Assembly (NCBI RefSeq): GCF_014196795.1
Contig: NZ_JACIEJ010000020.1
Coordinates: forward strand, 1 to 34,897
Source of the DNA: Sagittula marina
GTDB lineage: Bacteria; Pseudomonadota; Alphaproteobacteria; Rhodobacterales; Rhodobacteraceae
DNA: 34,897 nt
Reading direction: 5' to 3'
Part shown: positions 1 through 34,897 of the stretch, one piece after another
Position numbering within the stretch: position 1 is the first letter of the stretch
Layout: each line of letters begins with the position of its first letter
Position numbers and translations under genes: made by a program
Notes under the pieces: model-generated
What the model was told of the DNA's origin: nothing
Database searches by the model: none
What the model saw: only the letters and a program-made list of their open reading frames with translations

Positions 1-325
1 TCTCAGCGCGCCCGCCTGACAATATCCTCGGTATGCTTCAACCTCGCTTCGCTTCAGTGTCGCCTCTCAGCGCCTCGTCCGCTCCGTCCGGTCCGACCCG
101 CAGCGCCTCAGCGCCGCCGGTGAAGGGGCTTTTACGGCTACCCCAAACGACTCGCAACCCCTTTTTTCCCTCTGCCGCAGAAATTCTCGAATTTTTCTGT
201 AAGCTGCTGATTTTTATAACAACTTATGATGCAGGAAATCCAAATCCTTGAAGATGCAGGGGCTTACCCCAAGGAAGCAAAAGCCTCTCCGGGCGACTCG
301 CGCCGCCCTGAGGGAGAACATATGC
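1..325 (-). promoter_or_regulatory. Non-coding left edge resembling an rRNA operon leader
   Basis: No convincing gene lies here. Read on the minus strand it has an A-rich tract, a promoter (listed separately), then a GC-rich leader with repeated CTGAGGCG/GCTGAG-type motifs (the plus-strand word CAGCGCCTC occurs at 68-76 and 101-109), then a less GC-rich run toward position 1. This layout resembles the leader that precedes 16S rRNA in Rhodobacterales, as I remember those leaders. The rRNA itself would lie off the left edge and cannot be seen. It could instead be the strong promoter of another stable RNA or a protein gene. Confidence 0.4.
129..157 (-). promoter_or_regulatory. Strong sigma70-type promoter, minus strand
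   Basis: On the minus strand a -35 hexamer TTGCGA (152-157) and a -10 hexamer TAAAAG (129-134) are separated by exactly 17 bases (135-151). An A-rich stretch lies upstream of the -35, and a GC-rich discriminator (GCCCC) follows the -10, as is common in stringently controlled rRNA promoters. The start point would be near 122, with transcription running toward position 1. The hexamers and spacing are seen; the rRNA link is an inference. Confidence 0.5.
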
Positions 326-886
326 TCAGCGCAGACCGTTCCGCGCGATAAAGACCGACAATTCGGACACTGCGGCGGCCCGCGCCGCTGCGATTTGCGC
401 TGGTCCGGGCTTTTCTCCCGGAATCACCGCTTCGATGTCGAAGGGCTTGGCCCGGTCGGGACCGTCTTCTTCTGGCGCGACAAAGACCTGACCGGAAATC
501 CGGAAGGTGCCGCGTTCGGTGGCGTAGAAGTCCTGAACACGTACGTCGACCTTCACATCCGGGTAATCGCGGAAGGGCCAGGGCTCCGGCGCCACCAGTC
601 GTCCTGTTATACTGTCGAGATCGCGCGCCACCTGTAACGTGATCGCGCGGCCCGGCTCATCCGACCACAGCGGCCCCAAAGGCAGGATCGCCCCCGTTGC
701 ATCGCGGGCGTGGATCTCTTCGCCTTCCGCGTAGATCGGCAGGGTCACGGTGGCGACCTCGATCCGTGCGTAGCGGGTGGAGACCTTTTCCAGCGCGGTC
801 ACAGGGGGCGCGTCAAAGCGGGGCTCGGTGCCGCTGCAGGCCGCAAGGACCAGGGCTGCGGACAATATAAGGGGCATGGGCTTCAT
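326..886 (-). CDS. pqiC: PqiC-type auxiliary lipoprotein of MCE lipid transporter
   Basis: This 186-residue protein begins with a short hydrophobic signal ending in a lipobox (LAAC, Cys17), so it should be a lipoprotein, probably held in the outer membrane. Its length and position directly after PqiB match the PqiC/YmbA family (ABC-type transport auxiliary lipoproteins), which in E. coli helps PqiAB bridge inner and outer membranes for lipid movement. The body shows a typical pattern of alternating beta strands and a C-terminal helix ending in VSELSVFIARNGL. It starts one base after the pqiB stop codon, so the two genes are almost certainly co-translated. It is the last gene of a four-gene minus-strand operon. 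Family assignment rests on sequence character plus context; no catalytic role is expected. Confidence 0.8.
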   Translation of the reverse strand: MKPMPLILSAALVLAACSGTEPRFDAPPVTALEKVSTRYARIEVATVTLPIYAEGEEIHARDATGAILPLGPLWSDEPGRAITLQVARDLDSITGRLVAPEPWPFRDYPDVKVDVRVQDFYATERGTFRISGQVFVAPEEDGPDRAKPFDIEAVIPGEKPGPAQIAAARAAAVSELSVFIARNGLR

Positions 887-887
887 A

Positions 888-3680
888 TCAGCGTCCCGTA
901 ATCAAGGAGTTGGGGTTTCGGGCGATCTGCTTGGCCAGGCGGTCGATGGATTTCGCCGCCTCGTCGATCTGGCGGATCGCACTGGACAGGCTGCGCGCAA
1001 AGTCAGAGTTGGCATTATAGCCGGAGATGGTCACCCCCGCCTGATCTGCCACCACTCGCAGGCGGTTCGACAGTTCCGGCAGCGACCGGCTGGCCACGGC
1101 CACGGCTTCTGCCGCCTCGCGCGCAGAGGCCAATGTGGCGTTGGCGTTGGCGACGATGCCGCCGCTGCGCAGTTCCTCAAGCGTCAGGCGCAGTTCAGAC
1201 AGGGCGGCGTTGACCTCGGAGGGCAGTTGGCGCGTGCTGTCCTGATCCACCAGCCGTTCCACGCTGTCGAGCAGCGAACGCGCCTGTGTGGCAAGCTCAT
1301 CCAGCGAGAGCTGTTCTGCGTCATTGAGCACCGCGCTGGCCTGATCGGCCAGACCCGGCAAACGGTCAGCGGTGGTGCCGAGATTATTGATCAGCTCCGA
1401 CACCTGCGTGATGATGGCCTGTTGCTGGGCCTCTTCGAGCAGTGCGTTCAGCTTGTCCGAGGCATCGCCAAGGCCAGAGGCCAGATCGCCCACCTGTGCG
1501 GGCAATGCCGCGAACTCTTCGGAGGCCACCACCTGTCGCAGCCCGTCGAGCGTGGCGCGCACATCCGCAGGCAGCGCACGCAGATCCGGATCCGCCAGCA
1601 GCGCGTCGGCATCATCGAGCAGCGTCGTGATGCGGGTGGAAATATCGTCGAGCGGCAGCGCCTCGGCCTTGCCAAGCACCGCGTTGGCGCGCTCGGACAG
1701 CGACGGCAGGCTTTGCGCGGTTTCATCCAACGAGGCAATCAGCTCGGACACGGCGGCCACGACGGCCTCGTCCTTGACCTGCCCCAGCAGGGTGTTCAGC
1801 GTGGCGGAAGCTTCGTTCAGGCCGTCAGCCAGGCTGCCCACCTGCCCCGGCAGGGCGGCGAACTCCGGGCTTTCGACAATGCCGCGCAGCCCTTCGACCG
1901 TGCCGCGCAGTTCGGCAGGAAGCGCGGTCAGGTTCTCGTCCGACAGAATATCGGAGATCTGCGTGGCAATATCCTCCAGCGGCAGCGCCTCGGCCTTGGC
2001 CAGCACCGCGCCGGCCCGCTCGGACAGGCCGGGCAGGGTTTGCGCCGTCTCGTCGAGCGAGTCGATCAGGCCGGAGATCGCGGCCACCACGGCCTCGTCC
2101 TGCACTTGCCCCATAAGCGTGTTCAGCGTGCCGGAGGCCTCTGTCAGGTTATCAGCCAAGGTGCCGATCTGCGCGGGCAGCCCTGCGACCTCCTCGCTTT
2201 CGGCAATTTGGCGAATGGACTCCAGCGTGGCCAAGAGCGCCTCGGGGGCGGCCTGCACCTCGTCGGATCCGATCACGCCGCGAATGTCGGCCAGCGTGTC
2301 GATGATGCCGTTCATCACCTCCTCGACCGGCAGCGCGTCGACGCGCTGGATCAGGCCCTGGGCGCTGGCGGCCACATTTGTGACCTCGGAGGGCGCAGTG
2401 GGCAATTCCGGATAGGGATCGGCGTTGCGGTTGAAACTGGCCTGCCGCGCGCCCTCGACGATCACCAGATCAATCTTCAGCCCCCCCGTCAGGATCGAGG
2501 CATTGGCCAACCGGGCCCGCAGCCCTTCGTTCACCCGTGCGCCGAGATAGGCGAGGAACGCTTCCTCCCCTGCCCCGGTGTCGATGCCGATCCGGCTGGG
2601 GTTGATGCGGGCGGTCGCGATCAGGCGGATTTCGTTGTCGCCAAAGCGCAGCGGATCAACCACGCCAGAGATCGTTTCCACCTCCCCCAGCTTCAGACCG
2701 CCCAGGGTCACGGCGGCCCCCTGTGACAGACCCGCAAGGTTTTCATCAAAGATCATCATAAGCTGGACAGAGCCGCCGTCGCCTTCGAGGAAGAAATCCT
2801 CGCGCGCGGCATTCTCGTCCTCGTGCAGGGTGAACTCCTGCCCCTCAGTCAGCGGCGCCCCGCCCGAAGACATGGTCTCAAAGGTCACACCACCAGAAAT
2901 CAAGGAGGCCAGTGAGGAGAAATCGAGGTTCGCCCCCTCCGCACCCAGCGAGAAGCGGAAACCGGAAATATTCCAGAACCGCGCAGAGGAGGTGACAAGC
3001 TGGGTATAGGGCTCAAGGATCACGGCCTGAGCGTAGACCTCCAACCCGTCGTCGGAGACTTCGGTTCGCCCCATACGACCCACCTGCACGCCCCTGTACA
3101 GGATCGGCGTGCCCTCGTTGGGCAACCCGTCCTCCGAGCGCAGAAGGAAAGTGGTGCCCTCTTCGCCAAGCGCCATGAGCGGGCTGTCCACCGCGCCTGT
3201 GAACCGATCGGCGGGCGTGCCCGGCGTACCGTCCCACGAGGCGGAAATGTAGACACCCGACAAGACCGTATCCAGGCCAGAGACCCCCTGCGCCGTCACC
3301 TCCGGCCGCACGATCCAGAAGAGTGCATCGCTGTCCACATACCGGGCAATGTCCTTGTCGAGGCGAATGGAGACAATGACCTGATCCAGATCGTCGGAAA
3401 AGTTCACCTCTTCGACCACACCCACGGGAATGTCGCGATAGCGCACTTCGGTTTCCTGCGCGCGCACGCCGTCCGCCTGGGCAAAGACAACCTCGATCAG
3501 CGGACCGCGATCGGCCCAGTTCTGCCAGGCGACGCCCACGGCGGCCAGAATGGCAAACACCGGGATCAGCCAGACCAGCGAGAGACCGGAAAACCCGCCA
3601 CTCTTCGCAGGCGCGATGGAAACGGACCGGGGGGTGCCCGGGTCGGAGCTCGCGTCGGAGCCGGAGGACGTATCATTCAT
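888..3680 (-). CDS. pqiB: PqiB-like MCE protein with extended tandem-repeat C-terminus
   Basis: A 930-residue MCE (MlaD) family protein. A cytoplasmic Ser-rich N-terminus is followed by one membrane helix (about 32-52, GLSLVWLIPVFAILAAVGVAW). Three MCE-like domains follow (about 57-150, 176-270 and 303-410), recognisable from repeats of the type ILYRGVQVG and VTLGGLKLGEV. E. coli PqiB has three MCE domains in about 546 residues, so this protein is much longer. The extra C-terminal part (about 450-885) is helical and made of about 110-residue tandem repeats. In the family, MCE rings plus a long coiled C-terminus form a periplasmic tube that carries lipids between membranes. The start overlaps the upstream pqiA half by 4 bases (ATGA), showing translational coupling. 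Function is inferred from the family. Confidence 0.88.
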   Translation of the reverse strand: MNDTSSGSDASSDPGTPRSVSIAPAKSGGFSGLSLVWLIPVFAILAAVGVAWQNWADRGPLIEVVFAQADGVRAQETEVRYRDIPVGVVEEVNFSDDLDQVIVSIRLDKDIARYVDSDALFWIVRPEVTAQGVSGLDTVLSGVYISASWDGTPGTPADRFTGAVDSPLMALGEEGTTFLLRSEDGLPNEGTPILYRGVQVGRMGRTEVSDDGLEVYAQAVILEPYTQLVTSSARFWNISGFRFSLGAEGANLDFSSLASLISGGVTFETMSSGGAPLTEGQEFTLHEDENAAREDFFLEGDGGSVQLMMIFDENLAGLSQGAAVTLGGLKLGEVETISGVVDPLRFGDNEIRLIATARINPSRIGIDTGAGEEAFLAYLGARVNEGLRARLANASILTGGLKIDLVIVEGARQASFNRNADPYPELPTAPSEVTNVAASAQGLIQRVDALPVEEVMNGIIDTLADIRGVIGSDEVQAAPEALLATLESIRQIAESEEVAGLPAQIGTLADNLTEASGTLNTLMGQVQDEAVVAAISGLIDSLDETAQTLPGLSERAGAVLAKAEALPLEDIATQISDILSDENLTALPAELRGTVEGLRGIVESPEFAALPGQVGSLADGLNEASATLNTLLGQVKDEAVVAAVSELIASLDETAQSLPSLSERANAVLGKAEALPLDDISTRITTLLDDADALLADPDLRALPADVRATLDGLRQVVASEEFAALPAQVGDLASGLGDASDKLNALLEEAQQQAIITQVSELINNLGTTADRLPGLADQASAVLNDAEQLSLDELATQARSLLDSVERLVDQDSTRQLPSEVNAALSELRLTLEELRSGGIVANANATLASAREAAEAVAVASRSLPELSNRLRVVADQAGVTISGYNANSDFARSLSSAIRQIDEAAKSIDRLAKQIARNPNSLITGR
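1030..2333 (-). repeat. Tandem repeats of about 110 codons inside pqiB
   Basis: Within the PqiB C-terminus, three full units and one degenerate unit can be aligned by eye: residues about 450-565, 566-674, 675-790 and 791-885. Each unit runs through LPxEDI/LPLDDI, then an ALPAxxxxTLxxLR helix, then LPAQVGxLAxxLxxASxxLNxLL, then an ELIxxLxxTAxxLPxLSERAxAVLxKAE segment. Units 2 and 3 are the most alike. The pattern suggests duplication of a coiled-coil segment that lengthens the periplasmic needle. Confidence 0.85.
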
Positions 3681-4294
3681 TGTGGTTCAGAAACCCTGAC
3701 ATCATGGCTGTCCCAGATCAGACGCGTGTCGAAAGATCGGGCGGACAACATTGTAAATATCACGGAAAGTGCAAAAGTCAGGGCCGCGGAGCCGGGATGG
3801 ATGGACGCGACAACAGAGAGTTGCACCAATGCACTCAAGATGGCCACCACGAAGACGTCGATCATCGACCAGCGGCCCACGAATTCGACAACCTCATACA
3901 GATGCATCTTTTGATGCAGCCGTTTCGCGGAGCCACGCTGCACCGAGATGGCGAGATAGGCGATGGCGATGAACTTCGCCACGGGGATCACCACGGAGGC
4001 AAAGAGCACGATGGCCGCAATGCCCACATCGCCGTGGTGGGCGATTTCGATGGCGCCGCCGACGATGGTGCCCGACTGGGTGCCCGTCAGCGTTTCGGTC
4101 ACCAGCATCGGATAGAGGTTGGCGGGGAAGTAGACCAGCAGCCCGGTGAACCAAAAGGCCCAGACCCATTGCAGACTGTTGCTTTGACGGGACTTCAGGC
4201 GGTGGCCACAGCGCCCGCAGCGATCTTGCTCCATGGGCCAGACCTTGGCGCAGGTGGTGCAGGTCACCAGCCCCATATCGCGCGCGGTGCTCAT
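3677..4294 (-). CDS. pqiA: PqiA family membrane protein, C-terminal half
   Basis: A 205-residue membrane protein with an N-terminal zinc-ribbon-like pair of motifs (CTTC and CGRCG, about residues 12-35) followed by four hydrophobic segments. The segment FPANLYPMLVTETLTG and the block HLYEVVEFVGRWSMIDVFVVAIL are typical of PqiA domains. Single-chain PqiA in E. coli is about 417 residues and carries two such domains; here the second is a separate gene. It overlaps its partner upstream by 4 bases (4291-4294) and pqiB downstream by 4 bases (3677-3680). PqiA is thought to be the inner-membrane component working with the PqiB tube. Its own zinc ribbon and coupled start indicate a genuine separate protein rather than a recent frameshift. 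Confidence 0.85.
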   Translation of the reverse strand: MSTARDMGLVTCTTCAKVWPMEQDRCGRCGHRLKSRQSNSLQWVWAFWFTGLLVYFPANLYPMLVTETLTGTQSGTIVGGAIEIAHHGDVGIAAIVLFASVVIPVAKFIAIAYLAISVQRGSAKRLHQKMHLYEVVEFVGRWSMIDVFVVAILSALVQLSVVASIHPGSAALTFALSVIFTMLSARSFDTRLIWDSHDVRVSEPQ

Positions 4295-4992
4295 GTAGGG
4301 GCCTGCTCTGTCTGGCTGTCAGCGGGATTGGCCTCGGCTTCGCTGACCTCGATGGCCTTCCAGATCGACCAGCTGCACATGTAGCGGTCCGACACCACCA
4401 CGATGATCGACAGGGCGGTGAACATCCAGAAGGCCGGGCCGAAGTGCAGGCTGGCAAGGTCCGACACCTTTACCAGCGCCACGGCGCAGCCGATGGAGAA
4501 GACCTCGGTCATGGACCAGGGCTTCAGCTCCTGGGCCAGACGAAAGGCGCGGCGGGCGTAAGGCGCGGCGCGATGACCCAATTCCATCGGGGCGATGACG
4601 TAGATCAGCAGCCCCACCCGCACCGCAGGCAACCCCACGATCAGCAGCACCGTCGCCACGGAGACCAGCACCAACAGGCCGGAGCGAAAGCTGGTGGCCA
4701 CGTCGAGCAGCGATACCTTGTTGCCGATGCCGGCCGCGTTGATCGACAAAAACGGGTGAAAGCTGGCCGCCACCACAAGGATCAGCACCGCGATCGACAG
4801 CGCAAGAATGCGCAGCCCGGCGCCTTCACGGCTGGCAATCAGGACCGTGCTGCACCGGTCACAGACAGCGCGCTCGCCATTGCGGGGCATCTGCGCGCGG
4901 TAAACTTCGTCGCAGTTGGGACACCCAATCAGCTGCTCCGTATCGACCACCTGGGGCATGGGGTCTTGAATGGGTCCGGCGACATCCGGCAT
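4291..4992 (-). CDS. pqiA: PqiA family membrane protein, N-terminal half
   Basis: A 233-residue protein and the first gene of the Pqi operon. A zinc-ribbon motif pair (CPNCDEVY at about 24-31 and CDRC at about 44-47) precedes four hydrophobic segments (the first LRILALSIAVLILVVAAS). PqiA-type motifs are visible in SFHPFLSINAAGIGNKVSLLD and in LKPWSMTEVFSIGCAVALVK. It corresponds to the first domain of two-domain PqiA proteins. A good ribosome site, GAGGAG, lies 6 bases before the ATG. The C-terminal tail is short and hydrophilic and runs into the start of the next gene with a 4-base overlap. The two halves probably form a complex equivalent to one full PqiA. Confidence 0.85.
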   Translation of the reverse strand: MPDVAGPIQDPMPQVVDTEQLIGCPNCDEVYRAQMPRNGERAVCDRCSTVLIASREGAGLRILALSIAVLILVVAASFHPFLSINAAGIGNKVSLLDVATSFRSGLLVLVSVATVLLIVGLPAVRVGLLIYVIAPMELGHRAAPYARRAFRLAQELKPWSMTEVFSIGCAVALVKVSDLASLHFGPAFWMFTALSIIVVVSDRYMCSWSIWKAIEVSEAEANPADSQTEQAPT

Positions 4993-5630
4993 CGGGCACT
5001 CCTCGCGGGACGGCCCACCTGGCCCTCCAAGGCCGTAAGACTAGGGCGCGGACCCGCCCTGTGCAATGTAACCCCTGTTCAACACTGCTTTTGTGACCGC
5101 AAAGACTCAAATAGTTTCTGGCGCCGCCCGCCTTGGCGTCGTGGACAAAGGCGCCCCATCGTCGAGATCGACACGCTGCCCCACCAGATCTGACCCGCAA
5201 CGGCTCCGGAACGGTATCGGCCAAGGCCTTCGAGCTTGCAACACCCTCGGCATGAAGCGACCAAATTCGCAGTGCGACCTTTGCCCTGTTCCGTGCCTGG
5301 CCCAGTGTATTGTCAGACATCGCCTCGAACGGTTTTCAGCAGTATCAGAGACTGTTTTGGTTCCACCACAGCCCCGTCGGGCGCTGAGACCTCCGCACCG
5401 GGGCCCTCTGGCTTCGCCCCCGGCGTTGGCCTCCGGCTTGGGGCGCGCAGGTCAGGCTGGCCGCGCTGCAAGGTGTCTCGCGGCGGGCCATTGGTCTCGA
5501 CATCTGGCGCAGCTGAACCACCGCCGCTTGGGGCACCCAAACTCCAGCCCTGCGCGCCCGACGGTGCTTAATCGCCCGTTAGGCCACAGCCTTTAGGGTG
5601 CACTCCGAAACTTGCTCGGAGAATGCCCCC
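4993..5630. other. Long intergenic region between pqi and chemosensory genes
   Basis: About 640 bases between two divergently transcribed units. Open frames here (for example minus strand 5313-5540 and 4859-5320, plus strand 5093-5596) have low-complexity Pro/Arg/Ala-rich or shadow-like translations and no recognisable domain, so I do not call them genes. Promoters for both flanking units must lie here, but no clear -35/-10 pair stands out. The 5390-5480 part is strongly GC-rich with repeated GGC/CGG runs. It may hold a decayed gene. Confidence 0.5.
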
Positions 5631-7370
5631 GTGTCGCTCGACGATTCCCAGACCCTGCCCATCGCAGAGACGGAGACCGAAACAGAAAGCACCGGGGCAA
5701 GGGCTCTGCCCGCACCACCGCCACCCGCCGGCGTGCTGCCCTCCCCGAAGGCCATTGCCGAACCGCCCGAAGGGAATGGCCCTGCAACACAGACCACTTC
5801 TCCTGAAAACGCGTCTGAGATACAGCCCCCAGCGCCTGAAGATGCGGCTGAGGAGGCACCGGCCTCCCGTCTCAAAGATGTCCCTCCGCAAAACGATATC
5901 TACGGGCTGATCGACCTGGGCGGGCGCATCCTGGGCATTCAGGCCGTGCATGTGCGCGAGGCCGTTCCCTTTCCTGATGACATCAGCCCCATGGCAGTCT
6001 CCCTCCCCGGTCTGCTGGGTGCCATGGTGTTGCGACAGGACACGATCCCCCTGGTGGATATGGCCGTGATGCTGGGCGTGCCCACCGACCTGCCCATAAG
6101 GGAGCGGGTGGTGATCATCGTCAACGACGCCAGCCATCAGCGTCTCCTGGGCCTGGTGGTGGACCGGCTGCAGGGCATGACCTCCCTCGACTTCACCAAC
6201 ACCGCAGAGATGTGCGTGGTGGGCCGTGATCATCTGCTGGTGGGCGGGCGCAGTTTTGTGAATGATGGCACCGTGGTGGGCATTCTCGATCCACAGCTGC
6301 TGTTCGACCAGCCCAGCCTGCCCTACGCCATCCAGCGGGAGCGCACGGCTGCCCGGTCCAACTCACTTATGTTCGGCGACCAGCAGGCCTACTTGCTGTG
6401 CAGCTACAGCGGCCATGGCATCGCCTTTCCGGTGCAGGATATCCACGCCACCATTCCGACGACCCCCCTTTGCAAAAGCCCTATGACCTATGGCGCCTGC
6501 GACGGTGTGATCGAACACCACGGCATCGAAATCCCGCTGCTCGATACGTTGCAAATCCTGGGCTTGGGGCGGAACGCGTCGCGGCCCGAACGCTCGGCCT
6601 CCCTGGCGATGCGCGTTCCCAAAGGCGGGCTTATCGCCTTTGAGGTCGATCGGTTTTTCGACATCGTCCACACCCGCACAGAAGACCTGTTGGAGATGCC
6701 GCAGGTTCTGACCACGCGCCACGACCTGTTCTCCGGCATTCACATGTCTGCAACGGGGGACCATTACCTCGTGTTGCATGCCGAGTGCGTCCTGCAAGAG
6801 GAGGCGGTGGTGCAGCTTGCCAGCACCACGGTGAAGGACACCGAAGCCGACGCCACCCAGGAAACAGAGGACAAGCACACCCGCACAGGCAACGCCGCCG
6901 CCCGCGCACGCGAGGCGGAAAGCGCGCTCTATCTCATTTCGCAGTCGGCGAAAAAGCGCATGGCAACGCAGCTCGCAGAAATTGTCGAGATCCTGCGCCT
7001 GCCACCAAGCCTGCTGGCTGCCGAAGTGCGCTACGACGGTTATATGGGCACGCTCAGCCACCGGTCTCAGCTGGTGCCCATCTTCTCCGTGAGCAACGTC
7101 TTGGGGGCCTTCCCCTTTTACCAGGAAGGCAAAGCCTGCGTGCTGCTCTTCCGCATGGAGGGTCAGCTCTATGGCGCCGTGGTCGATGAGCTGGAAGCCG
7201 TGAGCCGCTGTCATCCCGTCGGCGCGCCGGAGGATCGCGTCCTGCGCAAGATGGACAACGGGGAATTCCTGCCGAGTTTCGAACTGATCCGCGAACTGCC
7301 GGTGAATGGCGGCGGCGGCGGGGCTTTTGGCGGCATGTCGTCCGGGTTTGATGCCGGTGAACTGTTCTGA
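5631..7370 (+). CDS. Triple CheW-domain scaffold protein
   Basis: A chemotaxis scaffold with three CheW-like domains. Counting from an upstream GTG at 5598 (590 residues), a disordered acidic Pro-rich N-terminus (1-97) is followed by CheW domains at about 100-236 (IYGLIDLGGRILGIQAVHVREAV; PLVDMAVMLG), 255-398 (IEIPLLDTLQILGLG) and 440-565 (QLVPIFSVSNVLGAF; VVDELEAV). CheW domains link receptors to the CheA kinase, so a triple protein could bridge several partners. The GTG at 5631 is preferred because GGAGA lies 8 bases before it, whereas the GTG at 5598 has AGG directly touching it; an in-frame TAG at 5580-5582 bars any longer start. The next gene starts 9 bases after the stop. No CheA is present in the window, so partners are unknown. 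Confidence 0.85.
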   Translation: MSLDDSQTLPIAETETETESTGARALPAPPPPAGVLPSPKAIAEPPEGNGPATQTTSPENASEIQPPAPEDAAEEAPASRLKDVPPQNDIYGLIDLGGRILGIQAVHVREAVPFPDDISPMAVSLPGLLGAMVLRQDTIPLVDMAVMLGVPTDLPIRERVVIIVNDASHQRLLGLVVDRLQGMTSLDFTNTAEMCVVGRDHLLVGGRSFVNDGTVVGILDPQLLFDQPSLPYAIQRERTAARSNSLMFGDQQAYLLCSYSGHGIAFPVQDIHATIPTTPLCKSPMTYGACDGVIEHHGIEIPLLDTLQILGLGRNASRPERSASLAMRVPKGGLIAFEVDRFFDIVHTRTEDLLEMPQVLTTRHDLFSGIHMSATGDHYLVLHAECVLQEEAVVQLASTTVKDTEADATQETEDKHTRTGNAAARAREAESALYLISQSAKKRMATQLAEIVEILRLPPSLLAAEVRYDGYMGTLSHRSQLVPIFSVSNVLGAFPFYQEGKACVLLFRMEGQLYGAVVDELEAVSRCHPVGAPEDRVLRKMDNGEFLPSFELIRELPVNGGGGGAFGGMSSGFDAGELF

Positions 7371-7379
7371 GGTGATTTC

Positions 7380-8711
7380 ATGACGTCTTTCCCACCGTCT
7401 TCGGACGACGATCCTCTGGCGGATCTGACAGACAACGATGCAATGTCAGACCTGTCCAACACCGATGCCTTCGATCTGGAGGACGTGGGCAGTCCCGAGA
7501 TGGGCGACCACATCGACTTCGCCCCTGACACCGTCGAAGACGTTGAGGAACCCGCTTTCGAGACCACGGATGAGGCCGCCCCTGCGCCCCCGGAAGACAT
7601 GGACATGACAGTGGACGACACCCCGGAGACAGATCCGGCGGATACGCCCGAAATGGTGGACGACGCCAAAGAGGACGACACCCCGCATCGCGCCACTCTG
7701 ACCACCGATCCGCCCCCCCTCGAGGCCCCTTCGCCAGAGCGGCAGGATCTGCCGTTCGACCAATTGCTTGCCAGCACGGAGACAGAGCTCAACCGCCGCT
7801 TCGACGATGTGGAACTGGTGATGATGGAGCTGCTGCACCTGCTCGCCACACCCTCCGACCCCGACCGGCCGGAGCGGTTGTCCAGCCTGTTGCACGCCGA
7901 GCTGAAGCGTATCGAAGAGGCTCTGGCCCAAGCCTGCGACCAGCGCATTGAGCAGGACAGCCGGCTGACAATGGTGGAGGATCTTCTACGGCAGACCAAT
8001 GAGCGGAGCGTCCGTCAGTTTCGCCGGCAAAAGGGCTGGCTCAAGGCCATGCAAACCTCCCGAGAGGACGCCCGCGGCCTCCTCGGCGACCTGTCCAGCC
8101 GCCTCGATGCTCTGGCCGCGCAAACACCGGCGCCCTCCGAACCGGACCTCACCCCTGTGCTCGATGGGCAGGCTGCGCTGCGCGCCATGCTGGAGGCATT
8201 GAAGCTGCCTGACATCGACCCTGTTCAGGCAACTCTCACCGATATTCAGGCGCGGCTGGCCCTATTTTCCGAACAGGCACCGCCGGATCCGGACCTGTCC
8301 CCGCTGCGCGATGAGGTCGGCCAAGGCTTTGACCGATTGGCCGCGCTGGTGGGGGAGCGTAATAAACGCCAGGACGCCGAGCGCAAAGGGCTCACCGCGC
8401 TGCGGCATGGGCTGGAAGCCACTGTCTCCCGGCTCGACACGCTGCTTTGCGAATTGGAGACCCGACAAAGCCCCCCGACCGCGGCCCCGGAGGCGCGGCA
8501 TACCACGCTGGCGGAGCCTGTTGCGGGGCCTGTTGCGGGGCCGCACCCCGACCTCACCGCCTTGCAAAACAGGGTGGAGGCCGGCGTTGACCGGATCATT
8601 GGCGCCATCACGGCACAGGGCCGTGTACTGGATGCGGAACGCCGGGCGCTGACACCGTTTTTCGATGGGCTCGACTGTTTTTTTGCTCGGCTGGAGGCCG
8701 CAACATGCTAG
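7380..8711 (+). CDS. Acidic coiled-coil protein of unknown function, ended by an in-frame TAG
   Basis: 443 residues with no family I recognise. Residues 1-125 are very rich in Asp, Glu, Pro and Thr and probably disordered. The rest is helical: about 128-230 (ELNRRFDDVELVMMELLHLL; RRQKGWLKAM), then segments repeating a pattern like 'PDLxPLxxxVxxGxDRLxALVxxxxxxxDAERxxL' at about 255-275, 297-330 and 385-425, so it contains diverged internal repeats. A good ribosome site (GAGGTGA) precedes the ATG, and the gene follows the triple-CheW gene by 9 bases, so the two are likely co-transcribed. A structural or adaptor role in a chemosensory array is possible but is only an inference. The reading frame resumes directly after the TAG stop (see 8712-8909), so this protein may be a truncated form of a 508-residue product. 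Confidence 0.7.
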   Translation: MTSFPPSSDDDPLADLTDNDAMSDLSNTDAFDLEDVGSPEMGDHIDFAPDTVEDVEEPAFETTDEAAPAPPEDMDMTVDDTPETDPADTPEMVDDAKEDDTPHRATLTTDPPPLEAPSPERQDLPFDQLLASTETELNRRFDDVELVMMELLHLLATPSDPDRPERLSSLLHAELKRIEEALAQACDQRIEQDSRLTMVEDLLRQTNERSVRQFRRQKGWLKAMQTSREDARGLLGDLSSRLDALAAQTPAPSEPDLTPVLDGQAALRAMLEALKLPDIDPVQATLTDIQARLALFSEQAPPDPDLSPLRDEVGQGFDRLAALVGERNKRQDAERKGLTALRHGLEATVSRLDTLLCELETRQSPPTAAPEARHTTLAEPVAGPVAGPHPDLTALQNRVEAGVDRIIGAITAQGRVLDAERRALTPFFDGLDCFFARLEAATC

Positions 8712-8909
8712 ATCGAAGCGCAAGCCAACGCACAGCCGAGTTTCGCGCTGGACACACGGTTGAAGCGAATCGAGGCGCAATTGTCTCGATTGCAGACCCC
8801 TGCGCAGGACAATACCGCCGAGGCGTTGCGCGATCTCTCCATGTTGCTGGCTGAAATGATGGCCCGACAGGAACAGCTGATACACCGCGATCAACAGGCC
8901 AGCGCATGA
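8712..8909 (+). pseudogene. In-frame continuation of the coiled-coil gene beyond an amber codon
   Basis: Immediately after the TAG at 8709-8711 the same frame stays open for 65 codons to a TGA at 8907-8909. Its translation is clearly protein-like and matches the style of the upstream protein: FALDTRLKRIEAQLSRLQ and ALRDLSMLLAEMMARQEQLI are amphipathic helices like those before the stop. No start codon with a good ribosome site opens this frame near the TAG. The simplest reading is a nonsense mutation that has cut the last 65 residues from the gene. Readthrough, or a sequencing error, are alternatives. Confidence 0.65.
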
Positions 8910-9273
8910 GCCCGCCAATTTCACCTTCGTGACCCCACGGCGTTCACCGGGGATGGCGGCGATGACCGTCGGCCTCCGGGACGTCAAGGCTGGTTCCATC
9001 GCCGCTCAGAGACCGGCGCGCGATCCCCTTGTCAGAGTGTCTATGCGCCGGCGGAACAAGGCGTTTCGGCGTCACATCCCCAGGCCTGCCGAGATGTTCA
9101 CGACGGCCCCCCAAAAGCCCCCAGCACCGCACCAGGAAATTTCTCGGAAGCCCGCCGTTGTTCACCAAATCACAAGGCTGGGCGGCATAGGTCTGTAACA
9201 AACCCTCGCAAAGCGCGCCCAGTCTACCGGGCTGCGTCCTCTGCGGCCTCCGCCAACGAAGGAACTTAAGATC
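8910..9273 (+). other. Intergenic region before the chemoreceptor gene
   Basis: 364 bases without a supportable gene. Opposing open frames at 8929-9198 (plus) and 8944-9201 (minus) have Arg/Pro-rich, unstructured translations with no recognisable domain or ribosome site. It probably carries the leader, and perhaps the promoter, of the receptor gene; a good AAGGAA site lies just before the ATG at 9274. Confidence 0.5.
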
Positions 9274-12012
9274 ATGACGGATCTCACAACCGGGCTTGCC
9301 CTATCGGACCTGTGCCAGGATATCGTGACATCGGGGTTCTGTGTCCGGGTTGCGGTGGCGGATGGCACGATTACGGCGGTGTCCTCCACAGCCCGTAGCG
9401 ATTTACCCGCCAAGACGCGCCTGCCCTGCCCCGCAGACAAGCTGTTCAGCAATGTCGAGGTGCTGCAGACCGCTCTGGCAGAAGCCACCGCACCCACCCA
9501 GATCGACCTCGAGATGCCCGGCGGCGCGGCCTTCTCCGGTCGGATCATTCCATTGGCCGGGCCCGATCCGGCAGAGGTTCTGCTCACCGGTGAGCGGTTG
9601 CCCGGCGCCCCGCCGCAACGCAGCCGCTATTTTGAAGCCGTCAATCGGCTTTATGGTCTGATCGAGATCACGCCTGAGCTGGAAGTCACCTCCCTCAATC
9701 CGCAGGCCCAAAAGATCATCGGCCAGCCCGAGAAGGAGGTGATCGGCAAACGACTGGATGCCTTTTGTGCCAGCAAAGATCTCAGCAAGACGCTGGCCAG
9801 CATTCTCAAGGATCCCCATGGCCAAGCCATGTACCTTGAGTTCTCGCCTCACAAAAACAAAACGGTTCATTGTGTCGCCACTGTGGTGCCTTTGAACGAC
9901 GAAAAGACCGGCAAGCCACTCCGCATTTTCCTGTCGCTGCGCGAGTCGACCGAAGAAACGCTGGAGGTTCAGCGCAATCAGGCCATCACTGAAGCGGTGC
10001 AAAGCAATACCGCAGTGATAGAATTTGACACCAAGGGCACGATTGTTGCCGTCAACGAGGTCTACCTCACCATTCTGGGGTTCGAGGAAGACGAATTGAT
10101 CGGCAAGAACCGCAGCATCCTTTTTTACGATCAGGACACCCGCAGCCCGGAATACAAACAGCTCTGGACCAATCTGATATCGGGCGAGCCGGTATCGGGC
10201 ACGTTCAAACGGCGCGCCAAGAATGGCGAACGCATCTGGATTGCGGCCAGCGTCAGCCCGCTGCGCGGGCGCGACGGCAAGGTGAACCGCATCGTGATGG
10301 TGGCCCAGGACGTGACCGCAGCCACGGAACAGGCCAGCGAGCTGACCGCGGTGCAGGAAGCGCTCGATCACTCCAACGGGTTGGTGGAATACGATCCCTC
10401 GGGGTTTGTCATCAGGGTCAACGACAATTTCCTGCACGCCAGCGGATATGCCGCCGAGGACCTGATCGGGCGGCCGCACCGGGATCTGTGCCCGCTCAAC
10501 GTTTCGCAAAGCCCCGAATATCGGGATTTCTGGAACGCACTGAAGCTGGGTCAGTCACAATCCGGCGTCTTTGCCCGCGTACGCCGGGACGGAACCGATA
10601 TATGGCTGCGCTCCAGCTACACGCCGGTCAGCGATGCCGCAGGCAACGTGGTCAAGGTCATCCAGATCGCCTATGACGTAACCGCTGACATGCAGGAGCA
10701 GGCAGAGGTTACGGGCAAGCTCAACGCCATCGACCGCAGCCAGGCGGTCATTGAGTTCAGTCTGGACGGCATCGTCCTGAACGCCAACCCGACCTTCCTC
10801 GACCTGATGGAATACAACCTCCCCGAGTTGAAGGGCAAATATCACCGGATCTTTTGCGAACCGATCTTTGCCAAAAGCGAAGAATACCGCAACTTCTGGA
10901 ACAAGTTGGGATCAGGCGATTACCATCAGGGCGAATACAAGCGTATCACCAAAACCGGGAAGGAGGTCTGGATTCAGGCCACCTACAACCCGATCCTCGA
11001 TGTGTCCGGCCGCCCCGTGAAGGTTGTGAAATTCGCCGTCGATGTCACCTTACGCAAGAAAAAGGAGCTGGAGGCGCAGAACATGCTGCGCGCCATCGAC
11101 CGGGCGCAGGCGATGATCCAGTTCGATATGGACGGCCACGTCCTGACCGCAAACGAGACATTTCTGCGGGCGATGGGCTATTCTTTGCGCGAGGTGCTGA
11201 ACCAACATCATTCCATGTTCTGCGATCAGGATCTGATCCAGTCCGAGGAATATCGCGATTTCTGGGCGGATCTGCGCAGCGGTACCCCCCAGTCCGGACG
11301 CTTTCGCCGCATGGGCAAGTTTGGGCGAGAGGTCTGGATTCAGGCCACCTACTCCACTCTGCTTGATACGCACGGTGAGCCGACAGGCATTGTGAAATAT
11401 GCCCATGACATCACCAATCAGGTGGCGCTGGAAAAAGAGATTCACAGCCAGGCCGAGCGGATGAACAATATCGTCACCGACCTCTCCAGTTCGATCACCA
11501 AGATCTCTGAATCTACCCGCGTGTCGCGCGCGGCGTCTGACCTGACAACCCAAACGGCGAGCGAGGGGCTGAACTTCCTCAACGCGGCCATCGAGGCCAT
11601 TGAACTGATCGAAAAATCCTCGACCGAGATTGCGGAAATCACCCGCGTGATTTCTGAAATTGCCAATCAAACCAACCTGCTGGCCTTTAACGCCGCGATC
11701 GAAGCGGCGCGCGCTGGCGAACACGGGGTTGGCTTTTCGGTGGTGGCAGACGAGGTGCGCAAACTGGCGGAGCGCAGCTCCAAAGCGGCCCAAGAGATTG
11801 GCAAACTGATCGTCGTCTCTGGCGAGCGGGTCAATCAGGGCACCGAACGCTCCCGCGATGCGCTGCGCAGTTTCGAGGATATCGTCACCTCTCTTGGCAA
11901 TACAGCCGCATCAATCCAGACAATATCCGAGTGCGCCACTTCTCAGGAAGATGTCTCCAGCAAGGTGGTGGGCATGATCGAGGATCTGAACAAGGCGGTC
12001 CAATCAAAGTAA
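9274..12012 (+). CDS. Soluble methyl-accepting chemotaxis protein with five PAS domains
   Basis: A 912-residue cytoplasmic chemoreceptor with no membrane helix and no HAMP domain. After an N-terminal region (1-115) come five PAS domains at about 118-228, 237-352, 357-474, 481-595 and 602-718. The last four share a near-identical layout: an opening such as [14 protein letters not shown], a central [16 protein letters not shown] motif, then E-x-WI-x-A-x-Y, and a closing [11 protein letters not shown]. The C-terminus (718-912) is a receptor signalling domain with the conserved tip [20 protein letters not shown] and the following [16 protein letters not shown] domains usually bind small ligands, haem or flavin, so it may sense redox state or a metabolite. 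It follows the triple-CheW and coiled-coil genes, which suggests one sensory unit. Ligand and output are unknown. Confidence 0.9.
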
Positions 12013-12046
12013 ATCCTGCGGGCGAAGCCCCCTTGGCCCCCATGAC

Positions 12047-12082
12047 AACAGCCCGGTGCACGGGCCCCTACACCGGGCTGTT
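12047..12082. terminator. Hairpin between convergent genes
   Basis: A perfect 12-base-pair stem, AACAGCCCGGTG (12047-12058) with CACCGGGCTGTT (12071-12082), closes a 12-base loop. It lies 35 bases after the receptor stop and between convergent genes, so it can serve as a terminator, although only three T residues follow the stem. Its 3' arm overlaps the 5' arm of the parS-like palindrome starting at 12078. Confidence 0.6.
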
Positions 12083-12097
12083 TCGCGCGCGAAACAG
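12078..12097. promoter_or_regulatory. parS: parS-like palindrome, copy 1
   Basis: A perfect 20-base palindrome, CTGTTTCGCGCGCGAAACAG, whose inner 18 bases occur five times in the window. The arms TGTTTC and GAAACA equal those of the bacterial parS consensus (TGTTTCACGTGAAACA), with a 6-base instead of a 4-base centre. It lies between convergent genes and shares five bases with a hairpin. ParB binding is inferred from this similarity and from the parAB genes nearby. Confidence 0.65.
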
Positions 12098-12243
12098 TAA
12101 AAGCGCACTCTCCGTGATCGTTCGCTTCATCCGCTCGACCTGGACCACAGGTGGTTTGACTTGGTCAGGCCACGTGTGTGCTGCCTGAATGCCCTTTAGC
12201 TGCCCTGTCGCGGCCTCAAAGAGATCCGTTCGACCTGAAAGGA

Positions 12244-14253
12244 TCAGGCGACGTCGATCATCTCCGGCGTCAGCGCCTCAATATTCCAGTCATTCAGCAC
12301 GATGCGCACGCCTTGATCCTCAAAGACCACATCATCGCCATCCTGTGTGAAATGCACCAAGGCATCATCTGCCGTTCCGTAACCGAAATTGCCCAGCGAC
12401 AGCTGGTCCCAATTTTCGAAATCGGTGATCTCATGCGCGCCCTCTTCGCCAGCGGAAAAGACAAAGCTGTCAGAGCCAAAGCCGCCTGACATGATGCTGT
12501 TTCCGGCTCCTGGTGTCAGGACATCATCCACCGCCTTCGTGCGCATGAAGGTCTCCAGCGCGGGTGTGGTTTTCAAGGTATACTCCGCCGAGTTGATAAA
12601 ATCGCTCACCACCTCGGCACGGCTGTCCCCTGCAGCCAAGCGACCAGACCAGGCTGCCAGCCCGGAGGCCGCGGGTTCGCGCCCCAGTACATTTCGGAAC
12701 AGCAAGGTCATGAATTCGGTGTCATCGCTATCTCCATAGATACCTTCAAACTCAGGTGTATCCATGAACTGCTCCACGATGTGAGAAAGGTCGCCATCCT
12801 TGGCAATCGCATGAGACCAGGCCTCAAGACCGGAAGCGGCTGGCTCACGCCCCATCACCGCTCCAAACAACCTATAGACCGTGTCCGTCCAGGTGGCCGT
12901 GTCGACCTGCGCTTCAAAGGCGTCCAGCCCCGCTTGCGTGATCCGGATATGCTCGGGCGACTCGGATATGGCCAAGGCCGCTTCCGACCGCGTCATTCCG
13001 TTTTCAATGGCACGGGTCCAGGCCGTCAGCCCGGAATCCGCCGGATCACGGCCCAGCACGTTGCGGAAGAGCTGCGTTACGAATGCCTCATCATCAAGGG
13101 ACCCATAACGCTGTTCGAACTCCGCAGAGCCCGTCAATTGCTCGGACAATTCGTCCAGATTCAGCGTCCCCGTCGCCATTGCGCGGATATAGCCCTGGTG
13201 CCCGTCAGCCCTCGGCTCACGTCCCAGAACCGTGTCGAAAAGTCGATAGACCTGCGCCGATATATCGGTTCCCAGCAGGCCCCGCGCCTCCGCGATCAGC
13301 ACGTTGTCTCCGGCACCGCCGTCCAGCCTGTCCGTACCGCCCTGCCCCCAAATCAAGTCATTGCCTGCGGCTCCGGCCAACAGATCATCGCTACGATCGC
13401 CCACAACAGTACGACCTGCCGGCGCATCCAGCGTGGCGAGGGCCTGCGCGACGTTCACCGCGCCATCATCGAAGTCCAACCACTCGACCCCGTCGAGCAC
13501 CATCTCTCCGGTGCGACCGGCAACAACCAGCTTTCCATCATCGACCCGCATATGCGCATCACTCTCGCGCATGGAGACATCAACCCGGTCATTGCCACTG
13601 CCGCCAGAGATCACCTTATCCCCCGACAGCGTACCAACCTCGATCCGGTCATTCCCGCTGCCTGCATCGACCGTATCGTCACCTGCGCCGGTACTGATCG
13701 TGTCAGAGCCAGCAGCGCCTGCCAGGTAATCGTCGCCCGCACCGCCCGTGACCGCGTTGTCCGTGCCATCCCCCGCCAGATCCAGATCCAGAACGCCGGT
13801 GGTGGTGGCGGCAAAGTTCTGGGTGACGATGACGCTGTTGTAGCTGGTGCCATTGCCGTAGGTCATCGGCCCTTGCACGATGCCGATCCCCAACACGGAG
13901 ACATCCGGATCAAGGATGTTTGCCCGGTGCGAAGGGCTGTTCATCAGGTTTTCGTGCAGCCGGTCCACCTCGTCATAGAGGCTGCCGGCGCCCGTCACGC
14001 TGACCGCCGCGATGTTTTCGGTGGTGCGCCAGCGCCCCTCCAGATCGAAATCCGCAGCAATGATGCGATCCGTATGGCTCGACCCGTCCACGCCGGTATG
14101 ACTGAAGGTGTCGGCATCGCTCATCCACTGGCTATGCGCATCGGCGGAGGTGTTGAGATTCTGTTCCAACATCACAGGGGCCAGCCCATTGGCCGCCCGT
14201 TCCGCATTGATCAACTCCAGCATGTAGCGTTCAAGGTCGCTGGCCACGTCCAT
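12244..14253 (-). CDS. Secreted CAP/SCP-domain protein with RTX and DUF4214 repeats
   Basis: A protein of about 669 residues. Domains in order (numbered from the GTG at 14256): CAP/SCP domain at about 8-150 with the family residues His52 (FSH), Glu80 (ENIA) and SPSHRANIL (107-115); RTX calcium-binding nonapeptides of the GGAGDD/GSGNDR type at about 160-225 and 285-320; DUF4214 units at about 334-385, 388-437, 456-510 and 513-562 (LFRNVLGREPAASGLAAW); and an RTX C-terminal region (575-670), as found in type I secretion substrates. There is no N-terminal signal peptide, so export by a type I system not in this window is expected. The ATG at 14253 is preferred over the adjacent GTG because AGGA lies 6 bases before it. 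The second half is closely paralogous to that of the neighbouring protease. The role is unknown, possibly surface or matrix attachment. Confidence 0.85.
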   Translation of the reverse strand: MDVASDLERYMLELINAERAANGLAPVMLEQNLNTSADAHSQWMSDADTFSHTGVDGSSHTDRIIAADFDLEGRWRTTENIAAVSVTGAGSLYDEVDRLHENLMNSPSHRANILDPDVSVLGIGIVQGPMTYGNGTSYNSVIVTQNFAATTTGVLDLDLAGDGTDNAVTGGAGDDYLAGAAGSDTISTGAGDDTVDAGSGNDRIEVGTLSGDKVISGGSGNDRVDVSMRESDAHMRVDDGKLVVAGRTGEMVLDGVEWLDFDDGAVNVAQALATLDAPAGRTVVGDRSDDLLAGAAGNDLIWGQGGTDRLDGGAGDNVLIAEARGLLGTDISAQVYRLFDTVLGREPRADGHQGYIRAMATGTLNLDELSEQLTGSAEFEQRYGSLDDEAFVTQLFRNVLGRDPADSGLTAWTRAIENGMTRSEAALAISESPEHIRITQAGLDAFEAQVDTATWTDTVYRLFGAVMGREPAASGLEAWSHAIAKDGDLSHIVEQFMDTPEFEGIYGDSDDTEFMTLLFRNVLGREPAASGLAAWSGRLAAGDSRAEVVSDFINSAEYTLKTTPALETFMRTKAVDDVLTPGAGNSIMSGGFGSDSFVFSAGEEGAHEITDFENWDQLSLGNFGYGTADDALVHFTQDGDDVVFEDQGVRIVLNDWNIEALTPEMIDVA

Positions 14254-14419
14254 CACTCTTCCTTTCCCGTTCCCTAGGGGGATCTTGGAAAAGTTGAAGT
14301 GAAATCATGGCGCTATCCGGCCCGAGATGCGCCGTGAAAACGGCCTTCGGATAAATCTTTGCACAAATTGCAAACGGCCCCATCGGAAAGGGGGACATAT
14401 CGCCCGCGTTATCTGCGCG

Positions 14420-17323
14420 CTACGCCGCCAGAGTGGTGAGGGAGATCATCTCTGCGTCGATCATCGCCAGATCCGTGTTGAGGAAGGTGATCGTCATCCC
14501 ATGGTCGGCAAAGATCACGTCGTCACCGTCCTGGCGGAAGTGGTCCAGTGCCTCTTGGGCGGCGTCGTAGCCGAAGCCATCCAGACGGACCCGGTCCCAG
14601 GCCTCCAGGTCGGTGACCACCTGGGACGAGGTGACGAGGGAGGCTGCCAGACTGTGCCCTGTCCCCGGCGCGACGAACTGGAAGGTGTCCGCGAACAGGC
14701 CGCCCGACAGCACGGCGGTCTCCGACATGGCCAGCAGCGTGTCGTCCTCGCCGAACCCTTGCATGAAGATGTCCAAAGACGCCGCCGTGCGCTGCACGAA
14801 CTCCGGCGTGTTCATGAAATCGGCCACCAGCTCTGCACGGCTGTCACCGGCGTCGAGCCGCGCGGTCCAGGCCTCCAGCCCGCTCTGCGCCGGTTGTCGG
14901 CCCAGCACGTTGTTGAACAGCAGGCGCACGAAATCCTCGTTGCTGCTGCCGCCAAAGCGCGCTTGGAACTCGTCGCTTTCCATGAACAGCGCCACCACCT
15001 CGACCTGTTCCATGCCCCGATCCAGCGCGTTGTGCCAGTTGAGGAACCCACCTTGTGCCGGAACCCTGTCAAGCACCGCGCGGTAGAGACGGAACACCAC
15101 CCCTGCCAGCTCCGTCGGGTCGGTGGCGTCAAAGGCTTCCTGCGCCGCCTCGGTGCGGGTGATGTGCTCCGCCGTCTCGGAGAAGCGCGCCACCAGCTCG
15201 GCCCGGCTGGTGCCGTTGTCCAGCTCGGCGGTCCAGACCGCCAGCCCGCGCGGGGCGGGATCGCGGTCAAAGACGTTCTGGAACAGCAGCGTGACGAAGG
15301 CCTCGTTGCTGGTGGAGGCTCCGTAGCGGGCCTCGAACTCCGGCGCGGTGATGAAAGTGGCGGCCAGCTCCTCGAGCGTGACCTGCCCGTTGGCAAGCTG
15401 CGCCGTGTAGCCCTGATGCCCGGTCTCGCCGGGCGCGCGGCCAAAGACCGTATCGAACAGGCGAAACACCTGGTCGGAGGCCTCGAGCCCATAAAGCCCG
15501 CGTCCCTCAGCAACCAGCACGTTTGCGTCGCCCAGCCCGAAAAGGCTGTCCTGCCCGCCGCCACCTGTGACCACGTTTGAGCCGCGTCCGGCCATCAGCG
15601 TGTTGTTCCCCGCCGAGCCGGTCAGTCGGTCGTCACCGTCGCCGGTGGCGGCGTTCTCGATCGCGCCATCGGTGAGCCGGGCCCAGACCGCGCCGCCGAC
15701 GTTCAGCACCCCGTCGATGTCGGCATCGCCCAGGCTGAGGATGACATCCTCCTGCAGGGCCACCGCGTTCAGGGTATCTCTGCCGCCGTTGGTGTCGCTG
15801 AACCGCCCGCGCGCAGTTTCGACCGACTGCAGCGCGCGAAAATCCTCCGTCACGGTCCAGATGTCGTCTGCATGTTCATAAGCGCCGAGGAATTCCAGCC
15901 CGACATCGTAAAGCCTCCCGGTGTCGCCGGAAGAGGTGTCCGTCACCCGCACCGTCCACGCCCCATCGCTGGACATGCCCCGCAAGGATGCCACGCCAAA
16001 GGTCCAGTCGCTCGCGATACCAGCGTCGCCGCCTTCGCGATCGGCGAGATTGATCACCTCGCCATCAGGGGTGATCAGATCGACCACCAGATCGGCGGCA
16101 AACGTGTGCTGAATGTCCACCGTCACATAGACATGTTCGATGACCAGACCCGCATTCACCGTGATGGTCGCATCTGCATGAGCATTGTCTCGGATCACCG
16201 CATTCGGGTAGTCCGAATAACTCATGGATATCAGAGTGTTCTGGGTCGAGGCCACGCCACCCTTGTACAGCCCCCAGACCTCGGCCATGCGCACGGCGGC
16301 AAAGGCATCCACCGCGCCGAAGCCGTAATTCTGGTGGAACGTCATGGCCCCGCCGTTCCAGGTCTCACCGCCCAGGGCCATCCAGCGGTCCAACTCGTGC
16401 CCGTCTGCCCCGGTGCCATAAGCGGACCCTGTCTGTGCGGCGGACAGGGCCAGGATGGTCTGCACATCGCGGTAGCCGAGGTCGGGATTGGCCTCCAGCA
16501 TCAGCGCAATGACGCCCGCCGTCACCGGCGTTGCAGCGGAGGTGCCGCCAAAGTCTTCGGTATAGGCGCCGCTCTCGTAGCCGGCAGAGCCTGTGCGGTC
16601 CGTGGTGTTCGAGGCCGCCGGGGCGGAGATCAGCAGGTTGTGGCCGTAGTTGGAATAATACGCGACGGAGCCGTCTTCTTCGAAGGCACCGACGGTGATG
16701 ACCGTGTGCAGGGTGTTGTGCGCTTCCCCCTGGGCATTGCCGAGAATGCCATAGTCCGCCAGATAGCTGTTGGCTTCATTGCCCGCCGCTTTGATAAGGA
16801 TCGTGCCCAACCCGTCACGCCCATTGGTCGCCGCATACAGAAAGGCCTGCGCCTCGTCATAGGCCCAGGAGCCCCTGTCGCCCGCATCGGAGTCGATGTC
16901 ATAATCCGGGGTGACGCCGTAGCTTTGGTTCACGATGTCAAAGGTCGACGCGTGTTCCAGCACGTCGAGCTGAACGCTCCATGCCGCGCTCTGCACCGTC
17001 CCAAGATAATCGACGGAGGTCAGCTGCGCCCCCCAGGCCACGCCGACACCGCCCACACCGTTGAGCGCCGCAGCGATCAGCCCGCCAACAGAGGTGCCGT
17101 GCCCATCCTCGGACGTGTCATGCAGACCGTTGTCATAAAGACGCCCGTTATAGTGCCTGCTCGCGTCGTAATTGGCCGCCAGATCCACATGGCCCTGGTC
17201 CATGCCGTCATCATAGACCGCAACGGACACCCCTGCGCCGCTGTAATTTTCCCAGATCGCCTCGATGTCGCCGAGAAGGTTGAAATGCCACTGACCGGTG
17301 TATCTTGGGTCTGAAATGTACAT
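14420..17323 (-). CDS. Secreted subtilisin-like (S8) protease with P-domain, RTX and DUF4214 repeats
   Basis: A large serine protease. Numbered from a possible upstream GTG at 17440, the catalytic triad is Asp77 (VAVYDDGMD), His114 (EDGHGTSVGG) and Ser301 (GGTSAATPVTAG), with the oxyanion Asn221 (AAGNEAN). A proprotein-convertase P-like beta domain follows (about 400-520, ITPDGEVINLADREGG; GAWTVRVTDTSSGDTGRLYDV), then a short RTX stretch (about 598-640), four DUF4214-type units (655-705, 712-760, 780-830, 835-885) and a C-terminal RTX-type region. I start it at the ATG at 17323 (MYISDPRYTGQWHF) because AAAGG lies at suitable distance and type I substrates need no signal peptide; the 39 residues before look non-native. 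It probably degrades or processes extracellular proteins. The C-terminal halves of this and the CAP protein are paralogous. Confidence 0.88.
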   Translation of the reverse strand: MYISDPRYTGQWHFNLLGDIEAIWENYSGAGVSVAVYDDGMDQGHVDLAANYDASRHYNGRLYDNGLHDTSEDGHGTSVGGLIAAALNGVGGVGVAWGAQLTSVDYLGTVQSAAWSVQLDVLEHASTFDIVNQSYGVTPDYDIDSDAGDRGSWAYDEAQAFLYAATNGRDGLGTILIKAAGNEANSYLADYGILGNAQGEAHNTLHTVITVGAFEEDGSVAYYSNYGHNLLISAPAASNTTDRTGSAGYESGAYTEDFGGTSAATPVTAGVIALMLEANPDLGYRDVQTILALSAAQTGSAYGTGADGHELDRWMALGGETWNGGAMTFHQNYGFGAVDAFAAVRMAEVWGLYKGGVASTQNTLISMSYSDYPNAVIRDNAHADATITVNAGLVIEHVYVTVDIQHTFAADLVVDLITPDGEVINLADREGGDAGIASDWTFGVASLRGMSSDGAWTVRVTDTSSGDTGRLYDVGLEFLGAYEHADDIWTVTEDFRALQSVETARGRFSDTNGGRDTLNAVALQEDVILSLGDADIDGVLNVGGAVWARLTDGAIENAATGDGDDRLTGSAGNNTLMAGRGSNVVTGGGGQDSLFGLGDANVLVAEGRGLYGLEASDQVFRLFDTVFGRAPGETGHQGYTAQLANGQVTLEELAATFITAPEFEARYGASTSNEAFVTLLFQNVFDRDPAPRGLAVWTAELDNGTSRAELVARFSETAEHITRTEAAQEAFDATDPTELAGVVFRLYRAVLDRVPAQGGFLNWHNALDRGMEQVEVVALFMESDEFQARFGGSSNEDFVRLLFNNVLGRQPAQSGLEAWTARLDAGDSRAELVADFMNTPEFVQRTAASLDIFMQGFGEDDTLLAMSETAVLSGGLFADTFQFVAPGTGHSLAASLVTSSQVVTDLEAWDRVRLDGFGYDAAQEALDHFRQDGDDVIFADHGMTITFLNTDLAMIDAEMISLTTLAA

Positions 17324-17577
17324 GTCTGCTACCTTTAAGAACCGCAGCACGCCAAGGCATCGCGCCGGGGCGGCTGCCCACAGGTTTTCCGGCAAGGAAA
17401 ACATATCGGCTGACACTATTGGCCTGTCGGACTTAACCACACCTTAAGCAGCACCGTGTTTTGATGTCCTGCCTTCTGCAGGGCGTCCGCAGGCAGGGTG
17501 CAAGCGTCCGGAGGTCAGGCGCTTTGCCTTTCTGAGCCCTGCCAGGGGCGGGACCGACTCCTCGGAAAGGCGTGCTG

Positions 17578-18513
17578 ATGACCGATGACCATCTACCTGC
17601 CGTGACCATCCTGATGGCCTGCCATCAGGGCGCCGCCCATCTGGAGGCGCAACTGGCCTCCATTGCGGCGCAGGAAGGGGTGGACTGGCGGCTGGTCGCT
17701 TCTGATGATGGGTCCACGGACGGCACGCGTGCCATTTTGGAACGGTTTCGCGCCGATCACCCCAGTCGCGTCATCCTGCGTCAGGGCCCAAGTCATGGCT
17801 CGCCCTGGGGGGCCGCGGCGCATTTCCTTGATCTGCTGTGTGATCCGACCCTGTCTGACGGCCCGGTGGCGCTGTCCGATCAAGACGATGTCTGGTATCC
17901 TGACAAGCTAAAACAGGCTCTGTTATACCTTGAAACGGCACCTCCCGGTCCGGCCGCCTATAGCGCGCGCAGTCGGCATGTCCGCGCTGACGGCACGCCG
18001 CTGGGCCTGTCCCGCAGCTATCGCGGCGGCCCGTCATGCGGCAATGCGCTGGTGGAAAACCGGCTGTCCGGCCATGCGACGGTGCTGAACGCGCAGGCCG
18101 TGGCGCTGGTCCGCGCCGTCGGCCCCGTGCCTGTCCCCTATCACGATTGGTGGCTGTACCTGCTTATCACCGGCGCGGGCGGCACGGTGATCAACGACCC
18201 TGTGGCGCGGCTGGAGTACCGCCAGCACGGCGACAATGTTCTGGGCGCACCAAGGGGCCTGGCGGCGCGGCTGGCGCGCATGGCCGTGGTGCTGGGCCGT
18301 GACGGGCCGATACTGCAGGCGGCGAACCGGACCGCACTGAGGCAGGCCCACCCGCATCTCAAGCCCGAGGCCCGCGCTCTGCTTCAGGCCATCGATACGG
18401 CGCCACGGTACGGCCCAGCCCGCGCGCGCGCGCTGCGCCGCTTCGGCGTCCAAAGGCACGACTATGTCGCAGATGCGTTCTTGTGGCTGGTGGCTGCGTT
18501 GGGGCGGGTTTGA
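17578..18513 (+). CDS. GT2 family glycosyltransferase
   Basis: About 311 residues. A GT-A fold glycosyltransferase of family 2, with the nucleotide-sugar site VASDDGSTDGT (about 41-51) and the metal-binding stretch ALSDQDDVWYPDK (about 100-112), which resembles rhamnosyl- or galactosyltransferases of the WcaA/RgpB type. A conserved YHDWW motif follows (about 181-185). It should add one sugar to a growing surface polysaccharide on the cytoplasmic side. The ATG at 17578 is chosen over the GTG at 17572 because GGAAAGG (17564-17570) lies 7 bases before the ATG but only 1 base before the GTG. It is convergent with the kpsT-like gene, and a parS-like site sits between them. The sugar specificity cannot be told. 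Confidence 0.85.
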   Translation: MTDDHLPAVTILMACHQGAAHLEAQLASIAAQEGVDWRLVASDDGSTDGTRAILERFRADHPSRVILRQGPSHGSPWGAAAHFLDLLCDPTLSDGPVALSDQDDVWYPDKLKQALLYLETAPPGPAAYSARSRHVRADGTPLGLSRSYRGGPSCGNALVENRLSGHATVLNAQAVALVRAVGPVPVPYHDWWLYLLITGAGGTVINDPVARLEYRQHGDNVLGAPRGLAARLARMAVVLGRDGPILQAANRTALRQAHPHLKPEARALLQAIDTAPRYGPARARALRRFGVQRHDYVADAFLWLVAALGRV

Positions 18514-18561
18514 GCACGGCCTTTGAAGAGCATAACATGAGATTTCAGGCGCAATAGGGTC

Positions 18562-18579
18562 TGTTTCGCGCGCGAAACA
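18562..18579. promoter_or_regulatory. parS: parS-like palindrome, copy 2
   Basis: Perfect 18-base palindrome TGTTTCGCGCGCGAAACA in the gap between the convergent glycosyltransferase and kpsT-like genes. The preceding bases GCAATAGGGTC (18551-18561) closely match those before copy 3. Confidence 0.65.
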
Positions 18580-18585
18580 CGCCCC

Positions 18586-19254
18586 CTACCGACGAGACAG
18601 CCGGTCCATGACATCCCTGTGGTGGTCAATGGCGTCTTCAAGATACTCGTAGTAGTACCCATACCCCTCATCCAGCACGATGCCACAGTCGCACAAAAGC
18701 CGGATCTGCGGGATCGCGTGGCTGCAGACCATGGCCCCGGCATTCCTCAGCCGCGCCTTGAACAGTTTGTCGGAGCGCTCGCGAAACGCCGCATCGCCCA
18801 CCGCCGTGATCTCATCCACCAGATACAGATCGAACTGGATGCCCATGGAAATCCCAAAGGCCAGACGCGACCGCATCCCCGAGGAATAGGTGCGAAACGG
18901 CAGCCGAAAGCTCATACCGAGGTTGGCAAATTCCTCGACAAAGGCGGCCAGCTCGTCCGTGTCCACGCCATAGATGCGCGCGATGAAACGACAGTTCTGA
19001 AGCCCTGTCAGATCCGGGTGGAACGACCCGGCAAAACCCACCGGCCAGGACACGTTGCCGGTGGTGACGACCCGGCCCGACGTGGGCTTTGTCGCGCCGG
19101 AGACCATGCGCAGCAGCGTCGACTTGCCCGCGCCATTGCGCCCCAAAAGCCCCACCGACCGGCCCGTGGGTACGGTCAGCGACAGATCCCGCACCACGGT
19201 TTTGACCTTGCCGTCGGTGACATATTCCTTGGTGAGGTTTTCAAACCGGATCAC
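18586..19254 (-). CDS. kpsT: Polysaccharide export ABC transporter ATP-binding protein (KpsT-like)
   Basis: About 222 residues, the usual length for KpsT/Wzt-type ATPases that energise export of capsule or exopolysaccharide across the inner membrane. Walker A is GRNGAGKST, the signature motif is YSSGMRSRLAFG and Walker B is FDLYLVDEITAVGD. It is followed by AMVCSHAIPQIRLLCDCGIVLDEG, the H-loop region in which this subfamily has a conserved His. The start is GTG at 19254 (VIRFENLTKEY), supported by AGGAGG-type bases (plus-strand CCTCCT 19263-19268) 8 bases upstream. An open frame extends to 19359, but that extension would translate the parS-like palindrome (CFARET) and is not likely to be real. 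It follows the kpsE-like gene and works with the KpsM-like permease at 20864. Confidence 0.9.
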   Translation of the reverse strand: MIRFENLTKEYVTDGKVKTVVRDLSLTVPTGRSVGLLGRNGAGKSTLLRMVSGATKPTSGRVVTTGNVSWPVGFAGSFHPDLTGLQNCRFIARIYGVDTDELAAFVEEFANLGMSFRLPFRTYSSGMRSRLAFGISMGIQFDLYLVDEITAVGDAAFRERSDKLFKARLRNAGAMVCSHAIPQIRLLCDCGIVLDEGYGYYYEYLEDAIDHHRDVMDRLSRR

Positions 19255-19287
19255 GCCAGCACCCTCCTGTTGGGGCAATATAGGGTC

Positions 19288-19305
19288 TGTTTCGCGCGCG
19301 AAACA
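19288..19305. promoter_or_regulatory. parS: parS-like palindrome, copy 3
   Basis: Perfect 18-base palindrome TGTTTCGCGCGCGAAACA in the 56-base gap between the kpsE-like stop and the kpsT-like start. It is preceded by GCAATATAGGGTC (19275-19287), nearly the same flank as copy 2. Confidence 0.65.
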
Positions 19306-19310
19306 TGCCG

Positions 19311-20660
19311 CTACCTCCGGTCCTTCAGCGCATAGATCACCAACACGATCGTCCCCCACACCAGCAAGATCAGCAGCGCCGCAAGTCCCAGCAGCACGCC
19401 ACGTTCCGGGAAACGCGCGCTCTCGGCCAGCGTCGGTTTCACATAGGCGGCGAGGTAGCGGCTTTGACGCCGGGCCTCGGCCTGCGCGGATTCATAAGAC
19501 GCCCGCGCGGCGGTGTAGCTGGCTTCGGCAAATTCCCGATCCACCACCAGCCGTTCGTATTCGCCAAAGAGGTTGGCGTAGACGTCGTCCCCCTCCGCGG
19601 TGCCGCCTGCAAGACCCAGCTTGCGGCGTTCGGCATTGATGCGGTCCTGGATCACGTCGATGCGCCGTTCCGCCTGTGTGATGCGCGGGTCGTCCGACCG
19701 TGTGGACAACCGCAACAGATCGAATTCGATCAGCGCATCGGCGAGCTGCCCTTCGAGCGTGCCCAGAAGCCCGGCCTGGGTTTGCAGATCCACTGACGGG
19801 TCCACCAGCTGGTTGGCATTGCGAAACAGCGTCACCGCCTCGCGCGCGGTCTTGAGCTGGTCCTGCGCGGCCTCGAGATCCTGCCGGGCGTAACCGATGG
19901 CATCCTCGCGGGCGATGGCCGACAGATCGTTGATCATGGCCGACGACTGCCCGAACAGCGTGCTCGAAATCAGCTGCGCATCCTTGGCGGTGAAGGCACG
20001 GGCGCGCACCTCGATCAACCCGGCGCCATCGTCGTAATAGATGTCCACCATGCGGTCCCAATGGGCCACCAGGTCCTCGATCGAGCCTGCGGGATCAAAC
20101 GCGAAATAGGGGTCCTGATCCAGCGGCTTCGACCAGATGGCGCGCAGGTTCACGGCAGCATCCATATCAGAGACCAGCTTTTGGCTTTGCAGGTATTCGA
20201 ACAGGATATCGGTGTCCGAGGAGGACGATCCGGACAGCGACGTGATGCCGCCCAGCAATTCGAGCGCGGAGTTGTTTTCCTCCGTGCGCACGGAAAATGC
20301 CACGGTGGAGGCGTATTGATCGGCCGCCTTGGTCCAGAGATACCAGCCCACCACCAATATCGGCAACACCACCCCCAGAACGAAGCTCGCCAACACACCC
20401 CAATGCCGTTTGCGCAGACGCGCGGAGGAGGCCATTTTCGGCGCTGGCGCGCGGACCTCTCCCTGGTGCGACGGGCCGGGGTTGGGTTTCGGCTTGTGCG
20501 GACCCGGCCCCCCCGGTTGCGCGGCGGGTCCCGGCTTTTGCGGCGCCTGTTGAGGTCGAGCCGCGGCGCCCTGACCGGCGGGCTCTTGGGCCGCGGGTCT
20601 TTGACCCTCAGGTGTCTGGACTGTGGGCTGGCGCGGCGTACCGGGCGGCTGCTGGGTCAC
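19311..20660 (-). CDS. kpsE: Capsule polysaccharide export inner-membrane protein (KpsE-like)
   Basis: 449 residues. An unusual cytoplasmic N-terminus (1-75) is extremely rich in Pro, Gln, Gly and Ala. It is followed by a membrane helix (about 88-109, WGVLASFVLGVVLPILVVGW), a large periplasmic helical region (about 112-420, with long coiled-coil stretches such as RQDLEAAQDQLKTAREAVTLF) and a second membrane helix near the C-terminus (about 421-445). This is the layout of KpsE/BexC/CtrB polysaccharide co-polymerases, which link the ABC exporter to the outer-membrane channel. Most homologues lack so long a Pro-rich tail. Start is a GTG; a GGGGG run lies nearby as a possible ribosome site. It is the first gene of the kpsE-kpsT unit and divergent from the kpsM-like gene. 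Confidence 0.87.
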   Translation of the reverse strand: MTQQPPGTPRQPTVQTPEGQRPAAQEPAGQGAAARPQQAPQKPGPAAQPGGPGPHKPKPNPGPSHQGEVRAPAPKMASSARLRKRHWGVLASFVLGVVLPILVVGWYLWTKAADQYASTVAFSVRTEENNSALELLGGITSLSGSSSSDTDILFEYLQSQKLVSDMDAAVNLRAIWSKPLDQDPYFAFDPAGSIEDLVAHWDRMVDIYYDDGAGLIEVRARAFTAKDAQLISSTLFGQSSAMINDLSAIAREDAIGYARQDLEAAQDQLKTAREAVTLFRNANQLVDPSVDLQTQAGLLGTLEGQLADALIEFDLLRLSTRSDDPRITQAERRIDVIQDRINAERRKLGLAGGTAEGDDVYANLFGEYERLVVDREFAEASYTAARASYESAQAEARRQSRYLAAYVKPTLAESARFPERGVLLGLAALLILLVWGTIVLVIYALKDRR

Positions 20661-20785
20661 GGGAAAACCCCCAAGATGTCAGTTTCTTCGCCATACGGTT
20701 GCATGGCGCTGTGTTCTAGCTAGGAGCATGATGCGCGCGCTGTCCACCCCTGCCGCACCGAAACCCACAAGCCCGGATGGGGGGA

Positions 20786-20816
20786 TGGACAAGCCCCGTA
20801 GGCCCGCGCTTATAGT
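20786..20816 (+). promoter_or_regulatory. Possible promoter of the kpsM-like gene
   Basis: A -10-like TATAGT (20811-20816) and a -35-like TGGACA (20786-20791) with a long 19-base spacer lie in the 203-base gap between divergent kpsE-like and kpsM-like genes. The spacing is not ideal, so this is tentative. The opposite promoter must lie in the same gap. Confidence 0.3.
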
Positions 20817-20863
20817 CGGGCCATCTGTCCCCCGCGGACGTCGCCCCAAAGGGACGCACCACG

Positions 20864-21685
20864 ATGACCGACCTGCCCGCCCCGCAACGTCCACGTCCGC
20901 GGCCCAGCCCCCGGACCTTGCCACGATTTGCCACCCTGCGTGCCATCACGGCGCTGATATTGCGAGAGATGTCCACCACCTATGGACGCTCTCCGGGGGG
21001 CTATCTTTGGGCTGTGCTGGAGCCTGTTGCCGGCATTGCCTTGCTGACGGGAATCTTCTCAATCGGGTTTCGTTCGCCCGCGCTGGGGATCAGCTTTGCC
21101 ATGTTCTATGCCACCGGGATGCTGCCCTATCTCATGTTTGCCGACATCGCGGGCAAGCTGGCACAGACACTGAATTACTCGCGCCAACTGCTGATCTATC
21201 CGCGCGTGACCTTTGTCGATGCGCTGGTGGCACGGTTTGTCCTGAACATGATGACACAGTTGTTGGTGAATTATATCGTGCTGGGGGGCATCCTGTTGCT
21301 GTTTGAAACCCGCGTGGTCATGGATGGGCTGACCATCCTCAAGGCCTACGGGCTGGCGGGCCTGCTGGCGCTGGGGATCGGCACGTGGAACAGCTACATG
21401 ACCGTGCGATTTCCGGTCTACCAGCGGATCTGGTCCATCGCCATGCGTCCGCTGTTCTTGCTGTCCTGCATCTTCTTCATCTTTGACACGATCCCCCAGC
21501 CCTACAGCGATTATGTCTGGTTCAACCCGCTGGTGCATATCGTCGGCCTGATGCGGCGCGGGTTCTACCCGAATTATGACGCGCCGTATGTCTCGGAGCC
21601 CTACGTCCTGGTTGTGGCGCTGGTCTCCATGGTGCTTGGGCTGATGCTGCTGCGCCGGGATCACAAGATGCTGCTGGAGATGTAA
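20864..21685 (+). CDS. kpsM: Polysaccharide export ABC transporter permease (KpsM-like)
   Basis: 273 residues with six predicted membrane helices after a Pro/Arg-rich cytoplasmic start. The family hallmarks are the amphipathic REMSTTYGRSPGGYLWAVLEP (about 34-54) and the C-terminal FNPLVHIVGLMRRGFYPNY. It belongs to the ABC-2 permease family (KpsM/Wzm) and with the KpsT-like ATPase should form the inner-membrane channel for finished polysaccharide. AAAGGG lies about 10 bases before the ATG. It is unusual that it is on the opposite strand from its ATPase partner, so the transporter is expressed from a divergent pair. It ends just before a parS-like site and is convergent with the large glycosyltransferase. 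Confidence 0.9.
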   Translation: MTDLPAPQRPRPRPSPRTLPRFATLRAITALILREMSTTYGRSPGGYLWAVLEPVAGIALLTGIFSIGFRSPALGISFAMFYATGMLPYLMFADIAGKLAQTLNYSRQLLIYPRVTFVDALVARFVLNMMTQLLVNYIVLGGILLLFETRVVMDGLTILKAYGLAGLLALGIGTWNSYMTVRFPVYQRIWSIAMRPLFLLSCIFFIFDTIPQPYSDYVWFNPLVHIVGLMRRGFYPNYDAPYVSEPYVLVVALVSMVLGLMLLRRDHKMLLEM

Positions 21686-21693
21686 GGCGCCTT

Positions 21694-21711
21694 TGTTTCG
21701 CGCGCGAAACA
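21694..21711. promoter_or_regulatory. parS: parS-like palindrome, copy 4
   Basis: Perfect 18-base palindrome TGTTTCGCGCGCGAAACA between the convergent kpsM-like gene and the large glycosyltransferase. On the minus strand it is preceded by TATAGAGTC, like the TATAGGGTC before copy 3, so the flank is shared but inverted. Confidence 0.65.
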
Positions 21712-21742
21712 GACTCTATACATGCCGGTCGTCCCGGGCGGA

Positions 21743-23911
21743 TCACGTCTGATCCTGGCTCAGGGAAATGGCACGGGCCAGCAGCCCCCCCGGATCACCG
21801 GCCAGATCCAGCGGCACAGGATGACCGTTCGGGGCGGCACGGGCTGCCTCGCCCTGGCCGCCAAGGTCAAAGACCATGACAGGCAGCCCGGTGGCCAGCG
21901 CCTCGTGCGTGGTAAAGGAAAACGTCTCCGGCCAGAGCGACGGGATCAGCCAGCAAGTCACGCCGTAGCGCGCGGCCAGCCGGGGCAGGTCGCCCACGTC
22001 GTAGCGTCCATGATGCCGGGCGGGGGCATGCAGCCGGTGAGCGGGGTCGATCCCGCCCAGAAGGACAAGCGAACAGTCTCTGTTCCGCCCGGTCTCGCGG
22101 CTGAGCGCCTCTGCCAAGGCAGCGCCTTTGTGTGGGGCAAGACTGCCGAGGATGCCCAGCACGCAAGGGGCCTCTGGCGCGGGGCGGGGCAGGGGTGGGA
22201 CCGCGACCGGCAGGGCGTGTGGGCGCAGGTCCGAGGGCGTGCCGGGGTAGGCGGCCTCGGTCAGATTTTGGCTGGCGCGGCTGAAATGCTCCACCCGATC
22301 CGCGGCGTACAGCAACCTCCCCCAAGTCGCCCGCCAGACCGACAGCGGCACAGGCGCACCGTCAGGGCGGCGGGTTTCATGCCGAGGAGAGGTGCTTGCC
22401 GGGTCCGGCAGACCACGCCAGTGCTCGCCGTCCTCCAACAGGGTCGGGTTTGGAGAGAGCGGGAAATAGTCGTGCATCAGCACCGTCAGCCTGTCGCTGG
22501 GTTGGCGTAAAGACAGCAGCAGGTCCGGCAGGGTGATCGGATCCGGATCGCCCACACCACAGGAATAGACCAGAGCGCGCTGCGTCACAGGGGCCAGAAG
22601 GCGGGTGACATGGTCCCACTCGGCCGTGCCCGCAGCCGTCATCCCGTGGCCGCCGTCAGGCCGCCGGGTCCACAGCTCCAGCGTGAAGCGGAACATGCCC
22701 CCCACGCGGATCACCAGCGCGTGGCCGACGCGTTCCAGATCCGCGTGCAGACGGCGCTGCAGATCCGTCTCTGCCCCGCCGCCCATGGAATGCGCGAGGG
22801 TGATCGGCAAGGGCGCGTCGCGCGTGACCTCAGCCCGCGCCAGCCCAAGCGCCAGACGTGCCGTCACAAGCGGATCGCGCCGCAAGAAGCCGTGCACCTC
22901 CGCATCAAAGCGCGGATAGCGCCGCGTGAGGATCGCTGAATTGCGCTGGATCAGAGCCTGCTTTTGCGCAGAGCCAAAGCTTTGCCCCCCGACATGCGCC
23001 ACGTAGAGGTTGGGCACATAGACATGGGTGCACCCTGACGCGCGGGTCTTTTGGCACCAGTCCACTTCCTCGCCGTACCCGGGAGAAAAAGCCTCGTCAA
23101 ACCGCGGTATGGCCTCCAGCGCCTCGCGTGAAAGCGCCATGCAAAATCCGACGCCGGCCACTGCCGGGACCCACGCAACGCCATTTGTTTCGCGCGCGAA
23201 ACAGTCGATCTGTGCAGCCTCCTCGGCGGTGATCGGACTGGCGCGCCCCGGTTCCGGGATCGACCCAAGCTCCGCATCGTTAGACATGGGCGTGACAGAG
23301 GCCACGCGCGCATCCTCCAGCAACGGGCGCAGTAGACGGCGCGCCCAGCCGTCCGGGACCAAGGCATCAGAGTTCAGCAAGACGACGGGATCGGGGTGGG
23401 CCATGGCCTCCGCCAGACCACGGTTGACCGACCCGACGAAGCCGAGGTTTTGCGCATTTTCCAGCAGTATCGCAGGATGCTGCGCGGCCCAATCCCTCAG
23501 GAAGGGCAGGGTGACGTCATCGGGGGAGGCATCGTCGATCAGAATGATCCGCCACGGGATATCCGTGTGTCGGACCACATGGTCCAGTGCCTGCCGCAGC
23601 AAGGGCAGGCCGCCGTACACCGGCATGACAATCGTTACAGCTTGCGGATCAGGGCCAGCCGAAGGGGGCTCGAACAAGCGCGCATCCAAGGCCAGGGGCG
23701 CCGGGCCCGAGAGGTCGAGCAACTGCTTTACCCGCGCCCGCGCCGCCGGATCGCGCATCCGCGCCCACCGTATGGCATGGGGAAAGGCGCGCGCCCCGGC
23801 CCGGACAAAGGGCGGGATCAACAGCAGGCGATCGCGGCGCGGATGGGCGCTGTCTTCGGGCAGGTGATAGGCGGCATAGATCCCGAACAGCCGCCGGATG
23901 CGGTGCAGCAC
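21743..23911 (-). CDS. Two-domain GT2-GT4 glycosyltransferase
   Basis: 722 residues joining two glycosyltransferases. The N-terminal GT2 domain (about 91-330) has IVMPVYGG, LIDDASPDD (124-132), LLNSDALVPDGW (178-189) and a GYGEEVDWCQKTRASG acceptor-site region typical of rhamnosyltransferase-like enzymes. The C-terminal GT-B domain (about 380-722) of family 4 has the E-x7-E motif (Glu662 and Glu670 in PETFSFTTHEAL) followed by GLPVMVFDLGGQGEAA. It likely transfers two sugars to a surface glycan. Codons 237-242 (CFARET), in an insertion of the GT2 domain, are spelled by a perfect parS-like palindrome. It is convergent with the kpsM-like gene and lies downstream of parB on the same strand. Donor and acceptor sugars are unknown. 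Confidence 0.85.
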   Translation of the reverse strand: MLHRIRRLFGIYAAYHLPEDSAHPRRDRLLLIPPFVRAGARAFPHAIRWARMRDPAARARVKQLLDLSGPAPLALDARLFEPPSAGPDPQAVTIVMPVYGGLPLLRQALDHVVRHTDIPWRIILIDDASPDDVTLPFLRDWAAQHPAILLENAQNLGFVGSVNRGLAEAMAHPDPVVLLNSDALVPDGWARRLLRPLLEDARVASVTPMSNDAELGSIPEPGRASPITAEEAAQIDCFARETNGVAWVPAVAGVGFCMALSREALEAIPRFDEAFSPGYGEEVDWCQKTRASGCTHVYVPNLYVAHVGGQSFGSAQKQALIQRNSAILTRRYPRFDAEVHGFLRRDPLVTARLALGLARAEVTRDAPLPITLAHSMGGGAETDLQRRLHADLERVGHALVIRVGGMFRFTLELWTRRPDGGHGMTAAGTAEWDHVTRLLAPVTQRALVYSCGVGDPDPITLPDLLLSLRQPSDRLTVLMHDYFPLSPNPTLLEDGEHWRGLPDPASTSPRHETRRPDGAPVPLSVWRATWGRLLYAADRVEHFSRASQNLTEAAYPGTPSDLRPHALPVAVPPLPRPAPEAPCVLGILGSLAPHKGAALAEALSRETGRNRDCSLVLLGGIDPAHRLHAPARHHGRYDVGDLPRLAARYGVTCWLIPSLWPETFSFTTHEALATGLPVMVFDLGGQGEAARAAPNGHPVPLDLAGDPGGLLARAISLSQDQT
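23186..23203. promoter_or_regulatory. parS: parS-like palindrome, copy 5, inside a glycosyltransferase gene
   Basis: The same perfect 18-base palindrome, TGTTTCGCGCGCGAAACA, here within the coding sequence of the two-domain glycosyltransferase and read as Cys-Phe-Ala-Arg-Glu-Thr. It is the copy nearest to parB, about 0.8 kb away. Preservation of every base inside a coding region argues for selection on the DNA site. Confidence 0.65.
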
Positions 23912-23983
23912 GTCAGCCTGACCTCCGGTTGATCGACTGACGTTGAACCACGGATCAGCGAGCGAGGGAAGCCCGCCGAGCCC

Positions 23984-24985
23984 TCAGCCTTGCCGCTTCT
24001 GCAGCCAGGCTTCGAGATCGGCAAGGAAGGCGGCATCCACACCGCGCCCTTCAAGCAGCACCTGATGCGCCCCCTGCTTGCGCAGGTGGACAGGGGCATT
24101 GGGCTTCGGCGCGGGTGTCTCGGCTTTGGCCTTGGCGGGTTTTGGTGGGGTCAGTTCCGCCCGGATCAGGGTCTGTTCCGCCTCAAAGTCCGCCGGGTCT
24201 CCCTCTGCCACCTGAGTGCGCAGACGGGCTGACAGCTCTGGGTCCGCTTCCAGCGCCTGCGCCAATTGCAGGCCCAGACGCTCGCCAATGGCGCGGGGAA
24301 AGCGCAAGGCCCCGTCGAGATGCTGCACCACGAGGGTGAAGCTCTTGATCTTTGACCGCTTGGCGCGGGAGGCATTTTCGTAAAGCCCCGACAGTGCGCT
24401 GGAAAGGTCCTCAAACGCGCCCTGCTCCACAGCCTTCAAGGCGATGCGCGCGCGCTCGAAATAGCTCAGCCCCACGCGGATCTCGTTTTCCTCGATCATG
24501 GCGAGGTAGGCCTGGCTGGCCTCTGCCGGGCGGCGCAACAGCCCCAAGACCTCTCCAAAGGCGGCGCTGTCACGACGCCGCAGCTCTGTCAGCGCCATGA
24601 CCCGTCGCCAGCCGGAAATCAGGCCGTAGCGCGGCGCAGCCCCCTCACCAAGGTCCACAAGCTCCACCGGCGTCTGCTGGCCGCGGCGGGCGATGCTGTC
24701 CACCAGGGCGGCTTGCTCCTCTTCAGGAACGCCGACACGATCACGCACGAGATAATCGAGCGCGATGTCCTCCAATGGCACGGACACCACCATGCGCCCG
24801 CCCTCCCGCGCGCTGCGCAGGGTCTCGGCCATCTCCGTGATGGCGGCGGTCGACGATGCCTCACGCGCCACGTCTGCAATAGGGGCACGCATTGTGGCGC
24901 CTACAGGAGGCAGTGCGGATTTGACCTCTGGCGCGGGGTCCATGAAGCTCGGGTTGGCAGGTGTCAGGCGTCTGCGTTTGGCCAT
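23984..24985 (-). CDS. parB: ParB-family plasmid partition protein
   Basis: 333 residues. The N-terminal ParB/Srx-like region contains VVSVPLEDIALD (about 66-77), the nucleotide-binding box as SGWRRVMAL (124-132, where many family members have GxRR) and the ENEIR motif (166-170) before a helix-turn-helix DNA-binding region (about 172-260). A Lys/Pro linker (about 278-300) leads to a short C-terminal segment that probably dimerises. ParB binds parS sites and spreads along DNA to form the partition complex moved by ParA. GAGGAG lies just before the ATG. It follows parA by 147 bases on the same strand. The palindromes at 12-23 kb are the likely targets. Confidence 0.87.
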   Translation of the reverse strand: MAKRRRLTPANPSFMDPAPEVKSALPPVGATMRAPIADVAREASSTAAITEMAETLRSAREGGRMVVSVPLEDIALDYLVRDRVGVPEEEQAALVDSIARRGQQTPVELVDLGEGAAPRYGLISGWRRVMALTELRRRDSAAFGEVLGLLRRPAEASQAYLAMIEENEIRVGLSYFERARIALKAVEQGAFEDLSSALSGLYENASRAKRSKIKSFTLVVQHLDGALRFPRAIGERLGLQLAQALEADPELSARLRTQVAEGDPADFEAEQTLIRAELTPPKPAKAKAETPAPKPNAPVHLRKQGAHQVLLEGRGVDAAFLADLEAWLQKRQG

Positions 24986-25132
24986 GTCAGGGTCTCCTCT
25001 GGCTGGGCACCAGTTTGGAAAATGTGATCAAGAAGTTCTGAATGCAGCGCACGGTGGAAAGCGCCGGGGCGCGGCCCCGAACCCCGGAGCATTTGAAAAG
25101 CCAAGAGCCCCCCTGCCGCGTATAGGAAACAG

Positions 25133-26533
25133 TCATTCGGCAGCGCGCTGGTTGGCCAGCTCGTCACGCCGCCAGGCGCCTATGATCAGGCTTTTGACGG
25201 CGGCCCATGTGGCATCGAACGTTTCACGGCCACGGGCATAGGTTTCGCGATTGAAGTCGCGATAGTCGGCCTCGTAGATGCCTTGCACCTGCTCGCCGGC
25301 TTGTCCAATCAGCGCTGTGAAGCCCTGACGGTGGGGGGAGAGCGTGGGGCCGAGGTAGCTTTGCATCAGGGCGGCCAGTTCTGCCTGCTGGCTACTGTCA
25401 TAGCGGGTGATGAGGGCGCGCACCGCGTCCCATTCAAACGCCAGCCCTTCACGGCCCAAGGCGCGTGCCGCGATGTTTTCCGCCTCCTCGATGGAGCCGA
25501 AGGTGGCATGCAACATGTCAAAGAAGCGGCCCGTGCTGTCGAACTCCAGGAACGACGCGCCGAGGGGGACCAGCAGGATGTCCGCGGCCGCCAGTCCGTT
25601 GATCGTCAGGTAACCAAGCGCGGGGGGCGTATCGAGGAAGATCAGGTCGTATTCGTCGAGGATGCCGTCCTCGTCGAGGCTTTCGGTCAGCGCGTCCCAC
25701 AGCCGCCAGCCGCGCGCGTTCATGCGCCAGACCGGGATCTGGAATTCCGCCCAGTAGAGGTTCAGCTGCGCGCCGATCAGGTCGATGTTGGGCCAGTGGG
25801 TTTTCTGGATCAATTCGGGGGCCTTCACCTGCAGGGCCGATGACAGGGTGTCGTCCAGAGGTTGCGGGACCTCGCCACGGGCTGCACGCGCCTGGTTGTC
25901 CGATTGCAGCGTGCGGGCGTAGTGACGGGCCAGCAGCGGAAAGACCGTCTGCCATTCGTCCTGGACCTGGCCGCCGAATATCGAGGTCATGGAGCCCTGG
26001 CTGTCCAGATCGATCACCAGCACCTTGTAGCCGTCGAGCGCGGCGGACATGGCGAGATGTGCGGCGGTGGAGGTCTTGCCCACGCCGCCCTTGAAGTTGG
26101 CCACGGCCAGCATCTTGGCGGGCAGACCGTCGGGGCGGTAGGGGCGGTAGTCCTTGGCCTTCGATCCCTTGGCCCCGAAATGGGCGCGCAGTTGCAGCAC
26201 CTCGTCGAGGGTAAACCATTTCGCGCCGCCCGAGGTTTCGGACATGCCCTGTGGCAGATCGGGGTTTTCCTTGAGCACGCGGCGGAAGTGACCGGTGGCC
26301 ACGGGGATCAGGTAGCGGGTGATTTCCCAGGTGGAAAACAGGCGCAGGGAGCGGTTGCCGTTTTCCTCCAGCCCGCGGCTTTCGAGATCCTGTCTGCCGG
26401 AGGCACAGGCCTGCGCGATGCGCGCGAAGTCCGCCGTGCCCATGGCGCATTCAAGCTGGGTGGCCGCGATATCCGGGTCGAGCCCCACGTAGGGAGGCTG
26501 GGTGGTTTTGGTGGATTTTGTCGGGCTTTTCAT
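25133..26533 (-). CDS. parA: ParA-family plasmid partition ATPase
   Basis: 466 residues. An N-terminal extension (1-135) includes a MerR-like helix-turn-helix region (about 100-118, GGAKWFTLDEVLQLRAHFG), as in ParA/RepA proteins that also regulate their own operon. The deviant Walker A KGGVGKTS (148-155), the A' motif VIDLDSQGS (173-181) and Walker B LIFLDTPP (297-304) define the ATPase domain. It should drive segregation of the replicon by dynamic binding to the nucleoid and stimulation by ParB. It is transcribed divergently from repA across the origin. The ribosome site before the ATG is weak. No third gene of repABC type follows parB, so this is not a repABC cassette. Confidence 0.9.
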   Translation of the reverse strand: MKSPTKSTKTTQPPYVGLDPDIAATQLECAMGTADFARIAQACASGRQDLESRGLEENGNRSLRLFSTWEITRYLIPVATGHFRRVLKENPDLPQGMSETSGGAKWFTLDEVLQLRAHFGAKGSKAKDYRPYRPDGLPAKMLAVANFKGGVGKTSTAAHLAMSAALDGYKVLVIDLDSQGSMTSIFGGQVQDEWQTVFPLLARHYARTLQSDNQARAARGEVPQPLDDTLSSALQVKAPELIQKTHWPNIDLIGAQLNLYWAEFQIPVWRMNARGWRLWDALTESLDEDGILDEYDLIFLDTPPALGYLTINGLAAADILLVPLGASFLEFDSTGRFFDMLHATFGSIEEAENIAARALGREGLAFEWDAVRALITRYDSSQQAELAALMQSYLGPTLSPHRQGFTALIGQAGEQVQGIYEADYRDFNRETYARGRETFDATWAAVKSLIIGAWRRDELANQRAAE

Positions 26534-26687
26534 GGTCTTTGCTCGCTATCCGCCAGGGGCCTCTTTGGGAGGTCTCTCCTGACATGTTCGCCTTTTTTCC
26601 TATGATACCTGAAAACAGCGCACATGGAAGCGTTATGCACACATTGGCGGGATTTTCTCAGGATTTCAAAAGGGAACGGATGCACCA

Positions 26688-26705
26688 AACAGAAATTACT
26701 CTGTT
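26688..26705. promoter_or_regulatory. Inverted repeat in the AT-rich part of the origin
   Basis: AACAGA (26688-26693) and TCTGTT (26700-26705) form a perfect 6-base inverted repeat around AATTAC. It sits in the AT-rich segment, about 150 bases upstream of the parA start on the minus strand, and may be an operator for ParA autoregulation or part of the unwinding element. Confidence 0.4.
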
Positions 26706-26793
26706 AAATCTAGGTTAAAGTACTCGTTACAGGCAAATGTCCTGAGCAAAGAGTCCTTTATACCAAAGGCTTCCATTCCAAATTCAGGCAGAG

Positions 26794-26919
26794 GCGACTC
26801 TGATCCCACGTTGCTGCGACTCCAATCCCCCGAAGCGGTGACTCTGCTCCCCCGAAAAGCGCGGGCCTTCGGGTGGACGCAGATTGTGGATAACTCTAGG
26901 GTGTCACTGAACCCCCGAA
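26794..26919 (+). repeat. Iteron array of the RepA origin
   Basis: Three direct repeats start 22 bases apart: GCGACTCTGATCCCACG (26794-26810), GCGACTCCAATCCCCCGAA (26816-26834) and GTGACTCTGCTCCCCCGAA (26838-26856). A fourth, partial copy GTGTCACTGAACCCCCGAA is at 26901-26919, and an inverted core TTCGGG at 26868-26873. A 22-base period (two helical turns) is the hallmark of iterons bound by plasmid initiators. The likely binder is RepA, encoded 60 bases downstream. Confidence 0.75.
26885..26893 (-). promoter_or_regulatory. DnaA box
   Basis: TGTGGATAA on the plus strand is the exact complement of the consensus DnaA box TTATCCACA. It lies between iteron 3 and the partial iteron 4, a usual place in plasmid origins that need host DnaA. 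Confidence 0.75.
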
Positions 26920-26980
26920 CCTGATTCCGGACCACCGGAGCGCACACAACAAGGGGGCAGGCAGTGTACAGGCGACGATC

Positions 26981-27988
26981 ATGACCAGCGCAGCAGGGGG
27001 GCTGACCCCTGACCGGCATCCCACGGCGGACTTCTTTGTCTGCGATTTGTTCGACGCCTCGCCCAAGGGCGATCTGGCGTCCATGGAACATCCGATCTTT
27101 TCCCTGGCGACGAAGCCCGACACGCGGGTGCTGTCCTATGAGCACAATGGCGCGGAGATCACCGTCACGCCCTCGGTCAAGGGGCGCGCCACGATCCACG
27201 ACAAGGACATCCTGATCTATTGCGTGAGCCAGCTGATGGCGGCGGTGAACCTGGGCCGCCAGATCACCCGGCACCTGACGCTGACGGCGCATGACCTGCT
27301 GGTGGCCACCAACCGCGACACCAGCGGCGATGCCTACACCCGTCTTCGGGATGCGTTTGAACGGCTCGCCGGCACGCGCATCACAACCAATATCTCGACG
27401 GGGGGCGAGGAGACCACGCGCGGCTTCGGCCTGATCGAAGCCTGGGAAATCGTGCGCAAGTCGCGGGGCGGGCGAATGGTGTCGGTGCGGGTAACGCTGT
27501 CGGACTGGCTGTTCCGGGCCGTCGAGGCGCGCTCGGTGCTGACGCTGTCGCGTGATTATTTTCGCCTGCGCAAACCGCTCGAGCGCCGCGTCTACGAGCT
27601 GGCGCGCAAGCATTGTGGGCGGCAGCAGGCCTGGCGGATTTCGGTCCCGGTGCTGCACAAGAAGGCGGGCAGCGCCGCGCCCGTGCGGGTGTTCCGCGCC
27701 GCCCTGCGCAAGATGATCGCGGAGGGCAACCTGCCGGATTATGAGTTGACCGAAGAGCTTGGCGACGTGATCCGTGTCAGCCGCCGCAATGGCGTGGTGG
27801 AGGCCGGTCCCGACCTGCCGCCCCTGTCCGATGCGGTGCGGGCGGCAGCCCGGGAATTGGCGCCGGGCGAGGATGTCTACGCCCTGGAGGCACAGTGGCG
27901 GCATTGGTGGGCGGCCTCCGGGCGCAGCCCGCTCAAGGCGCCGGGCAAGGCCTTTCTTGGATGGATCAAAAGCCGCCCCCGGGGGTGA
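26981..27988 (+). CDS. repA: RepA-type replication initiator (RPA family)
   Basis: 335 residues. It matches the RPA initiator family of alphaproteobacterial plasmids through the N-terminal run LTPDRHPTADFFVCDLFDAS, MEHPIFSLATKPDTR followed by YEHNG, and DKDILIYCVSQLMAAVN, then a winged-helix DNA-binding region (about 90-190, SGDAYTRLRDAFERLAGTRI; RPLERRVYELARKH-like). The C-terminus (about 280-335) carries the conserved Trp-rich segment QWRHWWAASGR. It should bind the adjacent iterons and open the origin. The ribosome site is weak, but the sequence before MEHP is conserved in the family, supporting the listed ATG. In roseobacters this type defines RepA plasmids, distinct from RepABC and DnaA-like ones. 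Confidence 0.92.
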   Translation: MTSAAGGLTPDRHPTADFFVCDLFDASPKGDLASMEHPIFSLATKPDTRVLSYEHNGAEITVTPSVKGRATIHDKDILIYCVSQLMAAVNLGRQITRHLTLTAHDLLVATNRDTSGDAYTRLRDAFERLAGTRITTNISTGGEETTRGFGLIEAWEIVRKSRGGRMVSVRVTLSDWLFRAVEARSVLTLSRDYFRLRKPLERRVYELARKHCGRQQAWRISVPVLHKKAGSAAPVRVFRAALRKMIAEGNLPDYELTEELGDVIRVSRRNGVVEAGPDLPPLSDAVRAAARELAPGEDVYALEAQWRHWWAASGRSPLKAPGKAFLGWIKSRPRG

Positions 27989-28067
27989 GGCCGCCATTGC
28001 GTGATGCGCGGGCTGGACGGATCGTGTTGGCAGGCCCTAGGGTCGGGGCAGATCATAAGGGGTTCCC

Positions 28068-29048
28068 ATGCGGTATTACTTTGTCAGCCAGACCTCACAG
28101 AACCCGCTGTTTCGCTGGCTGAACTTCCCCGGCAAGCGGGCCTGGCTGGATCTCGAAGATCCACAGGCCGAAGGGTTATTGCTGCTGGCGGGATCGGGGG
28201 CAGGGGCGGTGCGCCCGGTGTTGCATGACCCTGACGGCAAACCGGTGGCGCTGCAGATCTCGGACCCCGGAGAGGATCTGCCCGACAATGCCAAGTGGTT
28301 TCTGCGCCAACCGGAGGATCAGCGCTGGTTGAAACAAGTGAGCTTTCGCTTTCCCGGTGCGGTGCCCCTGACGCTGAGCTGCGCGGCCACGGGGCAGCGG
28401 CTGGCGGTGCTGACCCCCGGCATGGGATTTCCGGCGCATCTGTTCGGTCTGTTGCAGCGCGCGCCACATGGACCGGACGGGCGCTGGTGCAACTTCGTCG
28501 AGACGGGCACGCTGTTCGGCCACACCACGCTGCACGCCAGCTATTGGGCGGACCGGGTGATCACCATCGAGCTGTCGCAGACCCTGCACGCCGAGGCGGT
28601 GAAGCATCTGGCACACCGACCCAATGTCACCTGCCTGCAGGGCAATTCGGCGGATGTGCTGGCAGAGGTGGTGCCGGATCTGGACGGGCCAAGCGTGTTC
28701 TACCTCGATGCGCATTGGAGCGGTGACAGCAGCGTCGATTGGGGCAGCTCAAAGTTCAACGGCTATCCCATCGATACGGCGCGCGCCAAGCTGGGCGAGA
28801 GCGAAGGCGCGCGGCAGGTGCCATTGATGGAGGAGCTGACCTGTATCCTCGACGATCACCGCGACGCAGCGACCATCGTCATCGACGACTGGCACACGGT
28901 GGGGACGCGGGATCTGAACTTTGCCGGAGAGGACTGGACCCATCTGGACCGCGATGCGCTGCTGGCCCTGATGGACGGGCACGCCCGCAGCCTGTCGCAC
29001 AGTGACGATGGGCCGAACCGCCACGTCTGGCATATCGGGCCGCTTTGA
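28068..29048 (+). CDS. Methyltransferase-fold protein of unknown specificity
   Basis: 326 residues. Residues 1-130 have no recognisable domain. From about 142 the pattern NFVETGTLFGHTTLHAS (142-158), VITIELSQTLHAEAVKHL, NVTCLQGNSADVL and FYLDAHWSGD (211-220) follows the strand order of a class I S-adenosylmethionine-dependent methyltransferase, with VETGT in place of the usual glycine-rich motif. IVIDDWHTVG (about 271-280) resembles a late strand. AAGGGG lies just before the ATG. It starts 79 bases after repA and opens a run of glycan-modifying genes. It may modify a sugar or be non-catalytic; the substrate is unknown. Confidence 0.65.
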   Translation: MRYYFVSQTSQNPLFRWLNFPGKRAWLDLEDPQAEGLLLLAGSGAGAVRPVLHDPDGKPVALQISDPGEDLPDNAKWFLRQPEDQRWLKQVSFRFPGAVPLTLSCAATGQRLAVLTPGMGFPAHLFGLLQRAPHGPDGRWCNFVETGTLFGHTTLHASYWADRVITIELSQTLHAEAVKHLAHRPNVTCLQGNSADVLAEVVPDLDGPSVFYLDAHWSGDSSVDWGSSKFNGYPIDTARAKLGESEGARQVPLMEELTCILDDHRDAATIVIDDWHTVGTRDLNFAGEDWTHLDRDALLALMDGHARSLSHSDDGPNRHVWHIGPL

Positions 29049-29090
29049 GGTCTGGGGGGCTGCGGGGAGTGAGCCGCGCTTGGGCGTGCC

Positions 29091-29128
29091 GCGCGTACCG
29101 CGCTTGTTTGGAGACGCGCGTACCGCGC
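29091..29128. repeat. Pair of 13-base direct repeats with palindromic arms
   Basis: GCGCGTACCGCGC occurs at 29091-29103 and 29116-29128, 25 bases apart. Each copy has perfect inverted arms GCGCG/CGCGC around TAC. They lie in the 151-base gap before the DUF2793 gene and could be a two-site operator, but no regulator can be assigned. Confidence 0.55.
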
Positions 29129-29199
29129 GATGCCCCAAGGGGCTGTTAACCACGGGGGCATACCTCTGAGGCCGTTCCGCTTTCGAGGAGGTCTCCCCC

Positions 29200-30264
29200 A
29201 TGTCCGACGTCTCGGCCGTGCTGTCGCTGCCCTATCTTCTGCCCGCCCAGGCGCAGAAACACGTCACTCATAACGAAGCACTCGCCCGTCTGGATGTGGC
29301 GGTGCAACTGGCCGTGGTGGCCCGTGACGAGACCGCCCCGCCGTTCGGAGCGTCCACCGGCGACCGCTATCTGGTGCCCATCGGGGCCAGCGGCGACTGG
29401 GCCGCCCACGTGGGGGAGATCGCCCTGTGGGATCAGAACATGTGGGTCTATCACACCCCGATTACCGGGTGGCGCGCGCTGGTGCTGGCCGAGGATGTGG
29501 AGGTGCTCTTTGACGGCACGGACTGGCAGGTGATCCCGGTGGAAAGCGCCACGGTGGGGGTGAACACCTCTGCCGATGCGACCAACCGGCTGTCGGTCTC
29601 AAGCACGGCGACGCTGTTGACCCACGAGGGCGCGGGCCACCAGATCAAGGTGAACAAGGCCACGGCGGGCGACACCGCCAGCCTGCTGTTCCAGACCGGC
29701 TGGGCGGGCCGGGCAGAAATGGGGACGGCCGGGTCGGATGCTTTCGCGATCAAGGTCTCGGCCGATGGGGCCGCCTGGACCACTGCGATGAGCTTCGATC
29801 CGGCCTCGGGGGTGGTCTCCGGCGGGGCCGTGATGGCCACCCCCACGGACACCGGGACGGGCAAGCTGGCGCGCGCTGACTATGCCTATGGGCCGGGCAA
29901 CCTGCTGGGCGCGGTGGCGCAATCCGGCGGCACCCCAACCGGCGCGGTGATCGAGCGCGGCTCGGACGCCAATGGCACCTGGGTGCGCTTTGCCGACGGC
30001 ACACAGATCTGCTGGAGCCCGCAGGTGACGGTGAACGTGACCACCACGGCGGGCGCGATCTATCGTTCCAGCGTGACAACATGGACCTATCCAAAGGCGT
30101 TCACCGTGGCCCCGGCGCTGATGCAGGGACGTCAGAACCATTCCACCAGCTACTGGACGGTGCCGGGCATCACCACCCCCACGACGGGAGAGGCTTGCGC
30201 CATGTCCTACCAGTCGACCACCGGCCGCGCGATCAATCTGGTGGCGATCGGACGTTGGGTCTGA
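29200..30264 (+). CDS. DUF2793 domain-containing protein
   Basis: 354 residues. The N-terminus LPYLLPAQAQKHVTHNEALARLD is characteristic of DUF2793, a domain common in Rhodobacterales phage-derived and gene-transfer-agent-like tail or host-recognition proteins. The first 115 residues form this domain (GDRYLVPIGASGDWAAHVGEIALW). A beta-rich, Thr/Ser/Gly-rich part follows (about 120-230) and ends in a fibre-like C-terminus (about 245-354, GTWVRFADGTQICWSPQVTV). AGGAGG precedes the ATG at good distance. There are no other phage genes in the window, so it may be a captured tail-fibre gene re-used as a surface or glycan-binding protein. Its role is unknown. Confidence 0.75.
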   Translation: MSDVSAVLSLPYLLPAQAQKHVTHNEALARLDVAVQLAVVARDETAPPFGASTGDRYLVPIGASGDWAAHVGEIALWDQNMWVYHTPITGWRALVLAEDVEVLFDGTDWQVIPVESATVGVNTSADATNRLSVSSTATLLTHEGAGHQIKVNKATAGDTASLLFQTGWAGRAEMGTAGSDAFAIKVSADGAAWTTAMSFDPASGVVSGGAVMATPTDTGTGKLARADYAYGPGNLLGAVAQSGGTPTGAVIERGSDANGTWVRFADGTQICWSPQVTVNVTTTAGAIYRSSVTTWTYPKAFTVAPALMQGRQNHSTSYWTVPGITTPTTGEACAMSYQSTTGRAINLVAIGRWV

Positions 30265-30286
30265 GGCCCGAAGACTGAAGAAGAGT

Positions 30287-30314
30287 TAACCAGTCTTAAA
30301 GATTGCACTGGTTA
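30287..30314 (+). terminator. First hairpin before the FkbM gene
   Basis: TAACCAGT (30287-30294) pairs perfectly with ACTGGTTA (30307-30314) around a 12-base loop. It lies 22 bases after the DUF2793 stop. The loop contains TAAAGATT (30297-30304), which is complementary to part of the next hairpin. Confidence 0.6.
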
Positions 30315-30320
30315 GGATCT

Positions 30321-30350
30321 CGGTAAAGTTAATCTTTACCGGGATTTTTT
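30321..30350 (+). terminator. Rho-independent terminator abutting the FkbM start codon
   Basis: CGGTAAAG (30321-30328) and CTTTACCG (30334-30341) form a perfect 8-base-pair stem with a 5-base loop, followed by GGA and six T residues (30345-30350). The ATG of the next gene is at 30352, so the T run ends one base before the start codon. It can terminate DUF2793 transcripts and may also attenuate the FkbM gene. Confidence 0.8.
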
Positions 30351-30351
30351 C

Positions 30352-31260
30352 ATGCCAGATGCGCCGCCCTTTTCTGCTGCTGTGCTCGACCTTTTGCCGC
30401 CCCTGACCGAGACGGCGGTTGCCGACGGATACATTCTCGATGCCATGGGCACACGCACGCAGCGGCGGTTTCGTCGCGGCTCGTCCAAGGAGCCGGGCCT
30501 CGTGCAGCTCAACCCCATGGTCAACTGGGAGTGGATCCCGCTCGCCTGGGCGATGATGACGGCGCAGGATCGCATGACGGCCGTGGAACTGGGGGCGGGC
30601 TGGGGCCCGTGGGTGTCGCGCTGCCATGTGCTGGCGGGACGGCTGGGGATCGAGGACCGCCATATCTTTGCGGTCGAGGCGGAGCCGATGCATTTCAGCT
30701 ACCTCGAAACACAAATGGCCGACAACGCCATCCCGCCAGAAGATCACACGCTGGTGCAGGGGTTGATTGCGGAACACGCGGGCTTTGCCCTGTTCCCCCT
30801 GACCGAAACACCCGAGCAAAGCTGGGGGCTGCGGCAGCTGGGGGAGGAGGGGCAGAGCCTCGAAACCTTGCTGGCCCGGACCAAGGCTTTGCCGATCGAG
30901 GGGGAGGAGGGGCTCTATCGTCTGCCCAAATGGCCGCACAAATATGCCATCCAGCAATCGCTGTCGCTGGCAGAGCTGATCGGGGACACGCCGCTGGTGG
31001 ATTTCATGCATGTGGATATCCAGGGCAACGAAACCAAGGTGCTGCCACCCTCCATGGATCTGCTGAACGCGCGTTTCCGGGTGATTGCCGTGGGCACCCA
31101 CAGTCACGAGATCGAAGCCGAACTCAGGGACTGTTTCACCGCAAATGGGTGGATCTGCTATCACGACAGCATCATGCACCATGACGACAACAACATGCTG
31201 CGGGACGGCCATCAGGTCTGGCTGAACCCGCGGCTTGGTCCGAAACCGGGCCCCGGCTGA
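30352..31260 (+). CDS. FkbM family methyltransferase
   Basis: 302 residues. The SAM-binding motif is VELGAGWGPW (78-87), followed by AVEAEP (107-112), and the family's late motif is VDFMHVDIQGNE (216-227), so it belongs to the FkbM methyltransferases that O-methylate sugars and other hydroxyl groups. It sits with a sulfotransferase 9 bases downstream, with which it should be co-transcribed. The start codon follows a terminator T run directly, leaving no normal ribosome site beyond the CCGGGA within the hairpin's end, so expression is likely conditional or the first ATG is not the only start. Product and substrate are inferred from family and context: methylation of a surface glycan. Confidence 0.82.
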   Translation: MPDAPPFSAAVLDLLPPLTETAVADGYILDAMGTRTQRRFRRGSSKEPGLVQLNPMVNWEWIPLAWAMMTAQDRMTAVELGAGWGPWVSRCHVLAGRLGIEDRHIFAVEAEPMHFSYLETQMADNAIPPEDHTLVQGLIAEHAGFALFPLTETPEQSWGLRQLGEEGQSLETLLARTKALPIEGEEGLYRLPKWPHKYAIQQSLSLAELIGDTPLVDFMHVDIQGNETKVLPPSMDLLNARFRVIAVGTHSHEIEAELRDCFTANGWICYHDSIMHHDDNNMLRDGHQVWLNPRLGPKPGPG

Positions 31261-31269
31261 GGTGGTCTC

Positions 31270-32187
31270 ATGGCCACTTTGGTAAACGAAGCACTTGGTG
31301 TGGTCTTCGTGCATATCCCGAAATCCGCGGGCACCTCCGTGACGCGGACCTTCGAGGCACACTCCGCGCCCGATCCGGAGACACCGTTGACCGATGCGGA
31401 GCGACAGGCCAACCCGCGGCTTTGGTCACATTGGGTGCAGGGCGATCATCTGCCGGGCATCGAGGCGTCTGTCGCCCATAACGTGGGCATGCAAGGCGGG
31501 CGGGAAAAGGTGCCTGCCTTTCATGCGCGGGCTGTCGATCTGCGGCATGCTCTTGGCTACCGGCGGTTTGATGCGTTGCACAGCTTTACCTTTGTGCGCA
31601 ATCCGTTCGAGCGTATGGCCAGCACCTACCATTACACCCGGGACAATGACGCAAACCCCCATGCGGCCATGTGTCGGGTGCTGGGGTTCGAACAATACAT
31701 CGTCTTCAACTGTATGCTGACGGTGCAGCTGCAATATGACTGGCTGCATGATCTGAACGGACGCCCGATGGTGGATGAGGTGTTCCGGGTCGAACACATG
31801 GCCGAGGCAGAGGCCCGGCTTGGCGCGCGGCTGTTCGGAAAACCGATCCGCTTTGTGCATGAGAACCAATCCACCAATGCCCGGCGCGATCCGTCCACCA
31901 GTTGGAATGCGGTGCCTGAGTGGGTGATTGACCTGTTCGTGAAAACCTACGCAAAGGACTTCGCCTGCACCGGCTACGCAACGGATGTCAGCCCGTACAA
32001 GACCGCCGATGTGACCTCGGAGGAGGCGGCGTCCGGCGCCTGGGAGCGGCTGCCGCAATACCTTGCCCATCCGGTGGAGAGGTCGATGCAGCGCCGCTAT
32101 TATCTTGATCGGCTGCGCTATATCACGACGCTCGACCGCGGTGAAAACGTGGCCGGCTCAGCGTCCGGCGACACCGTGGCCGGCTGA
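31270..32187 (+). CDS. Sulfotransferase family protein
   Basis: 305 residues. The 5'-phosphosulfate-binding loop is HIPKSAGTS (15-23) and the 3'-phosphate motif is FVRNPFERMAS (108-118), both hallmarks of PAPS-dependent carbohydrate sulfotransferases. It should transfer sulfate from PAPS to a sugar of a surface or exported polysaccharide. The gene begins 9 bases after the FkbM stop with GAGGTGG upstream, so the two are coupled. The C-terminus (about 270-305) is rich in Arg and then a short Gly/Ala/Ser tail. The substrate is unknown; no PAPS synthesis genes are in the window. Confidence 0.85.
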   Translation: MATLVNEALGVVFVHIPKSAGTSVTRTFEAHSAPDPETPLTDAERQANPRLWSHWVQGDHLPGIEASVAHNVGMQGGREKVPAFHARAVDLRHALGYRRFDALHSFTFVRNPFERMASTYHYTRDNDANPHAAMCRVLGFEQYIVFNCMLTVQLQYDWLHDLNGRPMVDEVFRVEHMAEAEARLGARLFGKPIRFVHENQSTNARRDPSTSWNAVPEWVIDLFVKTYAKDFACTGYATDVSPYKTADVTSEEAASGAWERLPQYLAHPVERSMQRRYYLDRLRYITTLDRGENVAGSASGDTVAG

Positions 32188-32312
32188 CCGCAACTTCACT
32201 GCCTGTCCCGAAGCGGTTTCACGAGCTTTGAGACGTCTGTGGAGAGGCTTTGTTCGGTCGGGCAGGGGATATTTCCTGAAAGGTCCATGTCTGTCGACCT
32301 CAATGCAAGGCT

Positions 32313-32341
32313 TTGCGACTTATTCGGAATGAGGCTAAGCA
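32313..32341 (+). promoter_or_regulatory. Possible promoter of the epimerase gene
   Basis: TTGCGA (32313-32318) and TAAGCA (32336-32341) are separated by 17 bases in the 196-base gap before the epimerase. The -35 equals that of the left-edge promoter; the -10 is a weak match. Tentative. Confidence 0.35.
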
Positions 32342-32383
32342 CGGCTCGACACTGCAATAGGCTCCTGTGAAAGGTTCTGTCTC

Positions 32384-33409
32384 ATGGCGCGCATTTTCAT
32401 CACCGGCACGGCCGGCTTCATCGGCTACCACCTTGCCCGGCTGTTGCTGGACGAAGGTCACACCGTCGCGGGCTTTGACGGCATGACAGACTACTACGAT
32501 GTGACGCTGAAACAGCGTCGTCATGCCATGCTGCTGCAGTCCCCGACCTTCACTGCCACCGAGGCGATGCTGGAGGACCGCGATGCGCTGGATGCGGCGA
32601 TGGATGCTTTCGTGCCAGAGATCGTGGTGCATCTCGCGGGGCAGGCGGGGGTGCGCTACAGCCTTGAGAATCCGCGCGCCTATGTGGATGCCAATGTCAC
32701 CGGCACCTTCAATGTCATGGAGGGCGCGTTGCGTCACAAGGTGGGGCATTTGTTGATGGCCTCGACCTCCTCGGTCTACGGGGCAAACACGGATATGCCG
32801 TTCTCGGAGGCCGACAAGGCCGACACGCCGATGACCATCTATGCCGCCACCAAGAAGGCGACCGAGGGCATGGGCCACGCCTACGCCCACCTGCATGACA
32901 TGCCGACGACCATGTTCCGCTTCTTCACGGTCTATGGCCCCTGGGGACGCCCGGATATGGCGCTGTTCAAATTCGTGAAGGCGACGCTGAACGGCGATCC
33001 CATCGACGTCTACAATCACGGCGAGATGTTTCGCGACTTCACCTATGTGGAGGATCTGGTGCGCGCCATTCGCCTTCTGATGTTCGAGGCCGTCCCGCCG
33101 AGCCGCTATGACCGCCCTGACGATGGCGCGGTTCCCGAAGGCGACAGCCTGTCCCCCGTCGCCCCTTACCGGGTGGTGAACATCGGCAACTCCCGTTCCG
33201 AGCGGCTGACCGATTTCATCGAGGCGATCGAGGCTGCGCTGGGGATGAAAACCACGCGCAACCTGATGGACATGCAGCCCGGCGATGTGCCGGCCACCTG
33301 GGCCGACGCGAGCCTGCTGGAACAGTTGACCGGCTACCGTCCGCAGACCAATATCGGCGAGGGCGTGCAGCAGTTCGTCGACTGGTATAGAAACTATTAC
33401 GCCGTCTGA
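32384..33409 (+). CDS. NAD-dependent epimerase, probably UDP-glucuronate 4-epimerase
   Basis: 341 residues of the extended short-chain dehydrogenase family. The NAD-binding GxxGxxG is at 8-14 (GTAGFIG), the catalytic Tyr153 and Lys157 are in TIYAATKK, and Ser/Thr 127-130 form the STSSVYG motif. The stretch NPRAYVDANVTGTFNVME and the C-terminal VYGPWGRPDMALFKFVKATL and VYNHGEMFRDFTYVEDLV are typical of UDP-glucuronate 4-epimerases (LspL/CapI type), giving UDP-galacturonate from UDP-glucuronate. This would supply an acidic sugar for the capsule. A GalE-like specificity is less likely. AAAGG lies before the ATG. It has its own leader and seems separately transcribed. Confidence 0.88.
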   Translation: MARIFITGTAGFIGYHLARLLLDEGHTVAGFDGMTDYYDVTLKQRRHAMLLQSPTFTATEAMLEDRDALDAAMDAFVPEIVVHLAGQAGVRYSLENPRAYVDANVTGTFNVMEGALRHKVGHLLMASTSSVYGANTDMPFSEADKADTPMTIYAATKKATEGMGHAYAHLHDMPTTMFRFFTVYGPWGRPDMALFKFVKATLNGDPIDVYNHGEMFRDFTYVEDLVRAIRLLMFEAVPPSRYDRPDDGAVPEGDSLSPVAPYRVVNIGNSRSERLTDFIEAIEAALGMKTTRNLMDMQPGDVPATWADASLLEQLTGYRPQTNIGEGVQQFVDWYRNYYAV

Positions 33410-33683
33410 GATGGTTATCTGTCATGCACTTCTAGGGGTAGCCTTGCGCCAAGTTCGCAGCCCGCCACTGAAAGTGCACTGCGACCATTTCTTTGGGCAA
33501 AGCAACTTATGTTCGTGCCAAGCCGCCTCTCCAAGGTTCCGATCACGATCCGTGCCGCACAACAGGTCTCCCTCCTAATAAGCACGCCACCCAACCTAGG
33601 ACTTCTTGTCAGAACCACGCAGCAAGGGCGTTCGTACGTCCATCTATCATGTCCCTGTCTGCAACAAGAAAGGGATGCTTGAC

Positions 33684-34097
33684 ATGACTGAAGGCCAAAC
33701 CTCCGCGTTTATCGATCACGCTGTGCGCCAATCCGGCAAGAGCAATGATGACATCGCCCATGCCATGGGTTTTTCACGCCCAAACCTCGTGACCATGCTC
33801 AGGGTTGGTGCGACGAGGCTTCCGCTGGACCGGATCCCCGACTTCGCGGCCGCGACAGGTGCTGACGCATACGAACTGCTTACGCTGGCTCTTGCCGAGT
33901 ACGGCGGCCCGGGGCCTCAAGGGCTGGAGAGCCTCGAGCGCAAACCGATTGAAAGCAACGTCAACATTCGGGCGCCCATCGAGGTATGTGACCGCTTCAA
34001 AGCTTTATGCATGCAGGAGCGCCGCACCCAAGGCCAGATGTTGGAGCTCTTGCTGACTGTTTGGGGCGCTGGACAAGATGTGGATGAGACGCGCTGA
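33684..34097 (+). CDS. Small regulator with N-terminal HTH and C-terminal ribbon-helix-helix-like region
   Basis: About 137 residues from ATG 33684, chosen because AAAGGG (33669-33674) lies 9 bases before it; the ATG at 33675 touches that site, and the longer frame from a TTG at 33606 is unlikely. Residues about 10-65 resemble an XRE-type helix-turn-helix (SNDDIAHAMGFSRPNLVTMLRVG). The C-terminus from about 93 (NVNIRAPIEVCDRFKALCMQERRTQGQMLELLLTVW) has the strand-helix-helix pattern of a CopG/Arc-like ribbon-helix-helix. Such a pairing of two DNA-binding folds in one small protein is uncommon. It could regulate replicon or surface genes, or be an orphan antitoxin; no toxin is visible beside it. 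It lies between the epimerase and a hairpin-rich stretch. Confidence 0.6.
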   Translation: MTEGQTSAFIDHAVRQSGKSNDDIAHAMGFSRPNLVTMLRVGATRLPLDRIPDFAAATGADAYELLTLALAEYGGPGPQGLESLERKPIESNVNIRAPIEVCDRFKALCMQERRTQGQMLELLLTVWGAGQDVDETR

Positions 34098-34113
34098 CGT
34101 CCTCTGAAAAACC

Positions 34114-34136
34114 GGCGAGCGGCTCTGTCGCTCGTC
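34114..34136. terminator. Hairpin after the small regulator
   Basis: GGCGAGCG (34114-34121) pairs with CGCTCGTC (34129-34136), with one G-T pair, around a 7-base loop, 17 bases after the regulator stop. No T run follows, so a terminator role is only likely. Confidence 0.5.
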
Positions 34137-34140
34137 GTCT

Positions 34141-34171
34141 CGGTACGTCCCTCTGCCCCCAGAACGTACCG
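34141..34171. repeat. Perfect 8-base inverted repeat
   Basis: CGGTACGT (34141-34148) and ACGTACCG (34164-34171) form a stem around a 15-base loop directly after the previous hairpin. Confidence 0.55.
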
Positions 34172-34184
34172 CAGAGCGCTCAGA

Positions 34185-34213
34185 ATTGGGCAGAGATGGC
34201 CTGTTGGCCCAAT
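34185..34213. repeat. Perfect 7-base inverted repeat
   Basis: ATTGGGC (34185-34191) pairs with GCCCAAT (34207-34213), loop of 15 bases. It is the third hairpin in a row. Confidence 0.5.
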
Positions 34214-34335
34214 CTGGCGACTGCCCCCGCTCACACATGCAATCGCACGTCTGGGCTAATTTCTGGGCAGTGGATCAGTTTTCAATTTTCTCGGGCTTCG
34301 GAGTGCCGCATCCTTATTGGCGCGTGCATCGCGCT

Positions 34336-34396
34336 GGCGAAAAGCCTTGTCATGCTCAAGCCGGGTTGAGCCGACCAAAAGACAAGGCTCCGCGCC
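34336..34396. ncRNA. Nested stem-loop, candidate structured RNA
   Basis: Three nested helices can be drawn: GGCG (34336-34339) with CGCC (34393-34396), GCCTTGTC (34344-34351) with GACAAGGC (34381-34388), and GCTCAA (34354-34359) with TTGAGC (34366-34371). Internal loops carry AAAA on both sides. No known RNA family is recognised. It may be a structured transcript, a protein-binding DNA site or chance. Confidence 0.35.
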
Positions 34397-34826
34397 GGGG
34401 GTGGCACACAAGATGTTCAGGCCCCTGTGTTCCCCCCAATCCTTGTCGTTCAGATCTTCATAGGTCTGGGGACTGCGAAATTTAAGGCTTTATCTGTATC
34501 GCTTTCATACCGGAGTTGTCCCGGTTTCGCGCTTGGCTTGCAGTGGTCTGGTGTCGAACATAGCTGCAGTCGGAACAAAAAGAGCGAGAGAACGCGCCGA
34601 TGCCGCAGACCTTTGAATGCCCAATCCTTCCCGCGATTGAAGACGTGAGCTACTACTCCGAGATGCCGTCCGGGTGTGTGTTGCCCTACAAGCTGATGCC
34701 CACTGCTACATCGCAGCCAGTTTTGCGTGATCGCCTCCAAGCCATTCCGGACATATGCTTTGCTGACTACAGGTTCGAGGTTGTCTTCGACTGGATCAAA
34801 ATTGGACCTGTCGCGGTTTGATGCCG

Positions 34827-34858
34827 CTCCTTTGATAGCATTTACTGCAACAAAGGAG
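34827..34858 (+). promoter_or_regulatory. Hairpin covering the transposase ribosome site
   Basis: CTCCTTTG (34827-34834) is perfectly complementary to CAAAGGAG (34851-34858), which contains the AAAGGAG ribosome site of the transposase gene. In transcripts entering from outside, the site would be paired, a known way for insertion elements to limit their expression. Confidence 0.55.
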
Positions 34859-34865
34859 ACTGAAT

Positions 34866-34897
34866 ATGGGACTGAAACGGACGGACGAATTCCGCAA
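34866..34897 (+). CDS. IS3-family transposase OrfA, N-terminal fragment at window edge
   Basis: Only ten full codons are visible: MGLKRTDEFR. This is the typical start of IS3-family OrfA proteins found in Rhodobacterales, which carry a helix-turn-helix that binds the element's ends. AAAGGAG lies 7 bases before the ATG. The rest lies beyond the window, so the assignment rests on this short but characteristic start plus the IS-like end upstream. Confidence 0.55.
   Translation, partial: MGLKRTDEFR

Follow-up and report, generated by a model that had tools for sequence, protein, structure and literature searches.

Which protein, if any, reads a perfect palindrome that recurs five times among the surface-polysaccharide and exoprotein genes of a Sagittula marina plasmid? 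S. marina is a relative of the marine roseobacters. The window considered here, i.e. the whole stretch of DNA analysed (34,897 nt), makes up one complete contig and belongs to a RepA-type (PF10134) plasmid that encodes both parA and parB; no overlap of 18-200 bases between the contig ends was found as a sign of circular closure. Comparison with related replicons makes it highly probable that the five palindromes serve the plasmid's own ParABS system as parS (centromere) sites, at which ParB would bind and on which partition would depend.

The palindrome and its replicon

The initial annotation counted five perfect copies, and an exact search for the 18-mer TGTTTCGCGCGCGAAACA returns the same number in the window, with palindrome 1 gaining one C-G pair (12078-12097). 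It had also found no sixth copy, which holds even when up to three mismatches are allowed, and the inner class TTTCGCNNGCGAAA occurs at the same five positions and no others. In the plasmid's own genome (5,042,646 bases, 45 contigs) TGTTTCGCGCGCGAAACA is present five times, every one on this contig, so that the search of the host genome that had been proposed yields no copy elsewhere; the reversed-sequence control has 0 copies in that genome. The arms of TGTTTCGCGCGCGAAACA are identical to those of the 14-bp canonical parS core GTTTCACGTGAAAC, which is present three times on contig C1 of the genome in a stretch of 7 kb, and the earlier description of parS-type arms around a six-base centre is accurate. 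The core of chromosomal parS (16-bp TGTTTCACGTGAAACA) is absent from the window, where the centre of the palindrome is 6 bp. The sites and their neighbours are as follows.

12079-12096 (palindromic over 12078-12097), no strand: palindrome 1, in the gap between convergent gene ends at 12012 (+) and 12244 (-)
12244-17440, minus strand: two DUF4214/RTX exoproteins, a CAP-domain protein (12244-14256) and an S8 protease (14420-17440)
17572-18513, plus strand: family-2 glycosyltransferase (profile match)
18562-18579, no strand: palindrome 2, in the convergent gap separating the glycosyltransferase and ABC ATPase genes
18586-19359, minus strand: polysaccharide-exporter ABC transporter ATPase (longest ORF)
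19288-19305, no strand: palindrome 3, in the tandem gap from the end of the KpsE-like gene to the start of the ABC ATPase
19311-20660, minus strand: BexC/CtrB/KpsE-like polysaccharide export protein (match below the model's cut-off)
20864-21685, plus strand: ABC-2 permease of the exporter (profile match)
21694-21711, no strand: palindrome 4, in the convergent gap separating the ABC permease and large glycosyltransferase genes
21743-23911, minus strand: two-domain glycosyltransferase that holds palindrome 5
23186-23203, no strand: palindrome 5, within the large glycosyltransferase gene, in frame as CFARET at residue 237
23984-24985, minus strand: parB, ParB/Noc/KorB-fold protein of 333 aa, putative palindrome binder (fold, NCBIfam, synteny)
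25133-26533, minus strand: parA, ParA/RepA-type partition ATPase of 466 aa (AAA_31, 7.5e-30)
26981-27988, plus strand: repA, replication initiator protein A (PF10134, 2.7e-98; RepA-type replicon)

All five sites lie on one side of parB, over approximately 11 kb of surface-polysaccharide and exoprotein genes. Three are between convergent gene ends, one is intragenic and one is between tandem genes; on the window's gene map none of the five is in a divergent promoter gap. The true start of the ABC ATPase is probably nearer 19250, judging from the size of its relatives; palindrome 3 would fall in the first codons of this gene if the far-upstream GTG start were used. At the positions aligned with CFARET, four homologues of the large glycosyltransferase have other residues, without a gap. 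A decayed half-site, GAAACA, is present at ~25126 in the parA-parB gap and is too short for a claim.

The PF10134 initiator gene is divergent from the parAB operon, a layout also annotated in eight relatives (L035, L036, L045-L049 and L051). The class name 'RepA-I' for RepA-type (PF10134) plasmids of Rhodobacterales, taken from a published paper, is assigned here by gene layout. The AAA_31 match of ParA exceeds its cut-off, and partition RepA/ParA models match below theirs. No Pfam family was matched by ParB in a Pfam search and the NCBIfam RepB/ParB models match it below their cut-offs, so its identity rests on these sub-cut-off matches, on fold and on synteny. An AF2 model of ParB (pLDDT 85.8, pTM 0.63) matched Noc, ParB and KorB structures in Foldseek with E of ~1e-7 to 1e-5, the top match being a Noc-DNA complex; whole-model TM-scores for those structures are low (0.2-0.28), in part owing to truncated chains and a different arrangement of domains. 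In 13 aligned ParBs the GWRR and ENEIR..LS..ERARI stretches are invariant, and we take these to resemble the canonical CTP-binding boxes. The plasmid therefore carries a ParA-type ATPase, an adjoining ParB-fold gene and a repeated, replicon-specific palindrome linked to parB, as expected of ParABS. A second ParB in the genome (on contig C19) is 41% identical, and no perfect palindrome of >=12 bp was found beside it in the 3.8 kb inspected.

Linkage to the ParB family and scatter of the sites

Twenty-five other plasmid records were picked by ParB similarity from 620 ParB matches, all among the 60 matches listed, and in 24 of these TTTCGYRYRCGAAA lies within 600 bp of parB (9/9 in a first batch, L035, L036 and L045-L051, and 15/16 in a second). 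The sole miss is Thalassococcus S3, with its copy 3.7 kb from parB. Neighbouring cargo varies among the records with a parB-adjacent site. Six genome loci were also picked by ParB, of which five (G088, G250, G047, G067 and G086) have GTTTCG-N4-CGAAAC beside parB, imperfect in one, and the sixth is the congener G262. In a wider set the site is near parB at 50 of 53 loci, many of which were fetched for holding the palindrome, and the unbiased count is therefore restricted to the 25 plasmid records and the six genome loci.

Across 394 genomes, with a ParB relative defined as a match at E<=1e-20 (a cut-off that may admit other ParB clades), ParB and the motif TGTTTCGCNNGCGAAACA occur together in 82, the motif only in 11 (of 93 motif-bearing genomes), ParB only in 103 (of 185 with a ParB match) and neither in 198 (p = 5e-21). 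The parB regions of G262, G088, G250 and G047, inspected from among those 103, all have variant sites on the parB contig. The site family across relatives can be written TTTCGC-RY-GCGAAA, mostly with TG and CA outside. The initial annotation had proposed the palindrome as the probable centromere of the parAB operon; comparative linkage strongly supports this, and on these grounds this ParB family very probably uses the palindrome as its parS.

In most relatives inspected, one or two sites flank parB, and several also have sites kilobases away. The RepA contig of G262 has six copies of GTTTCGCGCGCGAAAC, at distances of 2.7-11.3 kb from parB, of which five are in the same exporter/glycosyltransferase/exoprotein region, one is on the other side of parB and none is at parB. 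A counterpart of palindrome 2, located where the ATPase gene ends, is present in G262 (two), Mameliella, Antarctobacter (two), Sulfitobacter S190, Roseovarius THAF8 and Sagittula plasmids, and a counterpart of palindrome 4, located where the permease gene ends, in Mameliella, Antarctobacter and, in degenerate form, Sagittula. Dispersal through cargo had been regarded as unusual; the scatter recurs in relatives, partly at the same gene ends, and what is odd in the array, and the rarer trait here, is the missing parB-adjacent site. The further suggestion that cargo retention is tied to partition is speculation. The sites, their number, the linkage to the ParB family, the recurrence of positions and the predicted fold of ParB are all seen directly.

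Solved ParB proteins load as dimers at parS, close as CTP clamps and slide along DNA. By analogy, we infer that ParB dimers would load at each TGTTTCGC-GC-GCGAAACA, close as a CTP clamp and then slide over neighbouring DNA. Sliding ParB would form one large ParB-DNA complex, presented to the ParA ATPase, which would move plasmid copies apart at division. ParB binding should disturb promoters least in convergent gaps, where three of the five sites are placed.

A likely partition site can in this way be named for a widespread class of Rhodobacterales plasmids, with TTTCGC-RY-GCGAAA by parB as a rule for predicting it, and the window provides a probable example of a centromere relocated from its operon to cargo genes. 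In the records inspected, plasmids of this class often carry polysaccharide and exoprotein genes. A literature text search, with subscription literature mostly outside its scope and an earlier description possible, found TTTCGCGCGCGAAA, TTTCGCATGCGAAA, TTTCGCACGCGAAA and TTTCGCGTGCGAAA in no paper.

Dispersed copies and competing explanations

Some other Rhodobacterales, among the genomes studied in depth, have ~5-16 dispersed copies per genome off the plasmid, and such chromosome-scattered copies were unexpected. In draft genomes, 'chromosomal' loci are those away from a RepA-type parB, some of them on contigs of <100 kb. The genome-contig scan returned at least 118 stretches, 80 by title among the matches listed, and its taxonomic range is a lower bound. 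About half of the dispersed copies are between convergent genes, as counted with a home-made gene finder that missed some annotated genes in its check. Perfect CtrA-like boxes were near 17/97 copies in a first set and 2/41 in a second, with three Dinoroseobacter shibae loci in both, so this association is uneven. Rfam gave 0 hits at the gathering threshold around 17 dispersed loci searched for known structured RNA. The initial annotation had named abundant copies on the chromosome, or on replicons without this ParB, as evidence against its own reading; there are none in the host genome, and they do occur in some others, 11 of the 93 motif-bearing genomes having no ParB relative at E<=1e-20.

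The dispersed copies bear on the possibility that the palindrome is read by a host chromosomal DNA-binding protein instead of, or as well as, the plasmid ParB, and that the plasmid has borrowed a chromosomal element. Nine genomes have dispersed sites without a RepA-type ParB, and a search of these at E<=1 gave no convincing ParB-like reader: G106, G108, G359 and G320 had no match and five had distant matches only (best 1.5e-6). Something besides this ParB may therefore read the 18-mer; use of the motif is not confined to this ParB, and the parB linkage still stands. In 15 genomes, entered by hand and with kinship ignored, the central bases of dispersed copies tend to match the plasmid's own site, with the exception of G293, in which another centre is commonest among the copies elsewhere; in D. 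shibae, G092 and G371 the flanks, too, match between the plasmid and copies on other contigs. This co-variation would suit a host protein, but outside this contig the window's own genome has none of these copies, the window's five sites all score below zero on 14 flank profiles from other genomes, and nearly all RepA plasmids inspected have the site linked to parB, so that a host reader appears unlikely. Two of the 14 profiles (G340 and G015) are uninformative.

A tentative extension of the centromere reading is that the plasmid parS belongs to a signal shared by plasmids and chromosomes in Rhodobacterales, dispersed as TGTTTCGC-RY-GCGAAACA and in several lineages changing in step with the parS sites carried by the resident RepA plasmid. 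Plasmid and chromosome might then be physically coupled by ParB, or by a host factor that recognises both kinds of site. If so, the plasmid would segregate along the host chromosome or help to organise it, and the window's host would have lost or never had the chromosomal set, placing its plasmid at the plasmid-only, autonomous end of a range. Chromosomal copies with matching centres make it possible to test directly if low-copy plasmids and chromosomes rely on common segregation machinery, and D. shibae, a culturable model, has both plasmid and chromosomal copies, with pDSHI02 as the plasmid that encodes ParB and 14 sites on the chromosome.

The sites also sit among functionally related genes, and KorB, for which repression by a ParB-family protein is established, is among the fold matches of ParB. 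The plasmid's ParB-family protein, or another factor, could thus act as a KorB-like regulator and bind the palindromes chiefly to co-repress the polysaccharide and exoprotein genes. This is improbable, given three convergent sites, one intragenic, one tandem and none in a divergent promoter region, and a site near parB in 24/25 records despite differing cargo. Membership of a RepABC-type system, with RepB as the binder, is very improbable: RepB models match ParB below cut-off, and the fit to the loose form GTTN4GCN4AAC noted initially stands, but the tight published consensus GTTNNCNGCNGNNAAC (PMC9040568) is unmatched, GTTTCGCGCGCGAAAC having G and C where C and G are required. The motif follows this ParB family where it occurs next to PF10134 initiators; repABC membership is rejected on the type of initiator and the unmatched consensus. 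Chance or low-complexity recurrence, for which the CG-rich alternating core might speak, or a duplicated segment carrying the palindrome, has a negligible probability and is refuted by copy counts (~7e-5 expected from base composition in 5.04 Mb), dinucleotide shuffles (n=100, <=3 mismatches: mean 0.03 matches per window, largest 1, five never reached) and flanks that differ from one another save for a short (A)TAGGGTC-like stretch beside three.

Comparison with known systems

Reading the palindromes as parS, the array can be set beside four systems. KorB of RK2 is likewise a ParB-family protein, with dispersed palindromic operators on a plasmid, and a KorB structure matches the ParB model; none of the window's sites is in a divergent promoter gap, and the KorB operators have a different sequence.

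In Paracoccus aminophilus the repABC plasmid pAMI4 has a distal 3parS locus, 11.5-12 kb from the operon, to which partition protein B binds and which partition requires (PMC9040568). A 16-bp palindrome with GTT...AAC ends is common to both plasmids, as are sites far from the operon, which for the window are putative partition sites. The window's plasmid differs in being RepA/PF10134, in not matching the tight consensus, in having no parB-adjacent site and in having single sites between and within cargo genes rather than a long non-coding locus.

The parallels with Noc are the dispersed sites, as on the chromosomes of some relatives, and the Noc-DNA complex as top fold match; by contrast, the gene for the window's ParB adjoins those for ParA and RepA, and its sites are plasmid-confined. 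The parS of chromosomal ParABS is TGTTTCACGTGAAACA, which shares TGTTTC/GAAACA arms with the window's palindrome, as the readers share the ParB fold. The window's site has a six-base centre rather than four, so that the half-sites are offset by 2 bp, and it is plasmid-borne, spread over 11 kb and associated with a different ParB clade.

Palindromic sites and gene content of the plasmid

The window is the entire contig C20 (34,897 bases); an overlap between its ends was sought and was absent, so the plasmid may be incomplete. Its replication and partition genes are repA (PF10134) and divergent parA-parB, and its cargo comprises a polysaccharide ABC exporter, glycosyltransferases and RTX/DUF4214 exoproteins, together with PqiA/PqiB-type genes, a sulfotransferase and a sugar epimerase-like gene. 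A scan of the window placed the five parS-like 18-bp palindromes exactly where the initial annotation had reported them, and the whole-genome search it had proposed returned only these five from the window and host genome (5.04 Mb). By their coordinates, the sites lie 0.8, 2.3, 4.7, 5.4 and 11.9 kb past the parB stop codon.

12079, palindrome in a convergent gene-end gap
18562, palindrome in a convergent gene-end gap
19288, palindrome in a tandem-gene gap
21694, palindrome in a convergent gene-end gap
23186, palindrome within a glycosyltransferase gene
23984-24985, minus strand, parB
25133-26533, minus strand, parA
26981-27988, plus strand, repA

A GC-rich inverted repeat (agcccggtg...caccgggct) at 12050-12079 touches the first palindrome and is possibly a transcription terminator for the convergent gene ends. 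In the structure model of ParB (45-sequence alignment, pLDDT 85.8, pTM 0.63), a mixed N-domain is followed by a helical middle and a terminal strand-strand-helix; its fold matches are Noc, KorB and the ParB proteins of M. xanthus and C. crescentus. Another ParB relative, with 41% identity, is encoded at 31248-32027 of host contig C19, which is possibly a compatible replicon; no perfect palindrome of at least 12 bp was present within the 3.8 kb read at this locus.

Association of the palindrome with parB

In the simplest account, the window palindromes very probably constitute a ParABS centromere of five dispersed sites. The DNA around parB was read in plasmid records picked from the ParB matches, among the 60 listed of 620. 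TTTCGYRYRCGAAA was found no more than 600 bp from parB, or inside it, in all of the first nine records (L035, L036, L045-L051), and likewise in 15 of a further sixteen, counting a Thioclava record whose match is a near-palindrome; in the sixteenth, Thalassococcus S3, the sole exact copy lies 3.7 kb from parB. In these records, the site usually lies in the parA-parB gap or in the 150 bp directly past parB. Variant sites, with GCATGC or GCACGC as the centre (the middle six bases) and altered outer pairs, adjoin some ParB genes, for example in R. litoralis and R. denitrificans.

Among 394 genomes of the family, 93 contain TGTTTCGCNNGCGAAACA, and a ParB relative (E<=1e-20) is present in 82 of these versus 103 of the 301 without the motif (Fisher p = 5e-21). 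For the exact 18-mer, 61 genomes have motif and ParB, 9 the motif only, 124 ParB only and 200 neither. The initial annotation had set many copies on the chromosome, or on replicons lacking this ParB, against its reading; such copies are absent from the host genome, but nine other genomes that contain the exact 18-mer lack a ParB relative at E<=1e-20, and four of them lack one at E<=1. These nine exact-18-mer genomes run counter to a simple ParB reading.

Copies away from the RepA plasmids

Single copies of the motif are also dispersed over the chromosome or further contigs of other genomes. Marivita hallyeonensis (G371) has 17 copies and the metagenome-assembled G133 has 18, each total including 2 on the parB contig; Pacificitalea (G149) and G075 each have 2 copies on the parB contig and 10 elsewhere. 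Dinoroseobacter shibae has 15, of which 14 are on the 3.79-Mb chromosome, and Leisingera aquimarina has 12 on a 4.25-Mb contig, one off-pattern in its centre, and 3 on a second contig. Centres among the copies listed are nearly all GCGCGC, GCATGC or GCGTGC/GCACGC.

A total of 135 dispersed loci were read, of which 121 could be classed by both neighbours. With home-made gene calls, 59 of the 121 motif loci were in convergent gaps versus 5 of 86 other gaps at the same loci (p = 4e-12), the remainder being 52 tandem and 10 divergent, and the motif was inside a predicted gene at 8 of the 135. Homologous genes at below 96% identity flank both sides in 40 locus pairs from different sources (two involving window site 18562, one a viral-database contig, and several within one group), which argues that some dispersed positions are old. 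One of the pairs links G238, with a distant ParB relative only, to G293, with a close one.

A TTAA-N7-TTAA sequence, which we take to be a CtrA-like box, is often found within 80 bp of dispersed copies (L012, L068, L085, L119, L122, L132, L136 and others); perfect boxes numbered 17 of 97 in a first set, against a background of 0.008 per kb, and just 2 of 41 in a second. In G303 (L317-L323), all seven dispersed copies have a GCATGC centre and ParB is matched weakly at best (9.8e-25). The sole viral-database contig with the 18-mer (L266, IMG/VR IMGVR_UViG_2832320676_000001) is possibly a misfiled plasmid; its genes, read by eye, seem to include a mannose-1-phosphate guanylyltransferase and a sugar epimerase, like the cargo of these plasmids.

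Centres on plasmids agree with those on other contigs of the same genome (mean fraction 0.86 vs 0.60 shuffled, p = 0.0007; 15 genomes, kinship ignored), the D. shibae match being a plurality only (GCATGC in 7 of 14). There, the palindrome is the heart of an element of ~85 bp, and the element by parB on the RepA plasmid pDSHI02 (L280:9471) reads as the same as the 14 chromosomal copies (L063-L065, L306-L316), all of which lie more than ~235 kb from the two parS sites of the chromosome. When flanks of 30 bases each side were profiled in 14 genomes, the own-genome profile ranked first for the plasmid site of D. shibae and for both plasmid sites of G092 and of G371. For the plasmid sites of G075 and L. 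aquimarina, the fit was to a shared GGTC-type, with the own genome third to fourth; no clear own-genome fit was seen for G149, G133, G340 or G015, and all five window sites scored below zero on all 14 profiles. A signal common to plasmids and chromosomes would be a bolder reading, and is treated separately from the account of the window.

Dispersed sites in relatives and known systems

Scatter over cargo, which the initial annotation had correctly described and had considered unusual, recurs in relatives: at least one copy lies more than 3 kb from parB in 5 of 9 plasmids, all read over at least 32 kb. The nearest relative, G262, of the same genus and with a 76% identical ParB, carries the inner 16-mer six times: five copies are in an exporter/glycosyltransferase/exoprotein region and one is 10 kb off on the repA side, and none of the six is by parB. 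The ABC-ATPase gene end bears a site in the window, G262 (two), Mameliella sp. CS4, Antarctobacter (two), Sulfitobacter S190, Roseovarius THAF8 and Sagittula stellata, the Mameliella locus (L178) having been selected for holding the palindrome and the other exporter loci otherwise. The facing gene belongs to one glycosyltransferase family in the window, G262, Mameliella, Sulfitobacter and Sagittula, and the permease gene end bears a site in the window, Mameliella and Antarctobacter, and a degenerate one in Sagittula. The dispersed array has thus been inherited. Site 23186 translates as CFARET, aligned without gaps to RFAQNL, RHAATL, KHAAGL and QEAARI in four homologues, suggesting that substitutions in a tolerant segment created the site.

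The location of three sites in convergent gene-end gaps suggests selection against promoter disturbance. CTP-bound ParB spreading from several sites over 11 kb could build one large partition complex; alternatively, several sites may be insurance against losing one. Speculatively, the array might protect the cargo genes, as the initial annotation suggested; deletion of cargo in this host would also delete putative centromere sites. In PMC9040568, three functional parS copies are described ~12 kb from the operon of the repABC plasmid pAMI4, and a few distant putative copies are recorded for other repABC replicons; the distant copies of pAMI4 are a published precedent for the distal sites of the window.
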